64,000 nt of DNA from Janibacter cremeus (GTDB lineage Bacteria; Actinomycetota; Actinomycetes; Actinomycetales; Dermatophilaceae): assembly GCF_029395675.1 (NCBI RefSeq), contig NZ_CP115184.1, positions 2,046,001-2,110,000 of the forward strand, given 5' to 3'. Numbering within the stretch: the stretch's first letter is position 1; each line of letters starts with the position of its first letter. The position numbers were made by a program, and so were the translations under genes. The notes beneath the pieces were generated by a model. It searched no databases, had not been told where the DNA came from, and saw only the letters and a list, made by a program, of their open reading frames with translations. This document shows, piece by piece, positions 1 through 64,000 of this stretch.

Positions 1-928
1 CGATGATCCGCACGCCGTTGTCGGTGACGACCCGCTCGTCGGCCACGGAACCGGCGACGTTGCCACCGGTGCCGGCGGCCATGTCGATGATGACCGAGCC
101 CGGCTTCATCGAGGCGACCATCTCCTCGGTGATCAGCCGCGGGGCGGGCTTCCCGGGGATCAGGGCCGTGGTGATGATGATGTCCACGTCCTTGGCCTGC
201 TCGGCGTAGAGCTCGGCGGCCTTGGCGTTGAAGTCCTCCGAGGCCTCCTTCGCGTAGCCGTCGGACGAGATCTCCTGCTGGACGTCGATCTCGAGGAAGT
301 CCGCGCCCATCGACTCGACCTGCTCGGCGACCTCCGGGCGCACGTCGAACGCGCGCACGATCGCACCGAGGGAGCCCGCGGCACCGATCGCGGCGAGACC
401 GGCGACGCCGGCACCGCAGACGAGGACCTTGGCCGGCGGGACCTTGCCCGCGGCCGTGACCTGCCCGGTGAAGAGACCGCCGAACTCGTGGGCGGACTCG
501 ACGACGGCGCGGTAGCCCGCGATGTTGGCCATCGAGGAGAGCACGTCCAGGGACTGGGCGCGCGAGATCCGCGGCACGGCGTCCATCGCCATCGCGGTCA
601 CGCCCTGCGCACGCAGCGCCTCGACCTTCTCCGGGTTCAGGGCAGGGGCGAGGAGGGAGGTCAGGATGGCACCCGACCTCAGCAGGGGAACCTCCGCGTC
701 GGTGGGGGCGTTGATCTTCACGACGATGTCGCTGGCCCACACCTCCGCGGTCTCACCAAGGGTCGCGCCGGCCTCGACGTAGCCCTGGTCGGGGTAGGCC
801 GAGGCCGCTCCTGCGCCGGGCTCGACGATCACGTCGTAGCCCAGCTTGATCATCTGCGCGACGGTCTTCGGAGTCGCGGCCACACGGGTTTCTCCCGGCC
901 TTGACTCCTTGGGTACGCCAATTCGCAT
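1..928 (-). CDS. pntA: NAD(P) transhydrogenase alpha subunit, NAD-binding part (partial)
   Basis: PntA is the NAD(H)-binding part of the membrane proton-translocating transhydrogenase that couples the proton gradient to NADPH formation. The protein begins MRIGVPKES, as AlaDH/PntA N-terminal domains do. Around residue 170 it has the Rossmann stretch VLVCGAGVAGLAAIGAAG, followed by VRAFDVRPEVAEQ and later IITTALIPGKPAP. About 309 residues are visible; the C-terminus lies beyond the left edge, where pntA2/pntB would be expected. The ATG at 926-928 has GGAG five bases upstream. Alanine dehydrogenase shares the fold, but the VRAFDVRPEV and TALIPGKPAP segments favour PntA. Confidence 0.9.
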   Translation of the reverse strand, partial: MRIGVPKESRPGETRVAATPKTVAQMIKLGYDVIVEPGAGAASAYPDQGYVEAGATLGETAEVWASDIVVKINAPTDAEVPLLRSGAILTSLLAPALNPEKVEALRAQGVTAMAMDAVPRISRAQSLDVLSSMANIAGYRAVVESAHEFGGLFTGQVTAAGKVPPAKVLVCGAGVAGLAAIGAAGSLGAIVRAFDVRPEVAEQVESMGADFLEIDVQQEISSDGYAKEASEDFNAKAAELYAEQAKDVDIIITTALIPGKPAPRLITEEMVASMKPGSVIIDMAAGTGGNVAGSVADERVVTDNGVRII

Positions 929-1037
929 CGTCACTCCAGTACTGGGGTGTGGTGGGTGTGGGTCGCTGCGCAACTTACGACAGCGCGCGCGAGATCCCAC
1001 GTCTTTGTGATGGGGATGATGATCACAGGCCCACTGC

Positions 1038-1085
1038 GTGAGACGGCCTTTCGTCTCACTGCGTGGCACGGGCAGCACCCGTGCC
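1038..1085 (-). terminator. Two consecutive hairpins between small gene and pntA
   Basis: Two perfect 8-bp hairpins lie back to back: GTGAGACG/CGTCTCAC at 1038-1059 with a 6-base loop, and GGCACGGG/CCCGTGCC at 1065-1085 with a 5-base loop. They lie just after the stop of the 54-residue gene and about 110 bases before pntA, both on the minus strand. No T-run follows. They could be an intrinsic terminator or attenuator, or a processed leader of pntA. Confidence 0.45.
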
Positions 1086-1093
1086 GGGGTCGC

Positions 1094-1258
1094 TCACTCC
1101 TCGCTCGGGGCGACCTGCGAGTCGGGGTCCTCCTCCGCCTCGGCGGCGTCGAGCACCGCCTCGCGGACCTCCTCCTCGTCCTCCCAGACGGTGTGCTCCT
1201 CGGGCTCGCGGCCACCGGCCGCGGACAGCAGGAGCAGCGCCAGGAGCAGCCGGACCAT
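1094..1258 (-). CDS. Small membrane protein with acidic tail (54 aa)
   Basis: I do not recognise a family. The 54-residue product starts MVRLLLALLLLSAAGG, one hydrophobic segment of about 13 residues, followed by a strongly acidic tail rich in E and D with the pieces VWEDEEEVREAV and AEAEEDPDSQ. The start is well supported: a perfect GGAGGT sits four bases upstream of the ATG at 1256-1258. It is followed by two hairpins and then pntA on the same strand. An anchored small regulatory subunit or a secreted peptide are both possible; no function can be assigned. Confidence 0.55.
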   Translation of the reverse strand: MVRLLLALLLLSAAGGREPEEHTVWEDEEEVREAVLDAAEAEEDPDSQVAPSEE

Positions 1259-1368
1259 CGTGACCTCCGAGACGAAGGGGGGCGTGCCCGGGATCGCGAC
1301 GGCACGCTCGTTCAGAGTAGGGCCGGGAAGGGGTGTCGCACTGCCTTACTCACGAGTAACCTTTGGCC

Positions 1369-3018
1369 ATGGACCACGAGGAAGTCAGTGGCGGGGCCCG
1401 GGCGGTCGCGGCGGCGGCCGCCCACGGCGCGGAGACGATGTTCACCCTCTCGGGGGCGCACATCTTCCCCCTCCACGACGGTGCGGTCACCGCGGAGCCG
1501 CCGCTGCGGTTGGTCGACGTGCGCCACGAGCAGACGGCCGTCTTCGCGGCCGAGGCCACCGGCAAGCTCACGCGCACGCCGGGGCTGGCCGCGCTCACGG
1601 CCGGGCCGGGCGTGACCAACGGCGTCAGCGCGATCGCGCAGGCCCACTTCTCCGGCTCACCCGTCGTCGTCCTCGGCGGTCGCGCCGCGAGCTACTCCTG
1701 GGGACGCGGCGCGCTGCAGGAGTTCGACCACCCCCCACTGCTCGCGCCGGTGACGAAGCAGGCGGCGACGGTCCAGTCGGTGGAGAAGATCGCGCCTGCC
1801 GTCGACGAGGCCTTCCGGCTCGCGGCCGCCCCGCACCGCGGACCGGTCTTCCTCGACGTCCCGATGGACGAACTCTTCAACGACACCGAGGCGTCGCCGG
1901 TCACGGCGTCCACGACCCCTCCGGTCACTCCCGACGACGCGGACATCGCCCGCATCGCGGACCTGCTGGCCACGGCGGAGCGCCCCCTCCTGGTCCTCGG
2001 CTCCGACGTCTGGAGCGACGGCGCCGACCGGGCGGCCCGCCGGTTCGTCCGCGACCTCGGTCTGCCGAGCCTGACCAACGGCATGGCCCGCGGCATCGTC
2101 CCCGGTGGTGACGACCTCCTCGTGGGCAGGGCCCGACGCACCGCGAGCGGCCAGTGCGACGTGGCGGTCGTCGTCGGCACGCCCCTCGACTTCCGCCTCG
2201 GCTACGGCTCCTTCGGCGGCGCCGCGGGCACCCCCGAGGCGGCCGTGGTGCACGTCGGTGACTCCGCCGCCCAGATCAGCGGCCATGCCGGACTCGCCGC
2301 GAGCGCCTGCGGCGACCTCACGACCTTCTTCGACGCACTCCAGTCCAGGATGGAGGAGCTGGGCCACCGCGACTGGTCGGGGTGGGCCGAGCGACTGGCC
2401 GAGGAGGCCGGTGCGCGCGCGGCGGCCGACCGCGAGCTGCTCACCAGCGACGTCTGCCCGATGCACCCCGCGCGCATCTACGGCGAGCTGCTCCCCCGCC
2501 TGTCCGAGGACGCCGTCGTCATCGGCGACGGCGGCGACTTCGTCTCCTGGGCCGGCCGGTTCATCGAGCCGAACCGTCCCGGCGGCTGGCTCGACCCCGG
2601 CCCCTTCGGTTGCCTCGGCGCCGGCCTCGGTGCCGCGATCGCGGCCCGAGTGGCCCGCCCTTCGTCGCAGGTGGTGCTGCTCCTCGGTGACGGCGCGTCG
2701 GGCATGTCCCTCATGGACGTCGACACCCTCGTGCGCCATGACCTGCCCGTCGTGATGGTGCTGGGCAACAACGGCGCCTGGGGTCTGGAGAAGCAGCCGA
2801 TGCAGATGCTCTACGGCTACGACGTCGCGACCGACCTCACGCCGCGGACGCGATACGACCAGGTGGTCACCGCGCTCGGCGGCGGCGGCGAGATGGTCAC
2901 CGACCCGAGGGAGATCGGCCCGGCGCTCGACCGCGCCTTCGCCTCCGGCGTGCCCCACCTCGTCAACATCGTCACCGACCCGGAGATCCCCTACCCCAGG
3001 TCCACCACCGGCCTGTGA
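1369..3018 (+). CDS. ilvG: Thiamine-diphosphate enzyme, IlvG-type acetolactate synthase homologue
   Basis: ThDP-dependent enzyme of the acetolactate synthase family, about 549 residues, cytosolic. The N-terminal pyrimidine-binding domain has the activating glutamate in VRHEQTAVFAAE and the flexible GPGVTNGVSA segment. The C-terminal domain has the ThDP/Mg motif GDGASGMS...GNNGAWGLEK. From memory it aligns closely with mycobacterial IlvG, which has the same TLSGxH start and YPR end, rather than with the main IlvB. Whether IlvG proteins make acetolactate in vivo is uncertain. The ATG at 1369 was chosen; an in-frame TTG lies two codons upstream. No Shine-Dalgarno is obvious. It is a lone plus-strand gene ahead of a repeat-rich gap. 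Confidence 0.85.
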   Translation: MDHEEVSGGARAVAAAAAHGAETMFTLSGAHIFPLHDGAVTAEPPLRLVDVRHEQTAVFAAEATGKLTRTPGLAALTAGPGVTNGVSAIAQAHFSGSPVVVLGGRAASYSWGRGALQEFDHPPLLAPVTKQAATVQSVEKIAPAVDEAFRLAAAPHRGPVFLDVPMDELFNDTEASPVTASTTPPVTPDDADIARIADLLATAERPLLVLGSDVWSDGADRAARRFVRDLGLPSLTNGMARGIVPGGDDLLVGRARRTASGQCDVAVVVGTPLDFRLGYGSFGGAAGTPEAAVVHVGDSAAQISGHAGLAASACGDLTTFFDALQSRMEELGHRDWSGWAERLAEEAGARAAADRELLTSDVCPMHPARIYGELLPRLSEDAVVIGDGGDFVSWAGRFIEPNRPGGWLDPGPFGCLGAGLGAAIAARVARPSSQVVLLLGDGASGMSLMDVDTLVRHDLPVVMVLGNNGAWGLEKQPMQMLYGYDVATDLTPRTRYDQVVTALGGGGEMVTDPREIGPALDRAFASGVPHLVNIVTDPEIPYPRSTTGL

Positions 3019-3031
3019 CCCGGGCCGCCCA

Positions 3032-3117
3032 ACGAAGTACTGCAGGCAGTAGTTCGTAGCGTCTGCAGTACTTCGAACTGCTGCAGGCGATACCTGGTGC
3101 TGCCTGCAGTACTTCGT
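3032..3117. repeat. Cluster of CTGCAGTACTTCG repeats with 18-bp inverted ends
   Basis: The ends are perfect 18-bp inverted copies: ACGAAGTACTGCAGGCAG at 3032-3049 and its complement at 3100-3117. Between them the core CTGCAGTACTTCG recurs at 3063-3075, and degenerate units (CAGTAGTTCGTAG, CTGCAGGC) fill the rest. The block sits between ilvG and the aminotransferase gene, immediately upstream of the latter. It could be a regulatory array, a folded leader or a degenerate small element. Confidence 0.7.
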
Positions 3118-3186
3118 ATCGCTGGGACGGGAGGTCCTGCCTCGGCGGGTGAGCCGGCCCCGGACCGGAGTGAGATGATCACGCAC

Positions 3187-4404
3187 ATGCGCCAGATCCG
3201 CCAGAGCCGCAAGCTGAAGGACGTGCGTTACGACGTGCGCGGCCCCATCCTCGTCGAGGCCCAGCGCCTCGAGGCAGAGGGCCACAAGATCCTCAAGCTC
3301 AACATCGGCAACACCGCACCCTTCGGCTTCGAGGCGCCCGAGGCGATCGTCGCCGACATGACCCGGCACCTGCGCGGCTCGCAGGGGTACGTCGACAGCA
3401 AGGGCATCTACTCGGCGCGGACCGCGGTGGCGCAGTACTACCAGTCGCGCGGCCTGACCGACACCACCGTCGAGGACGTCTACATCGGCAACGGTGTGTC
3501 CGAGCTGATCTCGATGGTGCTGCAGGCCTTCGTCGACGACGGCAACGAGATCCTCATCCCGGCGCCCGACTACCCGCTGTGGACCGGGGCGGTCTCGCTC
3601 GCCGGCGGCACCCCGGTGCACTACCGCTGCGACGAGGACAACGGGTGGAACCCCGACCTGGCCGACATCGAGTCGAAGATCACCGAGAACACCCACGCGA
3701 TCGTGATCATCAACCCGAACAACCCGACCGGCGCGGTCTACTCGGCGGAGATCGTGCGCGGTCTCGTCGACATCGCCCGGCGGCACGACCTCGTGGTCAT
3801 GGCGGACGAGATCTACGAGAAGATCATCTTCGACGACGCCGTCCACCACCACGCGGCCGAGTTCGCCGGCGACGACGTCCTGTGCCTCACCTTCTCCGGG
3901 CTGTCCAAGGCCTACCGCGTGTGCGGCTACCGCGCCGGCTGGGTGATGATCTCCGGCCCCAAGCACCTCGCCGAGGACTACCTCGAGGGCCTGACCCTGC
4001 TGGCCAACATGCGGATGTGCTCCAACGTCCCGGCACAGCACACGATCCAGACCGCTCTCGGCGGGTACCAGTCGATCGACGAGCTCATCGTGCCCGGCGG
4101 GCGCTACCACGACCAGATCAAGCTCGCCTCACGGCTGCTCAACGAGATCCCCGGCGTCTCGTGCGTCGAGCCGCGCGGCGCGCTGTACTGCTTCCCCCGG
4201 CTGGACCCGGAGGTCTACCCGATCGAGGACGACGAGGCCTTCGTCATCGAGCTGCTGCGCGCGAAGAAGATCCTCGTCACCCACGGCACCGGCTTCAACT
4301 GGCCCGAGCCGGACCACTTCCGCCTCGTCACCCTGCCCGACGAGGACGTGCTCACCGAGGCCATCGGCCGCATCGCGGACTTCCTCGAGACCAAGCGGTC
4401 GTGA
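3187..4404 (+). CDS. Alanine/aspartate-type PLP aminotransferase (AlaA/AlaC family)
   Basis: Fold-type I, class I/II aminotransferase of about 405 residues. It starts MRQIRQSRKLKDVRYDVRGP, like the actinobacterial alanine transaminases. It has the PLP-phosphate loop GNGVSELI, the NPNNPTGAVY motif, the pyridine-nitrogen Asp in ADEIYEKI, the Schiff-base Lys in SGLSKAYRVCGYRAGW and the C-terminal substrate Arg in FRLVTLP. The likely role is alanine/pyruvate-glutamate/2-oxoglutarate exchange. The start at 3187 follows family length; an in-frame ATG at 3175 with GGAG four bases upstream would add four residues. Its stop overlaps the GTG of the following fluC gene, so the three genes probably form one transcript. 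Confidence 0.88.
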   Translation: MRQIRQSRKLKDVRYDVRGPILVEAQRLEAEGHKILKLNIGNTAPFGFEAPEAIVADMTRHLRGSQGYVDSKGIYSARTAVAQYYQSRGLTDTTVEDVYIGNGVSELISMVLQAFVDDGNEILIPAPDYPLWTGAVSLAGGTPVHYRCDEDNGWNPDLADIESKITENTHAIVIINPNNPTGAVYSAEIVRGLVDIARRHDLVVMADEIYEKIIFDDAVHHHAAEFAGDDVLCLTFSGLSKAYRVCGYRAGWVMISGPKHLAEDYLEGLTLLANMRMCSNVPAQHTIQTALGGYQSIDELIVPGGRYHDQIKLASRLLNEIPGVSCVEPRGALYCFPRLDPEVYPIEDDEAFVIELLRAKKILVTHGTGFNWPEPDHFRLVTLPDEDVLTEAIGRIADFLETKRS

Positions 4405-4829
4405 GCGAAGGGGGGACCCGCCTGGCCGTCGCGGCCGGCGGTGCCGTGGGCACGCTGGGTCGGTGGCTGGTCGACGGCTCGCTGCCCGAGGCCGGACCCG
4501 GATGGGGATGGGCGACGCTCACCGTCAACGTCACCGGCGCCCTGGCGATGGGCCTGCTCGTGGCCTGGCTGGCCGGTGGGGTGAGACATCCGCTGATACG
4601 GCCCTTCGCCGCTGTCGGCCTGCTCGGGGGGTGGACGACGTACTCGACGTTCGCGCTGGACGCGCACGCGATCATCGGCGGTGACGGCCTCCCCCGGGCT
4701 GTCGGCTACGTCCTCGCCACTCTCGTCTCCGGCGTGGGCGCGAGCCTGGTCGGACTGCTCGTCGGCGAGCGGTGGTTCGGGGCGTCCCCCGAGAGGGCCG
4801 ATCGCATGGTCGAGGAGGAGGAGCTGTGA
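4401..4829 (+). CDS. fluC: Fluoride channel subunit FluC/CrcB, first of pair
   Basis: Small membrane protein of 142 residues. It belongs to the Fluc fluoride channel family, which exports F- passively as a dual-topology dimer. The family marks are present: GGAVGTLGRW near the N-terminus, the pore asparagine in TVNVTGALAMG, and the GGWTTYSTFA segment that lines the anion path, with four hydrophobic helices. The GTG start overlaps the aminotransferase stop (GTGA). The acidic C-terminal tail ends in EEEEL. It is followed by a second crcB with another GTGA overlap, so the channel is probably a heterodimer of the two products. Confidence 0.9.
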   Translation: MSEGGTRLAVAAGGAVGTLGRWLVDGSLPEAGPGWGWATLTVNVTGALAMGLLVAWLAGGVRHPLIRPFAAVGLLGGWTTYSTFALDAHAIIGGDGLPRAVGYVLATLVSGVGASLVGLLVGERWFGASPERADRMVEEEEL

Positions 4830-5182
4830 CCTGGCTGCTCGTCGTCATCGGCGGCGCGCTCGGTGTGCTCGCTCGGCACGAGGTGACCACGCGCGGGCGA
4901 CGCAGGGGCGCCACCGCCGCGGGAGCGACGATGCTCGTCAACCTGCCCGGGTCGCTCCTGCTCGGCCTCGTGGCCGGGATCGTCACCTCCGGCGGCCCCG
5001 ACTGGTTGCTGCCGCTGCTCGGGGTCGGGTTCTGCGGTGGCTTCACGACCTTCGCCAGCCACGCGGTCGAGGTGGCAGCGGCACTGCAGGAGAGACGACT
5101 CCGCCAGGCGCTGACCGACCTGATCATCAGCCTCGTGCTCGGGGTGGCCCTGGCCTCGCTCGGCTGGTGGATCACCACCTGA
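4826..5182 (+). CDS. fluC: Fluoride channel subunit FluC/CrcB, second of pair
   Basis: 118-residue four-helix membrane protein of the Fluc family. It shows GGALGVLARHE, the conserved Asn in MLVNLPGSLLLG, and GGFTTFASHAVE with the two polar/aromatic residues of the anion path. The GTG start at 4826 overlaps the preceding stop, and a GAGGAGGAG Shine-Dalgarno lies inside the upstream gene. Tandem divergent crcB copies usually encode the two halves of a heterodimeric channel. There is no room for a fluoride riboswitch between the genes, so expression follows the aminotransferase transcript. Confidence 0.88.
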   Translation: MTWLLVVIGGALGVLARHEVTTRGRRRGATAAGATMLVNLPGSLLLGLVAGIVTSGGPDWLLPLLGVGFCGGFTTFASHAVEVAAALQERRLRQALTDLIISLVLGVALASLGWWITT

Positions 5183-5206
5183 CCCGAGCGAAGCACCCGG
5201 CTCCGG

Positions 5207-5767
5207 TCACCCGACCAGCTCGCACACATTGACCTCGGACCCACGGTCCACGGTGATCTCCCTCGTCCCGTCCGGGGCGAAGGTCGTCACGTGCTCGCCC
5301 CGCAGGACGTGGAAGCCCCGCTCGAGCCCACCGCCGTCCTGGGGCCAACCCATCCCGATGGGACCGGTGCTGGAGTAGACCGCGATGGACCCGTCCGGAC
5401 GGGTGAGGACGTCGGCCCGACCGCTGAGGCTGAGCTCGACGGAGCTGCCGGTCGACTCGTTCGTGGCCCGGGAGAGCAGCGGGCCACGGTAGGAGGTGGT
5501 CCGCACCGCCCCGTCGGACCACCTCGTCGTGACCTTGGCGCTCACGTCCTGGAACTCGGTGGTCGTCCGCAGGTCGAAGCCCTCGCAGTACCTGCCCGCA
5601 GGCAGGAAGAGCCCGTCGAAGCCGACCGCGTGCCACTCCTCGTCCACGGGATGCCATTCCTGGGACGCGCCCGAGCCGCCCTCGGGCTGCGGTGCCGCAC
5701 CCGCACCTCCACCTCCCAGGGCCATCCCTGCCGCGGCGACCAACGCTGCCGTCCTGACCACCACCAC
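5207..5767 (-). CDS. Putative secreted protein of unknown function
   Basis: I recognise no family. The reading frame extends to an ATG at 5806, but that would place an acidic stretch (MDLTGYDEG) first and overlaps a palindrome. The GTG at 5767, about 11 bases after GAAGGGG, gives a normal signal peptide: a short n-region with R, then TAALVAAAGMALGG and AGAA. The mature part (about 160 residues) has two cysteines, in RYCEGFDL and VNVCELVG, possibly a disulfide. Beta-strand-like segments such as EFQDVSAKVTTRW and GSIAVYSSTGP suggest a small extracytoplasmic beta domain. It is transcribed divergently from the CGNR gene. Confidence 0.6.
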   Translation of the reverse strand: MVVVRTAALVAAAGMALGGGGAGAAPQPEGGSGASQEWHPVDEEWHAVGFDGLFLPAGRYCEGFDLRTTTEFQDVSAKVTTRWSDGAVRTTSYRGPLLSRATNESTGSSVELSLSGRADVLTRPDGSIAVYSSTGPIGMGWPQDGGGLERGFHVLRGEHVTTFAPDGTREITVDRGSEVNVCELVG

Positions 5768-5789
5768 CTGGACCACCACCCCTTCGTCG

Positions 5790-5817
5790 TAACCAGTTAA
5801 ATCCATATCACCGGTTA
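5790..5817. promoter_or_regulatory. 28-bp imperfect palindrome between divergent genes
   Basis: TAACC...GGTTA arms enclose an A/T-rich centre; 10 of 14 positions of each half are symmetric. The site ends 10 bases before the CGNR ATG and lies just upstream of the secreted-protein start. This is where an operator controlling both genes would be expected. The regulator is unknown; the CGNR protein itself is a candidate. Confidence 0.5.
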
Positions 5818-5827
5818 TGCTGCCGGC

Positions 5828-6460
5828 ATGTCAAGAGATGCCACGTGGTGGATCGAGGTCGACGGGCGCGTCCTGCCGCGGCCCGTCGCCGGTCACCCCG
5901 GTCTCGAGCTCGTCAACACCAGGTCCGGATGGGGCCAGCGGTGGGACTTGCGGCAGGAGTACCTGCGCGGCTACCCGTGGCTCCTGGCCCTGGCCCGGGC
6001 CCAGGAGGTCGTGGACGCCGCCCGGAGCGAGGACCTCGCACGGATCGCCTCGCGTCACCCCCGAGCGGCGGAGGCCGAGCTGCGCCGGGCGGTCGATCTT
6101 CGGCGCGACGTCCACGACGTCGTGACGGCCCGGGCGAGCCGGACCGCGCGCGCCCGCCTCGCCCAGGCGGTCTCCGCGAGTCGCGCTCGACAGGTGCTCG
6201 TCGAGGACGGGGACGGCTTCTCCTGGAGCCTCCCGCAACGACCACCCGCCCTGGGCGACCCACTCGACGCACTGCTCGCCGGCGTCGGGGAGCTCCTCTC
6301 CTCGCCGGATCTGGCGCGAGTACGCAGCTGCCCGGGGCGCGACTGCGGCTGGCTCTTCCTCGACCGCTCCGGCCGGCGCCGCTGGTGCCGCATGTCCGTC
6401 TGCGGCAACCGCGCCAAGCAGGCCCGTCACGTCGAGCGCACCCGCGGCCGGGGACGGTGA
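5828..6460 (+). CDS. CGNR zinc-finger transcriptional regulator family protein
   Basis: 210-residue protein of the ABATE/CGNR family. The N-terminal part begins with the LELVNT motif of the stress-induced ABATE domain (GHPGLELVNTRSGWG). The C-terminal zinc finger reads CPGRDCGWLFLD...RRWCRMSVCGNRAK, with the four cysteines and the CGNR signature, followed by a basic end. These proteins are thought to bind DNA and regulate transcription in actinobacteria and proteobacteria. The ATG at 5828 lies ten bases after a palindrome shared with the divergent secreted-protein gene, so autoregulation is plausible. The target is unknown. Confidence 0.87.
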   Translation: MSRDATWWIEVDGRVLPRPVAGHPGLELVNTRSGWGQRWDLRQEYLRGYPWLLALARAQEVVDAARSEDLARIASRHPRAAEAELRRAVDLRRDVHDVVTARASRTARARLAQAVSASRARQVLVEDGDGFSWSLPQRPPALGDPLDALLAGVGELLSSPDLARVRSCPGRDCGWLFLDRSGRRRWCRMSVCGNRAKQARHVERTRGRGR

Positions 6461-6478
6461 GCGTGCCGCACGATCCGT

Positions 6479-6493
6479 GGACGTCCTAGGATC
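6479..6493 (+). promoter_or_regulatory. MarR candidate operator overlapping marR -10 box
   Basis: GGACGTCCTAGGATC matches 13 of 15 bases of the site at 7126-7140 upstream of icmF. It contains a palindromic GGACGTCC and a -10-like TAGGAT (6487-6492) only six bases before the marR ATG. This suggests a leaderless marR mRNA repressed by its own product. Confidence 0.55.
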
Positions 6494-6498
6494 AAGGC

Positions 6499-7056
6499 AT
6501 GACAGACCGTGACCCGATCGCCGAGGCGCACCAGCAGTGGGTGTCCCACGGCTGGGCGGACGCCGCGGACGGCATGGCCCTGGTCACCTCGATCACGCGG
6601 GCGCAGCAGCTGCTCGTCGAGCGGGTCGAGGACGTGCTGCGGCCGTACGGGCTGACCTTCGCGCGCTACGAGATCCTGCGCCTGCTCGCCTTCAGCCGCC
6701 GCCGGTCCATGGCGATGAGCCGGCTCGGGTCGCTGCTGCAGGTCCACGCGACGAGCGTCACCAGCGCCGTCGACCGCCTGGAGAAGCAGGGCCTCGTCGA
6801 GCGACTGCGCCTCGAGCGCGACCGGCGGGTCATCCTCGCCTCCCTCACGACGAAGGGGGTCGAGGTCGTCGAGGCGGCCACGGCCGACCTCAACGACAAG
6901 GTCTTCACCTCCCCCGGCCTCGACCCCGCCCAGGTGGGCGCCGCGACCGAGCTGCTCACCTCCCTTCGCTCCGCCCACGGGGACACCGTGAGCGCCCCAC
7001 CCGGGACCGCGGTGGAGGGTCGGGCCAGAGAGGGCGCGGCCCGACTCAGGGAGTGA
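6499..7056 (+). CDS. MarR-family transcriptional regulator of icmF
   Basis: 185-residue winged-helix protein. The MarR core runs from about residue 30 to 150: LTFARYEILRLLAFSR, then the recognition segment QVHATSVTSAVDRLEKQGLVER and the wing RLERDRRVILASLTTKG. It is immediately upstream of, and co-directional with, the cobalamin-dependent mutase gene icmF. Near-identical motifs lie at 6479-6493 and 7126-7140. The ATG is only six bases past a -10-like TAGGAT, so the mRNA may be leaderless. The inferred role is repression of itself and icmF until a CoA thioester or related ligand binds. Confidence 0.88.
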   Translation: MTDRDPIAEAHQQWVSHGWADAADGMALVTSITRAQQLLVERVEDVLRPYGLTFARYEILRLLAFSRRRSMAMSRLGSLLQVHATSVTSAVDRLEKQGLVERLRLERDRRVILASLTTKGVEVVEAATADLNDKVFTSPGLDPAQVGAATELLTSLRSAHGDTVSAPPGTAVEGRAREGAARLRE

Positions 7057-7121
7057 GGAACGAACGACCAAGGGCCGTGCGCTGTCGGGGCCGCCCCGAC
7101 CGACCGGACTGGCCAGCAATT

Positions 7122-7140
7122 ACTTGGATGTCCTAGTATC
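7122..7140 (+). promoter_or_regulatory. Candidate MarR operator and promoter of icmF
   Basis: ACTTGGATGTCCTAGT (7122-7137) is a palindrome of form ACTnGGAnnTCCnAGT. The overlapping GGATGTCCTAGTATC (7126-7140) repeats the marR upstream motif with two changes. TAGTAT at 7134-7139 is a good -10 box, placing a transcript start near 7146, about 30 bases before the icmF ATG. Confidence 0.6.
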
Positions 7141-7176
7141 GGTGGGTACCGACTAACTCGATGACGAGGTTCCTCC

Positions 7177-10100
7177 ATGTCTGCACCCGCCAAGCCCGAG
7201 CTGCACTCCCCGACCCACCCGGTCCGCTTCGTGACCGCGTCCGCTCTCTTCGACGGCCACGACGCCTCGATCAACATCATGCGGCGGATCATGCAGAGCC
7301 AGGGCGCCGAGGTGGTCCACCTCGGGCACAACCGCTCCGTCCAGGAGGTCGTCGACGCGGCGGTCGACGAGGACGTGCAGGGTGTCGCCGTCTCGTCCTA
7401 CCAGGGCGGTCACGTGGAGTACTTCGAGTACCTCACCCAGCTGCTGCGTGAGCAGGGCGCCGGCCACGTCAAGGTCTTCGGCGGGGGCGGGGGCGTCATC
7501 GTCCCCGAGGAGATCCAGCGGCTGCGCGATGCCGGCGTGACGATCTTCTCCCCTGAGGACGGCCAGCGCCTCGGCCTGCCGGGCATGATCAACACCCTCA
7601 TCGCCGACTGCGACACCAATGTGTGGCAGCTCGGTCCGACCACCCTCGACCAGGTCCTCGCGGGCGAGCGTGCCGCCGTGTCCCGGGCGATCTCCGGCGC
7701 CGAGCTCGGCGAGCTCGACGACTCCTTCATCGGCGGCATCACCAAGGCCGCGGAGAAGTCCACGGCTCCTGTCCTCGGCCTCACCGGCACCGGCGGCTCC
7801 GGCAAGTCCTCGCTGACCGACGAGCTGGTGCGCCGGTTCCGCGTGGACCAGGAGGACAAGCTGCGGGTCGCGGTCATCGCCGTCGACCCGACCCGGCGCA
7901 AGGGCGGCGGCGCGCTGCTCGGTGACCGGATCCGGATGAACTCACTCGGCGAGAGCTCCGCGGGCTCCTCGCCCGTGTTCTTCCGATCGCTCGCCACCCG
8001 CGGCGAGCGGGAGCTCCCCGATGCGCTGCAGACCGTCATCGACATCACCAAGGCCGCCGGCTACGACCTCGTCATCGTCGAGACCCCGGGCATCGGCCAG
8101 GGCGACGCCGCGATCATCCCCTATGTCGACGTGCCGATGTACGTCATGACGCCGGAGTTCGGCGCCGCCAGCCAGCTGGAGAAGATCGACATGCTCGACT
8201 TCGCCGAGGTCGTGGCGATCAACAAGTTCGAGCGCCGCGGCGCCGCGGACGCCCTGCGCGACGTCGCCCGCCAGTTGGTGCGCAACCGCGAGGCCTTCGG
8301 CGTCAAGCCCGAGGAGATGCCGGTCTACGGCACCTCCGCCGCGACCTTCAACGACGACGGCGTCACCGCCCTCTACCACCACCTGCGCGACCTCCTCGCC
8401 GAGAAGGGCCTGACCGTCGACGAGGGGCAGCTCGAGCGCGTCGACACGAAGTACTCCACCAAGTTCGGGCAGGTCGTCCCGGCCACCCGAGTGCGCTACC
8501 TCGCGGAGATCACCGAGACCGTCCGCGGCTACCACGAGCAGACCAAGCAGCTCGCCGACAACGCCCGCCGCGTGCAGCGCCTGGCCCTCGTCGACGACGA
8601 GCTGACCGCCGCCGGCAAGGACGGGCACGGTGTCGACGAGCTGCTCGACGAGGCCCGCGCGCAGATGCCGACGGAGATCACCGAGCAGATCGAGAACTGG
8701 CACACCGTCGTCGAGTCGTACTCCGGTGACGAGCAGGTCGTGACCATCCGCGGCAAGGAGCTGCACACCAAGCTGACCAAGGAGTCGCTCTCCGGCAACA
8801 AGATCTCCCGGGTCGCCCTGCCGAAGACCACCGACCACGGCGAGCTCGTCGCGTACTGGCGCTCGGAGAACCTCCCCGGGAAGTTCCCCTTCACCGCCGG
8901 CGTCTTCCCCTTCAAGCGGGACAACGAGGACCCGGCGCGCATGTTCGCCGGCGAGGGCGACCCCTTCCGCACCAACCGCCGCTTCAAGATGCTCTCCCAG
9001 GGGCAGCCGGCGACCCGCCTGTCCACCGCCTTCGACTCGGTGACCCTCTACGGACGCGACCCGGGCGAGCGGCCCGACATCTACGGCAAGGTCGGCACGT
9101 CCGGCGTCTCCGTCGCCACCCTCGACGACATGAAGGCGCTGTACTCCGGCTTCGACCTCGTCTCGCCGACGACGAGCGTGTCCATGACGATCAACGGGCC
9201 CGCCCCGACGGTCCTCGCCTTCTTCCTCAACACGGCGATGGACCAGCAGGTCGACCTCTTCCGTGAGCGCGAGGGCCGCGAGCCGTCGGCCGCGGAGGCC
9301 GAGGAGCTGCGCACCCACGCGCTGCAAACCGTCCGAGGCACCGTCCAGGCGGACATCCTCAAGGAGGACCAGGGCCAGAACACCTGCCTGTTCTCCACGG
9401 AGTTCTCGCTGCGGATGATGGCCGACATCCAGGAGTGGTTCATCGAGCAGGGGGTGCGCAACTTCTACTCGGTGAGCATCTCCGGCTACCACATCGCCGA
9501 GGCCGGGGCGAACCCCATCAGCCAGCTCGCGTTCACCCTCGCCAACGGCTTCACCTACGTCGAGGCCTACCTCGCGCGCGGGATGGACATCAACGACTTC
9601 GCGCCGAACCTGTCCTTCTTCTTCTCCTCCGGCATGGACCCGGAGTACTCGGTCCTCGGCCGGGTCGCCCGCCGCATCTGGGCGGTGGCGATGAAGGAGA
9701 AGTACGGCGCCAACGAGCGCAGCCAGAAGCTGAAGTACCACATCCAGACCTCGGGCCGCTCGCTGCACGCCCAGGAGATGGACTTCAACGACATCCGCAC
9801 GACGCTGCAGGCCCTCAACGCGCTCTACGACAACGCCAACAGCCTGCACACCAATGCCTACGACGAGGCCGTGACGACCCCGTCGACGGAGTCGGTGCGC
9901 CGCGCCCTGGCCATCCAGCTGATCATCAGCCGCGAGTGGGGCCTGTCCTACAACGAGAACCCGCTGCAGGGCAGCTACATCATCGACGAGCTGACCGAGC
10001 TGGTCGAGGAGGCCGTGCTCCTGGAGTTCGACCGGATCAGCGACCGGGGCGGCGTCCTCGGGGCCATGGAGACGGGGTACCAGCGCGGCCGGATCCAGGA

Positions 10101-10437
10101 CGAGTCCCTCGTCTACGAGCACGGCAAGCACGACGGCTCGGTCCCGATCGTCGGCGTCAACACCTTCCTCCGCGCGGACGGCGAGAAGGGGGAGCCCGAG
10201 GAGATCGAGCTCGCCCGCGCCACCGAGAAGGAGAAGGTCTCGCAGCTGGAGCGCGTGCACTCCTTCCAGGAGACCCACCGCGACGAGGCGGCCGAGGCGA
10301 TCGAGCGCCTGAAGGAGGCGGCCACGAGCGACGCGAACGTCTTCGCCGTCCTCATGGACGCCGCTCGGGTCTGCAGCCTGCAGCAGGTGACCGAGGCCTT
10401 CTTCGAGGTGGGTGGGCAGTACCGTCGCAACGTGTGA
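7177..10437 (+). CDS. icmF: Fused isobutyryl-CoA mutase IcmF (B12-dependent)
   Basis: 1086-residue fusion of a cobalamin-binding subunit, a MeaB-type G-protein chaperone and an acyl-CoA mutase large subunit, the order and length of IcmF. The B12 domain has the cobalt-binding DGHDASIN and KVFGGGGGVI. The GTPase domain has the P-loop GTGGSGKSS near residue 206, DPTRRKGGGALLGDR, ETPGIGQGD and NKFERRG. The mutase barrel follows from about residue 560 (PGKFPFTAGVFPF, GQNTCLFSTEFSLRMM, SISGYHIAEAGA). It interconverts isobutyryl-CoA and n-butyryl-CoA; some homologues prefer pivalyl- or isovaleryl-CoA. The ATG at 7177 has a weak GAGG upstream. It probably acts with fatty-acid and valine catabolism encoded elsewhere. 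Confidence 0.93.
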   Translation: MSAPAKPELHSPTHPVRFVTASALFDGHDASINIMRRIMQSQGAEVVHLGHNRSVQEVVDAAVDEDVQGVAVSSYQGGHVEYFEYLTQLLREQGAGHVKVFGGGGGVIVPEEIQRLRDAGVTIFSPEDGQRLGLPGMINTLIADCDTNVWQLGPTTLDQVLAGERAAVSRAISGAELGELDDSFIGGITKAAEKSTAPVLGLTGTGGSGKSSLTDELVRRFRVDQEDKLRVAVIAVDPTRRKGGGALLGDRIRMNSLGESSAGSSPVFFRSLATRGERELPDALQTVIDITKAAGYDLVIVETPGIGQGDAAIIPYVDVPMYVMTPEFGAASQLEKIDMLDFAEVVAINKFERRGAADALRDVARQLVRNREAFGVKPEEMPVYGTSAATFNDDGVTALYHHLRDLLAEKGLTVDEGQLERVDTKYSTKFGQVVPATRVRYLAEITETVRGYHEQTKQLADNARRVQRLALVDDELTAAGKDGHGVDELLDEARAQMPTEITEQIENWHTVVESYSGDEQVVTIRGKELHTKLTKESLSGNKISRVALPKTTDHGELVAYWRSENLPGKFPFTAGVFPFKRDNEDPARMFAGEGDPFRTNRRFKMLSQGQPATRLSTAFDSVTLYGRDPGERPDIYGKVGTSGVSVATLDDMKALYSGFDLVSPTTSVSMTINGPAPTVLAFFLNTAMDQQVDLFREREGREPSAAEAEELRTHALQTVRGTVQADILKEDQGQNTCLFSTEFSLRMMADIQEWFIEQGVRNFYSVSISGYHIAEAGANPISQLAFTLANGFTYVEAYLARGMDINDFAPNLSFFFSSGMDPEYSVLGRVARRIWAVAMKEKYGANERSQKLKYHIQTSGRSLHAQEMDFNDIRTTLQALNALYDNANSLHTNAYDEAVTTPSTESVRRALAIQLIISREWGLSYNENPLQGSYIIDELTELVEEAVLLEFDRISDRGGVLGAMETGYQRGRIQDESLVYEHGKHDGSVPIVGVNTFLRADGEKGEPEEIELARATEKEKVSQLERVHSFQETHRDEAAEAIERLKEAATSDANVFAVLMDAARVCSLQQVTEAFFEVGGQYRRNV

Positions 10438-10494
10438 CCCCCGGCGGTCGGGACACGGGTGGCCGTGTCCCCCGCCGTGGGTAGCGTGGACACC

Positions 10495-10863
10495 GTGAGT
10501 ACCCCCAAGCGCTGGCCCGCGGCGGTCTACGGCGAGGGCGAGGAGCCCGACTACCGCTTCTCGCTGGCCAACGAGCGCACCTTCCTCGCCTGGCTGCGCA
10601 CGACCCTGGCACTCATCGCCGCCGGGGTGGCCGTGAGCGTGCTCGAGCTCGGCGTGCCCGAGGACATCGCCCGGGGCCTCGCGGCGCTCCTGCTGGGTCT
10701 CGGTGTGATCAGTCCCGCGGCGGCCTTCCTCCGGTGGGCGTCGACCGAGCGCGCGCTGCGCCACGACGCCCCGCTGCCGTCGATGGGGGGACTGGCCGTC
10801 GCGCTCACCGGCGTGGTGCTGGTGGCCGCCGCCGTCATCGCAGTCGTCGTCGTGCGGGCCTGA
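10495..10863 (+). CDS. DUF202 family inner-membrane protein
   Basis: 122-residue protein with three hydrophobic helices and the DUF202 hallmark: YRFSLANERTFLAWLRTTLALIAAG at the first helix, TERALRHDAPLP in the loop, then GGLAVALTGVVLVAAAVIAVVVV. The role of these YidH-like proteins is not established. GTG at 10495 was chosen because it starts just before the conserved region; a longer in-frame GTG start at 10459 lies in GC-rich DNA without a ribosome site. It is followed 13 bases later by a second DUF202 gene. Confidence 0.82.
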   Translation: MSTPKRWPAAVYGEGEEPDYRFSLANERTFLAWLRTTLALIAAGVAVSVLELGVPEDIARGLAALLLGLGVISPAAAFLRWASTERALRHDAPLPSMGGLAVALTGVVLVAAAVIAVVVVRA

Positions 10864-10876
10864 GCCGGCGGGAGTC

Positions 10877-11200
10877 ATGAGCGAGTTCGCCACCGCCTCC
10901 CCCCGCGGCGCCCAGCCCGAGCGCACCGCCCTCTCGTGGCAGCGCACCGCACTGGCGAGCGCCGCCGGGGCGGCGATCATCGCCCGCCACTCCGCCGACA
11001 CCCTCGGGCTCGTCGCACTCCCCCTCCTGCTGGGGACGCTCGGCCTGACCGCCGCCGCCTTCGTCCTCGGGCGGCGCCGGTACGACCCCGACCTCGGGCT
11101 GCGCGCCCGCCGACGGGACGGTCGCGCCCCCTTCGCCCTGAGCATGGCCGTCGTCGCCCTCGCCCTGACCGAACTGCTCGCCCTGACCCTCGGAGGTTGA
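10877..11200 (+). CDS. DUF202 family inner-membrane protein (second, divergent)
   Basis: 107-residue membrane protein with the shortened DUF202 motif PERTALSWQRTALASAAGAA, then two further hydrophobic segments (GLVALPLLLGTLGLTAAAFVLG and FALSMAVVALALTELLAL). Tandem long and short DUF202 genes commonly occur together and may form a hetero-oligomer; function unknown. The final GGAGGTTGA serves as the ribosome site for the next gene, whose ATG is one base beyond this stop, so the three genes are translationally coupled. Confidence 0.82.
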   Translation: MSEFATASPRGAQPERTALSWQRTALASAAGAAIIARHSADTLGLVALPLLLGTLGLTAAAFVLGRRRYDPDLGLRARRRDGRAPFALSMAVVALALTELLALTLGG

Positions 11201-11201
11201 G

Positions 11202-11960
11202 ATGCCCACCGACGACCTCGGAACCACCCTCGAGCCCGCACGCCCCCCGCAGCGGGTCGTCTCCCTCGTCCCGAGCCTGACCGAGGCGCTCGCCGCCTCC
11301 TGCCCGGAGGTGCTCGTCGGCGCCACCGACTGGTGCACCCACCCCGGCGACCTCGACGTCCCCCGCGTGCGCGGGACGAAGAACCCGAACCTCAGGGCCA
11401 TCGCCGACCTCTCCCCGGACCTCGTCGTGGCCAACAAGGAGGAGAACCGCGAGCTCGACGTCCGGCGCATGCGCGATCGCGGGATCCCCGTCTGGGTCAC
11501 CGACATCGAGGACGTGCCCTCGGCGCTGGCGTCGATGCGGCGGCTCTTCTTCGAGGCCCTGCAGCAGCCCGTCCCCGACTGGCTCGACCGCGCCGAGGAG
11601 CTGTGGGGTGGGCCGGAACCCGCGTCCCGCGGGATGGTCGCCGTGCCGATCTGGCGGGACCCGTGGATGGTCGTCGGGCCCCGGACCTACACCACCGACC
11701 TGCTCTCCCGGCTCGGCTGGAGCAACGCCTTCGCCGGCCCGGACGCCGACCCGGAGAAGCGGTACCCGCACGTCGGGGTCGAGCAGATCGACCGCTCCGA
11801 CATCGATCTCGTCCTCCTGCCGGACGAGCCGTACGAGTTCACGGCGCAGGACGGCCCGGAGGCATTCGCCACGGCGCCGACCCGGCTCATCAGCGGCCGA
11901 CTGCTCACCTGGTACGGCCCGGCGATGGTCGAGGCGTACGAGGCGCTCGCCGTGGAGTAG
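11202..11960 (+). CDS. BtuF-like helical-backbone metal/cobalamin-binding protein, no signal peptide
   Basis: 252-residue protein of the TroA/BtuF fold (class III solute-binding-like). It shows the family start RVVSLVPSLTEALAA, DWCTHPGDL, NPNLRAIADLSPDLVVANKEENR, and the second lobe with TYTTDLLSRLGWSNAFAG and DLVLLPDEPYEFT. Unlike transporter-linked BtuF it has no signal peptide or lipobox, and no ABC permease or ATPase is adjacent, so it is presumably cytosolic. It sits two genes downstream of the B12-dependent mutase IcmF, which hints at cobalamin handling but proves nothing. Start ATG 11202 with GGAGGT. Confidence 0.78.
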   Translation: MPTDDLGTTLEPARPPQRVVSLVPSLTEALAASCPEVLVGATDWCTHPGDLDVPRVRGTKNPNLRAIADLSPDLVVANKEENRELDVRRMRDRGIPVWVTDIEDVPSALASMRRLFFEALQQPVPDWLDRAEELWGGPEPASRGMVAVPIWRDPWMVVGPRTYTTDLLSRLGWSNAFAGPDADPEKRYPHVGVEQIDRSDIDLVLLPDEPYEFTAQDGPEAFATAPTRLISGRLLTWYGPAMVEAYEALAVE

Positions 11961-11966
11961 CGGCCC

Positions 11967-12071
11967 GTGGTTTCGAGGCGTCAGCCGCGGACGGCTTCCG
12001 CACCTCAACCACCCAGAGGACGGAGTGGTTTCGAGGCGTCAGCCGCGGACGGCTTCCGCACCTCAACCACC
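11967..12071. repeat. Two tandem copies of a 47-bp REP-like palindromic repeat
   Basis: Identical 47-bp units lie at 11967-12013 and 12025-12071, separated by 11 bases. Each is itself an imperfect inverted repeat: GTGGTTTCGAGG at the left pairs with CCTCAACCAC at the right, around CAGCCGCGGACGGC. A related copy lies at 15444-15488. The form and intergenic placement match REP/palindromic-unit families. Confidence 0.85.
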
Positions 12072-12084
12072 GAGGGACGGCGAA

Positions 12085-12116
12085 GGGGGTCGGTCACCGT
12101 GCGGTGACCGACCCCC
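12085..12116. terminator. Bidirectional hairpin terminator
   Basis: Perfect 15-bp stem GGGGGTCGGTCACCG / CGGTGACCGACCCCC with a TG loop, lying between the convergent BtuF-like gene (plus) and the subtilase gene (minus, ends 12137). Confidence 0.8.
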
Positions 12117-12136
12117 CCGTGGTGTGTGCTGGTACC

Positions 12137-13879
12137 TCAGCGACCGCTGACGGCGGCCTCGGCATCGACGATGCCGTCACCGTAGAAGCCGTTGAAGTCC
12201 TCGTCACCGACGCACTCGGCGTTGTACCCGGAGGGGATCGGCGCCGGGTAGTCGTAGAGACGCGGCTCCGGGCAGGCCTTGTCACGCGCGGAGTCCATGA
12301 GGATCTCCTTGGTCGTGTCGGCGTCGAGACCGAATCCGGTGTGGCCGTTGTTCTTGCCGTGCGCGGAGACGATCAGCGCGGAGACACCGGCCGCGTGCGG
12401 CGAGGCCATCGAGGTGCCCTGGTAGTACTCGTAGTACCCGCACTCCTCCTGACCCTTGATGACGGCGCAGTCCTTGAGGACCCAGCCCTCGCCGTACTCG
12501 GTGATGTTGCCGTCCTCGTCGACCGAGCCCTCGGCCTTGACGACCTCCTCGGGGACGGAGGAGAGCACCATGCTCTCCGGGTTCGGCCCGCTGGCGTTCG
12601 GGTAGTCGTAGGCGTCACCGCCCGGGGCGCTGACCTCGATCTCGCCCGAGTCCACGTCCGTCGTGTAGTTGGAGTAGTACGCCTTGCGCTCGCTCGGGCC
12701 GACCGACGAGACACCGATGACGTGCTCGTTCTCGACCGGGAGGTCCATGCAGCTCGCGTTGTCGAGGGTGCGCGGGTGCTCGTTGCCGGCCGGGTAGTTC
12801 GGGCTGGAGGTGTCCGTGCCCGGGTTCGCCAGGTCGGTCGCCGCGTTGCCGAGCGCACCGACGAGGGTGACCTCCTTGGAGTTCGCGTACCGCAGCGCAC
12901 GGGACATCGACTCGATGATCATGTCCTGCTGGGCCGCCTCCTCCGGGCTGTCCTCCGGCGCACCGCCCTCGCAGTAGTAGGCCCACGGGTCGACGTAGAA
13001 GCTCATGTTGACCACATCGATGCCCGCGTCGGCGGAGTAGGTCAGCGCGTTGACCGTCGGCCCGACGAAGAAGTAGCCCGCGTCCTGACCGGCACGCACG
13101 TTGACGAGCGACACGTCGGGAGCGACGCCGGAGACGCCGATGCCGTTCTTGGCCGCGGCCACGCTGCCGGCGACGTGGGTGCCGTGGCCGCCCTGGTCCA
13201 CGTCGGCGGGGTCGACGCAGGACTCGACCTCGCACGCCCCGTCGATGGCCGGGATGTCGGTGGTGAAGTTGCGCGAGAGCTTGTGGTTGAAGTTCGGCGC
13301 GATGTCCGGGTGGCTCGCGTCGACACCGGTGTCCATGATCCCGACCGTCACGCGCTTGTCACCGGACTCGACCTTGTGTGCGGCGCCCGCGTTGATCATG
13401 TCCATGCCCCACAGCTTCGAGTCCAGGGGGTCGGCGGCACGGTTCTTGCTCTTGCCCTTGGGGCCGGTGGCGACCGGCGGGGCCGTGGGCGGCTTGCCCT
13501 TCAGCCGCGGGCGCTCGACCTCGTCCTGGTCCTTCTTCGGCTTGTCCGGGGAGCGCCCGACGACGCCCTCGGTCGCGGCGCCGAAGACGCCCTTCATCGA
13601 CCGTGCCTGCTCGGCGAAGACAGCCGAGCTCGAGGTCACGATGACCATGCCGACCTGCTCGTTGACCGAGACGACCTTCGCGCCCTGGGCCTCGAGACGC
13701 TCGGCGAGCGCTGCGGCGTCACCACCGCGCTCGGCAAGGACGACGTAGCTGGACTGCTTCCCGCTGGCGGAGTCGGTTGCCGTCTGTGCCGGTGCCGCGG
13801 TGGCGCTGGTTGTCGCGGTCAGCCCGGTCACACCGAGCGCGAGCGCGCCCAGGACCGAGACCATGCGCTGGTGTCGCAT
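12137..13879 (-). CDS. Secreted S8 (subtilisin-like) serine protease
   Basis: 580-residue preproprotein. A signal peptide (MRHQRMVSVLGALALGVTG ... ATTSATAAPA) is followed by an inhibitor-I9-like prodomain (YVVLAERGGDAAALAERLEA, then VVSVNEQVGMVIV). The catalytic triad is clear: Asp in GIMDTGVDASHPD, His in GGHGTHVAGSVAAA, oxyanion Asn in LVGALGNAA and Ser in GTSMASPHAAG. A basic, proline-rich linker (about residues 120-160) joins prodomain and protease. The start ATG (13877-13879) has a strong GGGAGGA six bases upstream. It probably acts outside the cell in nutrient acquisition. The gene stands alone. Confidence 0.92.
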   Translation of the reverse strand: MRHQRMVSVLGALALGVTGLTATTSATAAPAQTATDSASGKQSSYVVLAERGGDAAALAERLEAQGAKVVSVNEQVGMVIVTSSSAVFAEQARSMKGVFGAATEGVVGRSPDKPKKDQDEVERPRLKGKPPTAPPVATGPKGKSKNRAADPLDSKLWGMDMINAGAAHKVESGDKRVTVGIMDTGVDASHPDIAPNFNHKLSRNFTTDIPAIDGACEVESCVDPADVDQGGHGTHVAGSVAAAKNGIGVSGVAPDVSLVNVRAGQDAGYFFVGPTVNALTYSADAGIDVVNMSFYVDPWAYYCEGGAPEDSPEEAAQQDMIIESMSRALRYANSKEVTLVGALGNAATDLANPGTDTSSPNYPAGNEHPRTLDNASCMDLPVENEHVIGVSSVGPSERKAYYSNYTTDVDSGEIEVSAPGGDAYDYPNASGPNPESMVLSSVPEEVVKAEGSVDEDGNITEYGEGWVLKDCAVIKGQEECGYYEYYQGTSMASPHAAGVSALIVSAHGKNNGHTGFGLDADTTKEILMDSARDKACPEPRLYDYPAPIPSGYNAECVGDEDFNGFYGDGIVDAEAAVSGR

Positions 13880-13980
13880 GCAATTCCTCCCGATGGTGAT
13901 TGACGGCTGTTGCGCCGCCCTTGAGCACCTTATGGCGCGGCTCACACATCTGGGGGCAAGAGCGGGTCAGGACTTCTTGT

Positions 13981-14075
13981 GGTGTCGCAGTACCGATCCG
14001 CAGGATGTGCGGGCTTCGCGGGTGCCGACCGGCTGATCCTGCGGGCAGGCCACCGTCGCGGCGAGTTGCGACACC
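13981..14075. repeat. Nested inverted repeats (95 bp) in intergenic gap
   Basis: GGTGTCGCA (13981-13989) pairs with TGCGACACC (14067-14075), and inside it CCGCAGGAT (13998-14006) pairs with ATCCTGCGG (14036-14044). Spacing is conserved enough for one long stem-loop. It could be a structured RNA, a terminator remnant or a small palindromic element. Confidence 0.5.
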
Positions 14076-14100
14076 CCGGGCACCGACCTCCACGACGCAC

Positions 14101-14134
14101 CACGCCCCCTTCGTGCGATGACGAAGGGGGCGTG
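14101..14134 (-). terminator. Strong hairpin terminator after acyl-CoA dehydrogenase
   Basis: Perfect 14-bp stem CACGCCCCCTTCGT / ACGAAGGGGGCGTG with loop GCGATG, 19 bases beyond the stop at 14153. It contains the CGAAGGGGG word common in this genome. Confidence 0.8.
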
Positions 14135-14152
14135 GCGGCCAGCCGGTCCGGC

Positions 14153-15418
14153 CTACTTCAGCTCCTTGCTGGAGTAGTTCAGGATGCGGCGGGCGATGAC
14201 GAGCAGCTGGATCTGCTGAGTGCCCTCGAAGATGTCGAGGATCTTGGAGTCGCGGGCCCACTTCTCGAGCAGCTCGGTCTCGGCGTACCCGGTGGCGCCG
14301 GCGAGCTCGACGCAGGCGAGGGAGACGTCGACGCAGGTGCGCCCTGCCTTCGCCTTGGCCATCGAGGCCTCCATCGAGTTCGGCTTGCCGTTGTCGGCCA
14401 TCCACGCGGCGCGCAGGGTGAGCAGGTAGGCGCTCTGGTAGTCCGCCTCCATCTCGATGAGCTTGGCCGCGGCCGCGGACTGGACGTTGGCCGGCCGGTC
14501 CTGGTCGACGACGACACCGGCCTCGGCCAGCAGCTCCGTCGTCCTGTCGAGCGAGGCGCGGGTGAGCCCCAGGGCCATCGCCGCGACGAGCGGACGGGTG
14601 TTGTCGAAGGTCTGCATCGCACCACCGAAGCCACCCTCGATCCGCACCTCCGGGTCGCCGAGGAGGTCCTCGGCGGGGACGCGGCAGTCGTCGAGGACGA
14701 AGGCTGCGGTGTCGGAGGCGCGGATGCCGAGCTTGTGCTCCAGGCGCACCAGCTGCAGGCCGGGGTTGTCGCGTCGGACGACGAAGGACTTGATGGCCTG
14801 CTTGCCCAGGCTGCGGTCGAGGGTCGCCCAGACGACGACGAGCTCAGCGCGCTCGCCGGAGGTGACGAAGATCTTCTCGCCGTTGAGGACGTAGTGGTCG
14901 CCGTCCTTGGTCGCCGTGGTGCGGATGGCGCCGGAGTCGGACCCGGTGTCCGGCTCCGTGATCGCCATGGCGGCCCACTTGCCGGCGTACCGCGCCTTCT
15001 GCTCGTCGTTCGCGACGGCGGCGATGGCGGCATTGCCCAGTCCCTGGCGCGGGATGGACAGGGTCAGGCCGACGTCCCCGCGGCAGGTCTCCAGGATGGA
15101 GAGCACCGAGGAGAGGTTGGAGCCGTTCTTGTTCTCCTTCTCCCCCTTCGCGCTCTTGCGGCCGGAGCCGACGGCGGCGACGTCACCCTCCTCGGCGCCG
15201 TCGTCCTTGGCGCGGGTGGTGTTGGACGCGCCGGCGCCCTGGCCGGCTCCTCCATCGGCCATGCCGTCGATGACGGCCGAGACGAGGTCGAGCTCGGCGG
15301 GGTACTCGTGCTCGGCCCGGTCGTACTTGCGCGAGATCGGCCGGAAGACCTCCTCGGCCATGCCGCGGGCCTGGGAGACGAGCGGGCGGAACTTCTTCGG
15401 AACCTCGAGATCGATCAT
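14153..15418 (-). CDS. Acyl-CoA dehydrogenase (FadE23-like)
   Basis: 421-residue flavoprotein of the acyl-CoA dehydrogenase family, catalysing alpha,beta-dehydrogenation of an acyl-CoA and passing electrons to ETF. Visible are MAITEPDTGSDSGAIRTTA (FAD-binding signature), LNGEKIFVTSGERAEL, HKLGIRASDTAAF and the C-terminal KILDIFEGTQQIQLLVIARR with the catalytic-base Glu. An insertion (residues about 75-105, rich in G, K, N) departs from the compact family form. From memory its start (LEVPKKFRPLV...RPISRKYD) resembles mycobacterial FadE23, and the upstream gene resembles FadE24. ATG 15418 has GAAGGA eight bases upstream. It is in one unit with the next gene. Confidence 0.85.
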   Translation of the reverse strand: MIDLEVPKKFRPLVSQARGMAEEVFRPISRKYDRAEHEYPAELDLVSAVIDGMADGGAGQGAGASNTTRAKDDGAEEGDVAAVGSGRKSAKGEKENKNGSNLSSVLSILETCRGDVGLTLSIPRQGLGNAAIAAVANDEQKARYAGKWAAMAITEPDTGSDSGAIRTTATKDGDHYVLNGEKIFVTSGERAELVVVWATLDRSLGKQAIKSFVVRRDNPGLQLVRLEHKLGIRASDTAAFVLDDCRVPAEDLLGDPEVRIEGGFGGAMQTFDNTRPLVAAMALGLTRASLDRTTELLAEAGVVVDQDRPANVQSAAAAKLIEMEADYQSAYLLTLRAAWMADNGKPNSMEASMAKAKAGRTCVDVSLACVELAGATGYAETELLEKWARDSKILDIFEGTQQIQLLVIARRILNYSSKELK

Positions 15419-15443
15419 GTGTCGTGTCCTTCGTGTCGGATCT

Positions 15444-15488
15444 GTGGCTTCGAGGCTCGGCCGTGGGCGGCCTCGCACCTCAGCCAGC
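15444..15488. repeat. Third, diverged copy of the REP-like repeat
   Basis: GTGGCTTCGAGGCTCGGCCG... with the matching end CACCTCAGCCAGC has the same layout as the 47-bp units at 11967-12071. It lies in the gap between the two acyl-CoA dehydrogenase genes. Compensating changes in both arms (TT to CT on one side, AA to AG on the other) preserve pairing. Confidence 0.75.
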
Positions 15489-15506
15489 GAGTGGTAAGGG
15501 GGCCGC

Positions 15507-16832
15507 TCAGACGAGCAGCGTGCCCTCGAGGACTCCGGCGCCCCGCAGGTCGCGGTACCAGCGCTCGTTGTCGAACTCCTTGACGAAGCCGTGGCCGCCG
15601 AGCAGCTGGACGCCGCTCGAACCGATCCACGTGGCGTGCCGTGCGACGAGGCTGCGGGCCTGGGCGATCTCGGCGCCCGCGTCCTCGCCGCGGTCGAGGC
15701 GGGAGGCGGCCTTCCACACGACCAGGCGCAGCCCGGCGAGCTCGATGGCGATGTCGGAGACGGTGAAGGCGACGGCCTGGCGGTAACCGATCGGCTCGCC
15801 GAAGGCCTTGCGCTCCTTCACGTACTCGCTGACCTGGTCGAGGACGGCCTGGGAGGTGCCGACGGCTGCTGCAGCCCAGGCGAGCCGGGCGCGCCGGACG
15901 GCGTCCCGGTGGTCCTGGGCGGTCCCGAGCAGGTCGCTCTCGTGCACGCGCACACCCTCGAGGTGCAGGCGGGCGGTCCGCGCTGCGCGCACCCCCATGG
16001 CGGGGGCGTCCTCGACCTGCAGGCCCTCGAGGCCGGAGGTGACGATGACCAGGCGGGACTCGCCCTCGATCTCGGCGGAGACGATGAAGAGCTCGGCCTG
16101 CTCGGCGCCCGGCACGAGTGCCTTGACGCCGTCGAGGACGATCTCACCACCCTCGCGCCGACCCGTGGTCCGCAGGGCGAAGGGGTCGAAGAGCACCTGC
16201 GGCTCCTGGAGGGCCAGGGCGGCGACCGGTGGGTTGTCGCCGGTGAACTCGCTCAGGTAGGTGGCCTGCTGCTCCGCGCTGCCGTAGCTGGCGAGCGCGG
16301 TGGCGACGGCCGAGCGGGCCATGATCGCGGTGGCGATGCCCATGTCCCCACGGGCCAGCTCCTCGAGGACGAGGGCGCCGGTCACGGCGGAGCGCTCCTC
16401 GGCGATGCCCTCGAGCTCGGCCGGGACACCGATGAGGTGCAGACCCATGTCGGCGGCGGCCGCGCGGACCTCGTCCGGGACGGTGCGCTCGGCATCGGCG
16501 GCGGCCGCGGCGGGGCGCACGACCTCCTCGGCGAGCTCACGCGCCACCCCCTGGATCATCTGCTGGTCCTCGGTGGGCGTGAGGTCGAAGGTCTTCCTCG
16601 GCTTCGTCGGGGCCGGGCGAGCCGGGTCCCCGGAGGCCTTCTTCTTCGCGAACGTGCGACCGGCCGCGGTCTGCGCCTTGAAGCCGGTCACGGCACCCTT
16701 GTACAGGTACTTCTCGACGCGGGCCCGCACGTCCTTGTCCTTCAGGCCGGGCAGGGCCCCGGCCTTGGCGATGAGACGCAGGCCGATGCGCTGGCCCTTG
16801 TCGGCCAAGGTCAACGTGTCGCTGGAAGCCAT
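15507..16832 (-). CDS. Acyl-CoA dehydrogenase with N-terminal extension (FadE24-like)
   Basis: 441-residue protein. An approximately 85-residue basic N-terminal extension (MASSDTLTLADKG ... FAKKKASGDPARPAPTKPRK) precedes the acyl-CoA dehydrogenase domain, which starts at DLTPTEDQQMIQGVARELAEEV. It has LVLEELARGDMGIATAIMAR, the beta-domain LALQEPQVLFDPFALRTT and the C-terminal QLLGGHGFVKEFDNERWYRDLRGAGVLEGT. The motif replacing TEPxxGSD is weak (ALQEPQV), so FAD binding may differ. Such proteins pair with a FadE23-type partner, presumably as a hetero-oligomer. ATG 16832 follows AAGGGG. Divergent from pckA. Confidence 0.82.
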   Translation of the reverse strand: MASSDTLTLADKGQRIGLRLIAKAGALPGLKDKDVRARVEKYLYKGAVTGFKAQTAAGRTFAKKKASGDPARPAPTKPRKTFDLTPTEDQQMIQGVARELAEEVVRPAAAAADAERTVPDEVRAAAADMGLHLIGVPAELEGIAEERSAVTGALVLEELARGDMGIATAIMARSAVATALASYGSAEQQATYLSEFTGDNPPVAALALQEPQVLFDPFALRTTGRREGGEIVLDGVKALVPGAEQAELFIVSAEIEGESRLVIVTSGLEGLQVEDAPAMGVRAARTARLHLEGVRVHESDLLGTAQDHRDAVRRARLAWAAAAVGTSQAVLDQVSEYVKERKAFGEPIGYRQAVAFTVSDIAIELAGLRLVVWKAASRLDRGEDAGAEIAQARSLVARHATWIGSSGVQLLGGHGFVKEFDNERWYRDLRGAGVLEGTLLV

Positions 16833-16870
16833 GGACTACCCCTTCGTGGACGGCAAGGCAAAAGTGTTCG

Positions 16871-16907
16871 GTACAGACAGTACCTGCTACAGCAAGTATC
16901 GTATACC
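16871..16907. promoter_or_regulatory. Palindromes in the fadE/pckA divergent region
   Basis: GGTACAGACAGTACC (16871-16885, perfect 5-bp arms) and GTATCGTATAC (16897-16907, 4-bp arms) lie 39-75 bases upstream of the acyl-CoA dehydrogenase ATG, in the 266-bp gap shared with pckA. The local A+T content is higher than around it. They look like repressor (TetR/GntR-type) operators or promoter elements of the fadE unit. Confidence 0.45.
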
Positions 16908-17098
16908 GGTGAGTCACTACGAGTGCGGGTGATCCGCGGCACAGACGGCGTCGGCATTGATTCCCGAGCGCCCGGGTGATCTCACGCACACGGGGCCAGT
17001 CGCACCCGGCCCGATCCCTTCTACTGGCGGTAACCTGCCCGCAGCGGGAGCCCGAGAGGGAGCACCCGACACCAGAGCACGTGAGAGGGATACAGAGC

Positions 17099-18940
17099 AT
17101 GGTCGACGTCGACGCCGCGCTGGATGCGTCAGGCCTCACTAACGAGGCGGTCCGCGAGTACGTGAAGCACTGGGCGGAGATCACCCAGCCGGATCGGATC
17201 GAGGTGATCGGCACCGAGGACGACGATCGACTCATCCAGGAGTGCCTCGACTCCGGCGAGTTCCTCCCCGCCGGCGAAGGTCGCTACTACTCCCGCTCCT
17301 ACTCCAAGGACACCGCCCGCTCCGAGGAGCGCACCATCGTCGCGACCAACGACGAGAAGGACAAGGGCGTCTACAACAACTGGCGCCCCGCCTCCGAGAT
17401 GAAGGAGAAGCTGACCGAGCTGATGCGCGGTCAGTCCAAGGGCAAGACCATGTACGTGCTGCCCTACCTGATGTCGCCGCGGAACAATGAGCTGGCCCAG
17501 TGGGCCACGGGCGTCGAGCTCACCGACAGCCGGCCGGTCGTGCTGCACATGATGCGCATGTCCCGGGTGGGCGTGGAGCACGTCAACGACCTGCCGCAGC
17601 AGGACAACTTCGTGCGCGCCGTGCACGTCACCGGCGACCTGGAGAACCTCGGCCAGGGCACCGCGGACGACAAGCGCTACTTCGTCACCGTCGCCGACGA
17701 GCGGATGATCCTGCACTTCGGCTCCTCCTACGGCGGCAACGCCCTCCTCGGCAAGATCGCCCACGGCCTGCGCCAGGGCGCCTACGACGGCTGGGCCACC
17801 AAGAAGTTCCTCGCCGAGCAGTACATGCTCATCGGCATCACCGACAAGGAGACCGGCAAGCGATACCACATCACTGGTGGCTTCCCGAGCGCCTCGGGCA
17901 AGACCAACCTCGCGATGATGCTGCCGCCGGACGCGATGGGTGACCGGTACCAGGTCGACTTCTACGGCGACGACATCGCGTGGCTGTGGGTCGACGAGAA
18001 GACCGGCAAGCTCATGGGGATGAACCCGGAGTACGGCGTCTTCGGTGTCGCCAAGGACACCAACGAGAAGACGAACCCGACGGCGCTGCGGTCCACCGAC
18101 CCGGGCACGAAGGTCATCTTCACCAACGTCGCCTACAACCCGAAGCTCCAGGAGGTCTGGTGGGAGGGCCGCACGCCCGAGCCGCCGGCCGACGTGGACG
18201 GGTGGCTGGACTGGAAGGGCGAGCCGATCGCCGACCGCGAGCCGGGCGACGACTCCCCCTGGGCACACCCGAACAGCCGCTTCACCACGACGCTGGCCAA
18301 CGTGCCGAACGCCGCTCCGGACTTCGACGAACCGGCCGGCGTGCCGATCGACGCGATCATCTTCGGTGGCCGCACGCGTGACCGCGAGCCGCTGATCCGT
18401 GCGATCGAGGACGTCGCCGAGGGCGTGTACGACGGCCTGACGCTGGGCGCGGAGGCGACCTTCGCCGCCGAGGGCGTCGAGGGTCAGCTGCGCTACGACC
18501 CGATGTCGAACCGGCCGTTCATGGCCTACGGCGAAGGTGACTACGCGCAGCACTACCTCGACATCCTCAGCCAGGTGAAGGACAAGCCGCTCTTCGCGCA
18601 CGTCAACTGGTTCCAGCGCGACCCGGAGGACGGGCACTACGTGTGGCCCGGCTTCCGTGAGAACCTGCGCCCGCTGCTGTGGCTCATGCGCCTGAAGGAC
18701 GGCGAGGTCACCGGCCGCCGGACGGCCGTCGGCATCCTCCCGACCGAGGACGAGCTGGACCTCGAGGGGCTCGACCTGCCGCAGGCCGACCTCGACCGGA
18801 TCCTGTCCATCGACGTGCCGCGCTGGCAGCAGGAGATGGGCTTCCGCGAGGAGCACCTCAAGCAGTTCGACCGGCTGCCGGAGGAGATCTGGCAGGCCCA
18901 CCGCCGGGTCGCCAAGGCCCTGGACAACGAGCAGGCCTGA
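17099..18940 (+). CDS. pckA: PEP carboxykinase (GTP), divergent active site
   Basis: 613-residue homologue of GTP-dependent PEP carboxykinase (oxaloacetate + GTP to PEP + CO2 + GDP). Retained features include ARSEERT, GVELTDSRPVVLHMM, SSYGGNALLGK, P-loop FPSASGKTN, GDDIAW, GVPIDAIIFGGR and HVNWFQRDPEDGHYVWPGF. Compared with the rat enzyme (from memory), three conserved positions differ: Mn ligand Lys244 is Ile220, Mn ligand His264 is Gln241, and the reactive Cys288 of the P-loop is Ser266; Asp311 is kept as Asp292. ATG 17099 was chosen with AGAGGGA about ten bases upstream. The mRNA ends at the 18951-18987 hairpin. Confidence 0.85.
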   Translation: MVDVDAALDASGLTNEAVREYVKHWAEITQPDRIEVIGTEDDDRLIQECLDSGEFLPAGEGRYYSRSYSKDTARSEERTIVATNDEKDKGVYNNWRPASEMKEKLTELMRGQSKGKTMYVLPYLMSPRNNELAQWATGVELTDSRPVVLHMMRMSRVGVEHVNDLPQQDNFVRAVHVTGDLENLGQGTADDKRYFVTVADERMILHFGSSYGGNALLGKIAHGLRQGAYDGWATKKFLAEQYMLIGITDKETGKRYHITGGFPSASGKTNLAMMLPPDAMGDRYQVDFYGDDIAWLWVDEKTGKLMGMNPEYGVFGVAKDTNEKTNPTALRSTDPGTKVIFTNVAYNPKLQEVWWEGRTPEPPADVDGWLDWKGEPIADREPGDDSPWAHPNSRFTTTLANVPNAAPDFDEPAGVPIDAIIFGGRTRDREPLIRAIEDVAEGVYDGLTLGAEATFAAEGVEGQLRYDPMSNRPFMAYGEGDYAQHYLDILSQVKDKPLFAHVNWFQRDPEDGHYVWPGFRENLRPLLWLMRLKDGEVTGRRTAVGILPTEDELDLEGLDLPQADLDRILSIDVPRWQQEMGFREEHLKQFDRLPEEIWQAHRRVAKALDNEQA

Positions 18941-18950
18941 TCCGCAGCAC

Positions 18951-18987
18951 GAGGCCCCGCTCCCCTGAGGAAGGGGGGCGGGGCCTC
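18951..18987 (+). terminator. pckA terminator
   Basis: GAGGCCCCGCTCCCC pairs with GGGGGGCGGGGCCTC (15 bp, one G-T) around TGAGGAA, followed by TTCG. It begins ten bases after the pckA stop. Confidence 0.85.
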
Positions 18988-19283
18988 TTCGTGGTCACGC
19001 GCACCAGAAGGCGACTACTCCGACTGCTGTCGAGAGTTGACGACCGCACTTCCGTCGATTGAACGCAATTCGCGACGTCAAGGCGGAGGGCGGAGGGGGC
19101 CAGGCCTTTACACTCTGAGGAACGTCGAAGCCACCACATATACTGCGAACAGTTTAGCCTTTCGACCAACGACCCCAACTTCGCGCCGACAGAGCAGTCC
19201 ATCACGCCGAGCCGCCAAGGACATACGCAACTTTCCACTAATAGTTCACGCACAGTCAATCAGCAATCCTGGAGTGCAGATGG
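18988..19283. other. Left edge of low-GC island, no gene seen
   Basis: About 296 bases in which base composition drops abruptly from the surrounding high GC to a mixed, A/T-richer sequence. No convincing ORF, tRNA or integrase fragment is visible. A mini-ORF of eight codons (ATG 19280, GGAG five bases upstream) runs into the next gene but is not claimed as real. No copy of the nearby tRNA-Arg 3' end was found here. Confidence 0.6.
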
Positions 19284-21653
19284 GTGAGAGCCATGAACGA
19301 CTTTGACCACGAGGATCAAGCAGAAAGCACCCCTCTGCCCCTGCTCCAGTTCAGCGGCATAGTGCACTTGCTTCAAGACTGCATAGTTCGAGATAACTAC
19401 CGAGTCCCGCATTCTCTCGTCGCGCCAATCGCACTCTCGCAGGCCGGCAACGACCTGTTGGACGTCTTTCTGTCAAGGAACAGAAAGTTTCGCCCCAACG
19501 AGGCAAAGTTGGCCATCGCCCTTGAATTTGGCGGTGGCGATAAGGTATTCGTTGCTCATGACACGGATGTGACCTCGCTTCGAACCGCTATCGGAGCTGA
19601 AATTCTTTCTGGGCGCATCCAGTTTCCCTACATTTTTGGGAGAACTCTGCACGATAAAGTCGTGGAAGAATTCCCGGGAAAGGCGCACCTCAACCTAAAG
19701 GAGACGTTGACAGCGCTCAAGGGGCAATATTTCGGCGTGTTTCAGTACTCAGACACCGTCGTGGGGCCGTTCGGCTGCTTTCAGTCGCGTCAAGCACGCT
19801 CCCTTTCATCACCTCCCCGATTTCCCGGATACCTCTGCCCAGACGAGCGGTGCCGCAAGGTCCATTGGACGCGACTATCAAGCTCGAACTCCTCTCAGAT
19901 CGTTCGAGCCCGCGCCGAGGTTGCGCGACTTATCACTAGTCGCGGAACCAACCATTCGATGTCGCCTGCAAAATTTAGAGAGGATCTTGCTGTCCATCTA
20001 GGCCGATTCGATCCGGAAGACGCCAGTGGCCTGATTGACCTTGCAACGGACAGTCTTTCCAATAGCGAGCTTCAACACGTCGTCTCGAACTGCATTCGGT
20101 TCCACCTATCCGAGCAAGGGGGCCGCTCCACATTGCAGCGCACCTTCTCAATAGTCGTTGGCGATCCGGATCTAACAACTCAGGGCCTCGATGAGGCTCA
20201 GCTCGTTTCTCTTCTTCTCTACTTCAGGGATCGAGAAATAATCCGCGCCATCGACTTTTCTGTAGAGAACGGGGATATCGAGTTGGCCTCCGGGGAAATT
20301 CGGGAAGCTCGTGTCCAACGGTTTCCCACGCAGCCAGGAGCCACCGCACAGATCGGGGAACTTGGTTTCCGCATGGCCACGTCGGGGACTAGGCCCTCAA
20401 GCGCCCCACATAGACTCGCAAACATGTTTCGCTGTGTCGCAGAGACAGTCGGGGTGGATATCAGTGAGATCGCGTACGGACTGGAACTTCCCGAAGATGC
20501 TACCGTGGAAGACGTTGCTTCCTTCGCCTACACCAAAGCTGAAGACCCAAAGGTAATCGATCGCGGACTGCTTTCGACTAGGGCTTCCGCCAGCGCCTCC
20601 AGTGATCACCTCGGACTGACCCAACAGCCAGCCTCCAGGGAGGAAATGCAAAGAAGAATTCGTTGGCGTCTAGGCTTCAGTCAAGAAAACTCTCCGAACC
20701 GAGCCATAGGAAAATCTCGGTTGACCCTTCGTCAGCTTGACGATTTGGTTTCTGGCGATGGCGATGAAGATGCAATCAGGGGAGCGATCGCCAACTGTTT
20801 TGTGGCAATGGAAGAACTCCTGCTAACTTCCCTAAAATTCTCGACATGGGCACTCACGGTTGACCATTATCTAGAAACGCCGCCCTTTGGGTATCTTCCA
20901 CATGCTGAATCCTTCAATCTTGACGAGTTTCTCGATGTTACAGGAAAAAACGGATCGGCACCGATCTGGAGTCGTCAGGGGAAACCTACTCTGTCTGAGC
21001 TTGGCACCGCTTACGGTCGCCTCTCAAAAAAATTGCGTAATCTCAAGGCAGAGGATCATCGGCGACCTACGTCCCAATTTCCTGGCAACGCAACTCACGC
21101 CGGAAGGCCCTTCTATTTCCCTCATTTTAGGCCCTTCCTGAATCTCGACCAGAAAGGTCGAGATAAAGTATCAGAGGCACTCCACACGGCAGCGCGCATC
21201 GCTTCGCTTCCTGAAGTATTGGGAGTCCGCAATTCCGGCCTCCACGGGAACAACCCCTTTCCAGAATATGGGCAACTCGCGCAGTGCATCGAAGCGCTCA
21301 CGGAACTACTCCGCACTCTTGATGAGTCCGGCCTCTCTCCGAAAGCATTCGCTCGGCGCGGCTCGTCGTCCGATAGCATGGGGAGGAAGAACCTAGACTT
21401 CGACGGCAAAAGCACGACCACCGTAGTCCCGGTAGGAACTTGGACCTCTGCCGCTAAACTGCCCAGCGACAGACAGCAGCTCGTCATTCTGCCGTGGGCA
21501 ACAATGGGAGAAGTCGGCCCCCTGCGCTTCGCGATCCTTCCCCACCGAGGCTCCGAGTCGTTCTGGGAAGGCTGGCCAACGAAGATCGAGTCAACTGAGG
21601 CTTTCGAGGGGCATATCTCAAACATGGAGGACGAGTCCGATTTAGCTAGCTAG
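19284..21653 (+). CDS. Orphan 789-aa protein with C-terminal HEPN-like RNxxxH motif
   Basis: I do not recognise a named family. The 789-residue product lacks a signal peptide and membrane helices. Near residue 185 it has GYLCPDERCRKVHW, a possible metal or structural knuckle (CxxxxC). From about residue 530 a helical part begins (AIANCFVAMEELLLTSLKF), and near residue 649 comes RNSGLH, an exact RNxxxH, followed by a helix (QLAQCIEALTELLRTL). This layout resembles HEPN ribonuclease domains of abortive-infection and toxin proteins. The gene's GC and codon use (many A/T third positions) differ sharply from its neighbours, and it stands alone beside an IS and a tRNA: signs of transfer. GTG 19284 has GGAG nine bases upstream; ATG 19293 is the alternative. 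Confidence 0.7.
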   Translation: MRAMNDFDHEDQAESTPLPLLQFSGIVHLLQDCIVRDNYRVPHSLVAPIALSQAGNDLLDVFLSRNRKFRPNEAKLAIALEFGGGDKVFVAHDTDVTSLRTAIGAEILSGRIQFPYIFGRTLHDKVVEEFPGKAHLNLKETLTALKGQYFGVFQYSDTVVGPFGCFQSRQARSLSSPPRFPGYLCPDERCRKVHWTRLSSSNSSQIVRARAEVARLITSRGTNHSMSPAKFREDLAVHLGRFDPEDASGLIDLATDSLSNSELQHVVSNCIRFHLSEQGGRSTLQRTFSIVVGDPDLTTQGLDEAQLVSLLLYFRDREIIRAIDFSVENGDIELASGEIREARVQRFPTQPGATAQIGELGFRMATSGTRPSSAPHRLANMFRCVAETVGVDISEIAYGLELPEDATVEDVASFAYTKAEDPKVIDRGLLSTRASASASSDHLGLTQQPASREEMQRRIRWRLGFSQENSPNRAIGKSRLTLRQLDDLVSGDGDEDAIRGAIANCFVAMEELLLTSLKFSTWALTVDHYLETPPFGYLPHAESFNLDEFLDVTGKNGSAPIWSRQGKPTLSELGTAYGRLSKKLRNLKAEDHRRPTSQFPGNATHAGRPFYFPHFRPFLNLDQKGRDKVSEALHTAARIASLPEVLGVRNSGLHGNNPFPEYGQLAQCIEALTELLRTLDESGLSPKAFARRGSSSDSMGRKNLDFDGKSTTTVVPVGTWTSAAKLPSDRQQLVILPWATMGEVGPLRFAILPHRGSESFWEGWPTKIESTEAFEGHISNMEDESDLAS

Positions 21654-22014
21654 TCACCTCTCGGAGTGCCGAACCTGCCCGGAGGCTGGCATCTGGTTGG
21701 ATCCGACTCCATTTCGGCTTGGCCCCAGGGTCGCGACCGGTATGAGTGGACGGCGTCCCCGAGGTGTACCAGCTGCAGTTTGACCGGATGCCCGATGAGA
21801 ACCGGTATGCCCACTATCTGGTCACCACGAACCTAGCGTCCGAGCAGGCCCGATCCGCCGCCGACACCACGAGGCCCTGCACCCCTGACGACGAGGGCAG
21901 GGCCTCGTCGTCGTCGCGTGCGGGGTCTAAGTATTTCGGTGAGTCAGGAGCCTCGTGATACCTCGGCCGGGCAGCGTGCACTGGGAGACCTCTAACGAGC
22001 GTTGCGACGGCTGC
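21654..22014. other. Gene-poor gap with remnant reading frame and hairpin
   Basis: This 361-base gap between the orphan gene and the IS holds no complete gene I can support. An open stretch around 21746-21860 reads ...VYQLQFDRMPDENRYAHYLVTTN..., which looks like the tail of a lost gene; family unrecognised. A hairpin at 21870-21907 (CGAGGCCCTGC / GCAGGGCCTCG) resembles the pckA terminator in sequence. GC content returns to the genome norm here, marking the right edge of the island. Confidence 0.5.
21870..21907. terminator. Hairpin terminator at island right edge
   Basis: CGAGGCCCTGC (21870-21880) pairs perfectly with GCAGGGCCTCG (21897-21907). The flank CACGAGGCCC.GC.CCCCTGA is shared with the terminator at 18951, so the two may be related copies flanking the island or simply members of a common terminator type. 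Confidence 0.6.
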
Positions 22015-22022
22015 GGTTTCGT

Positions 22023-23444
22023 GGCTCTTCACAGATGAGGGTGTGGAAGTCGGCGGCGCGTCGGTGCCGAGGTAGGCGTCGGGGCCTTCCGAAGATGGAG
22101 GTTCTCACGCCACCCATCTGGAAGACCTCGACGTGCCTGACGCTACCTTCACCAGTCCTGACCTGACGACCTTCACTCGTCTGGACGAGCTCGGGTTGGA
22201 GGTGACCGGGCAGCGCCTCGAACCCGACCGCGCGGTGCTGGCCTGCCGCGTGCTCGAACCCGACGCGTGGTGCCGCCGATGCGGTTGCGAAGGCGTCCCT
22301 CGCGACACCGTCGTCCGCGAGCTGGCGCACGAACCGCTGGGCTGGCGACCGACCACGCTGGCGGTGACCGTCTGCCGCTACCAGTGCACCGGATGCGGCC
22401 ACGTCTGGCGCCAGGACACCACTGCAGCGGCTGAACCAAGGGCGAAGCTCTCCCGCCGCGGGCTGCGGTGGGCCCTGACCGGGATCGTCTGCCAACACCT
22501 GTCCATCGCCCGCGTCGCCGCCGGGCTCGGGGTCGCCTGGAACACCGCCAACGACGCCGTCCTGGCCGAGGGCAAGCCAGTCCTGATCGACGATGTCGGC
22601 CAGTTCGACGGCGTCGCGGTCGTCGGCGTCGACGAGCACGTCTGGAGGCACACCCGCCACGGCGACAAGTACGTCACCGTCATCATCGACCTCACCCCGA
22701 TCCGCGACGGCAGCGGCCCGGCACGACTGCTGGACATGATCGAGGGCTGCTCCAAGGCAGCGTTCAAGGACTGGCTCGCCGAGCGTTCCGACGCGTGGCG
22801 TGAGCAGGTCGAGGTGGTGTCCCTGGACGGCTTCGCCGGGTTCAAGTCCGCCACCAGCGAGGAACTGCCGGAGCCGACCGTGGTCATGGATCCTTTCCAC
22901 GTCGTGCACCTGGGCGGTGACGCCTTCGACTCCTGTCGTCGTCGCATCCAGCAAGCCACCCGCGGTCACCGGGGCCGCAAGGGCGATCCGCTCTATCGCG
23001 CCCGGCGCGCGCTGCACACCGGAACGAGTCTGCTGACCGAGAGACAGGCCGCACGCCTGGATGACCTCTTCGCCGACGAGAAGCGCCTTCCGGTCGAAGT
23101 CACAAGGGACATCTATCAGCGCATGATCGCCGCCTACCGCGCATCCGATCGCGCCCACGGGCGGAAGGTCATGAGCGAGCTGATCGCCTCCCTGGCCCGT
23201 GGCGTCCCCGACAGCCTGAGTGAGGTCGTCACCCTGGGCCGTACCCTCAACCGGCGCGCCGTCGACGTACTCGCCTACTTCGACCGGCCCGGCACGAGCA
23301 ATGGCCCCACAGAGGCGATCAACGGCCGACTGGAGCACCTGCGCGGCCTCGCGCTGGGCTTCCGAAATCACCAACTACATCGCTCGGTCCCTGCTCGAAG
23401 CCGGCGGATTCAGACCCCAACCACACCCTCGTTTGTGAAGAGCC
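22023..23444 (+). mobile_element. ISL3-family insertion sequence, complete ends
   Basis: 1422-bp element. The left end GGCTCTTCACAGATGAGGGT (from 22023) and the inverted right end (reading GGCTCTTCACAAACGAGGGT from 23444) match at 22 of 24 positions. Both sides are flanked by the same 8-bp target duplication GGTTTCGT (22015-22022 and 23445-23452). The 8-bp duplication, the GGCTCTTC terminus and a single transposase gene are typical of ISL3. The intact duplication means insertion was fairly recent and in place. The single transposase gene is frameshifted near its 3' end. Confidence 0.93.
22133..23438 (+). pseudogene. ISL3 transposase, frameshifted near C-terminus
   Basis: DDE-type ISL3 transposase. 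An N-terminal zinc-binding region has CRRCGCEG and CTGCGH; the DDE domain has VVGVDEHVW, VVSLDGFAGF, MDPFHVVHL and, near the end, NGPTEAINGRLEHLRGLALGFRN. At 23361-23372 the frame changes: the expected tail (ITNYIARSLLEAGGFRPQPH, stop 23436-23438) is in another frame, best explained by loss of two bases (an AT) in CGAAATCACC. The unshifted frame instead runs out of the IS to 23656 with an unrelated tail. GTG start 22133. The catalytic residues precede the shift, so residual activity cannot be excluded, but it is probably defective. Confidence 0.82.
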
Positions 23445-23559
23445 GGTTTCGTCCGCCCGTGCTGCGAGGGCGCCCCCTGCCCGATCCCGTGAGCCGGTGG
23501 GCCAGCGCCTCGCGGCCGCCCAACCGCTCGGCGCCCCACTGCCGGACCGGCAGAACAAA

Positions 23560-23592
23560 ACAGCCCGACCGCGTTTTCGCTGGTCGGGCTGT
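23560..23592 (-). terminator. tRNA-Arg terminator
   Basis: ACAGCCCGACC and GGTCGGGCTGT form an 11-bp perfect stem around GCGTTTTCGCT; on the minus strand it is followed by a T-rich tract (TTTGTT). It lies 22 bases past the tRNA 3' end. Confidence 0.85.
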
Positions 23593-23614
23593 TCGTTTCT
23601 GTCTCAACACAGAG

Positions 23615-23687
23615 CGCGCCCGTAGGGATTCGAACCCCAAACCTTCTGATCCGTAGTCAGATGCTCTATCCGTTGAGCTACGGGCGC
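23615..23687 (-). tRNA. tRNA-Arg(ACG)
   Basis: Complete cloverleaf on the minus strand. Acceptor GCGCCCG/CGGGCGC, D-arm AGCTCAACGGATAGAGC, anticodon stem TCTGA/TCAGA with loop CTACGGA (anticodon ACG, read as ICG), T-arm GGGG-TTCGAAT-CCCT and discriminator G. CCA is not encoded. Its 3' end faces the IS and the low-GC island, the usual side for integrative elements, although no integrase or att repeat is seen. Confidence 0.95.
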
Positions 23688-23786
23688 TCGCTGCCGAACT
23701 CGGCCGGCAACACGGATGGACAATACCGGCTCGGGTGCCGAGGACGAAATCGAGCCCTCCCGGGCGTCGGACGGCATACTCAGACG

Positions 23787-24635
23787 GTGGACGACTACCT
23801 GGCGATCAACCGCGCGAACTGGGACGACCGGACCGCGATCCACGTCGACTCCCCCGAGTACGACCTCGCCCGCTACCGCAGCGACCCGCAGGCCATCAGC
23901 GACGTCGTTAGCTTCGACCGGCCCCGCCTCGGCGACCTCGACGGCCTGCGGGCCGTGCACCTGCAGTGCCACATCGGCACCGACACGCTCTCCCTGCACC
24001 GCCTCGGCGCGCAGGTCATCGGTGTCGACCTCTCCCCCGCCGCGGTGACCGCCGCACGCGAGCTGGCCCGGGAGACCGGCGCGGAGATCGACTACGTCGT
24101 CTCCGACGTCTACGGGGCACCCGAGGCGCTGGCCGGGGTCGCCCCCTTCGACCTCGTGTACACGGGCATCGGCGCCCTGAACTGGCTGCCGGACATCGAT
24201 CGGTGGGCTGGCGTCGTGGTGGACCTCCTGCGGCCCGGCGGCCGCCTGCACCTGCGGGAGGGTCACCCGATGCTGTGGAGCCTCGACGACCCGCGCGAGG
24301 ACCGCCTGCTGGCCGTGGAGTACCCGTACTTCCAGACCGAGGCCCCGATGGTCTGGGACGAGGCCTCGACCTACGTAAGCACGGGCGAAGGGAGTGGCGC
24401 CCGAATCGGGGCGACCATCACCCACGAGTGGAACCACGGCTTGGGTGAGATCGTCACGGCGCTGCTCGACCACGGCATGCGCATCACCGGACTCGAGGAG
24501 CACGACAGCGTCCCCTACCTCGCGCTGGGCGACCAGATGGAGCCGCACCCGGACCACCCCGGCGAGTTCCGTCTCACCGAGCGTCGCGAGCGCCTGGCCG
24601 CGAGCTACACCCTGCAGGCGGTCAAGGAGCACTGA
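23787..24635 (+). CDS. Class I SAM-dependent methyltransferase
   Basis: 282-residue methyltransferase. The SAM-binding motif I is VHLQCHIGTDTLSLHRLGAQ, followed by GVDLSPAAVTAARELA (motif post-I) and FDLVYTGIGALNWLPD; then LRPGGRLHLREGHPMLW. The start (NRANWDDRTAIH) and end (RLAASYTLQAVK) match a common actinobacterial family of unknown substrate. GTG 23787 was chosen: a -10-like CATACT at 23775-23780 lies just upstream, so the transcript is probably leaderless. The last 14 bases overlap the convergent alpha/beta hydrolase gene. Confidence 0.85.
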   Translation: MDDYLAINRANWDDRTAIHVDSPEYDLARYRSDPQAISDVVSFDRPRLGDLDGLRAVHLQCHIGTDTLSLHRLGAQVIGVDLSPAAVTAARELARETGAEIDYVVSDVYGAPEALAGVAPFDLVYTGIGALNWLPDIDRWAGVVVDLLRPGGRLHLREGHPMLWSLDDPREDRLLAVEYPYFQTEAPMVWDEASTYVSTGEGSGARIGATITHEWNHGLGEIVTALLDHGMRITGLEEHDSVPYLALGDQMEPHPDHPGEFRLTERRERLAASYTLQAVKEH

Positions 24636-25452
24636 CGCCCACGTGGGCGTCGGCCAATCGGACGAGTGCCTCGACAACGGGGCGCCCGAACATCTGCGGG
24701 TCGTTGTGTCCCACCCTGTCGAGGGCCACCACCTCCTCGAGGCGCCCCGCGGTGTCGGCGACCCGGGCACTCTGCTCGGCCGGCACGATCTCGTCGTCGG
24801 TGCCGTACACGATCGTGGTCGGCACGTCGCTCGAGGTCACGTACGTCTCCACCGGGAACCGGTCGCGCATGAGCAGCCCCACGGGCAGGAAGGGGTAATG
24901 GTGTGAACCGACGTCGACGAAGCTGGTGAACGGCGAGCGCAGCAGCATCCCGGCAGGTGGCCGGTCCGCCTGCAGGCGCGCGACGACGCCCGTACCGATG
25001 GACTCGCCGAGATAGAGCGTCCGCCCGGGCGCGAAGCCCTCGCTACGCAACACCTCCACAGCAGCCGTGGCGTCCTTGGCGAGTCCCTCCTCCGAGGGGT
25101 TCCCGGGGTTGCCCCCGTAGCCGCGGTAGTCCATGAGGAGGACGGTGAACCCTTCGTCCACGAGCGCCCGTCCGATACCGATACGCCCGCCGCGGTTGCC
25201 GCCGTTGCCGGGTGCGTAGAGGACGGCCACCTCGCGGTCGGCGACACCCGCCCCGGGCTCGACGAGCCAAGCGGTCAGCTCCAGGTCGTCACTCGTCGTG
25301 AACGTCACCTCCCGCACGTCGTCGGGCGCGGTGACCGGGGAAGAGTCGGGGACGAAGACGAGCGAGCGCTGGAAGGCCCACGCCGCGCCGACGAGCACGG
25401 CGAGCACACCGACGACCAGCGCCGCAGCGATGCCCACTCGCCTGACCCACAT
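24622..25452 (-). CDS. Membrane-anchored alpha/beta hydrolase (BEM46/ABHD13-like)
   Basis: About 276 residues. One N-terminal hydrophobic helix (VGIAAALVVGVLAVLVGAAWAF) anchors the protein. The hydrolase domain follows: VLYAPGNGGNRGGR (oxyanion strand), MDYRGYGGNPGNPSE, nucleophile elbow YLGESIGTGVVA, acid YGTDDEIVPAEQ and the histidine in DRVGHNDPQMF. This is the arrangement of BEM46/ABHD13 hydrolases of unknown substrate. ATG 25452 was chosen; an in-frame GTG at 25473 would add seven residues. It overlaps the convergent methyltransferase by 14 bases. Confidence 0.85.
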   Translation of the reverse strand: MWVRRVGIAAALVVGVLAVLVGAAWAFQRSLVFVPDSSPVTAPDDVREVTFTTSDDLELTAWLVEPGAGVADREVAVLYAPGNGGNRGGRIGIGRALVDEGFTVLLMDYRGYGGNPGNPSEEGLAKDATAAVEVLRSEGFAPGRTLYLGESIGTGVVARLQADRPPAGMLLRSPFTSFVDVGSHHYPFLPVGLLMRDRFPVETYVTSSDVPTTIVYGTDDEIVPAEQSARVADTAGRLEEVVALDRVGHNDPQMFGRPVVEALVRLADAHVGVSAP

Positions 25453-25492
25453 GGTTCCATCGTTCCATCTCACCGGGGTCGCGGACGTGCAG

Positions 25493-27688
25493 TCAGCCGT
25501 TTCCTAGGAGGTCGCGGGCCGCGGCCTCGACGGTCTCCTCGGAGAGCAGCACCGTCAGAGCGGCGTCGCCCAGCGGGATGAAGCTGTCGTCGCTGGTCAC
25601 CCGAGCGATACGCCCGTCGAAGCGGCCGTCGACCAACGCCGTGACGACACCCTCCGACACCCCACCGGTTCGCCGGGTCTCGTCCACGACGAGGACACGA
25701 CCCGTCTCGTTCGCTTCCCGCAGGATGTCCTCCACCGGCAACGGGCGGAGCCACCGCAGGTCGACGACCCGGACGTGGATGTCCTCGGCCGCCAACGTGG
25801 CGGCGACCCGCAACGACATGTGCAGCCCGTTCCCGAACGTCACGATCGTCAGGTCATCGCCCTGACCGTAAGTACGGGCACGCCCCAGCACCGCTTCTTC
25901 CGAGGCACCGGGGGTCGGGTACGCAGCAGCCCACTCACCGTCACCCGGTTCGTAGAGGTCTGTGGTGTGGTATAGCGCGATCGGTTCCAGGAAGACACTC
26001 GTCGCGCCGTCCGTCCGCGCTGCCATCAGACAGGTCCGCATCATTGCTGCCGCGTCATCCGGCCGGGATGGTGAGGCCACCACAAGACCGGGGATGTCGA
26101 GCAGCACCCCGAGCGCGTTGTCGTTGTGGAAGTGACCACCAAATCCCTTCTGGTAGCCGTACCCGGCGACCCGGACGACCATCGGGTTGGTGTACTGGCC
26201 CTCCGAGAAGAAGGGCAATGTCGCGGCTTCGCCGCGCAGTTGGTCCTCTGCATTGTGGAGATAGGCCAGGTACTGGATCTCCGGCACGGGCAGGAGGCCG
26301 GAGACACCGGCCCCGAGCGCCACCCCGAGGATGGACTGCTCGTCGAGCACGGTGTCGAAGACGCGCGCAGGACCGAGGCGTCGCTGCAGGGTGCGGGTGA
26401 CACCGTAGACACCCCCCTTGCGGGCGACATCCTCTCCGAAAACCAGCAACCCCGGATCCGAGACAGCCCCGTCCAGTAGGGCCCGGTTGACGGCCTGCGC
26501 CACCGTCAACGGCCCCTCGTCCTCGGGTAGCCGCTTGCCGAAGACCACCAGACGGGCATCACGCTCCACGGGACGTCCCGCCGCTGCGGCCACCGTGTCC
26601 GGGTCCGGCCATGCCAGGGGCGTCATCACCTCCGCCGCGGAGGACAGCTTCGGCAGGGCGATGACTTCCTCCGCGGTGGTCCTGACCTCCTGTCGCACGG
26701 ACTCGTACCACTGGACCACATCCTCGGCCGAGAGCGTTCCAGCGGACACCAGCAACCGGGCCGTCGCCAACAACGGGTCCCGGTCCAGATCGTCGGCGAT
26801 CTCAGCCGGACGTCGGTACGCCGACTCCACGTCCGAGCCGGCGTGACCCATCAGGCGAACGGTCCCCAGATGCAGGAATGCAGGCTTGCGCTGAGTCCGG
26901 ACGTAGTGCGCCGCCTCCCGTGACACCCGGAGCGCCTCGGCCAGATCACACCCGTCAGCCTCGAAGTAGGCCAACCCCGGACGCTGCCCGAATGCCGTCT
27001 CGATCCAGCCCTTCGGAGTCTGCACGCTGATCCCGATGCCGTTGTCCTCGCACACGAAGAGCAGTGGCATGGGCAGTCCTTGGTACGACGCCTGGATCGC
27101 CGCGTTGATCGCTCCGACTGCCGTGGAGTGGTTGGCCGACGCGTCACCGAAACTGCAGACCACCACGGAGTCCTCCGGCCAGGAGCACTCGACGCCGAGC
27201 TTGCTCGCCCTGGCCAACGAGAACGCCACTCCCATCGCCCGGGGTAGGTGGGACGCGATCGTCGAGGTCTGCGGGATCACAGCCAGGTCGTGGTGCCCGA
27301 AGACCTTGTGCCTCCCTCCCGAGATCGGCTCGGAGGCAGCACCGACCAGTCCGAGCAAGACGTCGCGGACGGCATCGTGGTCGGGCACCTGGGTCGCCCG
27401 ATGGACGTAGAAGCCTCCGGAGCGGTAATGCAGCAGGGCCGGATCCGTGGGACGCAGAGCAGCAGCCACGGCCGCGTTCCCCTCGTGCCCCGACGAGCCG
27501 ATCGTGTAGAAGCCCTCTCCCCGGCCGCGCAGCCAGCGCGCCGCCAGGTCGAGGTGCCGACTGCGCAGCTGCGATTCGAAGAGTCCCAGCGCCTCCCGGG
27601 GGGCCAACCACTCGGGCAGGCCGGCCCCCGGCTCACTGACGAGGGACCTCGCCCCGTCAGTGAAGGAGGTGTCGATCGGTTCGCTCAT
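25493..27688 (-). CDS. 2-oxoacid dehydrogenase E1, alpha and beta fused
   Basis: 731-residue ThDP enzyme joining E1-alpha and E1-beta. The alpha part has YTIGSSGHEGNAAVAAAL, HYRSGGFYVHR, the ThDP motif GDASANHSTAVGAIN and VRLMGHAGSD. The beta part has VAQAVNRALLDGAVSDPG, LVFGEDVARKGGVYGVT, DTVLDEQSILGVALGAG and the C-terminal VVDLRWLRPLPVEDIL. It resembles branched-chain or oxoadipate-type dehydrogenases; no E2 or E3 is in the window. It is the last gene of an eight-gene unit and starts on the stop of the ALDH7 gene (ATGA). In that context it may convert a 2-oxoacid such as 2-oxoadipate to an acyl-CoA; this assignment is inference. Confidence 0.85.
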   Translation of the reverse strand: MSEPIDTSFTDGARSLVSEPGAGLPEWLAPREALGLFESQLRSRHLDLAARWLRGRGEGFYTIGSSGHEGNAAVAAALRPTDPALLHYRSGGFYVHRATQVPDHDAVRDVLLGLVGAASEPISGGRHKVFGHHDLAVIPQTSTIASHLPRAMGVAFSLARASKLGVECSWPEDSVVVCSFGDASANHSTAVGAINAAIQASYQGLPMPLLFVCEDNGIGISVQTPKGWIETAFGQRPGLAYFEADGCDLAEALRVSREAAHYVRTQRKPAFLHLGTVRLMGHAGSDVESAYRRPAEIADDLDRDPLLATARLLVSAGTLSAEDVVQWYESVRQEVRTTAEEVIALPKLSSAAEVMTPLAWPDPDTVAAAAGRPVERDARLVVFGKRLPEDEGPLTVAQAVNRALLDGAVSDPGLLVFGEDVARKGGVYGVTRTLQRRLGPARVFDTVLDEQSILGVALGAGVSGLLPVPEIQYLAYLHNAEDQLRGEAATLPFFSEGQYTNPMVVRVAGYGYQKGFGGHFHNDNALGVLLDIPGLVVASPSRPDDAAAMMRTCLMAARTDGATSVFLEPIALYHTTDLYEPGDGEWAAAYPTPGASEEAVLGRARTYGQGDDLTIVTFGNGLHMSLRVAATLAAEDIHVRVVDLRWLRPLPVEDILREANETGRVLVVDETRRTGGVSEGVVTALVDGRFDGRIARVTSDDSFIPLGDAALTVLLSEETVEAAARDLLGNG

Positions 27689-29220
27689 ACCGAGAAGTCG
27701 ACCCCTTGGGCCAGCGGGAGCTCCCCCGAGTAGTTGATCGTGTTGGTGGCACGGCGCATGTATCCCCGCCACGCATCGAAGCCCGACTCGCGGCCGCCGC
27801 CGGTCTCCTTCTCTCCCCCAAAGGCACCGCCGATCTCGGCACCGGACGTGCCGATGTTGATGTTGACGATGCCGCAGTCCGACCCTTCGGAGGAGAGGTA
27901 GATCTCGCTCTCGGCCTGGTCCTGCGTGAACAGCGCCGACGACAGCCCCTGCGGGACATCGTTGTTCAGCGCGATCGCGTCCGCGAACTCCTCGTAGTCC
28001 AGAACGTAGAGGACGGGGGCGAAGGTTTCCTGCGTGACGACTTCACTCTGCTCCGGCATCCGTACCACCGCCGGCCGCACATAGTAGGCATCCGTCGCCT
28101 CATCGGCGAGAACCCGCTCGCCACCGACGACGATCTTGCCTCCCGCTGCCTGCGCCTTCTCCAGCGCGGCCTGCATCGCGGCATACGCATCGCCGTGGAC
28201 CAGCGGCCCGACCAAGGTGCCGTGCGCCAGCGGGTCCCCGATCGGCAGACGCTCGTATGCCTCGACAAGTCGCTCTGTCAGTTCCTCGACGATCGAGGAA
28301 TGGGCGATGACCCGGCGCATGGTGGTGCACCGCTGTCCCGCGGTACCCGCTGCAGCGAAGACGATGCCACGCAGGGTCAAGTCCAAGTCCGCGGTCGGTG
28401 ACACGATCGCGGCGTTGTTTCCACCGAGTTCGAGCAGCGACCGACCGAACCGGTTGGCGACGCGCGGCCCTACGGCCCGGCCCATGCGAGTCGATCCCGT
28501 GGCACTGACCATCGCGACACCGGAGTTGTCGACAAGCGACTCGCCGATTTCCGGCCCGCCGACCACCACCTGGCTGACGTCAGCGGGCGCACCCGACTCC
28601 TCGAGCGCGCGCGACAGCAGTGCTGCCGATGCCCATGCGCACAGCGGCGCCTGCTCCGACGGTTTCCAGATGACGGTGTCACCGCATACAAGTGCGACGG
28701 CGGTGTTCCACGACCAGACCGCCACCGGGAAGTTGAAGGCGCTGATCACCCCGACCACCCCAAGCGGGTGCCACGTCTCCATCAGGCGGTGTCCCGGACG
28801 CTCGGAGACCGAGGTACTGCCGTAGAGCTGCCGCGACAGGCCCACGGCGAAGTCGCAGATATCGATCATCTCCTGCACCTCACCCAGCGCTTCCGAGGTG
28901 ATCTTGCCGACCTCAAGACTCACGAGCGTCCCGAGGTCCTCCTTGTGCTCCGTCAGCAGCTCGCCGAACCGCTTGATGACGGCACCGCGCTGGGGTGCTG
29001 GGACCTTGCGCCACTGCAGAAAGGCCTGGTGCGAGCGACGAACCGCCTCGTCGACGTCGTCCGTCGTTCCCCACCGGATCCCTCCGAGGGACTCGCCGTT
29101 GATGGGAGAACGGTGCGGCCGGTCACCGGCAATACGCTCCGGGTCGACGCCGCAGCGCTTCGCGGCATCATGTGCTTGCTGCTGCAAGGACTCCGCCGTC
29201 GGGATCTGGTTGCGGGACAT
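27685..29220 (-). CDS. ALDH7-type aldehyde dehydrogenase (aminoadipate-semialdehyde-like)
   Basis: 511-residue NAD-dependent aldehyde dehydrogenase. The catalytic cysteine is in AGQRCTTMRR, the general-base Glu in LELGGNNAAIV, and ISAFNFPVAVWSWNTAVALVCG, IWKPSEQAPL and SATGSTRMGRAVGP are the family stretches. INIGTSGAEIGGAFGGEKETGGGRESG near the end is the ALDH7 (antiquitin/AmaB) pattern, suggesting oxidation of L-2-aminoadipate semialdehyde (from piperideine-6-carboxylate). Other ALDH7 substrates, such as betaine aldehyde, remain possible. Start ATG 29220. The stop overlaps the E1 gene; the DAO-family oxidase is 18 bases upstream. Confidence 0.87.
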   Translation of the reverse strand: MSRNQIPTAESLQQQAHDAAKRCGVDPERIAGDRPHRSPINGESLGGIRWGTTDDVDEAVRRSHQAFLQWRKVPAPQRGAVIKRFGELLTEHKEDLGTLVSLEVGKITSEALGEVQEMIDICDFAVGLSRQLYGSTSVSERPGHRLMETWHPLGVVGVISAFNFPVAVWSWNTAVALVCGDTVIWKPSEQAPLCAWASAALLSRALEESGAPADVSQVVVGGPEIGESLVDNSGVAMVSATGSTRMGRAVGPRVANRFGRSLLELGGNNAAIVSPTADLDLTLRGIVFAAAGTAGQRCTTMRRVIAHSSIVEELTERLVEAYERLPIGDPLAHGTLVGPLVHGDAYAAMQAALEKAQAAGGKIVVGGERVLADEATDAYYVRPAVVRMPEQSEVVTQETFAPVLYVLDYEEFADAIALNNDVPQGLSSALFTQDQAESEIYLSSEGSDCGIVNINIGTSGAEIGGAFGGEKETGGGRESGFDAWRGYMRRATNTINYSGELPLAQGVDFSV

Positions 29221-29238
29221 GGTGATTGCTCCTTCGAA

Positions 29239-30405
29239 TCAGACGATGTTGAGTTCAGGTCGAATATCTGCACCGTTGAATCTCTCGAGATCCAACGCAC
29301 TGACGTCGATGATCGGGTCACGCTCGAGATACAGGTCGCGCATGACCTCTCCGACCGCGGGCCCCATGAGGAAACCGTGACCGGAGAACCCACACGCATA
29401 GAGGAAGCCCGGGACCGTCCTGGAGCGGCCGATGAGCGCGTTGTGGTCGGGAGTCATCTCGTAGAGACCTGCCCACCCGCTCTGGATGCCGATGTCGGTG
29501 ACGGCTGGAACCCGTCGGTCCATGGCCTCGGCCAAGGAGGGGAGCCAGCCGCTGTCCCGGCTGGTGTCGAAGCTCCACGAGTCCTTGTCCTCCGACATCC
29601 CGATGAGCAGGCCGGGCCCCTCGTTGTGGAAGTAGAGGCTCGACGAGAAGTCGATGGTGAAGGGAGTGTCCGGAGCGAGGTCGGGGACGGCCTCGGTGAT
29701 CAGGATCTGTCGTCGCAGTGGCTCCACGGGCAAGGAGACCCCCGCCCAGGCCCCGACGTCCTTCGCCCACGGGCCGGCAGCACAGATGACCGAAGAGGTC
29801 GCTATTGCCCCGGCCGACGTGTGCACCTTCCGGATCTCCTGACCCTCGGTGGAGATTCCGGTCGCCGCAACACCGGTCACAATGGTCACTCCGGCTGCTC
29901 GTGCACGCCGCGCATACCCCTGCACCACGGACTCCGGGGTGCAGTGACCCGCTCGTGGCGACCAGAGGGCTGCCCGCACTCCAGCCGTGTCGATCAGCGG
30001 AGACAGCCTCTGCGCCTCCTCGGCCGAGATCATCCGGCTGTCCACTCCCATCGCCTGCTGGAGCTCGGCGTTGCGGGTGAACGTCTCGACGTGGTCGTCG
30101 TTGTCCAGCAGGAAGAGGTACCCCACCTGGTGCAGGTCGATGGACTGGTCGAACTCCTGCTCGAAACGTTCGAAGGTGTCCAGACTGTACCTACCCAGAG
30201 CGATGTTGATCTCGTCGGAGAAGACGGCACGGATGCCGCCCGCGGCCCGAGCGGTCGAGCCCTCACCGAGGGTGTCCTTCTCCACGAGGACCACGCGCTC
30301 CACACCTGCACTCGCGAGGTGGTACGCGGTGCTCACGCCCATCACTCCACCGCCGATGATCACGACGTCCGCTTCCGCGGGGAGCGTGTTCTTCCGATTG
30401 TTCAC
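29239..30405 (-). CDS. FAD-dependent amino-acid oxidoreductase (DAO family)
   Basis: 388-residue flavoenzyme of the DAO/sarcosine-oxidase family. The dinucleotide fold is VVIIGGGVMGVSTAYHLASAG with LVEKDTLGEGSTARAAGGIR, where sarcosine-oxidase-type enzymes attach or bind FAD. AAGPWAKDVGAWAGVSLPVEPLRRQIL, MTPDHNALIG and the end GFSGHGFLMGPAVGEVM are typical of the family. It would oxidise a secondary or primary amino acid (sarcosine, N-methyl amino acid, proline or pipecolate type) to an imine. GTG 30405 has AGGAGGA seven bases upstream. It lies between the importer and the ALDH7 gene, fitting imine to semialdehyde to acid. Confidence 0.85.
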   Translation of the reverse strand: MNNRKNTLPAEADVVIIGGGVMGVSTAYHLASAGVERVVLVEKDTLGEGSTARAAGGIRAVFSDEINIALGRYSLDTFERFEQEFDQSIDLHQVGYLFLLDNDDHVETFTRNAELQQAMGVDSRMISAEEAQRLSPLIDTAGVRAALWSPRAGHCTPESVVQGYARRARAAGVTIVTGVAATGISTEGQEIRKVHTSAGAIATSSVICAAGPWAKDVGAWAGVSLPVEPLRRQILITEAVPDLAPDTPFTIDFSSSLYFHNEGPGLLIGMSEDKDSWSFDTSRDSGWLPSLAEAMDRRVPAVTDIGIQSGWAGLYEMTPDHNALIGRSRTVPGFLYACGFSGHGFLMGPAVGEVMRDLYLERDPIIDVSALDLERFNGADIRPELNIV

Positions 30406-30433
30406 GGGGTTCCTCCTGCGCCGTCCTGGGTCA

Positions 30434-31276
30434 TCAGTCGCCGATGAGGCGAGCTTCACCGGGCTCGGCAGCCGACTCGTCCAGATCGTGCTCGACGAGG
30501 ATCTCCGCCAAACGACCGCTCTCGCGCAGCTCGACAATGTCCTCGTTGAAGGCCTCCAGCATGGCTTCGTTGTCCTTGGGCAGCGGGAAGGTGGACTGCG
30601 CGCCCTCCATGGAGGCCGCAACCTCCTTGAACTTGTCCGCGACCACGACGTCGATCGACTCGTCATCCACGTTGTAGACGCCGGAACCGAAGCTGTCCAC
30701 GGCGTAGTCGATCCGGCCGCTCTCGAGGTCCTGGTACATGTTCTGCGGTGAGCTGTAGATCTTCATGGAGTCACCTGTGTAAGCCTCCATGTCCGCCACC
30801 CACAGGTAGCCGTCAACCGTACCGACCTTCTCCCCCTTCAGCTCCGGTATCTCCGTGGGCGCGTCCTTGCCGATGATGGCCATCTGGTCGGTGTAAATGG
30901 GGCCTGTCAGGTTGACGACCTTGGCCCTGTCGGCGGTGCGATACCAGTTGGCGGCCGCGACATCGGCGCGGCCGGTCTGCACGGCCGGGATGACAGCGGA
31001 CGCAGCGGCCGGCTGGACCACGACCTCGAGGCACTCCATCGCGGCGATCTCGTCCAAGATCGCACCGTCGACACCCTTGAGCTGCTCTCCCTCGACCTGT
31101 GTGAACGGCGGAAGGTCGTAGGCCGAGACGGTGAGTTCTCCTTCCGTCATGGTGTTGAACTCGTGGGCAGGTGTGCAGTCCCCGCCGGCACTGTCGCTGC
31201 CGCCCGTGCTGCCACATGCTGAGAGCAGTGCGGTGCTGGTGGCCAGTGCTGCGGCGAGGGCAAGTCGCTTGGACAT
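30434..31276 (-). CDS. Amino-acid ABC transporter substrate-binding lipoprotein
   Basis: 280-residue family-3 solute-binding protein. Signal peptide with lipobox LLSAC near residue 20, then a linker (GSTGGSDSAGGD). The domain shows GELTVSAYDLPPFTQ, LKGVDGAILDEIAAM, AVQTGRADVAAANWYRT, KGEKVGTVDGYLW and YQDLESGRIDYAVD, typical of polar amino-acid binders. Two permeases and one ATPase lie directly upstream, making a complete importer for the substrate of this catabolic cluster. Confidence 0.92.
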   Translation of the reverse strand: MSKRLALAAALATSTALLSACGSTGGSDSAGGDCTPAHEFNTMTEGELTVSAYDLPPFTQVEGEQLKGVDGAILDEIAAMECLEVVVQPAAASAVIPAVQTGRADVAAANWYRTADRAKVVNLTGPIYTDQMAIIGKDAPTEIPELKGEKVGTVDGYLWVADMEAYTGDSMKIYSSPQNMYQDLESGRIDYAVDSFGSGVYNVDDESIDVVVADKFKEVAASMEGAQSTFPLPKDNEAMLEAFNEDIVELRESGRLAEILVEHDLDESAAEPGEARLIGD

Positions 31277-31319
31277 GTTTTCTCCTTGGGTGGGGTGCTG
31301 CGGTTGGAGTCGGTTGGGA

Positions 31320-31973
31320 TTACAGGTGTCGGGACAGACGCATTTCGACCCGTTCAGTCAGGAAGCTCATGGGGATGGTGATCGCCAGGTACATCAACCC
31401 AGCGAGGACGAGCACGCTCATGTAGCGGAACGTCGACGACCCGATGGAGTACGCAGTGGCGAGGAGCTCAGGCAGCGCGATCGTGTAGGCAAGGGCCGTG
31501 GCCTGGAAGATCAGGATGGAGAAGCCCATGAGGGAGGGGACCGCGACCCGCATCCCCTGGGGGATGACGATGAACCGGAGGATGTCGAGCCGGGCCATGT
31601 TGAGTGCTTCTGCGGCCTCAACCTCACCGGCCGGCACGGATTGCAGACCACCCCGGATGATCTCACTCGTGTAGGCGGCGCTGGTCAGGGTCAGTGCTAC
31701 CGCGGCAGAGACGAAGGAGCCGAAGGAGAGACCGAGGTCGGGCAGCCCGAAGTAGACGATCTGCAGCATGACCAGTGCCGGCATGCCGCGCCCGATCTCG
31801 ACGAGGACGATCGCCCCCGCCCGCGCGACCCGGCCGCCCGATCCGTTCGCGATGGCGAGCACGAGACCCAACGGGATCCCTAGACCGAGACTGATCGCCG
31901 CCAATTGCACACTGACGAGAAGTCCTTCGAGGAGGTCGGGGAAGTACGAGCTCCAGTCGGAGATGACGTTCAT
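31320..31973 (-). CDS. Amino-acid ABC transporter permease (second)
   Basis: 217-residue HisM/GlnP-type permease with about five hydrophobic helices (LLVSVQLAAISLGLGIPLGLVLA; AAVALTLTSAAYTSEIIRGGL). The cytoplasmic EAA loop is GEVEAAEALNMARLDILRFIVIPQGMR. The start ATG lies within the stop of the preceding permease gene (ATGA overlap), showing coupled translation. Confidence 0.9.
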   Translation of the reverse strand: MNVISDWSSYFPDLLEGLLVSVQLAAISLGLGIPLGLVLAIANGSGGRVARAGAIVLVEIGRGMPALVMLQIVYFGLPDLGLSFGSFVSAAVALTLTSAAYTSEIIRGGLQSVPAGEVEAAEALNMARLDILRFIVIPQGMRVAVPSLMGFSILIFQATALAYTIALPELLATAYSIGSSTFRYMSVLVLAGLMYLAITIPMSFLTERVEMRLSRHL

Positions 31974-32614
31974 CGCGCCACCCTCTTCTGCAGTCGAGCG
32001 TCCAGGGTTCTGGATCCCCACGCACTGAGGACCGAGAGGACCACGTAGACCGCACCAGCGGTCAGGAAGGGGCCGATCGCATCGGCCTCGGAGCGAGATT
32101 CGACGTTGGCGAAGTAGAGCATCTCGTTCACCCCGATCGTGAAGGCGATGGAGGAATCCTTGAGCAGGCCGATGCCGTAGGTGGCCGCTGCGGGGATCGA
32201 TACACGGACCACCTGCGGGCCGATAATGCGGCTCATCATGTCCGGGGACGACATGCCCAGGGCCATCGAGGCCTCATACTGCCCGCGATTGACCGCCGCC
32301 AGTCCGCCCCGGTAGATCTCTGCGAGATAGGCCGCCGAGATGACTCCCATCCCGAGAATGCCCGCGGTCAGGGGACTCAGCCGGATCCCCATCGGCGCCA
32401 ACCCGAAGAAGATGATGAACAACCAGACGATCGGGGGGATACCGCGCAGGACCTCGATCAGCAACCTCGCCGGGATCCTCGTGATCGCCCACGGCGACCG
32501 GCGGAGCAGGACCAGCGGGATGCCGCCCACCGCGCCCAGGGCCAGCGCTCCGAAGGTGAGCAGAAGCGTCGTCGGCAGACCACGCAATATGGAGAGGAGG
32601 ACCTCGGGCGTCAT
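31970..32614 (-). CDS. Amino-acid ABC transporter permease (first)
   Basis: 214-residue permease of the HisMQ type: [45 protein letters not shown] and EAA loop [24 protein letters not shown]. It overlaps the ATPase stop by four bases and the second permease by four bases. With its partner it forms the heterodimeric membrane channel of the importer. Confidence 0.9.
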
Positions 32615-33366
32615 CGATCCAGCACCGCCCGGAGGAACTGGCGGGTGCGTGCGTTGTCCGGCTGGGAGAAGATCTGCTCGGGTGCGCCCTGCTCGATGAT
32701 CCCACCATCTGCCATCACGACGAGGTGGTCGGAGACGTCCCGCGCGAACTGCATCTCGTGGGTGACCACGACCATCGTCATGCCCTCGTCGGCGAGCTCG
32801 CGCATGACTGCCAAGACCTCGAGGCCGAGCTCGGGATCGAGGGCACTGGTCGGCTCGTCGAAGAGGATCACCTCGGGATCGAGAGCGAGCGCACGGGCGA
32901 TGGCTATCCGTTGTTGTTGACCCCCAGAGCACCGGCTGGGGTACTGGGTCGGTTTGTCGGCGAGGCCGACTCGGTCGAGCAGCTCCAGGCCACGGGCCTC
33001 CGCCTCCTTCCGGGAACGCCCCAGGACACGCTGCTGCGGGAGCACGATGTTCTGCAGGACGGACAGGTGGGGAAACAGGTTGAAGGATTGGAAGACCATC
33101 CCCAAGCTGCGCCTGAGCTGCCTGACGTCGGCACTCTTGATCTTGGTGGACGCGTCGATGGTCGTGGTCTGGACCTTGAAGCTGCCCGAGTCCGGCCTCT
33201 CGAGAAGATTCAAACAGCGCAGCAAGGTGCTCTTGCCGGCCCCGCTGGGGCCGATGACCGCGGCGACCTCTCCCTCCGCCACCTGAAGACTCACGTCGTT
33301 CAGGACGACGTGGTCCCCGTACTGCTTGCAGAGCGAGCGGACATCAATCACGGGCTGCGTCGTCAT
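32611..33366 (-). CDS. Amino-acid ABC transporter ATP-binding protein
   Basis: 251-residue ATPase of the GlnQ/HisP type. Walker [11 protein letters not shown]-loop [11 protein letters not shown], signature CSGGQQQR (the usual L of LSGGQ is C here), Walker [15 protein letters not shown] and switch [10 protein letters not shown]. The start overlaps the stop of the flavin oxidoreductase and the end overlaps the first permease, so the importer is embedded in the catabolic operon. Confidence 0.93.
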
Positions 33367-35336
33367 GCGCGAGACTCCTCGGGCTGTGGGCCGGGTGGGG
33401 TGGTTGGCGGGCGAAGGTTGTCGGCCATCCGTTTGGCGTCCGCGGTCGCATCCGTGACGCGGCGAGGGCGCAGCTGGTCACCGATGGCGAGCGCTTCGAC
33501 CCCTGCGGCCCGGAGCTCCCCGATCAGGGACGTGTCGGGGTCCCCGCCGGCCCATCCCACGAGCACGTCGGCCCGGATCCACTGATCAGGTCCGCCGAAG
33601 ACGCCTTCGAGCCGGACCCGGCCATCGTCGATGCCGACGGGTCGGACCCTTTCGATCGTCGGGATGTCCCTGTCGGCGAGGTGACGGAGCATAGGAACCA
33701 AGGTGTTGGTCCCTTCGCCCTCTCCGACGTGGATCCTGGACGTGGTCAGCACCGCGTCACACCGGCTGGCATCGAGGAAGTCCGCAATGAGGGCGCCGTC
33801 GAGGTCGCCGACCGCATCGTGCACGATGACCCGCCCGGAGGCCGCTCCCCTGGCGAAGACGGCGTCGGCGGACAACACTTCGACACTCCCGTCGGTGGGG
33901 AGATCCACGGGCACGGCGGGGGCGCCGGTGGCCACGACAACGACGTCCGGGCCGAAGGAGAGCACCCGTGCCGCATCGGCGGTGACGCCGAGGTGGATGT
34001 CCACGTCCATCCCGCGCAGCTGCTGCTGCTGCCAGCGGATCCACTTCGAGAACTCCTGCCGGCTCGGGGCCTGTCCCCACTGGGCCATTCGCCCACCAAG
34101 AACGGTCCGACGCTCGAGCAGCGCCACCCAGGCGCCCCGTCGGGCCGCCCGGCGGGCGGCCTCCAGCCCGGCCGGGCCCCCGCCGACGACCACGACGCGC
34201 ATTCCGTCCAAAGGGTCGGCTTCGGTGTCATCGACGGACGTGGCCACATCGGGATTGATCATGCAAGTGAGCGGCCTGCGCAACATCAAGGAGTTCACGC
34301 AGACATTGGCACCCACACACGGTCGAACGTCCGACTCCCGGCCCGATCTGGACATTGGAAGCAGTGCGGGGTCCGCAATTTGCGCGCGGACCATCCCGAC
34401 CATGTCGGCATCCCCCGAGGCGATCATGTCCTCCGCCAGGTCGAGGGTGAGGATACGACCGACCCCGGCTACCGGCACGGCATTCACGTGGTTCCGGACC
34501 GTGCGTACGACCGAGCGGAACAGTCCCGGTCGAGCCGGTGTCGGAGGCCAGTGCCGGGTGCGCGACTCCAGCCGGTTGTTGTTGCCGACCATCACGCTGA
34601 GGTAGTCGATCCGGTCCTCGATCGCCGCAGCGACCCGTCCGGCTTCATCGGGTCGCAGCCCACCGGGCACCAGGTCGTCAGCGCCCAGTCGAACTCCCAA
34701 GGCCTGCTCCGGCCCCAGTGCCTGCCGGACCGCATCCAGTACACGAAGGGGGTAGGCGAGTCGGCGCGCGAAGTCGCCTCCATATTCGTCGTCCCGGTGG
34801 TTGGTCAATGGTGAGAGGAAAGCGGCGAGCAGCAGCCCGTGGGCCATGCTGATCTCCACGCCGTCGAGCTCCCCGCGTCGACAGCGATCAGCCGCACGTG
34901 TGTATTCATCCACGATGCGGTCCAACTGGGCGGTCGTCGCGGCCACCGCCACCTGTCGGCTGACCTCGGAGAAGTCACGCGATGCGCCAAGAACTTCCAC
35001 ACCCTCGACCTCGGTGGGGCCGGGGTGCGCCAGCTGGGCGATCATCCGACCCCCTTCTTCGTGGACCGCCGCCGCGAGACGCTGGTAGCCGGGAACGATC
35101 GATTCATCGATGTTCCACAGGCAGATATCCGCCCACTCCGCGGATGGCGCCACGGGAGTGGCTCCGGTGACCTGCATCGCGGCGCCGGCGCGAGCCCGTT
35201 GCCGGTGATAGGCGATGTACTGATCGGTGACCTGACCGCCGGCGGCGAGACCAGGCTGGTGCGCCGGGAGATACACGCGACCGCGCAGGGTGAACGGCCC
35301 TACATCGATCGGTTCGTCGACGTGACGACGCGCCAT
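33363..35336 (-). CDS. TMADH/2,4-dienoyl-CoA-reductase-like flavoenzyme, candidate N-demethylase
   Basis: 657-residue multidomain protein: an old-yellow-enzyme TIM barrel ([37 protein letters not shown]), an Fe-S linker, and an NAD/FAD-type dinucleotide domain ([38 protein letters not shown]). This is the layout of trimethylamine dehydrogenase, dimethylglycine and stachydrine/N-methylproline demethylases. In the Fe-S motif the ligands read C340-x2-A343-x2-C346-x11-C358: the second cysteine of the TMADH pattern is alanine. ATG 35336 with AAGGAGGTG. First gene of the eight-gene unit, divergent from lysR. Likely role: oxidative N-demethylation or reduction of the imported compound (inference). 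Confidence 0.82.
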
Positions 35337-35448
35337 GACACCTCCTTGAGTCAGTGCGACCGGGATCACATCGCCCGGTAGGTGTCACCCTGCACGGCCG
35401 AACAACACCTCGGAAGGGGGAGGAGCCTCAGGATCGATCGAGGCGGTG

Positions 35449-35461
35449 TAAGGAATCCTTA
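35449..35461. promoter_or_regulatory. LysR-type operator (T-N11-A palindrome)
   Basis: TAAGGAATCCTTA has perfect 6-bp arms around one central base and fits the T-N11-A rule for LysR-type regulators. It lies 68 bases upstream of the lysR ATG and 113 bases upstream of the divergent flavoenzyme gene, the classic position for dual control. Confidence 0.7.
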
Positions 35462-35528
35462 ACGAGAGCTTCATTGCTGTCCCGGCACGCCGCGGTGGTG
35501 GCCCACGAGTGCCGAGATAGCCTGACGC

Positions 35529-36464
35529 ATGCTCAATCCAGTGCACCTGCGCACGCTGCACACGGTGCTACGTACCGGTTCCTTCGCCGACGCTGCACGC
35601 GAACTCGGGTACTCGGGCTCCGCGGTCTCACAGCAGATCACCGCCCTCGAGCGCCAGATTCACATGCGCCTGTTCGAGCGCGATGGTCACGGGGTGAGAG
35701 CCACGCCGACGGCGCATTTCATCAGTGAACGTTCACTCGACGCGCTGGGACGACTCCAGTCGCTCGAGGACGACATCACCCTGCTCCGCCAGGGCAGCAC
35801 CGGACGACTGCGGTTGGGCAGTTTCCCAACCGCCAGCGAACGGATACTCCCGATGGCCCTGTCGCGCTTCCGTCACGAACAGCCCGATATCGAGGTGCGT
35901 CTGGACGAGGGCGAGGAGCCGGAGCTCACCCCCATGTTGGTGGCGCGTGAGCTCGATGTCGCCATCATGTACCGCTATGGTCTCGTGCCGGGCAGGTATC
36001 CACGGGGCTTCCGTGCCCTCAAGCTGCTGGTCGAGGACCTTCTCGTCCTCGTTCCTGCGGATCATCCCTTGTTGGGCGGTTCGTCCGGCATCAGCATCGA
36101 CCAGCTGGAAAGCGAAACCTGGATCGCACCTCGGCTTGGCACCCCGGGTGCGGCCATGCTGCGTCGACTCAGCGCGAATGCCGGCTTCAGCCCCGAGGTC
36201 GCTTACCGGACGAACAACTACGCGACCACCGGCGGTCTCGTACGGGCAAAGATGGGTATCGCGGTCGTCCCCGCGCTCGGGTTCGCCCCACTCGATGGAG
36301 TCGTGCCGCTTCGGCTTTCCGACCATGGTGCCCACCGCGTCGTCATGGCGGTGCGGGCCCCCGCGACGAGTGAGGGCTCGTGGCGGGGGCTGGTGGATGC
36401 ATTGCGGGAGGCGAGCGCCGCCGTGACAGAGGAAGCAATAGGCGTCAGCCTCCCAGAGAGATAA
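35529..36464 (+). CDS. LysR-family transcriptional regulator
   Basis: 311-residue LTTR. The N-terminal helix-turn-helix is LRTLHTVLRTGSFADAARELGYSGSAVSQQITALERQ; the effector domain follows from about residue 90 (GRLRLGSFPTASERILPMAL ... LVPADHPLLGG ... GLVRAKMGIAVVPALGF). It is transcribed away from the catabolic operon, with a T-N11-A palindrome between, so it is the probable inducer-dependent activator of that operon and its own repressor. Its 3' end overlaps the convergent cyclodeaminase gene by 20 bases. Confidence 0.92.
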   Translation: MLNPVHLRTLHTVLRTGSFADAARELGYSGSAVSQQITALERQIHMRLFERDGHGVRATPTAHFISERSLDALGRLQSLEDDITLLRQGSTGRLRLGSFPTASERILPMALSRFRHEQPDIEVRLDEGEEPELTPMLVARELDVAIMYRYGLVPGRYPRGFRALKLLVEDLLVLVPADHPLLGGSSGISIDQLESETWIAPRLGTPGAAMLRRLSANAGFSPEVAYRTNNYATTGGLVRAKMGIAVVPALGFAPLDGVVPLRLSDHGAHRVVMAVRAPATSEGSWRGLVDALREASAAVTEEAIGVSLPER

Positions 36465-37428
36465 GCCGGCCCAGGCCGGCCTCGCGGGCCGCAGGCAGCA
36501 ACGTGGCCGCGGCAGCCGCGTCCTGCGCCCCCAGCCCGACCGTCGTGTAGAGGACCAGCTGGTCACTGCTGGAACGACCGGGAGCCTCCCCTACGCGCAC
36601 GGCGCCCAAGGTTGTCACCTGCTCGTCGAGGAGTGCCCCGGAGCCGAGGGCACTGGCCACCGGCCCAGCATCGGCCCGCGCCGTCTCGATGTCGTCAACC
36701 ACGATGACATCGGCTTGCTCCAGCACGTCCTGGTCGTACTCGAATCTGTCGGAGGCGAACGAGCCGACACTGATCAAGGTCGCTCCTGGGGCCAACCACG
36801 CGGCCTTCACGACTGGCGTCGCGCTGGTCGTGCAGGTCACCACGAGTTCAGCATCACGCACGCACTCCTCCGCCGATGCGGTCACCACGATGTCCAGACC
36901 CGTCTCAGACCGCAGGTCTGCGGCCACGCCTTCGGCCCGTTCGACATCCCGGCCGTGCAGCCGCACCTGATTCAGGTCGTGCGTGTGGTGCAATGCGCGC
37001 ACGTGCGCCACACCCTGGGTGCCCAAGCCGATGATCGCGGCAGTGCGCGCCGAGGGCGCCAATGTCTCCGCGGCCACAGCGGAAGCAGCCGAGGTCCGGA
37101 TCTCGGTCACGCTCGTACCGTCCATGAAAGCCACGGGGGCCCCGGTCTCCTCGTCAAGGACCACGATGACGGCATGAATGGCGGGGAGACCACGTGCGTT
37201 GTTTCCGGGGTGCATGCTTCCGAACTTGCTCACGGCAGGCCCACCCGGGGACAGGCGCGCGGCGTAGCAGAAGGAGACGTCGAGGCCTTGGCCGGGGACG
37301 ATCAGTCGAGGCGGTAGAACCGCCTCGCGGTTGCCGAGCGCCGCGAATGCGTCTCGTTGTGACTGAACCGCCAACGGGACGGTGAGGACCTGACGCACTT
37401 CCTGCTCATCCAGGACGAGGATCGACAT
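36445..37428 (-). CDS. Ornithine cyclodeaminase / mu-crystallin family protein
   Basis: 327-residue NAD(P)-binding protein. It has FGSMHPGNNARGLPAIHAVIVVLDEETGAPVAFMDGT (substrate part), then the Rossmann fold AAIIGLGTQGVAHVRALHH and VRLHGRDVERAEGVA. Family members are ornithine cyclodeaminase, alanine dehydrogenase, and ketimine (piperideine-2-carboxylate/pyrroline-2-carboxylate) reductases. In this cluster a cyclic-imine reductase is the attractive reading, as it would interconvert a cyclic imino acid and pipecolate or proline, but motifs do not settle it. ATG 37428 with AAGGAG. Downstream of, and 26 bases from, the amino-acid dehydrogenase. Confidence 0.82.
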   Translation of the reverse strand: MSILVLDEQEVRQVLTVPLAVQSQRDAFAALGNREAVLPPRLIVPGQGLDVSFCYAARLSPGGPAVSKFGSMHPGNNARGLPAIHAVIVVLDEETGAPVAFMDGTSVTEIRTSAASAVAAETLAPSARTAAIIGLGTQGVAHVRALHHTHDLNQVRLHGRDVERAEGVAADLRSETGLDIVVTASAEECVRDAELVVTCTTSATPVVKAAWLAPGATLISVGSFASDRFEYDQDVLEQADVIVVDDIETARADAGPVASALGSGALLDEQVTTLGAVRVGEAPGRSSSDQLVLYTTVGLGAQDAAAAATLLPAAREAGLGRLISLGG

Positions 37429-37454
37429 TCGGGCTCCTTGGTAGGTGGTGATGT

Positions 37455-38594
37455 TCAGGGACGAAACTGACCACGCAGCCGCATCGCCTCTCGAACGCGT
37501 CGTTGTGCCAGCACCTGCGCAGCTTCCTTGGTGTGAATGTGGTGGCGCGCGCTCTCCTCGATGACCGTGACAGCGTTGGCGCGCATCTTGGTCGAGACCA
37601 TCGCCATGACAGTGTCGGGATCGACGGGGAATGCCGATCGGCGCGCATCCATCGAGTGGGCTGCAGCGACGACTCCTCCGGCGTTGGCGATGAAGTCGGG
37701 AACGACGGCGATGCCGCGCTCGTGCAAGATCTGACGGGCGGAATCGGTGGTCGGGAGGTTCGCTCCCTCGACGATGAGCCGCGGGTGGATCCGCTTGGCG
37801 AGTTCCCCGTCTATGACGTCCTCCAGCGCCGCCGGAACCAGGACGTCGGCATCCGCCTCCAGTACTGCTTCGGGGGGTTGCACCGCCCCATAGGCCGTGA
37901 CGCAATGGTCCCCGTGCTCTGTCCGCAGCTCGATCAACTTCACAACATCAATGCCCTCTGGGTCCGACACCGTTCCTGTGGCGGTCGCCACTGCCACGAC
38001 AACGGCCCCCAGCTCCACCAAGCGCGTGGCCGCTGCCGATCCGACCGCTCCGAAGCCTTGCACCGCGACTCTTGCTCCGACCATGGGGAGACCGATCGAA
38101 GTGGCGGCCGCGTCCGCAGCCTCGGCCACGCCGTACCCGGTGACTCCCAGTTGGTCGTAGGGCAGGCCCCCCAGCGCAGCCGGCAATCCGACTGCAGAGC
38201 CACGGTCACCCAACTCGTCCAGCAGGATCGCTGCATCTTGTTCATTCAATCCGACGTCGAGGCCGAACACGTACTCGGACGGAACTTCGTTGCGCAACGC
38301 CCGAGCAAAGGAGCGGAGGACAGCTTCCTTGTCGCCGGAGCCCGGATCTCCGACGATCCCGGCCTTGGCACCGCCGTAGAACAGGTCTACAGCCGCCCAC
38401 TTCCACGTCATGGCGCGGGCCAACCGCGCCACTTCGCCGACCTGGAGGTCCACTCTCATACGGGTGCCGCCCTTGCCCATGCCCCGAGCAGTGTTGTCCA
38501 CGACCAGGACGCCCTTCATCCCGGTACGACGGTCGGAGACACAGACCACCTTTTCCGGGCCCCACTCATCCATCAGACCGAACACGTCGTTCAC
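37455..38594 (-). CDS. Glu/Leu/Phe/Val dehydrogenase
   Basis: 379-residue NAD(P)-dependent amino-acid dehydrogenase (amino acid + NAD to 2-oxoacid + NH4). The catalytic region is MTWKWAAVDLFYGGAKAGI with the active-site lysine in GGAKAG; coenzyme domain GVTGYGVAEAADAA and VAVQGFGAVGSAAATRLVELGA; VVEGAN-like IVEGANLPTT and VPDFIANAGGVV at the end. Substrate could be Leu/Val/Phe or, in this cluster, 2-aminoadipate. GTG 38594 with GGGAG upstream. It forms a two-gene unit with the cyclodeaminase homologue. Confidence 0.87.
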   Translation of the reverse strand: MNDVFGLMDEWGPEKVVCVSDRRTGMKGVLVVDNTARGMGKGGTRMRVDLQVGEVARLARAMTWKWAAVDLFYGGAKAGIVGDPGSGDKEAVLRSFARALRNEVPSEYVFGLDVGLNEQDAAILLDELGDRGSAVGLPAALGGLPYDQLGVTGYGVAEAADAAATSIGLPMVGARVAVQGFGAVGSAAATRLVELGAVVVAVATATGTVSDPEGIDVVKLIELRTEHGDHCVTAYGAVQPPEAVLEADADVLVPAALEDVIDGELAKRIHPRLIVEGANLPTTDSARQILHERGIAVVPDFIANAGGVVAAAHSMDARRSAFPVDPDTVMAMVSTKMRANAVTVIEESARHHIHTKEAAQVLAQRRVREAMRLRGQFRP

Positions 38595-38756
38595 AGCGGC
38601 TACTCCCTTGTGACCTGGACAACTGCGTCCATAGTGGGAGGCATCAGCGCCAGTGAACAGGCCGTCCAGGGCTCAGGATTGAAGGGGGGCGGTTAGCAGT
38701 TCTTATGCTCGCCTAGATCCGACGCTGCCGATCGAGGCCCGTGCCAGCACGAGCAG

Positions 38757-38786
38757 GAGCCCCCGCGCCACACGGCGCGGGGGCTC
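38757..38786 (-). terminator. tRNA-Ser(GCT) terminator
   Basis: GAGCCCCCGCGCC pairs perfectly with GGCGCGGGGGCTC around ACAC, nine bases past the tRNA 3' end. The rest of the 38595-38794 gap holds no gene I can see. Confidence 0.85.
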
Positions 38787-38794
38787 CCGTTGCG

Positions 38795-38880
38795 CGGAGG
38801 CGGAGGGATTTGAACCCTCGACGGGGGTAACCCGAACCGCATTAGCAGTGCGGCGCCATAGGCCACTAGGCGACGCCTCC
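38795..38880 (-). tRNA. tRNA-Ser(GCT)
   Basis: 86-nt class II tRNA on the minus strand. Acceptor GGAGGCG/CGCCTCC, anticodon loop CTGCTAA (anticodon GCT, codons AGC/AGU), long variable arm GGGTTACCCCCGT, T-loop TTCAAAT and discriminator G, as expected for serine. CCA is not encoded. Confidence 0.95.
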
Positions 38881-38893
38881 AGACAACCCGGAC

Positions 38894-38922
38894 AGACTAT
38901 CTGGCAAGCCTTCGGCTCTCAA
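38894..38922 (-). promoter_or_regulatory. Sigma-70-type promoter of tRNA-Ser(GCT)
   Basis: On the minus strand TTGAGA (38922-38917), a 17-base spacer and TAGTCT (38899-38894); the predicted start is about seven bases before the tRNA 5' end at 38880. Confidence 0.7.
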
Positions 38923-38945
38923 AGTCGGGTGCGGCTGCGGGGCGC

Positions 38946-40418
38946 TCAGCCGCAGATGTCCTGGTCGGCCGTGCGGGTCTTGACCTGGGTGGGTGCCGGC
39001 GGGGCCTGGACCGTGGCCTCGGGGAGCGGCTGGCTGCCCTCCCTGTTCGGCACTTCCCGGGCGTTCGGTGCACCGCGCCCCAGGGAGACCTGGACGGTGC
39101 CGACGGGCAGCTCCTCGTCGACCTTCAGCTTGGCGCCCTCGTAGGCGGCGGCGGCGGTCCTGGCGGCGGCCGCCTCCCCCTTCGCGTGCGTGACGGTGAC
39201 CCCCTCGGTCTCGTCGGTCGGGGGGTCGTAGACCACGGCCGTGTCGAAGCCCTGCGCTGCGAGGGACCGTGCCTCCTGCGCGGCGAGGCCGGGCGACGGG
39301 GTGTCGTTGCGGACTTCCACGTGGATCTGCGACGGCGCCACGGTGAGTGTGGGCTCGGCGTCCTTCTTCCCGTCCTTCTCGTGACCGGGGAGGGCGGTGT
39401 CGTTGCGCACGGCCGTCCAGAGGGCATCAGCCGCCGGCTGGCGCCACTGGACCCGGTTGGTGTTGGCCGGGTAGGGCTCGTTCGGCACGGTGACGAAGAC
39501 GAGCTCGTCCATGCCCAGGTCCTTCACGCTCGTCGCGATCGAGAGCATCCGCTTCAGGCCGAGATCCTCGTCGGCGGTCATCGACTTCGTCGCCGCGTCG
39601 AGGAAGGAGTAGAGCCGGTCCGGGCGCAGCAGCAGCGAGGTACGCGTGGCCTCCTGCGCCATCGAGGACATGAAGGCCTGCTGCCGCTCGATGCGCTGCA
39701 GGTCCGAGCCGTCCCCGAGGGATTTGCGCATCCGGACGTAGCCGAGCGCCTCGTGGCCGTCGAGCCGCTGCTTACCGGCCTCGAGGTCGATCTGGGCGTC
39801 CTCGTCGTGCACGGCCTTCGGCAGGCACACCGTCACCCCGCCGAGGCCGTCGACCATCGACTGGAAACCGTTGAAGTCGACGACGGCGACGTGGTCGACG
39901 AAGATCCCGGTCAGGCCCTCGAGCGTCTTGACCACGCACGCGGGGCCACCCCTGTTGAAGTTGTCGTTCCACCGACGCACCTCGCCGTTGACGACGGTGG
40001 AGGCCGGATCGTCGCAGTCGGTGGGGGCCCGGGTCATCGAGTCCCGCGGGATCGAGATGACATAGGCCGACTCCCTGTCGGCGGAGATGTGCAGGAGCAG
40101 GTTCGTGTCCGAGCGAGCCCCGCCCTCGGCCGTCCCGGTCCCGTACTCGTTCGTCCCGATGCCTTCGCGGGTGTCCGAGCCGATGACGAGGATGTTCAGG
40201 TCGCCGTCGATGTCCTCGGGACGCTCGTTGCTGCCCGAGGCGATGTCGACCCGGGAGATGTTACCGGTGAGGTGCATGCCGGTGGCCAGGGCGATGGTGG
40301 CGACGAGGGCGATGACGAGTCCACCCCCGATGAGGACCCGGCGACGGGTGCGGGCACGTCGCCGACGGCGCTCATGGCGTCGGACCGACCGGCTCGCCTC
40401 GTGTCTCTCGTCTCGCAT
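38946..40418 (-). CDS. LytR-CpsA-Psr (LCP) family cell-wall ligase with LytR_C domain
   Basis: 490-residue protein: a very basic cytoplasmic N-terminus (RRHERRRRRARTRRR), one transmembrane helix (VLIGGGLVIALVATIALATG), an extracellular LCP domain (NILVIGSDTREG, SDTNLLLHISADRESAYVISIPRDS, FVDHVAVVDFNGFQSMVDGLGGV, LDGHEALGYVRMRKSLGDGSDLQRIERQQ) and a C-terminal LytR_C part (HVEVRNDTPSPGLAAQEA). The conserved Arg/Asp set of the pyrophosphate pocket is present. It attaches anionic polymers or teichoic acids to peptidoglycan. ATG 40418; monocistronic. Confidence 0.92.
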   Translation of the reverse strand: MRDERHEASRSVRRHERRRRRARTRRRVLIGGGLVIALVATIALATGMHLTGNISRVDIASGSNERPEDIDGDLNILVIGSDTREGIGTNEYGTGTAEGGARSDTNLLLHISADRESAYVISIPRDSMTRAPTDCDDPASTVVNGEVRRWNDNFNRGGPACVVKTLEGLTGIFVDHVAVVDFNGFQSMVDGLGGVTVCLPKAVHDEDAQIDLEAGKQRLDGHEALGYVRMRKSLGDGSDLQRIERQQAFMSSMAQEATRTSLLLRPDRLYSFLDAATKSMTADEDLGLKRMLSIATSVKDLGMDELVFVTVPNEPYPANTNRVQWRQPAADALWTAVRNDTALPGHEKDGKKDAEPTLTVAPSQIHVEVRNDTPSPGLAAQEARSLAAQGFDTAVVYDPPTDETEGVTVTHAKGEAAAARTAAAAYEGAKLKVDEELPVGTVQVSLGRGAPNAREVPNREGSQPLPEATVQAPPAPTQVKTRTADQDICG

Positions 40419-40456
40419 CGAAGGGTCACCCTAGCGTCTCGACCGTCGCGGGACGG

Positions 40457-40493
40457 ACGAAGGCCCCCACCAACGCGTGGTGGGGGCCTTCGT
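40457..40493 (-). terminator. Cold-shock gene terminator
   Basis: ACGAAGGCCCCCACCA / TGGTGGGGGCCTTCGT, a 16-bp perfect stem with loop ACGCG, 38 bases past the stop of the cold-shock gene. It uses the same CCTTCGT edges as other terminators here. Confidence 0.88.
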
Positions 40494-40530
40494 CGAAGCG
40501 GTGGAATCACCGCATCAGGTGAGCGTCGTC

Positions 40531-40734
40531 TCAGACGGGACGAACGCCCTCGGCCTGCGGACCCTTGGGGCCCTGGGTGATCTCGAACTCGACACGCTGC
40601 GCCTCGTCCAGGGTGCGGTAACCCGTGGTGTCGATGGCGGAGTAGTGAACGAACACGTCGGGGCCCCCGCCGTCCTGGGCGATGAAGCCAAAGCCCTTCT
40701 CAGCGTTGAACCACTTAACTGTGCCCTGTGCCAT
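40531..40734 (-). CDS. Cold-shock domain protein
   Basis: 67-residue single CSD protein (OB fold, nucleic-acid chaperone). RNP1 is KGFGFIAQ and RNP2 DVFVHYSAI, after the start [15 protein letters not shown]; the end is [13 protein letters not shown]. It binds single-stranded RNA/DNA. It is preceded by about 200 bases without a gene (40735-40935), consistent with a long regulated 5' leader as in other csp mRNAs; no specific element was identified there. Confidence 0.95.
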
Positions 40735-40935
40735 GGGGTGAATCTTCTTTCCTGTTGAACAATCCGGTCCCGCCGGTTGCGGTCCCTTCCGAGCTGCAAC
40801 GCTCCCCTCGGCAGAGGAACACGCCTCCGGTAATACTCGGGACCCGACCGGGGTCGAGCCCATTCGCATCGTGCGAGAAGTTCTGTCATGCAACTACGGA
40901 AGTGACGCTACCAGCATTACCGCCCGGGTGACGCA

Positions 40936-41370
40936 TCAGCGACCGAGGGCGTCAACGGCCTCCACGTAGCCACGGACCCCGCGCCCGACGATCACGCTCA
41001 TGGCGACGTCCGAGATGTAGGAGAAGCGTCGGAACTCCTCGCGTGCGTGCACGTCCGAGATGTGGACCTCGACCACCGGAGCGACCACCGCCGCGAGGGC
41101 GTCGCGGATGGCGACGGAGGTGTGCGTCCAGCCTCCGGCGTTGACCACGAGACCGACCGCGGAGCGACGCACCTCGTGGATCGCGTCGATGAAGACACCC
41201 TCGTGGTTGGTCTGTCGGAAGTCCAGGTCCATCCCCAGCTCGTCGGCCCGGACGCGGCACATCTCCTCGACGTCGGCGAGGGTCTCGTGGCCGTAGATCT
41301 CGGGCTGGCGCTCACCGAGGAGGTTGAGGTTGGGCCCGTTGAGGACGACGACGGTGGGGCGGTTGGTCAC
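40936..41370 (-). CDS. aroQ: 3-dehydroquinate dehydratase, type II
   Basis: 144-residue type II dehydroquinase of the shikimate pathway, dodecameric in homologues. Motifs: VVLNGPNLNLLGERQPEIYG (with the catalytic Tyr), DFRQTNHEGVFIDAI, NAGGWTHTSVAIRDAL and EVHISDVHAREEFRR (catalytic His). Canonical enzymes read HISN and PxAYTHTS; the Asp and Gly-Trp here are mild variants. GTG 41370. It stands alone between tRNA-Ser(TGA) and the cold-shock gene rather than in an aro operon. Confidence 0.92.
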   Translation of the reverse strand: MTNRPTVVVLNGPNLNLLGERQPEIYGHETLADVEEMCRVRADELGMDLDFRQTNHEGVFIDAIHEVRRSAVGLVVNAGGWTHTSVAIRDALAAVVAPVVEVHISDVHAREEFRRFSYISDVAMSVIVGRGVRGYVEAVDALGR

Positions 41371-41426
41371 GCAGGCAGCCTAGCGAGCAGCCGGTCGACC
41401 CCAGCGAGGAGGAACGTCAGAACGAG

Positions 41427-41513
41427 CGGAGGGCGTGGGATTCGAACCCACGAGAGGCTTGCGCCCCTAGCGGTTTTCAAGACCGCCGCACTAGGCCACT
41501 ATGCGAGCCCTCC
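41427..41513 (-). tRNA. tRNA-Ser(TGA)
   Basis: 87-nt class II tRNA on the minus strand. Acceptor GGAGGGC/GCCCTCC, anticodon loop CTTGAAA (anticodon TGA, codons UCN), extended variable arm, T-arm GTGGG-TTCGAAT-CCCAC and discriminator G. CCA is not encoded. Confidence 0.95.
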
Positions 41514-41552
41514 CGGCCGCCGGTGGACGACAGCACGGTCAACGGTATGCCA

Positions 41553-41602
41553 CGGACGAAGGGGTGCACTCACCGGATCCGGTGAGTGCACCCCTTCGTC
41601 CG
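41553..41602 (-). terminator. Perfect 50-bp palindrome, cysE terminator
   Basis: All 25 base pairs match around a central GGATCC with no unpaired loop, ending 11 bases beyond the cysE stop. The arms contain CGAAGGGG and CCCCTTCG. As RNA it would fold into an uninterrupted hairpin; as DNA it could extrude a cruciform. Confidence 0.9.
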
Positions 41603-41612
41603 GGTCCGGAGA

Positions 41613-42212
41613 TCAGATGAAGAGAGCGGGGTCGGCGTAGAGCCGCTCCTCGGAGCTCATCGCCGGCAGGTCCCCCAGCTGGGGGAAGCGGTACTGCGCC
41701 GGGATGCCCGTCGCGACCGCACCGGTGGGGACGTCCTTGACGATGACCGAGTTCGCGCCGACCTTGACCCGGGAGCCGACGTGCACGTCACCGAGGATCT
41801 TCGCGCCGGCACCGACCATGACCTGGTTGCCGAGCGTCGGGTGTCGCTTGACGCGCCTGCCGGAGGTGCCGCCGAGCGTGACCCCGTGAAAGAGCATGAC
41901 GTCATCACCGATGACCGCGGTCTCGCCGATGACGACACCCATGCCGTGGTCGATGAAGAAGCGACGGCCGATCCGCGCACCGGGGTGGATCTCGATCCCG
42001 GTGATGGACCGTGACGCATAGGCGAGCAGCCGTGCGGGCCACCGCAGGCGACCATGCTGCCACCACCGGTGCGCGACGCGATGCATCCAGATCGCGTGCA
42101 GACCGGCAGAGGTCAGCAGCACGACCCACCGCGAGGTCGCGGCGGGGTCGCGCTCCATGGCCGCAGCAAGGTCTTCGCGAATCGTCTCGCGCACCGAGAG
42201 GTGAGAGGTCAT
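41613..42212 (-). CDS. cysE: Serine O-acetyltransferase
   Basis: 199-residue CysE/EpsC, making O-acetylserine from serine and acetyl-CoA. A helical N-terminus ([23 protein letters not shown]) precedes the left-handed beta-helix with hexapeptides: [69 protein letters not shown]. The catalytic His are in DHGMG and [11 protein letters not shown] 42212 is two bases beyond the cysK stop, so the two cysteine-synthesis genes are one operon and the proteins likely form the cysteine synthase complex (C-terminal Ile as usual). Confidence 0.95.
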
Positions 42213-42214
42213 CT

Positions 42215-43141
42215 TCAGTCGGTCAGACCCTCGAAGAGCGGCGTCGACAGGTAGCGCTCGCCGAAGCTGGGGACGATGACGACGATGGTCTTGCCGGCGT
42301 TCTCGGGGCGACGTGCGACCTGGTCGGCCGCGGCGAGGGCCGCACCCGAGGAGATGCCCACGAGCAGCCCCTCGTGGGTGGCCGTCTTCCGGGCCCAGTC
42401 GAAGGAGGTCGGCGCGTCGATGTCGATGACCTCGTCGTAGATGTCGGTGTCGAGGATCTCCGGGACGAAGTTCGCGCCCAGTCCCTGGATCTTGTGCGGG
42501 CCCGGGTCGCCGCCGTTGAGGATCGGCGACTCGGCCGGCTCGACCGCGACGATCTGCAGGTCGGGGTTCTGCGAGCGCAGGTAGCGGCCCGCACCGGTGA
42601 TGGTGCCGCCCGTGCCGATCCCGGAGACGAGGATGTCGACCTTGCCGTCGGTGTCCTGCCAGATCTCCGGACCGGTGGTCTTCTCGTGGATGCGGGGGTT
42701 GGCCTCGTTGGCGAACTGCTTCGCCTGGACGGCGCCGCGCTCGGCGGCGACCTCGTCGGCCTTCTCGACGGCGCCCTTCATGCCCCCCGGCCCGGGGGTC
42801 AGGATGAGCTCGGCACCGAAGGCGCGCAGCAGAGCCCGGCGCTCCTTGGACATCGTCTCCGGCATCGTGAGGACGACCTTGTACCCGCGGGCCGCGCCGA
42901 CCATGGCCAGGGCGATGCCGGTGTTGCCCGACGTGGCCTCGACGATGGTGCCGCCCGGCTTCAGGTCACCGGAGGCCTCGGCCGCGTCGATGATCGCCGC
43001 ACCGATGCGGTCCTTGACCGAGCTGGCCGGGTTGTAGAACTCGAGCTTGGCGGCGACGGTGGCGTCGGACTCGATGATGCGGTTGATCCGCACCAGGGGG
43101 GTCCGGCCGACGAGCTTGGTGGCGTCTTCGTAGATAGGCAA
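42215..43141 (-). CDS. cysK: Cysteine synthase A (O-acetylserine sulfhydrylase)
   Basis: 308-residue PLP enzyme converting O-acetylserine and sulfide to cysteine. [14 protein letters not shown]-lysine in [14 protein letters not shown], the substrate loop [16 protein letters not shown], phosphate loop [15 protein letters not shown] and VGISSGAAL. The TTG at 43141 with AAGGA about seven bases upstream gives the usual N-terminus (LPIYED); an in-frame ATG at 43156 would add five residues but lacks a ribosome site. GGTGTT...AACACC arms lie upstream (43214-43236), in the probable promoter. Confidence 0.94.
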
Positions 43142-43213
43142 CGCGGGTCCTTCCATCGGAGGTTCGAAGGGGCCGCGCAGGCGCGGCCGATCTCGTGCGA
43201 AAACGAACGAGGT

Positions 43214-43236
43214 GTTATGGATATTCCAACACCCTG
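43214..43236. promoter_or_regulatory. Inverted repeat in cysK/etfD divergent region
   Basis: GGTGTT and AACACC arms (6 bp) separated by 11 A/T-rich bases, in an A/T-rich pocket of the 240-bp gap between cysK (minus) and etfD (plus). A second GTTATTCC follows. The position, about 75 bases from the cysK start, suggests an operator or promoter for cysteine biosynthesis; the regulator is not identified. Confidence 0.4.
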
Positions 43237-43382
43237 TTATTCCCGGCTGCAAGCGGGTCTCATCCGGCGCGAGCGGGCAGCCATCCCCCTTCACCTCCGC
43301 CCCGGTCCCCCACCGCTCGGGGTGACGAGCGCCGCACTGCCTGAGGGGTGCGGGGGCCCACATGCTCACTAGACTGCCCGCC

Positions 43383-46300
43383 ATGTCTGCCCTCCAGATC
43401 GTCGCGATCATCATCGGGGTCGGGATCACCATCGTCGGATGGGGCCTGCTCGCTCGAGCCGTCAAGCACTTCGTCACCCTCTTCAAGCTCGGGCAGTCCA
43501 CGCCGAGTGGCGAACGGACGGCGAACCCGGGGGCGCGCACCGCCACGCTGCTGCGCGAGTTCCTCGGTCACACCCGCATGTCCCGCCTGCCGGTCGTGGC
43601 GATCGCCCACTGGGTCACGATGATCTCCTTCGGGGTCCTCTTCCTGACCCTCGTCCAGGCGACGGGGCAGCTGTTCGACCCGCACTTCGTCATCCCGTTC
43701 ATCAGCACGTTCTTCCTCTACGAGTGGATCACCGAGCTGTTCGCGATGACGGGCATCATCACGATCCTCATGCTGATGGCCATCCGGCAGAAGCAGCACC
43801 CGCGCTCGGCCGCAGGTCAGGAGGGCCGCCGTTCGCGCTTCTTCGGCTCGACCTTCTGGCAGGCCTACTACGTCGAGCTGACGATCCTCGGCGTGGGCCT
43901 GTGCATCGCGCTGCTGCGCGGCATGGAGTACGCGCTGATGAGCAACACGGGCGACACCGAGCACGCCTCGCTCTTCCACTTCCCGCTGACGGCGTGGCTC
44001 GGCTCGCTCTTCACCGGCATGTCCGTGGAGGCGCTGGAGACCGGCATCGTCGTCGTCGCGCTGATCAAGCTGATCATCTCCTACGCGTGGATGATCACCA
44101 TCTCGCTCACCCCGACGATGGGTGTGGCCTGGCACCGCTTCCTCGCGTTCTTCAACATCTACTTCAAGCGCCACGCCGACGGACGCACCTCGCTGGGTGA
44201 GCTGCAGCCGATGATGGTCGACGGCAAGCCCTTCTCCATGGAGGCCATGGAGGAGATGGACGAGGACTCCACCTTCGGCGTGGGCAAGGTCGAGGACTTC
44301 ACGTGGAAGGGCCTGCTCGACTTCAGCACCTGCACCGAGTGCGGCCGCTGCCAGGACCAGTGCCCGGCGTGGAACACCGAGAAGCCCCTCTCCCCGAAGA
44401 TGATGATGATGGCGCTGCGCGACCACGCGCACAGCAAGGCGCCCTACCTAGCCGCCGCCGAGGGTGTCTCCGGTGCACTGCCGTCCGCCGGGGGTGCCCG
44501 GTCCCAGACCAAGTCCGGCGCCGTTGCGCTGGCGGACGCCCCGACCGAGGCGGAGGGCTCCGTCGCCACCGCAGAGCCGGACGCGATCAACTGGGGCGAG
44601 ATGGCCCTCGTCGGGCAGACCGGGTACGACCCGGAGCACCCGCTGACGGCGTACAACCCGCACGGGCCCGATGTCGTCATCGACGAGGACGCGCTGTGGT
44701 CCTGCACCACCTGCGGCGCCTGCGTCGAGCAGTGCCCGGTGGACATCGAGCACGTCGACCACTTCGTCGACATGCGCCGCTACCAGACACTCATCGCATC
44801 GGCCTTCCCGAGCGAGCTCGGTGGCCTGTTCAAGAAGCTCGAGTCGAAGGGCAACCCGTGGGGCATGGGCGCCAAGGCGCGCATGGACTGGGCGAAGGAC
44901 CTGCCCTTCACGGTCAAGGTCTTCGGTGAGGACGTCGAGTCCGCCGACGAGGTCGACTACCTCTTCTGGGTCGGCTGCGCCGGCGCCTACGAGGACCGCG
45001 CGAAGAAGACGACCCGCGCCGTGGCCGAGCTCTTCGACCACGCCGGCGTGGACTTCGCCGTCCTCGGCAACGGCGAGACCTGCACCGGCGACTCCGCTCG
45101 CCGCGCGGGCAACGAGGTGCTCTTCCAGATGCTCGCGGAGCAGAACGTCGAGACGCTCAACGAGGTCGGCGCGACGAAGATCGTCGTCACCTGCGCGCAC
45201 TGCTTCAACACGATCAAGAACGAGTACCCGCAGCTCGGCGGCAAGTACGAGGTACTGCACCACACGCAGCTGCTCAACCGCCTGGTCCGCGAGAAGAAGA
45301 TCGCGCCGGTCAACCGCCCCGACGGCCCCCGCAAGTCCTCCCTCAAGGACGTCGCGTCGAGCGGCCCGTCGGTCACCTACCACGACCCCTGCTACCTGGG
45401 TCGCCACAACAACGTCTACGCCCCGCCGCGTGAGCTGATCAGCGCCCTGCCGGGTGTCGAGCTGAAGGAGATGGAGCGGACCAAGGAGAAGTCCTTCTGC
45501 TGCGGCGCCGGTGGTGCCCGCATGTGGATGGAGGAGAAGCTCGGGTCGCGGATCAACCTCAACCGCACGGAGGAGGCCATCGCGACCGGCGCCGACCGGA
45601 TCGCCGTCGGTTGCCCCTTCTGCCGCGTCATGCTCTCCGACGGCCTGACCGCCAAGCAGTCCGAGGGCGCCTCCGAGGACATCGAGGTCGTCGACGTCGC
45701 GCAGATGCTGCTCGCCTCCATCAAGGAGTCCGAGGCGACGACTGGCGGGCAGACAGAGGCCGAGGAGCAGGCCGAGGCGGAGCCCAAGACCGCGGTCCCC
45801 GCCCCCACCGAGGGCACGGAGGCGAAGGGGGCGACCCCCGCCGCGCCGAGCGAGGCCGAGACCGCCAGGACCGCGGCCGCGGTCGAGGAGGCCGGCGAGG
45901 ACCCGAAGGTCGTCGAGGGTCAGGAGACCGTCGCCGACAAGAACTCGGCTCCCTCGTGGGAGACCGGGGCCGCCGCCGGCGGCGGCGCTGCGGCCTCGTC
46001 CTCGGACGACACCCCGGCTGCCAAGAACGCCGCCCCCTCCTGGGAGACCGAGGCACCCGCTCCGGCAGCCAAGGAAACGACGGCCGCCGAGAAGAACGCC
46101 GCCCCCTCTTGGGAGACCGGCGGGAGCGCCCCGGCAGCCAAGGAATCGACGGCCGCCGAGAAGAACGCCGCCCCCTCCTGGGAGACCGACACCGCGGCGA
46201 AGAATGCGGCTCCGTCGTGGGAGACCGGGGCTGCGGCCCCGGCTGCCGAGACACCCGAGCCCGAGGCCAAGGCGACTACGTCCGAGGCACCGGCCGACGA

Positions 46301-46955
46301 CACCGTCGCCGCCAAGAACGCCGCCCCCTCCTGGGAGACCGACACCGCGGCGAAGAATGCGGCTCCGTCGTGGGAGACCGGGGCTGCGGCCCCGGCTGCC
46401 GAGACACCCGAGCCCGAGGCCAAGGCGACTACGTCCGAGGCACCGGCCGACGACACCGTCGCCGCCAAGAACGCCGCCCCCTCCTGGGAGACCGGCGGGA
46501 GCGCCCCGGTCGAGGAGAGCACGGAGGCCGCTGCGCCCGAGGAGGCTCCCACGACAGAGACGGCAGAGCAGCCGGCCACGCCCGCAGTGACGGACGACAG
46601 CGACCTAGCGGCCAAGAACGCCGCTCCGTCGTGGGAGACCGGGGCCGCGACGCCTGCCCCGGCCGCATCCCCCGCCGCCGAGGCGCCCGCGCCGGAGGCC
46701 GCCGAGGCTCCCGCCCAGGACGCGGGAACCGAGGCTGCGGACGACGTGGCGGCCCCGACGGACGAGGCTCCGGCCGAGGCGCCGCCGCGGGAGCAGACCA
46801 CTCCCGCGGCAGAGGCTGCAGAGGCCGAGCCGGCTCCGGCGGACCAGCCCGAGGCGACCGAGGCGCAGCAGACCGAGGCCTCAGCGGCTCCGGCCTCGGA
46901 CGACGATCGCCTGTCCGATCTGGCGAAGAAGAACGCCAAGCCGTCCTGGGAGTGA
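43383..46955 (+). CDS. etfD: EtfD-type membrane Fe-S reductase with repeat-rich C-terminus
   Basis: 1190-residue protein. Residues 1-270 carry an NarI/HdrE-like membrane domain (about five to six helices, e.g. [36 protein letters not shown]). Then two [4Fe-4S] motifs, [12 protein letters not shown] and [12 protein letters not shown], and HdrB-type CCG domains ([38 protein letters not shown]). This is the layout of mycobacterial EtfD (Rv0338c), which takes electrons from ETF during beta-oxidation to the quinone pool. Residues about 850-1190 are low-complexity Ala/Pro/Glu with ten [12 protein letters not shown] repeats. ATG 43383 follows a -10-like TAGACT (43370-43375): probably leaderless. Confidence 0.85.
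46161..46466 (+). repeat. Tandem 153-bp duplication inside etfD
   Basis: Positions 46161-46313 and 46314-46466 are identical 153-bp units (51 codons), followed by a partial third that starts AAGAACGCCGCCCCCTCCTG and then diverges. Each unit encodes two KNAAPSWE modules and a linker. Identity at synonymous sites shows recent duplication. Confidence 0.93.
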
Positions 46956-46967
46956 TCCCGGACCACT

Positions 46968-47012
46968 GACGACGGGGGTCGTGCACCGCGGTGCGCGACC
47001 CCCTTCGTCGTC
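46968..47012 (+). terminator. etfD terminator
   Basis: GACGACGGGGGTCG and CGACCCCCTTCGTCGTC pair nearly perfectly around a self-complementary GCACCGCGGTGC, 12 bases after the etfD stop. Confidence 0.82.
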
Positions 47013-47037
47013 ACATGCAGGGGTGCATGCTTGGGGC

Positions 47038-47613
47038 ATGGAGTGGACCACACACCCGGTCACCGCCGACCGGTTCGAGGACTTCGGCGACGTCATCAAC
47101 CCGAATCGTCGGGAGAGCCACTGCTGGTGCCTGTCCCACCGTCTCACCGCGCCACAGATCGAGGAGCTGGGCGGGGGCAGCCGCGAGCAGGCCGCACGGC
47201 GCCTGTGCGAGCGTGAGGTCCCACCGGGCGTCGTGACCTATCTCGACGACACGCCTGTCGGGTGGTGCAACATCGGCGCCCGCAGCGACATCCCACGCCT
47301 GGTCGGCTCGACGAGGATCCATCCCGTCGACGACGTCCCGGTGTGGAGCATCATCTGCGTCGTCGTCCGCGGCGGGCACCGCAGGAAGGGGGTGACCGGC
47401 CACCTCATCGAGGGCGCCGTCGACTTCGCGGCCTCGCACGGCGCACCCGCCGTCGAGGCCTATCCCGTCGACCCGGGTGATCGTCGGATGGACCTGACGA
47501 TGGCATTCGTCGGGACGAGGTCGATGTTCGAGGGCGTCGGCTTCGAGGTCATCGGCACGACGGACGCCGTCGCCTCCAAGCTGCCGCGCCTGGTGATGCG
47601 CCGGGCGCTCTGA
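47038..47613 (+). CDS. GNAT-family N-acetyltransferase
   Basis: 191-residue protein. The acetyl-CoA-binding region is WSIICVVVRGGHRRKGVTGHLIEGAVDFA (the R/Q-x-x-G-x-G/A loop is RRKGVTG), followed by VEAYPVDP and the C-terminal TMAFVGTRSMFEGVGFEVI typical of GNAT beta-6/beta-7. The N-terminal ESHCWCLSHRL with paired cysteines occurs in a group of actinobacterial GNATs of unknown substrate. ATG 47038 lacks a clear ribosome site. Single gene. Confidence 0.85.
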   Translation: MEWTTHPVTADRFEDFGDVINPNRRESHCWCLSHRLTAPQIEELGGGSREQAARRLCEREVPPGVVTYLDDTPVGWCNIGARSDIPRLVGSTRIHPVDDVPVWSIICVVVRGGHRRKGVTGHLIEGAVDFAASHGAPAVEAYPVDPGDRRMDLTMAFVGTRSMFEGVGFEVIGTTDAVASKLPRLVMRRAL

Positions 47614-47633
47614 CCGTCCTGACCACAGGAAGC

Positions 47634-47741
47634 TACGCGCGGGTACGACGACCACTTGCGCTGGGCGCCGGGAGGAGAACCCCATGATTCCGGGGCTCCA
47701 CCGCCGCGCTACGTCTGTAATTGTCGTCGTACCCGCGCGTA
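47634..47741. repeat. 108-bp element with 19-bp perfect inverted ends
   Basis: TACGCGCGGGTACGACGAC (47634-47652) is exactly inverted at 47723-47741. The interior contains a further hairpin (GGAG..CCCC / GGGG..CTCC around 47680). No ORF. It looks like a tiny non-autonomous element (MITE-like) or a structured RNA; no target duplication was seen. Confidence 0.7.
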
Positions 47742-47795
47742 AGTTCAGTTTGCGAGCTGAACAGTAGCGACGTCGGGCTGATCGCACCTCACCTC

Positions 47796-47811
47796 TTGAC
47801 CGACCGGTCAA
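47796..47811. promoter_or_regulatory. TetR-type operator upstream of SPW gene
   Basis: TTGACCGACCGGTCAA has perfect 7-bp arms (TTGACCG/CGGTCAA) and a 2-base centre, a form common for TetR/AcrR regulators. Its left half also reads as a -35 TTGACC. It lies about 74-89 bases before the SPW gene and the TetR gene behind it. Confidence 0.65.
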
Positions 47812-47884
47812 ACAGGACGAGCATGGGAGGACACGATCCGCCTCAGGCGCGACGGATCCCAATCCATGAAGGTGGGATGCTGTG

Positions 47885-48247
47885 ATGCACAAGTGGACTC
47901 GATGGCAGGACTGGGTGGCCCTGACCGCCGGCGCGATCGCGCTGCTGGCCCCCCTGGTCACGACGACGGACACAGGCGCGACGTGGACGATGGTCGTCCT
48001 CGGCGGACTGATCGTGCTCGCGTCGGCCTACTCCCTCTATACCCCCGGTGAGAGGGACACCATGAGCGAGGGCGCGCACGCAGTCCTCGGGGTGCTGCTC
48101 TTCGTCGCCCCGTGGGTCATGGGCTTCGCCGACCTGGGTGGTCTTGCCTGGACCGCGTGGATCGCCGGAGTCGTCACGTTCGTCGCCGGTGTGCTGACGC
48201 TCCCCCAGGTCAGCTCCCGCATGCACCGCCCGGCTGCCTCGCACTAG
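47885..48247 (+). CDS. SPW repeat membrane protein
   Basis: 120-residue protein with four hydrophobic helices in two similar halves: WQDWVALTAGAIALLAPLV ... TMVVLGGLIVLASAYSLY, and HAVLGVLLFVAPWVMGFADLGGLAWTAWIAGVVTFVAGV. The second half has the SPW-type APWVMGF; in the first, LLAPLV replaces it. Function unknown. ATG 47885 chosen; GTG 47882 is adjacent and equally possible. It is followed 8 bases later by a TetR regulator, with a TetR-type palindrome upstream, so it is probably the regulator's target. Confidence 0.8.
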   Translation: MHKWTRWQDWVALTAGAIALLAPLVTTTDTGATWTMVVLGGLIVLASAYSLYTPGERDTMSEGAHAVLGVLLFVAPWVMGFADLGGLAWTAWIAGVVTFVAGVLTLPQVSSRMHRPAASH

Positions 48248-48255
48248 GGCACGCG

Positions 48256-48825
48256 ATGGGCACCCCGGCCTCGCGCCGTGAACGCATCCTCGACGCGGCC
48301 GAGGTGCAGTTCGCCGGTGACGGCTTCGCCGCCACCGGCACCACCGCGATCGCGGACGGGGCCGGGGTGCCCAAAGGGCTGGTCTTCTACTACTTCCCGC
48401 GCAAGATCGACATCCTCCGGGCGCTCCTGGCCGAGCGACTGCCGTCGCACCCACTGTGCGAGCCGACCGAGGTCATCCGCATCGGCGACCCCGTCGCCTC
48501 ACTGGTCCAGCTCGCTCGCACACTCGGGCTGGGGCGCCACGAGTCGGTCGTGCTGAGCACGATCATCTGGCGCGAGTCCGGGACCCATCCCGAGGTGCGT
48601 GAGCACCTGAAGGCCCTGCGCGAGAACATCCTCGAACTCACCGAGCAGGTCCTCGACGCCGCGATCGAGCACACCATCGACCCGGTGATGCGCCGCCAGG
48701 CGGCCCAGACCTTCGTCGCCGTCGTGATGGACGAGGCCAACACGCAACGCTTCGAGGGCACGGGTCCCGACGTCGCCGGCGCGGCCCGGGTCATCAGCAA
48801 CGCCCTCACGTCCGATCCGGTCTGA
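48256..48825 (+). CDS. TetR-family transcriptional regulator
   Basis: 189-residue regulator. The DNA-binding part is RRERILDAAEVQFAGDGFAATGTTAIADGAGVPKGLVFYYFPRKIDILRALL, a textbook TetR helix-turn-helix; the rest is an all-helical ligand domain with no recognised subclass. ATG 48256, directly after the SPW gene and presumably co-transcribed from the promoter overlapping the TTGACCG palindrome at 47796, making an autoregulated pair. Confidence 0.9.
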   Translation: MGTPASRRERILDAAEVQFAGDGFAATGTTAIADGAGVPKGLVFYYFPRKIDILRALLAERLPSHPLCEPTEVIRIGDPVASLVQLARTLGLGRHESVVLSTIIWRESGTHPEVREHLKALRENILELTEQVLDAAIEHTIDPVMRRQAAQTFVAVVMDEANTQRFEGTGPDVAGAARVISNALTSDPV

Positions 48826-48885
48826 GCACCACCGGCCCGCCGCGCCCCGGCCTCCCGGGGACGCCCGCGTCGGCCCAACCGGATG

Positions 48886-49812
48886 TCAGTCCAGGCCCTC
48901 CGCCTCGAGGAAGTCGGCGGCCACCTGGTCCGGGTCCTTCTTCTGCACGTCGGTCTGGCGCAGCATCTCCTGCAGCTTCTCGGTGGTCAGCTTCGCGGAG
49001 ACCTCGTTGAGGGTCTCGTCGACCTTGTCCTTGACCCCCGTGCGCACGAGCGGCACGACGTTCTGGCTGCCGTAGAGCTTCTTCGGGTCGTCGAGTACCA
49101 CGAAGTCGTTCTCGACGATCGCGGGGTCGGTGCTGAAGATGTTGGCCGCGTCGATCTGCCCGTTGGCCAGCGCACCGCTCATGGACTGCCCCGGCTTCAG
49201 CGCCCGGAAGTCACCGAAGGTCACCCCGTACGTCTCCTCCAGGCCCGGGATGCCCTGCGCGCGCTCCTTGAACTCCGCGGGCGCCCCGAGCGTCATGTCC
49301 CCGGCGACCCCCTCGAGGTCACCGATGGCGGACAGGTCCTGCGACTCGGCCGTCTCCTGGGTGACGACGATGGAGTCCTTGTCCTCGGCCGCGGACTTCT
49401 CGAGGACGGTCAGCCCCTCGGGCAGCACTCCCTCGAGCGCCTGGTAGGTCTTGTCCGGGTCGACCTCGTCGAAGTCCTTGTCGTAGTAGAGCGCGAGCGC
49501 GCCCGTGTACTCGGGCATGACGTCGACGGAGCCCTCTTCGAGGGCCTTGAGGTAGACCTCGCGGGAACCGATGCCGGTCTTGGTCGTGGCGTTGACGCCG
49601 TCGGCCTTGAGCGCGCCGGCGTAGATGTGCGCCAGCAGGGTCGACTCGGAGAAGTCCGCGGAGCCGACGACGATCTCGCCGCCGGAGCCGCCCCCTTCGC
49701 CGGAGGAGGACGAGTCGAGCGGGTCGCTCTCGCCGCCGCAGGCGGACAGGGTGAGCGCGCCGGCGCAGGCGATCGCGATGATCGCGGGACGAAGGGAGCG
49801 GGACGGGTTCAT
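48886..49812 (-). CDS. Osmoprotectant ABC transporter substrate-binding lipoprotein (OpuCC/ProX-like)
   Basis: 308-residue lipoprotein: signal and lipobox TLSACGG near residue 25, a Gly/Ser linker, then the OpuAC-type domain (GEIVVGSADFSESTLLAHIYAGALKADG, GSREVYLKALEEGSVDVMPEYTGAL, YGVTFGDFRALKPGQSMSGALANGQIDAANIFS). The family binds glycine betaine, choline, carnitine or ergothioneine-type quaternary amines. Last gene of a four-gene importer operon; ATG overlaps the permease stop (ATGA). Confidence 0.9.
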   Translation of the reverse strand: MNPSRSLRPAIIAIACAGALTLSACGGESDPLDSSSSGEGGGSGGEIVVGSADFSESTLLAHIYAGALKADGVNATTKTGIGSREVYLKALEEGSVDVMPEYTGALALYYDKDFDEVDPDKTYQALEGVLPEGLTVLEKSAAEDKDSIVVTQETAESQDLSAIGDLEGVAGDMTLGAPAEFKERAQGIPGLEETYGVTFGDFRALKPGQSMSGALANGQIDAANIFSTDPAIVENDFVVLDDPKKLYGSQNVVPLVRTGVKDKVDETLNEVSAKLTTEKLQEMLRQTDVQKKDPDQVAADFLEAEGLD

Positions 49813-50537
49813 GCTGTGCCTCCTGCTGGTAGGGGGTCGGTTTGGCGAAGTGCTCGAGGGGTGCGCCCGGTCAGGCCGGGCGAGACGAGATAGCGCCCCA
49901 GGAGGGCGAAGGGGGCGTCCAGGGCGAGCGCGAGGAGCGCCACGAGGAGGGCACCGCCGGCGGTGCTGACGTAGTCGGAGATCGCCAGCCCGTCGATGAG
50001 GTAGCGGCCCAGGCCCCCGAGCCCGACGTAGGCGGCGATGGTGGCCGTCGCGACGACCTGGAGGACAGCGGCGCGGATGCCGGAGATGAGCAGCGGCAGT
50101 GCGATCGGGATCTCGACGGAGCGCAGCACCTGTCGGCCGGTCATGCCCATGCCCTTCGCGGCGTCGAGGGCGGCGGGGTCGGCGGACTCCACACCGGAGT
50201 AGGTGCCGGACAGGATCGGCGGGATGGCCAGCAGCACGAGGACGGCGATGCTGGGCACGATGAACGCCGACGCGCCCGGCAGCCGCGGCAGCAGCACGAG
50301 GGTGAGCGCGAAGAGGAGACCGAGCGTGGGGATGGCGCGCAGGGCGTTGGCCACCGTGACCATCCACCGTCCCCGACCGGTGTGCCCGATCCACAGACCG
50401 GCGGGGATGGCGACGAGCCCGGCCAGGAGGATCACCATGAACGTGTAGGCGATGTGCTCTAGGAGGCGCACGAGGATGCCGCCGTCACCGGACCACTCCT
50501 CGGCGCTGACCAGCCACTGCAGGATGTCGACGATCAT
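49809..50537 (-). CDS. Osmoprotectant ABC transporter permease (second)
   Basis: 242-residue BPD_transp_1 permease: HIAYTFMVILLAGLVAIPAGLWIG, ANALRAIPTLGLLFALTLVL, PPILSGTYSGVESADPAALDAAKGMGMTGRQVLRSVEIPIAL (EAA loop) and ATIAAYVGLGGLGRYLIDGL. It overlaps both neighbours by four bases, coupling translation of the operon. Confidence 0.9.
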   Translation of the reverse strand: MIVDILQWLVSAEEWSGDGGILVRLLEHIAYTFMVILLAGLVAIPAGLWIGHTGRGRWMVTVANALRAIPTLGLLFALTLVLLPRLPGASAFIVPSIAVLVLLAIPPILSGTYSGVESADPAALDAAKGMGMTGRQVLRSVEIPIALPLLISGIRAAVLQVVATATIAAYVGLGGLGRYLIDGLAISDYVSTAGGALLVALLALALDAPFALLGRYLVSPGLTGRTPRALRQTDPLPAGGTA

Positions 50538-51184
50538 GCGCTGCTCCCCTGCTGCGCGCGCCGCCACGGCGTGAGCGTGTGCTCCGCCAGCCGGATGAGC
50601 AGGTCGAAGACGACCGCAAGCAGGACCGAGGCGAGGATGCCCGCGACCAGCTCACCGGGGATCTCGCGGTTGAAGCCGTCGATGAGCAGGTCACCGAGCT
50701 GATCGACCCCGATGAGGGAGGCGATCGAGACCATGCTCACGCTGCTGACCGCGGCCACCCTCAGGCCGGCGGCGATCACCGGGACGGCCAGCGGCAGGTC
50801 GACGCCGAAGAACCGGCGCACGGAGGTGTAACCCATCGCCGTGGCCGAGCGGGCGACCTCATCGGGCACGGACGTCAGCCCGTCCACGACGGAGCGCACG
50901 AGCAGGGCGATCGTGTAGATGGTCATCGCCACGACGACGTTGAGCGGGTCGAGGATGCTGGTGCCCAGGACGAGCGGCATCAGCACGAAGAGCGCCAGCG
51001 AGGGGATCGTGTAGAGCAGTCCCGACCCGGTGATGAGGACACCGCGCAGCCACCGTGCCCTCGTCGCCAGCCAGCCGACGGGGATCGAGATGACCAACCC
51101 GAGGACCAGCGGCAGGCCGGAGAGCCAGACGTGCTGCAGGCCGAGGGAGGTGATGTCATCCAGGTGGTCGAGGATCCACTCCAT
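50534..51184 (-). CDS. Osmoprotectant ABC transporter permease (first)
   Basis: 216-residue permease: HVWLSGLPLVLGLVISIPVGWLATR, YTIPSLALFVLMPLVLG, and EAA loop PDEVARSATAMGYTSVRRFFGVDLPLAVPVI. Its ATG overlaps the ATPase stop by one base (TGATG). With its partner it forms the membrane channel of the OpuC-type importer. Confidence 0.9.
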   Translation of the reverse strand: MEWILDHLDDITSLGLQHVWLSGLPLVLGLVISIPVGWLATRARWLRGVLITGSGLLYTIPSLALFVLMPLVLGTSILDPLNVVVAMTIYTIALLVRSVVDGLTSVPDEVARSATAMGYTSVRRFFGVDLPLAVPVIAAGLRVAAVSSVSMVSIASLIGVDQLGDLLIDGFNREIPGELVAGILASVLLAVVFDLLIRLAEHTLTPWRRAQQGSSA

Positions 51185-52299
51185 CAGTGCCTCGCACTGC
51201 TCGGAGCCTGATGCCGGTCCCTGGACTCGATGACCTCCAGCACCTCGGTCGCGCGACAGGTGCCCACGAGCACACCGTCGTCGTCGACGACGACACCGCG
51301 CCGGCTCGGCGAGGACAGGGCTGCGTCGAGGGCCCCGCGCAGGGGTCCGTCGACGGTCGCCAGCGTGCCCCCGAGCGCCAGGTCCTCCTCGGTGACCGCA
51401 CCGTCGGCGTCGGCGGGGCGGGCCCAGCCGAGAGGGCGGCGCTCCGCGTCGGTGACGAGGACCCAGCCGTCGGAGTCCGCGCTGCTGCCCGCGGCGCCCA
51501 CCGGGGTGCCGAGGACGACGGTCACCTCCTCGTGCAGGGGGTACTCCGCGGCATCGAAGCCGAGTGCGCGGTAGCCGCGGTCCTTGCCGAGGAAGTCGGC
51601 GACGAAGGCGTCGGCCGGTGAGGCGAGCAGATCACGGGGGGTGGCCATCTGGGCCAGCACGCCACCGGTACGCAGCACGGCCACGTGGTCGCCGAGCTTG
51701 ATCGCCTCGTCGATGTCGTGGGTGACCATGACGATGGTCTTGCCGAGCTCGCCCTGCAGGCGCAGGAACTCGTCCTGCAGCTGCCCGCGCACGACCGGGT
51801 CCACCGCGGAGAAGGGCTCGTCCATGAGCATCACCGGCGGGTCCGCGGCGAGGGCGCGGGCGACGCCGACGCGCTGCTGCTGCCCCCCGGAGAGCTGGCT
51901 GGGGTAGCGGCGTCCGAGCGCAGGGTCGATGCCGACGAGCTCGAGGAGCTCACGCGCACGAGTCAACGCCGTGCGGCTCTTCTCACCGAGCAGCAGCGGC
52001 ACCGCGGCCACATTGCGCTCGACGGTGTGGTGCGGGAAGAGACCACCGTGCTGGATCACGTACCCGATGCCCCGGCGCAGCTGCGCGGGGTCCATCGCCT
52101 GGACGTCCTGGCCGTCGATCGTCACCGTGCCGGAGGTCGGCTCGACCATCCGGTTGATCATCCGCAGGGTGGTCGTCTTGCCGCAGCCCGACGGGCCGAC
52201 GAGCACGGTGATGGCGCGATCGGGCGCGCGCAGACTCAGATCGTCGACCGCCACGGATCCTCCGGGGAACCGCTTGGTCACGCCCTCCAGTTCGATCAT
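51184..52299 (-). CDS. Osmoprotectant ABC transporter ATPase with CBS region (ProV/OpuCA-like)
   Basis: 371-residue ATPase: Walker A GPSGCGKTT, Q-loop YVIQHGGLFPH, signature LSGGQQQR, Walker B VMLMDEPFSAVDP, switch VTHDIDEA. The region from about residue 240 resembles a degenerate CBS pair (DGWVLVTDAERRPLGWARP ... GVVVDDDGVLVGTCRATEVLEVI), which in OpuA-type importers senses ionic strength. It is the first gene of the importer operon. ATG 52299. Confidence 0.92.
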   Translation of the reverse strand: MIELEGVTKRFPGGSVAVDDLSLRAPDRAITVLVGPSGCGKTTTLRMINRMVEPTSGTVTIDGQDVQAMDPAQLRRGIGYVIQHGGLFPHHTVERNVAAVPLLLGEKSRTALTRARELLELVGIDPALGRRYPSQLSGGQQQRVGVARALAADPPVMLMDEPFSAVDPVVRGQLQDEFLRLQGELGKTIVMVTHDIDEAIKLGDHVAVLRTGGVLAQMATPRDLLASPADAFVADFLGKDRGYRALGFDAAEYPLHEEVTVVLGTPVGAAGSSADSDGWVLVTDAERRPLGWARPADADGAVTEEDLALGGTLATVDGPLRGALDAALSSPSRRGVVVDDDGVLVGTCRATEVLEVIESRDRHQAPSSARH

Positions 52300-52331
52300 G
52301 CTCGGCTGCTTCCTGTCGAGTACGCACCAAC

Positions 52332-53384
52332 CTACTGGGTGAACAGCTCCAAGACCTCAGATCGCGGCACGCTCGCCAGATCCGGGTGCTCCCACCGCGG
52401 CTGCTTGTCCTTGTCGACGAGCAGGCCGCGCACGCCCTCGCTGAAGTCAGGGCGGTGCAGCAGGTTGGCGCTGACGACGGTGTCCGTCCGCAGCACCTCG
52501 CGCACCGACTCCGCGTCCGCAGCGCGACGCACCGCCTCGAGGGTGACGGCCACCGACAACGGCGAGCGCACGGAGATCTCCTCGGCCGCCGCCTGCGCGG
52601 CCGGGTCAGCGTGCCCCCGGAGTCGCTCGAGGATCACGGCCGGGTCGTTGCCGGCGTAGCACTCGTCGATCCACCCCCGCGCCGCGGCGAGGGTGCCCTG
52701 CGTCGCGGAGGCGGGCACACCCCCTTCGGCTCCTGCCCCCGGCACGGCCTCGACCGGTCCGCCGGCGGCCACGGCGGCAAGCAGGTCCGGGATGCTCGCG
52801 GAGTCGACGACGCAGTCCGCCAGACCGGCATCGACCGCATCGGCACCGCCGACCGTCGCGCCGGTCATCGCCATGTGCGTGCCGAGCTCGCCGGGCGTCC
52901 GCGAGAGCAGGTAGGTCGCGGCGACGTCGGGGAAGAAGCCGATGATCGTCTCGGGCATCGCGATCCGGGAGCGCTCCGTGGCCCATCGGGCGTCGGCGAA
53001 CATCGAGATCCCGAGCCCGCCGCCCATGACGATGCCGTCCATGACGGCGATGACCGGCTTGGGGTACTCCGCGATCTGCGCGTCGAGGACGTACTCGTCG
53101 GCCCAGAAGTCCACGCCGCCGGAGCTGCCGGCCAGGTGCGCCTCCCGGACGGCGCGCACGTCGCCACCGGCGCACAGGCCCTTCTCCCCCGCGCCCTCGA
53201 TCGAGACGGCGGTGATCGCGTCGTCCTCCTGCCACTGCGTCAGCTGGGTCCGTACCGCGACGACCATGTCGCGGGTGAGGGAGTTGATCGCCCGGGGGCG
53301 GTTGAGCAGGACGCGGCCGAGCACGCCGTCACGGGCGAAGAGCACCTCGTCGGTGCCGGTGCTGCCGGGGGTGAAGTCAGGCAT
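52332..53384 (-). CDS. Enoyl-CoA hydratase/isomerase family, 3-hydroxyisobutyryl-CoA hydrolase-like
   Basis: 350-residue crotonase-fold protein. LLNRPRAINSLTRDMV, CoA/oxyanion loop GAGEKGLCAGGDVRAVREAH and IAVMDGIVMGGGLGISMFADARWATERSRIAMPETIIGFFPDVAATYLLSR, with the catalytic Glu of MPE and Asp in FFPD, match 3-hydroxyisobutyryl-CoA hydrolase of valine breakdown. Length and the C-terminal helical part (about residues 240-350) also fit HIBCH rather than short crotonases. ATG 53384. It would complement IcmF and the acyl-CoA dehydrogenases in branched-chain catabolism. Confidence 0.87.
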   Translation of the reverse strand: MPDFTPGSTGTDEVLFARDGVLGRVLLNRPRAINSLTRDMVVAVRTQLTQWQEDDAITAVSIEGAGEKGLCAGGDVRAVREAHLAGSSGGVDFWADEYVLDAQIAEYPKPVIAVMDGIVMGGGLGISMFADARWATERSRIAMPETIIGFFPDVAATYLLSRTPGELGTHMAMTGATVGGADAVDAGLADCVVDSASIPDLLAAVAAGGPVEAVPGAGAEGGVPASATQGTLAAARGWIDECYAGNDPAVILERLRGHADPAAQAAAEEISVRSPLSVAVTLEAVRRAADAESVREVLRTDTVVSANLLHRPDFSEGVRGLLVDKDKQPRWEHPDLASVPRSEVLELFTQ

Positions 53385-53496
53385 GGGCGTCACCTTCGCA
53401 CACGGGATGCGGGCCCGTGCACACGAGGACCCCTGGCGCACTTCGACGTCGGATCCGGGGGTGCCGGTCACGGGGTGTCCCTTTCGGACACACCCG

Positions 53497-54972
53497 TCAG
53501 TCGTCGAGGCGGGCGAATGGGACGGCGGCCTCCAGCTCGAAGGCCAGCTCGAGCAGCAGCCGCTCCTGGCCGCGCCGCGCGGAGAACATGACCCCGATCG
53601 GTCGCCCGTCGTCGGTGCGTCCCAGCGGCAGCGAGATCGAGGGCTGACCGCTCGCGTTGTGCAGCGGGGTGAAGCCGACGTACTGGGTCAGGCGCTCCAT
53701 GTGCGTCTCGAAGTCCAGGTCGCCGGAGAGGTACCCGATCCGCGGCGTGGTGTGGCACAGGGTCGGCGTGAGCACCAGGTCCAGCTGTCGGGGGAAGAGC
53801 CTCTCCGCCCCGATACCGGTGGCGGCCAGCCGGGCCAGGACCAGGGGTGTGCGCGCCAGGCGCCGCTTGGCCTTCGCGGCCAGTCCGAGGGTGAGTCGGT
53901 CCAGGCGGGCGGGGTCGAAGTCCTCGCCGTACAGGCCCTTCCCCTGGGCCTTGGTGGCGAGGGCGAGCAGGCCCCAGTAGTCCTCGAAGTCGGTCTTGAA
54001 GAACTGCGGGATCGGTACGTCGACGTCCGCCTCGAGGTCGTGGCCGAGATCCTCGAGGAGGGCGCCGACTGCTTCGACGGCGGCGCGGGTCTGCGGGTCG
54101 GAGGGGCCGATGAGCGGCGAGTCGAGCATCATGCCGATGCGCAGCCGGCGGGCGCCGGGCCCCTCGACGAGCCCGACGGGTGGCAGGGCGCGGGAGGGCT
54201 GGTAGCGCTCGGCGGCGGCGATGAAGTTCGCGGTGTCACGCACGGTCCGGGTCAGGGCACCGTTGACGACGATCCTGATCGGGGCCTGGTCGGTCGTGGG
54301 GTCACCGAGGAGCCGCCCACGGGTGGCCTTGAGGCCGACGAGGCCGCAGGCCGCGGCGGGGATGCGGATCGATCCGCCGCCGTCGTTGCCGTGGGCGATC
54401 GGGAGGGCGCCGGAGGCGACGAGTGCCGCCGAGCCGCCGGAGGAGCCTCCCGCGGAGTACCCGGTGTCCCAGGGGTTGCGGGTCACGCGTCCGTCGGGCC
54501 GCTCGGTGGTCGCGGTCCAGCCGAAGGGCGGACAGGTCGTGGTCGCCACCGGCATCACCCCGGTGGAGAGGAACTGCTTCACGAAGGGCCCGTCCTCCGT
54601 GACCGCGGCGGTGGGCAGCGCGTCGGACCCCATGGTCATGGGCAGGCCGGCGTGGTGGACGTTGTCCTTGATCGCGGAGGGCACCCCGGCGAAGGGGGCC
54701 GACGTCCCCGTCGGCACGTGGCCGGCCCGGCGCCGGGCCCGCTCGAAGTCGCGCACCATCGTGGCGCCGAGCACCGGGTCGACCGCCTCGACGCGGGCGA
54801 TCGCGGCCTCGACGGCCTCCTGCGCGCTGATCCGGCCCGAGCGGATCTCCTCGGCGACGCCGGTGGCGTCAAGCGTCCCGAGGGCGTCGCCGGTGAAGGC
54901 CGACACCCGTCGCGACTCGTGGTCCTCGCGGACCTGCTCGTGCGGTGCCGGGCGGGAGGTGTCGGTCGTCAT
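53497..54972 (-). CDS. Amidase-signature family amidase
   Basis: 491-residue amidase with the Ser-cisSer-Lys triad: Lys in SAIKDNVHHAG, and GYSAGGSSGGSAALVASGALPIAHGNDGGGSIRIPAAACGLVGLKATRGR holding the cis-Ser and the nucleophile (SIRIPAA). The rest (FTPLHNASGQPSISLPLGRTDDGRPIGVMF) is typical of broad-substrate amidases rather than GatA, which would sit with gatB/gatC. ATG 54972. It hydrolyses an amide, substrate unknown; single gene upstream of HIBCH. Confidence 0.9.
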   Translation of the reverse strand: MTTDTSRPAPHEQVREDHESRRVSAFTGDALGTLDATGVAEEIRSGRISAQEAVEAAIARVEAVDPVLGATMVRDFERARRRAGHVPTGTSAPFAGVPSAIKDNVHHAGLPMTMGSDALPTAAVTEDGPFVKQFLSTGVMPVATTTCPPFGWTATTERPDGRVTRNPWDTGYSAGGSSGGSAALVASGALPIAHGNDGGGSIRIPAAACGLVGLKATRGRLLGDPTTDQAPIRIVVNGALTRTVRDTANFIAAAERYQPSRALPPVGLVEGPGARRLRIGMMLDSPLIGPSDPQTRAAVEAVGALLEDLGHDLEADVDVPIPQFFKTDFEDYWGLLALATKAQGKGLYGEDFDPARLDRLTLGLAAKAKRRLARTPLVLARLAATGIGAERLFPRQLDLVLTPTLCHTTPRIGYLSGDLDFETHMERLTQYVGFTPLHNASGQPSISLPLGRTDDGRPIGVMFSARRGQERLLLELAFELEAAVPFARLDD

Positions 54973-55004
54973 GTCCGGATATTACCCGCCGGTCACAGCC
55001 GGCC

Positions 55005-56636
55005 TCAGTAGGTGATCGAGAAGACCCACACCGCCAGGGTCATCACGGTCAGGGTGACCAGCACGATGCCGATGAGGTTCAGCCAGATGCCGCCCTTCAT
55101 CATCTGCGGGATCGTCACGTAGCCCGAGCCGAAGGCGATGGCGTTGGGCGGGGTGGCGACCGGGAGCATGAAGGCGCAGGTGGCGGCCAGCGCGACGGGG
55201 ATGGTCAGCAGCATGGGGTCCAGGCCGAGGCCGAGCGCGACGCCTCCGGCCACCGGGAGGAAGGTCGCCGACGTGGCCGTGTTGCTCGTCAGCTCGGTGA
55301 GGAAGAGGATCGCGGTCGCGAACACGACCACGAGGAGGATCACCGGGATCCCCTCCAGGGTCTTGGCCTGCTCGCCGATCCACTTGGTCAACCCCGAGGA
55401 CTCGAACTGCCCGGAGAGCGCCAGACCACCGCCGAAGAGGAGCAGCACGCCCCACGGGAGCTGCACCGCGCTCTGCCAGTCGAGCAAGCGCACCCCTCGA
55501 GCGGCGCCGGCCGGCAGCAGGAAGAGCACCACCGCGACCACCATGGCGATGCCGGCGTCGCTGATCGGGGTGTCCTCGGGCCAGATCAGCGGTACGCCCA
55601 CCCAGGACGCGGCCGCGAGGACGAAGACCGTCAGGACCCCCTTCTCCCCCGTCGAGGTCGGCCCGAGCTTGTTCAGCTCCCGCGACATCAGCTCCCTCCC
55701 GCCGGGGATCTGGTCGATCTCCGGCTTGAAGATCACCTTCGTCAGCAGGAACCAGCAGATGACCATGAAGACCACGGACAACGGCACGCCGACGAGCATC
55801 CACTGCCCGAAGCCGATGTCGATGTCGTGGTTCTTGGAGAGGTAACCGACGAGCAGGGTGTTGGGCGGGGTACCGATGATCGTGCCGAGGGAGCCGATGG
55901 ACGCCGCATAGGCGATGCCGAGCATGAGGGCGGTACCGAAGTTGGTCTTCAGCACACCCTGCTCCGCCGGGTCCTCCCCCTTCGCCTCCCCGGCCCCGTC
56001 GGCCTCCGCCTCGGCCGCGTCGGCCAGCTCCGGGCTCTCCTCCAGCCCGACGACGAGCATCAGCACAGAGACGCCGATCGGCAGCATCATCACGGCGGTC
56101 GCGGTGTTGGACACCCACATCGACAGGAATCCGGTGGCGATCATGAAGCCGGCGATGACCATCGCCGGGTTGGTGCCCATGGCGCGGACCGTGACCAGGG
56201 CGATGCGCCGGTGCAGGTTCCACCGCTGCATCGCCAGGGCGAGCATGAAGCCACCCATGAACAGGAAGATGATGTCGCTGCCGTAGGAGGCCCCGACGTC
56301 GGCGATGTCCGCTCCGCCGAGCACCGGGAAGAGGACCAGGGGCAGCAGCGCGGTCGCCGGGATGGGGATCGCCTCGGTCATCCACCAGATGCCCATGAGG
56401 ACGGCGGTGCCGGCGGTCACCCGGGCGGCACTCGGCGCATCGCCCGGCATCAGCCAGTAGACGGCCAGCGCGCCGACCACTCCCGCGAGCATCCCCCACC
56501 TGCGCACCCGCGTGGCACGCTCCGGCTCGTCGCCCTTGCGCTCCCCGGCCGAGCGCTGGTCCGGGTCCTCCCAGTTGTCGGCCTCCGGGGGGTCGGTGTG
56601 CGTACGCCCCTCGGGGACAGGTGGTGGCTGGCTCAT
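55005..56636 (-). CDS. DASS family (SLC13) sodium/dicarboxylate symporter
   Basis: 543-residue transporter with about 11 hydrophobic helices after a 45-residue charged cytoplasmic N-terminus. The two SNT sodium/substrate motifs are in SMWVSNTATAVMMLP and ELTSNTATSATFLP, and IGTPPN and ATPPNAIAFGSGYV are the family signatures. It is expected to take up C4-dicarboxylates such as succinate, malate or fumarate with Na+. A negatively charged loop (LADAAEAEADGAGEAKGEDP) interrupts the first half. ATG 56636 with GGAGGGAG about eight bases upstream. Confidence 0.9.
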   Translation of the reverse strand: MSQPPPVPEGRTHTDPPEADNWEDPDQRSAGERKGDEPERATRVRRWGMLAGVVGALAVYWLMPGDAPSAARVTAGTAVLMGIWWMTEAIPIPATALLPLVLFPVLGGADIADVGASYGSDIIFLFMGGFMLALAMQRWNLHRRIALVTVRAMGTNPAMVIAGFMIATGFLSMWVSNTATAVMMLPIGVSVLMLVVGLEESPELADAAEAEADGAGEAKGEDPAEQGVLKTNFGTALMLGIAYAASIGSLGTIIGTPPNTLLVGYLSKNHDIDIGFGQWMLVGVPLSVVFMVICWFLLTKVIFKPEIDQIPGGRELMSRELNKLGPTSTGEKGVLTVFVLAAASWVGVPLIWPEDTPISDAGIAMVVAVVLFLLPAGAARGVRLLDWQSAVQLPWGVLLLFGGGLALSGQFESSGLTKWIGEQAKTLEGIPVILLVVVFATAILFLTELTSNTATSATFLPVAGGVALGLGLDPMLLTIPVALAATCAFMLPVATPPNAIAFGSGYVTIPQMMKGGIWLNLIGIVLVTLTVMTLAVWVFSITY

Positions 56637-56670
56637 GGCGCTGCTCCCTCCGTGCGGACTCACTTGTCCC

Positions 56671-57837
56671 CTACCCGGATCGGCGGACGCAAACCTCCAG
56701 CACGACCAGTGCCAGGACGACGGCCGCAGCGACGAATCCGACGACTCCGGGCCACGCGGCTGCCTCCCACGCCAGCCCGCCCGCCCAGCCCAGGACACTG
56801 GACCCGCCGTAGTAGGCCAGGTTGTACAGGGCGGTGGACTGGGACCGTGAGTGCACCGCCCGGGCGCCGGCCCACCCCGAGGCGACGGAGTGCGCGCCGA
56901 AGAACCCGCCGGTGAGGACGACCAGCCCGAGCAGCACCAACCACAGCCGTCCGGCGAGGGTGATGGCCACCCCCGCGAGCATGACCAGCACCAGCACGAC
57001 GATCACCGGGTACCTGCCGTGGTGCGATGCCGCGATGCCGGCACGGGGGGCGGAGACCGTGCCCGCCAGGTAGGCGAGGAAGGCCAGCCCGACCAGCCAT
57101 CCCGGCAGGAGGTACGGCGGCGCGACGAGCCGGAAGGAGAGGTAGTTGTACGTCGCGACGAAGCCACCCATGAGGAGGAAGGCGATGAGGTACAGCCCCA
57201 CGAGGGCAGGGTCACGCAGGTTGCCGGCCACCTTGTGCAGGGCGGCGCGCGCCCCTCCCCCGCGGACGGCGACGAACCCTCGCTCGGCCGGGACCAGCAG
57301 CACGAAGGCGAGCGCCGCCACGGCCCCGATGACGGAGACGACGGTCAGGCCCACGCGCCACGAGGTCTGCTCGGCCACCGGTGTCGCCACGAGCCGGCCG
57401 GTGAGGCCACCGACCGTGGTCCCCCCGACGAACCACCCTGCCGCCACGATCGCGGCCCGGGTCTCCACCTCGTCGTTGAGGTAGGCCATCGCGAGGGCAG
57501 GCACCCCGGCGAGGAAGACCCCCTGCAGCAGACGCACGAGCAGGACGAGCTCGAGGGTCGGCATCCACGCCGAGACCAGACCCAGAATCGTCGCGCCGAC
57601 CACCGCGACGAGCATCGCGCGCCGACGCCCGTAACGATCTCCGACGAAGGACCACGGCATCACCGCGACCGCCAGGCCCAGGGTCGCCGCGGAGATCGTC
57701 AGGGCAGCGGTGTCCGCGCCGGTGCCGAGGTCCCGGGCGATGTCCGGCAGGACACCCTGCGGCGAGTAGAGCTGGGCGAAGGTGGCCAGCGCCGCGCACA
57801 CCAGCGCGACGACGAGCCGCACCTGGCGCCTGGTCAC
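56671..57837 (-). CDS. MFS transporter, YnfM-type
   Basis: 388-residue major facilitator with 12 predicted helices. The first-half loop has the MFS motif GDRYGRRRAMLV, preceded by SPQGVLPDIARDLG, typical of the small-compound efflux (YnfM/CynX-like) group. GTG 57837 was chosen because it lies next to the first helix; the frame remains open upstream into the previous gene. It is the third gene of the molybdopterin-oxidoreductase unit, 17 bases past the helical protein, and may export or import a product of that enzyme. Substrate unknown. Confidence 0.85.
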   Translation of the reverse strand: MTRRQVRLVVALVCAALATFAQLYSPQGVLPDIARDLGTGADTAALTISAATLGLAVAVMPWSFVGDRYGRRRAMLVAVVGATILGLVSAWMPTLELVLLVRLLQGVFLAGVPALAMAYLNDEVETRAAIVAAGWFVGGTTVGGLTGRLVATPVAEQTSWRVGLTVVSVIGAVAALAFVLLVPAERGFVAVRGGGARAALHKVAGNLRDPALVGLYLIAFLLMGGFVATYNYLSFRLVAPPYLLPGWLVGLAFLAYLAGTVSAPRAGIAASHHGRYPVIVVLVLVMLAGVAITLAGRLWLVLLGLVVLTGGFFGAHSVASGWAGARAVHSRSQSTALYNLAYYGGSSVLGWAGGLAWEAAAWPGVVGFVAAAVVLALVVLEVCVRRSG

Positions 57838-57854
57838 CTCGTCTGCACGCGGAG

Positions 57855-58334
57855 TCAGTCCATGCTCGCCAGCGTCTGCGGCGAGCGCACCTTGAGCATC
57901 GTGTTCGCCCACTTCATCTGGCGCTGAGTCTGCGGGTGGCGCTTCTTGCTCAGCTGCAGCAGGTCGGCCTCACGTGCGGCCTGTGCGTGCTGGGCCAGCA
58001 TCTCCCAGTCGAGCGAGGTCTCCGCGGCCAGCAGGTACAGGGTCCGGACGTCGTCGAGCAGGGTCAGCGGCGTGACCTCCTCGACCGTCGCGGCCCGGGC
58101 GAGCGCCTCCTCTGCGCTCGGCTGCCCGGCCTCGGCGCTCAGCTGCACGTCGTACCCGGCGGCGGCATCGGCGAGCTGGCGCACGTTCTCCCGCGACCAC
58201 CGCAGCAGGTCGATCGCCACGTGGTGCACCTCGTGGTCCGAGGGATGGCGTGCCAGCATCACCTGCAGGTGCTCGGCCACCTTGTTCTCCCCCTGGTGGA
58301 GCTTGGTCAGGGCGTACTCGAGACCGGCCTTCAT
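57855..58334 (-). CDS. Helical protein of unknown function, partner of molybdoenzyme
   Basis: 159-residue protein with no signal or membrane segment. It is mostly helical: TKLHQGENKVAEHLQVMLARH, HHVAIDLLRWSRENVRQLADAA, LLDDVRTLYLLAAETSLDWEMLAQHAQAARE, RQMKWANTMLKVRSPQTLA. The pattern of H and E residues suggests a ferritin-like four-helix bundle, but the ExxH metal motifs are not clear. It overlaps the molybdopterin oxidoreductase stop (ATGA), so the two are translationally coupled; a chaperone or small subunit role is possible (inference). Confidence 0.7.
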   Translation of the reverse strand: MKAGLEYALTKLHQGENKVAEHLQVMLARHPSDHEVHHVAIDLLRWSRENVRQLADAAAGYDVQLSAEAGQPSAEEALARAATVEEVTPLTLLDDVRTLYLLAAETSLDWEMLAQHAQAAREADLLQLSKKRHPQTQRQMKWANTMLKVRSPQTLASMD

Positions 58335-60667
58335 GACGTCACCTTCTCGATGCGTGCGACTCCCAGCTTGAACATGGGCTGCTTGGACACCGGGTCCCAG
58401 TCGGTCACCGTCGTCTCGTTGGCCGCGCGCCCGTCGGCCTCCGACGGTGGCCCGGTGGGGTGGTCGGTGTCCCAGTAGCCGTAGTGGAACGGCACGAAGG
58501 CGACGCCGGGACGGCAGTCGCCGAGCCGCACCTCTCCGCGCATCGCGCCGCGCGGCGTGCTGACCTGCACCCGGTCCCCTTCCGCGACACCGATCTCGGT
58601 GGCGTCGGTCTCGGACAGCTCCACCCACACCCGTGGGGCGGCGTCGTTGAGCTCCGGCGCCCGGCCGGTCTTGGTGCGGGTGTGGAAGTGGTAGATCGTG
58701 CGCCCGGTGGTCAGGTACATCGGGTACTCGTCGTCAGGCTCCTCGTGCGGCGGCAGGTAGGTCGCCCCCTTGAGCACGGCCTTCCCGTGGGGATTGAGCG
58801 CCTTGTAGTCGGTCGGCTGGACCGAGGCGCCGGTGACCAGGTCACGCCCGTAGGTCTCGCACAGCGCCGGGGCGGCCCAGAAGCCGCCGTCCTCGTAGAG
58901 GCGCTCGGTCCCGTCCGGACGCTCCTCCGTGCACGGCCACTGGATGCCGCCGCGCTCACGCAGCAGGTCGTAGGACATCCCGCTGTAGTCGCAGGGACGA
59001 CCGGCGCTGCACCGCTTCCACGCCTCGAAGGCCGACTCGGGGTCGTGCCAGGTGACCAGCGGGCCGCCGTCGCGGTCGGTCAGCTCCATCCGGGCGGCGA
59101 AGTCGAGGAAGATGTCCAGGTCCGGGCGGGCCTGCCCGGGCGGGTCCACCGCACGCTCGGTCAGGTGGACCGTGCGGTCGGTGTTGGTGAAGGTCCCGGT
59201 CTTCTCACCCCACCCGGCGGCCGGCAAGACGACATCGGCGAGCGCGGTGGTCTCGGTGGGGAAGATGTCCTGGACGACGACGAAGAGGTTCTCGTCCGAG
59301 AGGATCGAGCGGATCCGGGCGAGCTCGGGCAGCGAGACCGCCGGGTTGGTCGCCGAGATCCACAGGAAGGTGATCGTCCCCTCCTGCATGTGGTGGAACA
59401 TCTCCATCACGTGCGTCGGCGGGCTGTGGTGCGGCACCTGCATCATGTCGACGTTCCAGATCTCGGCCAGCTGCCGGATGTGCTCGTCGTTCTGCCAGTT
59501 GCGGAAGGCGGGCAGATCACCGTCGGCGCCGCACTCCCGGGTGTTCTCCGCAGTCGGCTGCCCGTTCATCTGCAGCACCCCGCAGCCGGGACGAGCGAGC
59601 ATCCCCCGCAGGAGCACGAGGTTGTTCACCTGCACCGCGGTCGCCGTGGCCTGGTGCGACTGGTACACGCCCTGCAGGACGGTCGCGAGCAGCCTCTCGG
59701 CACCACCCACCAGCTCGGCCGCGGCGACGATGTCGGTGGCCTCCAGGCCACACACCTGCGCCGCCCACTCGGGGGTGCAGTCGGCGACCTCGTCGGCGAG
59801 GGTGCCGTACCCGACGGTGTGCTCCTCCACGAACGCGTGGTCGACGTGGTCGCGCTCGATCACCTCGTGCAGCAGGGCGTTGAGCAGCGCGAGGTTGGTG
59901 CCCGGCCGCGGCGCGAGGTGGACCGTCGCGTGCTCGGCGACGACCGTGCGACGCGGGTCGACGACGAGCAGCCTCGGTGGGTCCTCGCCGGCCAGGCGGT
60001 CCAGGATGCGCATCCACAGCACGGGCTGGGTCTCGGCGACGTTGTGCCCGAAGAGGGCGATGACGTCGGCGTGGTCGATGTCGGCGTAGCTCGCCGGCTG
60101 GCCGTCGCTGCCGAAGGTCTCCTTCAGCGCCTCCCCCGCGGTCGCCGTGCACAACCGGGTGTTGCCGTCCAGGTGGTCGGTCCCGATCCCGGCACGGGCG
60201 ATCGTGGTCAGCGTGTAGTACTCCTCGGCGAAGAGCTGACCGCTGGTGTAGAAGCTGATCGCCCGGGGCCCCTTCGACTCCAGCTCCCGGCGGCAGCGCT
60301 CCACCACGCGCCCCATGGCCGTGTCCCAGTCGGTCGGGACGAGCTCACCCCCTTCGCGCACCATCGGCGTGGTGAGCCGGTCACGGGAGCTGCCCGACTC
60401 CCAGCCGTGCAGGGACTTGATGTCCAGCCGACCCCGGTTGACGCGGTCCGTGGCCCTGCCGCGCACGCCGACCATGCGCCCGTCCATCACCGCGATGTCC
60501 ATCGCGTCCCCGTTGGAGTCCAGGATCGAGGCGGCGGGCACCCACTCCTGCACGTCCTCCGCTCGTACGCCGTCCGTGAAGTACTCGTCCACCCGTTCGG
60601 GCCACATGTGCCCCCTGGCGAAGGGGGTCCGTCGACCCCATGGGTCCTCGATCCGTGTCCGGTCCAT
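58331..60667 (-). CDS. Molybdopterin oxidoreductase lacking the N-terminal Fe-S cysteines
   Basis: 778-residue enzyme of the DMSO-reductase/assimilatory nitrate reductase superfamily. It has DIAVMDGRMVGVRGRATDRVN, DNTRLC-type DGNTRLCTATAGEALKETFG (Mo-ligand Cys), FGHNVAETQPVLWMRI, WISATNPAVSLPE, FPTETTALADVVLPAAGWGEKTGT (molybdopterin site) and the C-terminal dinucleotide-binding YLTTGRTIYHFHTRTKTGR. Where relatives have CxxCxxxC the sequence is S47-x2-D50-x3-D54, and the usual GRLC position is GRLD (D82): no [4Fe-4S] ligands remain. ATG 60667 with GGAGGGAG. First gene of a three-gene unit with a helical protein and an MFS transporter. Reaction unknown. Confidence 0.85.
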   Translation of the reverse strand: MDRTRIEDPWGRRTPFARGHMWPERVDEYFTDGVRAEDVQEWVPAASILDSNGDAMDIAVMDGRMVGVRGRATDRVNRGRLDIKSLHGWESGSSRDRLTTPMVREGGELVPTDWDTAMGRVVERCRRELESKGPRAISFYTSGQLFAEEYYTLTTIARAGIGTDHLDGNTRLCTATAGEALKETFGSDGQPASYADIDHADVIALFGHNVAETQPVLWMRILDRLAGEDPPRLLVVDPRRTVVAEHATVHLAPRPGTNLALLNALLHEVIERDHVDHAFVEEHTVGYGTLADEVADCTPEWAAQVCGLEATDIVAAAELVGGAERLLATVLQGVYQSHQATATAVQVNNLVLLRGMLARPGCGVLQMNGQPTAENTRECGADGDLPAFRNWQNDEHIRQLAEIWNVDMMQVPHHSPPTHVMEMFHHMQEGTITFLWISATNPAVSLPELARIRSILSDENLFVVVQDIFPTETTALADVVLPAAGWGEKTGTFTNTDRTVHLTERAVDPPGQARPDLDIFLDFAARMELTDRDGGPLVTWHDPESAFEAWKRCSAGRPCDYSGMSYDLLRERGGIQWPCTEERPDGTERLYEDGGFWAAPALCETYGRDLVTGASVQPTDYKALNPHGKAVLKGATYLPPHEEPDDEYPMYLTTGRTIYHFHTRTKTGRAPELNDAAPRVWVELSETDATEIGVAEGDRVQVSTPRGAMRGEVRLGDCRPGVAFVPFHYGYWDTDHPTGPPSEADGRAANETTVTDWDPVSKQPMFKLGVARIEKVTS

Positions 60668-60746
60668 CACGCGGCTCCCTCCGACTGGCCTGCACTGACC
60701 TCGTCGGCCCTACCCCGTGGGCGCCGTTTGATGCCTGCTTCGGTGC

Positions 60747-61322
60747 TCAGAGGTCCGTGCGGTGGAAGTTGGCGAAGGAACGGCTCGCGGTCGGGCCGCG
60801 CTGTCCCTGGTAGTGCGAGCCGTAGGCCGCGGAGCCGTACGGGTTCTCTGCCGGGCTGGACAGGCGGAAGAAGCACAGCTGGCCGATCTTCATCCCCGGC
60901 CACAGCCGGATCGGCAGGGTCGCGACGTTGCTCAGCTCGAGAGTGACGTGCCCGGAGAAGCCGGGGTCGACGAAGCCGGCGGTCGCGTGGGTGAGCAGGC
61001 CGAGTCGGCCGAGCGAGGACTTGCCCTCCACGCGTGCCGCGAGATCGTCGGGCAGGGTGACCGTCTCCAGGGTCGAGCCGAGGACGAACTCCCCCGGGTG
61101 CAGCACGAAACCCTCGGCCGGATCGACCTCGATCAGGCGGGTCAGGTCCGACTGGTCCTGCGCCGGGTCGATGACGGGGTACTTGTGGTTGTCGAAGAGG
61201 CGGAACCACTTGTCCATGCGCACGTCGACGCTGCTGGGCTGGACCATGGCGGGGTCCCAGGGGTCGAGCGCGACCCGTCCACCATCGATCTCGGCGCGGA
61301 TGTCCCGGTCGGAGAGCAGCAT
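60747..61322 (-). CDS. dcd: dCTP deaminase, probably dUMP-forming
   Basis: 191-residue dUTPase-fold enzyme, trimeric in homologues. [83 protein letters not shown] (catalytic Glu in the last segment and the SSLGRLGL phosphate motif), [11 protein letters not shown] and C-terminal lid [11 protein letters not shown]. The length and the [11 protein letters not shown] loop match actinobacterial bifunctional DCD-DUT that makes dUMP directly. ATG 61322; single gene. Confidence 0.94.
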
Positions 61323-61407
61323 GTGGCGACCCTAGCGCCAGTGTGTCGGCGCGGGCCGCGCGGGGATCGAGGGCACGGTCAGCAGCGACCGGGTGGACGA
61401 TGGGTCC

Positions 61408-62799
61408 ATGACAGAGCCCGCGCTGCTCGAGCGCACGTCCCGCCGCGGACTGCTCGCCCTGACCGCCGTGACACTCGGCTCCGGGATCGCCCTGCTCGAC
61501 GCGACGATCGTGGGGATCGCCCTGCCGACGATCGGACGTGACCTGGACGCGGGCCTCAGCGGGCTGCAGTGGATCAACAACGGCTACGTGCTCACCCTCG
61601 CCTCGCTGATCCTCGTCGGCGGCGGACTCGGTGACCGGTGGGGTCGGCGCCGGATGTACCTCGTCGGGATGGTCTGGTTCGCCCTCGCCTCGCTGGGGTG
61701 CGCCCTGGCACCGAGCACGGAGTGGCTGGTCGCCGCGCGGATGCTGCAGGGGGTCGGCGCGGCACTGCTGACCCCCGGCGGGCTGGCGATCATCCAGAGC
61801 TCCTTCCGGCCGAAGGACCGGCCCTGGGCCATCGGCACCTGGGCGGGGGTCTCGGGTATCGCGACGGCCATCGGGCCCTTCCTCGGCGGCTGGATCCTCG
61901 ATCACCTCACCTGGCACTGGATCTTCGCGGTCAATGTGCCCCTGTGCGCTCTCGTCATCGGCCTCGCGCTCGTCGCGGTGCCGGAGTCGCGTGACGTCGA
62001 GTCGGCCGGTTCCTTCGACCTCGCCGGGGCGGGGACCACGGTGGTCGCGCTGGGGGCCCTCACCTGGTTGCTCACCAGCGGGTCGGGGGCGAAGGGGGCC
62101 TCCCTCGCCGTCGCGGGCACGGCCCTCCTCCTCGCGGTGATCGGCTTCGTCGTTGCCGAGACCCGGGCCCGCCGTCCCCTCGTGCCCTTCTCCCTGTTCA
62201 CCTCGAGGGTGTTCGCCGCGGCCAACCTGATGACCTTCCTCGTCTACGGGGCGCTCGGGGCGATCCTCTTCGTCCTCGTCATCCAGCTGCAGACCTCGTC
62301 GGGGTGGTCGCCGCTGGCCTCTGGCCTGGCGACCCTGCCGGTCACCGGGCTGCTCCTGCTGCTCTCCCCTCGCATGGCCGAGCTGGCCGACCGCACCGGG
62401 CCGCGGCTGCCGATGAGCGTCGGCCCCCTGACGTGCGCCGTCGGGGTGCTCGTCCTCGCGGGTGTCGGCCCGGGGACCGGCTGGGGGCTCGTGCTGACGG
62501 GGACGACGGTCTTCGCCCTCGGCCTGGCCGCGTTGGTCTCACCGCTGACCGCGGCGGTCCTCGCGGCCGCACCGGACCGTCTGGCGGGCTCGGCCAGCGG
62601 GATCAACAACGCCGTCGCCCGCACCGGCACCCTGCTGGCGGTCGCGGCGATCCCACCGCTGGTCGGGCTGACGGGGGACGACTACACCGACCCGGCCGCG
62701 CTGACGGAGGGGTACCGGTTGGCGACCTTCGTCATCGCGGGTCTGCTGCTGCTCGGTGGCGGCGTCAGCTGGGTCGGCCTGCGCCCGACCCGGCCGTGA
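61408..62799 (+). CDS. DHA2-family (14-TMS) drug efflux transporter
   Basis: 463-residue MFS protein of the EmrB/QacA type. First helix ALTAVTLGSGIALLDATIVGIALPTIG (the LDxTIVNVALP motif), GDRWGRRRMYLVG (motif A), ARMLQGVGAALLTPGGLAII, GIATAIGPFLGGWILDHLTWHWIFAVNVP (motif C), and later VYGALGAILFVLVIQLQ and GSASGINNAVARTG. Multidrug export or solvent resistance is likely. ATG 61408 chosen; an in-frame GTG at 61393 is also open. Single gene, ends at a perfect palindromic terminator. Confidence 0.9.
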   Translation: MTEPALLERTSRRGLLALTAVTLGSGIALLDATIVGIALPTIGRDLDAGLSGLQWINNGYVLTLASLILVGGGLGDRWGRRRMYLVGMVWFALASLGCALAPSTEWLVAARMLQGVGAALLTPGGLAIIQSSFRPKDRPWAIGTWAGVSGIATAIGPFLGGWILDHLTWHWIFAVNVPLCALVIGLALVAVPESRDVESAGSFDLAGAGTTVVALGALTWLLTSGSGAKGASLAVAGTALLLAVIGFVVAETRARRPLVPFSLFTSRVFAAANLMTFLVYGALGAILFVLVIQLQTSSGWSPLASGLATLPVTGLLLLLSPRMAELADRTGPRLPMSVGPLTCAVGVLVLAGVGPGTGWGLVLTGTTVFALGLAALVSPLTAAVLAAAPDRLAGSASGINNAVARTGTLLAVAAIPPLVGLTGDDYTDPAALTEGYRLATFVIAGLLLLGGGVSWVGLRPTRP

Positions 62800-62829
62800 C
62801 CGTCGCCAGACAGTCACCATGGCCATGAA

Positions 62830-62869
62830 ATCGAGGGAGGACGCAGGAATTCCTGCGTCCTCCCTCGAT
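62830..62869 (+). terminator. Perfect 40-bp palindrome, terminator of efflux gene
   Basis: ATCGAGGGAGGACGCAGGAA and its exact complement abut at a central GGAATTCC without loop. It lies 31 bases after the efflux-gene stop and may also serve the convergent SDR-TspO gene. Confidence 0.88.
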
Positions 62870-62950
62870 AACTGCGTCGGGAGTGCCGGGGACGCGGTCG
62901 CCCCACCCCCAACCGACGGTGGGCAACGGGAGCCGGCCCGGGGCCGAGGG

Positions 62951-64000
62951 CTACGACCGGTTGCGTCGCGCGATCGCCGTCGAGAGCACGGCGGCGAAGC
63001 CCGTCCACGCCGCGTAGGGCACCAGGGCCCAGCCGGTCCGTCGCCCGGATGCCGCCGCGCGGCGGGCCAGGTCGGCCGAACTGGCCGCGAGCGCGCCGGC
63101 CTCCGCGGCCGCCAGGGCGGGCCTGCGCACACGCCAGAAGAGCACGCTCCACCCGGTGTTGAGCACCAGGTTCAGCCACAGCGCCCGTCGGTAGCGCGCC
63201 GCCTCGGCCACCTTCCCCTCCTCCTCGAGGCGGGTCACGGTGGCGACCGAGGTCACGGCGATGCTGCCGTACAGCGGGGTCCACACCAGGGGGAAGGCGA
63301 GGGCCGGCGGCTGCCACGGCGGCAGGTCCAACGACCGGTACCAGCGGCTGCCCGGCTGGGTCGCCGCGGCACCCACGGCCGCGCTGGCGACGGTGGCTGC
63401 GGTGATCGTGAGCGCGTCGCGCAGCGCGTGGTCGGGCCGCGCCCCGCGCATCGCCATGCGCACCGCCTCGTCGAAGCCGATGAGTCCCTCGGCCGGCTCC
63501 CCCACGTACTCGTCGAGGTCCCACTCCCGTCGCACGACCTCGTGGATCAGGCTGCCGACGAGCGGCTTGGCGACGTCGGCCTCGACGGGGGTGATCAGTC
63601 CGACCCAGTGGCTGGCGAGCCACGGGGTGAGCACCGGCACCCCGACGACGAGGCGCCGCCGCAGCCCGTTGACCGCGGCGAAGCGCTGGATCATCTGCTC
63701 GTAGGTGAGCACCTCCGGTCCACCGATGTCGAAGGTCCGGTTCACGTCGGCCGGCAGCCGAGCGGCCCCGACGAGGTAGTGCAGGGCATCGTCGACGGCG
63801 ATCGGCTGGATCCGGTTGCGCAACCACTGCGGGGCGACCATCGCCGGCAGCCGCTCGGTGAGGTACCGCAGCATGTCGAAGGAGACGGACCCGTCACCGA
63901 GCACGACCGCGGCCTGCAGCACCGCCGTCGGGACCGGTCCGCTCAGCAGCACCTCACCGACCTCGACCCGGGAGGCGAGGTGCAGCGAGAGGTCGGCGCC
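62951..64000 (-). CDS. SDR (NmrA/YbjT-like) oxidoreductase fused to TspO/MBR domain (partial)
   Basis: The frame is open to the right edge, so the N-terminus and Rossmann motif are missing. The visible 349 residues begin in an atypical SDR (AVVLGDGSVSFDMLRYLTERLPAMVAPQWL, IQPIAVDDALHYLVGAA, FDIGGPEVLTYEQMIQRFA). After about residue 180 a TspO/MBR domain follows: WYRSLDLPPWQPPALAFPLVWTPLYG, LWLNLVLNTGWSVLFWRVRRP and GWALVPYAAWTGFAAVLSTAIARRN, the tryptophan-rich five-helix sensory protein that binds porphyrins. The fused form may couple a membrane-bound ligand sensor with an NAD(P)-dependent activity; function unknown. Confidence 0.82.
   Translation of the reverse strand, partial: GADLSLHLASRVEVGEVLLSGPVPTAVLQAAVVLGDGSVSFDMLRYLTERLPAMVAPQWLRNRIQPIAVDDALHYLVGAARLPADVNRTFDIGGPEVLTYEQMIQRFAAVNGLRRRLVVGVPVLTPWLASHWVGLITPVEADVAKPLVGSLIHEVVRREWDLDEYVGEPAEGLIGFDEAVRMAMRGARPDHALRDALTITAATVASAAVGAAATQPGSRWYRSLDLPPWQPPALAFPLVWTPLYGSIAVTSVATVTRLEEEGKVAEAARYRRALWLNLVLNTGWSVLFWRVRRPALAAAEAGALAASSADLARRAAASGRRTGWALVPYAAWTGFAAVLSTAIARRNRS

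Follow-up and report, generated by a model that had tools for sequence, protein, structure and literature searches.

Gene content and conservation of the cluster

Ten enzyme and transport genes and a single LysR regulator occupy positions 25493..38594 of the window, the 64,000-nucleotide stretch of Janibacter cremeus DNA analysed here, and all were found where an earlier note had placed them. Both limits coincide with genes: E1 ends at 25493, and the ELFV dehydrogenase gene starts at 38594. Pfam and NCBIfam searches confirmed every enzyme and transport class which that note had named. The features are listed below.

25493..27688, minus strand: fused alpha-beta 2-oxoacid dehydrogenase E1 of the PDH/BCKDH type (731 aa, Met at 27688; Pfam)
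27685..29220, minus strand: aldehyde dehydrogenase (ALDH), L-piperidine-6-carboxylate (P6C; aminoadipate semialdehyde) dehydrogenase (NF050084, solved relative 6rtr)
29239..30411, minus strand: DAO-family flavoprotein, proposed L-pipecolate oxidase/dehydrogenase (Pfam DAO; best solved relative 1y56_B)
30434..31276, minus strand: solute-binding lipoprotein of the importer (SBP_bac_3)
31320..31976, minus strand: amino-acid ABC permease 1 (BPD_transp_1, HEQRo_perm_3TM)
31970..32617, minus strand: amino-acid ABC permease 2 (BPD_transp_1, HEQRo_perm_3TM)
32611..33366, minus strand: amino-acid ABC ATPase (ABC_tran)
33363..35339, minus strand: OYE/TMADH-like FMN-FAD flavoenzyme, possible N-demethylase (Oxidored_FMN and FAD/NAD domains)
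35340..35528, no strand: putative divergent promoter region between the flavoenzyme operon and LysR (computed gap of 189 bp; function inferred)
35529..36464, plus strand: LysR regulator (HTH_1, LysR_substrate)
36445..37428, minus strand: OCD/mu-crystallin protein, proposed piperideine-2-carboxylate (P2C; imine) reductase (OCD_Mu_crystall)
37455..38594, minus strand: ELFV amino-acid dehydrogenase, proposed L-2-aminoadipate dehydrogenase (ELFV_dehydrog)

From the flavoenzyme through the ATPase, the two permeases, the binding protein, DAO and ALDH to E1, successive genes are spaced by -4, -7, -7, 43, 22, 18 and -4 bp. Long plus-strand open reading frames opposite the cluster genes (e.g., 28768-30447) are presumably shadows of the high GC content. 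Regarding island borders, no 13-mer was common to the tRNA-Ser end and positions 18000-26000.

Conserved synteny, put forward earlier as a check, was observed in four other genomes. In Ornithinimicrobium cavernae (L014) all 11 genes recur in unchanged order, 71-86% identical and interrupted by two additional genes, so that the gene run is not a chance association. Three further genomes keep most of the cluster (L015; L120; and L085 with L113, two stretches of one contig).

Proposed steps from P6C to glutaryl-CoA

The ALDH would oxidise P6C to L-2-aminoadipate. Its earlier assignment to the aminoadipate-semialdehyde type was upheld by 802.6 bits against the P6C dehydrogenase model NF050084 (cut-off 730), and its best solved relative is Pcd (6rtr; 754 bits, residues 9-510). 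The ELFV dehydrogenase would then convert L-2-aminoadipate to 2-oxoadipate. A GKGG motif with the glutamate-type Lys occurs in all eight distinct copies, and LGG in the unrelated copy of L144. The protein is closer to glutamate dehydrogenases (182.8 bits) than to leucine dehydrogenases (107.6 bits). Against two glutamate dehydrogenase models it scored 197.5 and 195.1 bits, below their cut-offs of 620 and 750.

E1, together with E2 and E3 encoded elsewhere, would convert 2-oxoadipate to glutaryl-CoA; it counts against this step that the cluster holds no E2/E3 genes, and E2 domains were detected elsewhere in the genome (C1:791946, 2157335 and 121667). A single chain combines the E1_dh, Transket_pyr and Transketolase_C domains, and across 62 aligned rows the GDASxNH motif is invariant and HFHND invariant except for one F. 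The curated models that match E1 describe pyruvate dehydrogenase, transketolase or similar enzymes, all below cut-off. OGDH-type enzymes have an OGDH-type C-terminal domain where others have Transketolase_C; in E1, Pfam detected Transketolase_C (PF02780) and no OGDH-type C-terminal domain at E<=0.001, which places it outside the OGDH-type 2-oxoadipate dehydrogenases of the DHTKD1 kind. The E1 fusion had been regarded as unusual, a view that did not hold: the E1 match lay in an open frame of at least 665 codons in 63 of the 63 genomes of the class that had one, the match covering only part of the query in some of them (e.g., G338), and the fusion is normal for the family. A supposed ALDH-E1 gene fusion in L152 was dropped because the ALDH is a separate gene there (11029-12579) in a different frame; a scan of the 1260-codon open frame concerned gave no ALDH match.

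Among 62 other E1 loci, 32 carried at least one pathway gene within 6 kb of E1, with lysine 6-transaminase (LAT) found in 26 and glutaryl-CoA dehydrogenase in 27. E1, LAT, an ALDH and glutaryl-CoA dehydrogenase occurred together in 22 of the 62, recalling the Lat-Pcd aminoadipate branch of actinomycetes. Against a role for E1 in this pathway, the remaining 30 loci had none of the sought genes within 6 kb. In L120 and L123 glutaryl-CoA dehydrogenase is the cluster's direct neighbour, and in L014 some 0.85 kb separates them; it was named by its solved relatives, the single NCBIfam model giving 193.5 and 223.2 bits (cut-off 470). An unlinked glutaryl-CoA dehydrogenase would take glutaryl-CoA further.

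HglS is a 2-oxoadipate enzyme unrelated to E1 (model NF050083, cut-off 600 bits). It was found in four cluster loci (L015, with 709.5 bits and hence a family member, L121, L124 and L138) and E1 in five (the window, L014, L085 with L113, L120 and L123); none of these loci carried both. At the scale of whole genomes, HglS exceeded the cut-off in three of nine and had no match in the other six, which are the genomes with E1, and three of the HglS genomes (G387, G459 and G498) gave no E1 match in a search of 394 genomes. The HglS locus L124 also contains a D-2-hydroxyglutarate dehydrogenase-like gene (402 bits, cut-off 1350). Since HglS takes the place of E1, and LAT and glutaryl-CoA dehydrogenase lie near E1 in part of its loci, the PDH-type E1 is, judging from gene context, most likely a 2-oxoadipate dehydrogenase. 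The same observations and the residue checks support the second half of the route that the earlier note had drawn, from P6C through aminoadipate and 2-oxoadipate to glutaryl-CoA.

Breakdown of branched-chain amino acids, in which ELFV would be a leucine/valine dehydrogenase and E1 of the branched-chain kind, would agree with the PDH/BCKDH matches of E1 and with the membership of leucine dehydrogenase in the ELFV family. It is nevertheless very improbable, given the GKGG motif in place of LGG, the higher score against glutamate dehydrogenases, and neighbours (P6C dehydrogenase, HglS, LAT and glutaryl-CoA dehydrogenase) that do not fit it.

Proposed origin of P6C

LAT exceeded its cut-off in one of the nine genomes, and the genome of the window fell below it, so P6C should come by another way. 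DAO probably makes it from L-pipecolate. Its best solved relative, 1y56_B, is a subunit of an L-proline dehydrogenase complex. With 79.4 bits against the AmaA model NF050086 (cut-off 600), DAO was not classed as AmaA, although it may have a similar activity. P6C dehydrogenase was present in 15 of 36 DAO-positive genomes versus 6 of 44 DAO-negative ones, the latter defined only by the lack of a match at E<=1e-120, and the Fisher test applied to this co-occurrence ignores the relatedness of the genomes. In 9 of the 15 genomes carrying both, no more than 5 kb separates them (coordinates compared by eye). Several observations count against the proposed pathway: 21 of the 36 DAO-positive genomes gave no P6C dehydrogenase match, DAO relatives at 58-67% identity sit among other genes, and neither E1 nor HglS was seen in the DAO-P6C dehydrogenase loci L130, L133 and L136. 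Also against it, the linked copies do not form a single clade in a DAO tree where L209 and L210, duplicates of L138 and L124, were wrongly labelled unlinked, and from which L123 was left out, its DAO match being in two pieces below the length filter. Pipecolate as the source of P6C, as first proposed, is plausible through DAO but less certain than the second half of the route.

The mu-crystallin-like protein resembles an imine reductase and, as such, would convert P2C to L-pipecolate. Its best solved relatives are an archaeal alanine dehydrogenase and a pyrroline-2-carboxylate reductase; against the P2C/pyrroline-2-carboxylate reductase model NF004793 (cut-off 322) it scored 160.4 bits, and OCD2 of L085 scored 305 bits. 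Ornithine and lysine cyclodeaminases have a catalytic Asp after the glycine motif. Phe or Tyr replaces it in all six distinct cluster copies, and the cyclodeaminase reading was dropped for lack of this residue.

A route from D-lysine, or a mixed lysine route, that passes through P2C as in Pseudomonas putida but with other enzymes is a possible but doubtful rival reading. The flavoenzyme or another oxidase would make P2C, and the OCD protein would reduce it. OCD copies of the cluster share a VGSF motif with the P2C-reductase-like OCD2, in L014 the binding protein has DAO2, which resembles D-amino-acid dehydrogenases, as its neighbour, the start of a DAO2 lies at the contig end in L015, and L120, which has no flavoenzyme, retains the importer, OCD and core. 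However, DAO2 was seen in neither the window cluster nor L120, and no gene clearly making P2C was seen in the former. The binding protein also matched glutamine and lysine/arginine/ornithine binders weakly (67.1 bits for the lysine/arginine/ornithine model, cut-off 256). The ABC ATPase falls into the polar amino-acid group, below every cut-off.

The flavoenzyme and the imported substrate

The flavoenzyme joins an FMN barrel to FAD/NAD domains, the architecture of OYE-type N-demethylases (TMADH, DgcA and StcD). Its Fe-S motif, CVGANVC, lacks the second Cys, like that of the demethylase-like group, near which the enzyme also falls in aligned stretches. It would prepare the imported compound, possibly by N-demethylation. 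One tentative reading is that N-methyl-L-pipecolate, derived from homostachydrine, is imported and that the flavoenzyme releases the methyl group as formaldehyde, the remaining steps being unchanged. The flavoenzyme gene overlaps the importer genes, and its clade joins one whose members include a protein from a Sinorhizobium meliloti plasmid of 1.67 Mb and flavoenzymes encoded next to GbcA-like Rieske genes. In the available text of PMC12239276, StcD, the N-methylproline demethylase, is encoded on S. meliloti pSymB; the plasmid protein is a candidate StcD only. Two of the 120 relatives listed, with 60 and 56% identity, carry the name dimethylglycine catabolism A in their source, but most named ones are called OYE-like reductases or oxidoreductases. 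Genome G064 has a GbcA-like oxygenase, its reductase and another DAO beside the cluster, although this oxygenase, the only strong match in that genome, may be its own glycine betaine enzyme. Also against N-methylation, the sister cluster L120 is without the flavoenzyme, and a 62% identical Piscicoccus relative has aldo/keto reductases and a peptide-type binding protein as neighbours. For the N-methylated substrate suggested earlier, the grouping near N-demethylase-like proteins holds; such a substrate is possible, and the chances of D-lysine or pipecolate are similar. Among the papers listed on homarine and proline betaine, none dealt with this pathway.

One-carbon breakdown of dimethylglycine or sarcosine by the flavoenzyme and the SoxB-like DAO would draw on two families that have such members. 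This is most unlikely, as a separate GbcA-like/reductase/flavoenzyme locus exists in the genome (C1:735409) and the remaining cluster genes would have no role.

Proposed pathway and relation to known systems

The cluster is likely to be a LysR-controlled module that imports a lysine-type cyclic amino acid, through the ABC importer, and oxidises it to glutaryl-CoA. Sequence and synteny give the strongest support to the steps of ALDH, ELFV and E1; those of DAO and OCD are moderately, and that of the flavoenzyme weakly, supported. A broader proposal, which we regard as rather improbable, is that bacteria have in the fused PDH-type E1 a 2-oxoadipate dehydrogenase of a different class from DHTKD1, that this E1 completes the aminoadipate route of many actinomycetes, and that it ends here an undescribed route from N-methylated pipecolate of the homostachydrine type to glutaryl-CoA.

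In actinomycetes the early reactions leading from lysine to aminoadipate are known and the later ones are less clear; for the conversion of 2-oxoadipate to glutaryl-CoA, the E1 neighbourhoods offer a concrete candidate. In the accessible portion of PMC6746716, mycobacteria kept only the first two reactions of the aminoadipate branch. Unlike in the Lat-Pcd branch, DAO would feed P6C in the window genome, where LAT is below cut-off. The human lysine breakdown shares with the cluster the glutaryl-CoA end point and an ALDH of the ALDH7A1 family; its 2-oxoadipate dehydrogenase, DHTKD1, is OGDH-type, whereas E1 is PDH/BCKDH-type with Transketolase_C. If this reading is right, E1 joins HglS and DHTKD1 as a third solution to the 2-oxoadipate step, and the cluster points to a bacterial enzyme, hitherto unrecognised, that carries out a key step in the breakdown of lysine.

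The P. putida route (AmaA, AmaB and HglS) uses a transaminase where the cluster has an amino-acid dehydrogenase. The cluster also differs in a DAO that is not AmaA by model, in E1 replacing HglS, and in the ABC importer and flavoenzyme within its operon. The intermediates inferred for the cluster, pipecolate, P6C, aminoadipate and 2-oxoadipate, are also those of the P. putida D-lysine/pipecolate route, which PMC7286885 and PMC5653290 cover in part. The stachydrine breakdown of S. meliloti acts on a five-ring substrate, and the window cluster has no Rieske gene; StcD is from the same wide family as the flavoenzyme, and the candidate StcD has the same Fe-S motif variant at about 32% identity.

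Gene layout and conservation of the cluster

Profile searches and ORF positions in the window (C1:2046001-2110000 of a single-contig, high-G+C genome of 3.5 Mb) bore out the gene classes and coordinates assigned to the cluster in the earlier note, which had proposed a route from an N-methylated or cyclic, pipecolate-like amino acid to glutaryl-CoA. The minus strand carries a run of genes for an OYE-type flavoenzyme, an ABC ATPase, two permeases, a binding protein, a DAO-family protein, an ALDH and a fused E1, separated by gaps of -7 to +43 bp. The LysR gene is divergent from the flavoenzyme gene, with 189 bp between them, and beyond it lie the genes for an ELFV dehydrogenase and an OCD/mu-crystallin protein. 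With a G+C content of 66.6%, the cluster is below window positions 1-20000 (69.6%) and 44000-64000 (71.2%). To its left, the ORF of an ISL3-type transposase extends into tRNA-Arg(ACG) (window 22133-23687), and on its other side tRNA-Ser(GCT) stands about 200 bp to the right of the cluster. Given these flanks and the lower G+C, the cluster may be an acquired island. A 789-codon ORF at window 19284-21653, some of it within a lower-G+C stretch, had no Pfam match at E<=0.001.

All 11 genes are kept in identical order in Ornithinimicrobium cavernae (L014; 71-86% identity), where two additional genes, for an SDR and for a DAO2 that resembles D-amino-acid dehydrogenases, interrupt the series; a gene for glutaryl-CoA dehydrogenase sits about 0.85 kb away on the opposite strand. 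Genome G025 (L120) groups glutaryl-CoA dehydrogenase, ALDH, DAO, E1, ELFV, OCD, importer and LysR without the flavoenzyme, and G269 (L123) has glutaryl-CoA dehydrogenase, E1, ALDH, ELFV and DAO; the DAO match there is split into two adjoining pieces (L123:10645-11792), owing to either a frameshift or a misassembly. The set is present in G064 (L085 and L113) together with a second OCD (OCD2), next to a Rieske oxygenase that resembles GbcA (407 bits against a cut-off of 670), a reductase and another DAO. The 12 kb read in G049 (L086) hold OCD, flavoenzyme, importer, SDR, LysR and E1, followed by a gene resembling those of acyl-CoA ligases.

Predicted enzymes of the rear half

The rear half of the proposed pathway is well supported at the level of predicted enzymes, by the ALDH score, the ELFV GKGG motif, the exchange of HglS and E1, and the lysine 6-transaminase (LAT) and glutaryl-CoA dehydrogenase genes near E1; from it follows a new, testable proposal for the role of this widespread E1, as a 2-oxoadipate dehydrogenase. 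With the piperideine-6-carboxylate dehydrogenase (P6C DH) model, the ALDH scored 802.6 bits (cut-off 730); its match to Pcd 6rtr reached 754 bits. GKGG with its Lys occurs in all eight distinct ELFV copies (nine rows, L211 duplicating L015 and the L122 copy lying on a separate small contig), and an unrelated ELFV copy has LGG instead; in glutamate dehydrogenase, this Lys reads a side-chain carboxylate. In the less certain front half, the OCD, a proposed piperideine-2-carboxylate reductase, lacks Asp at the cyclodeaminase position in 6/6 distinct copies and has the motif VGS(F/Y), as in OCD2.

For the 2-oxoadipate step, E1 was present and the unrelated enzyme HglS not seen in the window, L014, L085+L113, L120 and L123, whereas HglS was present and E1 not seen in L015 (which stops inside the cluster), L121 (a short stretch), L124 and L138. 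Three of nine whole genomes had HglS above cut-off (G148, G387, G459), and the other six, all with E1, were unmatched. No E1 match was found in the HglS genomes G387, G459 and G498 among the 394 class genomes, the fourth, G148, being outside that search. Neither gene was seen in three further DAO-P6C DH loci (L130, L133, L136). L124 also carries a gene resembling D-2-hydroxyglutarate dehydrogenase (402 bits against a cut-off of 1350), in keeping with the HglS product given in PMC7286885.

E1 across the class

E1 matches at E<=1e-80 were found in 63/394 class genomes. Surroundings were read at 62 loci besides the window, usually over 7-9 kb per side and less where contigs end, and neighbours were counted within 6 kb at identity limits fixed by script. 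LAT with its ALDH lay beside E1 at 26 loci, glutaryl-CoA dehydrogenase at 27 and all three at 22; at least one sought gene was near E1 at 32 loci and none at 30, and HglS was found at 0/62. Linked cases occur in families f1, f22, f26, f32, f33, f37, f38 and f57, but are not independent events because many are close kin within f38. All six LAT genes scanned, of the 26, pass TIGR03251, the others being called by 68-77% identity. The glutaryl-CoA dehydrogenases were called from their 74-79% identity with the protein of L014, which among solved structures comes closest to glutaryl-CoA dehydrogenases; this protein and that of J. cremeus both fall below the cut-off of the single NCBIfam model so named.

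In an alignment of 62 rows (the window and 61 stretches, a set differing from the census), GDASxNH is invariant save x and HFHND save one F. The second His of HFHND aligns with a catalytic His in the beta chain of PDH E1. Titles and abstract openings, in a search with most subscription papers outside its scope, named no such E1 for 2-oxoadipate to glutaryl-CoA in actinomycetes; in mycobacteria, the Lat-Pcd branch stops after two reactions according to PMC6746716. Elsewhere in the J. cremeus genome, a 98-codon open frame (C1:2153345-2153572) that matches no more than the final part of the E2 catalytic domain is perhaps a gene remnant; a complete E2 is encoded about 4 kb away.

DAO and the proposed source of P6C

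LAT exceeded its cut-off in one of nine genomes (G049), the best J. cremeus match (151.5 bits) lying below it. Among solved structures, the DAO, a proposed L-pipecolate oxidase/dehydrogenase, is nearest to chain 1y56_B, which belongs to an L-proline dehydrogenase complex and is named an amino acid deaminase in another paper. P6C DH occurs in 15/36 DAO-positive versus 6/44 DAO-negative genomes (p 0.0056, kinship ignored), and the two genes, read by eye, are within 5 kb in 9 of the 15 genomes with both. DAO surroundings were covered in 17 of the 35 DAO-positive genomes other than J. cremeus. However, several observations count against this link: 21/36 DAO-positive genomes are without P6C DH, six DAO relatives (58-67% identity; L125-L129, L131) sit among other genes, and linked copies do not form one clade in the DAO tree.

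The flavoenzyme and the front end

A front end starting from an N-methyl substrate is a possibility, and the papers listed for pipecolic acid betaine, in a search with most subscription papers outside its scope, were unrelated. The flavoenzyme is rare, with matches at E<=1e-100 in 5/147 relatives (J. cremeus counted) and in 0/15 other genomes listed for the genus; at E<=1e-120, J. cremeus stood alone among the 394 class genomes. Its Fe-S motif is without the second Cys, which is absent from 30, present in 25 and unread in 9 of the 64 tree rows, window included. In the tree, the clade of the window enzyme, together with its sister clade from proteobacteria, joins a third clade with support of 93/79, below the star level of the tool. 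The sister proteins (37-40%; L017-L025, L031) come from Rhodobacteraceae and related bacteria (Planktomarina, Amylibacter, others) and gammaproteobacteria, and among cluster proteins only ABC ATPases matched near them, in some loci.

The third clade includes flavoenzymes beside GbcA-like genes (J. cremeus, G033, G049, G064), labelled DgcA, and a protein from S. meliloti MABNR56, encoded on a plasmid of 1.67 Mb that we take as the pSymB equivalent. Among the matches listed, 2/120 relatives of the window flavoenzyme were named dimethylglycine catabolism A. StcD is encoded on pSymB, according to PMC12239276, and the MABNR56 protein is at most a candidate StcD. The Piscicoccus relative of the window flavoenzyme (62%) and the Rhodobacteraceae one that was read (L017, 40%) lie among other genes. 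From sequence, N-demethylation is a reasonable guess for the flavoenzyme, rather than a result. At another J. cremeus site (L110:7305-11874; C1:735 kb), a Rieske oxygenase similar to GbcA (426 bits against a cut-off of 670), a reductase and a flavoenzyme stand in a row in what is likely a glycine betaine locus, and similar loci occur in G033 and G049.
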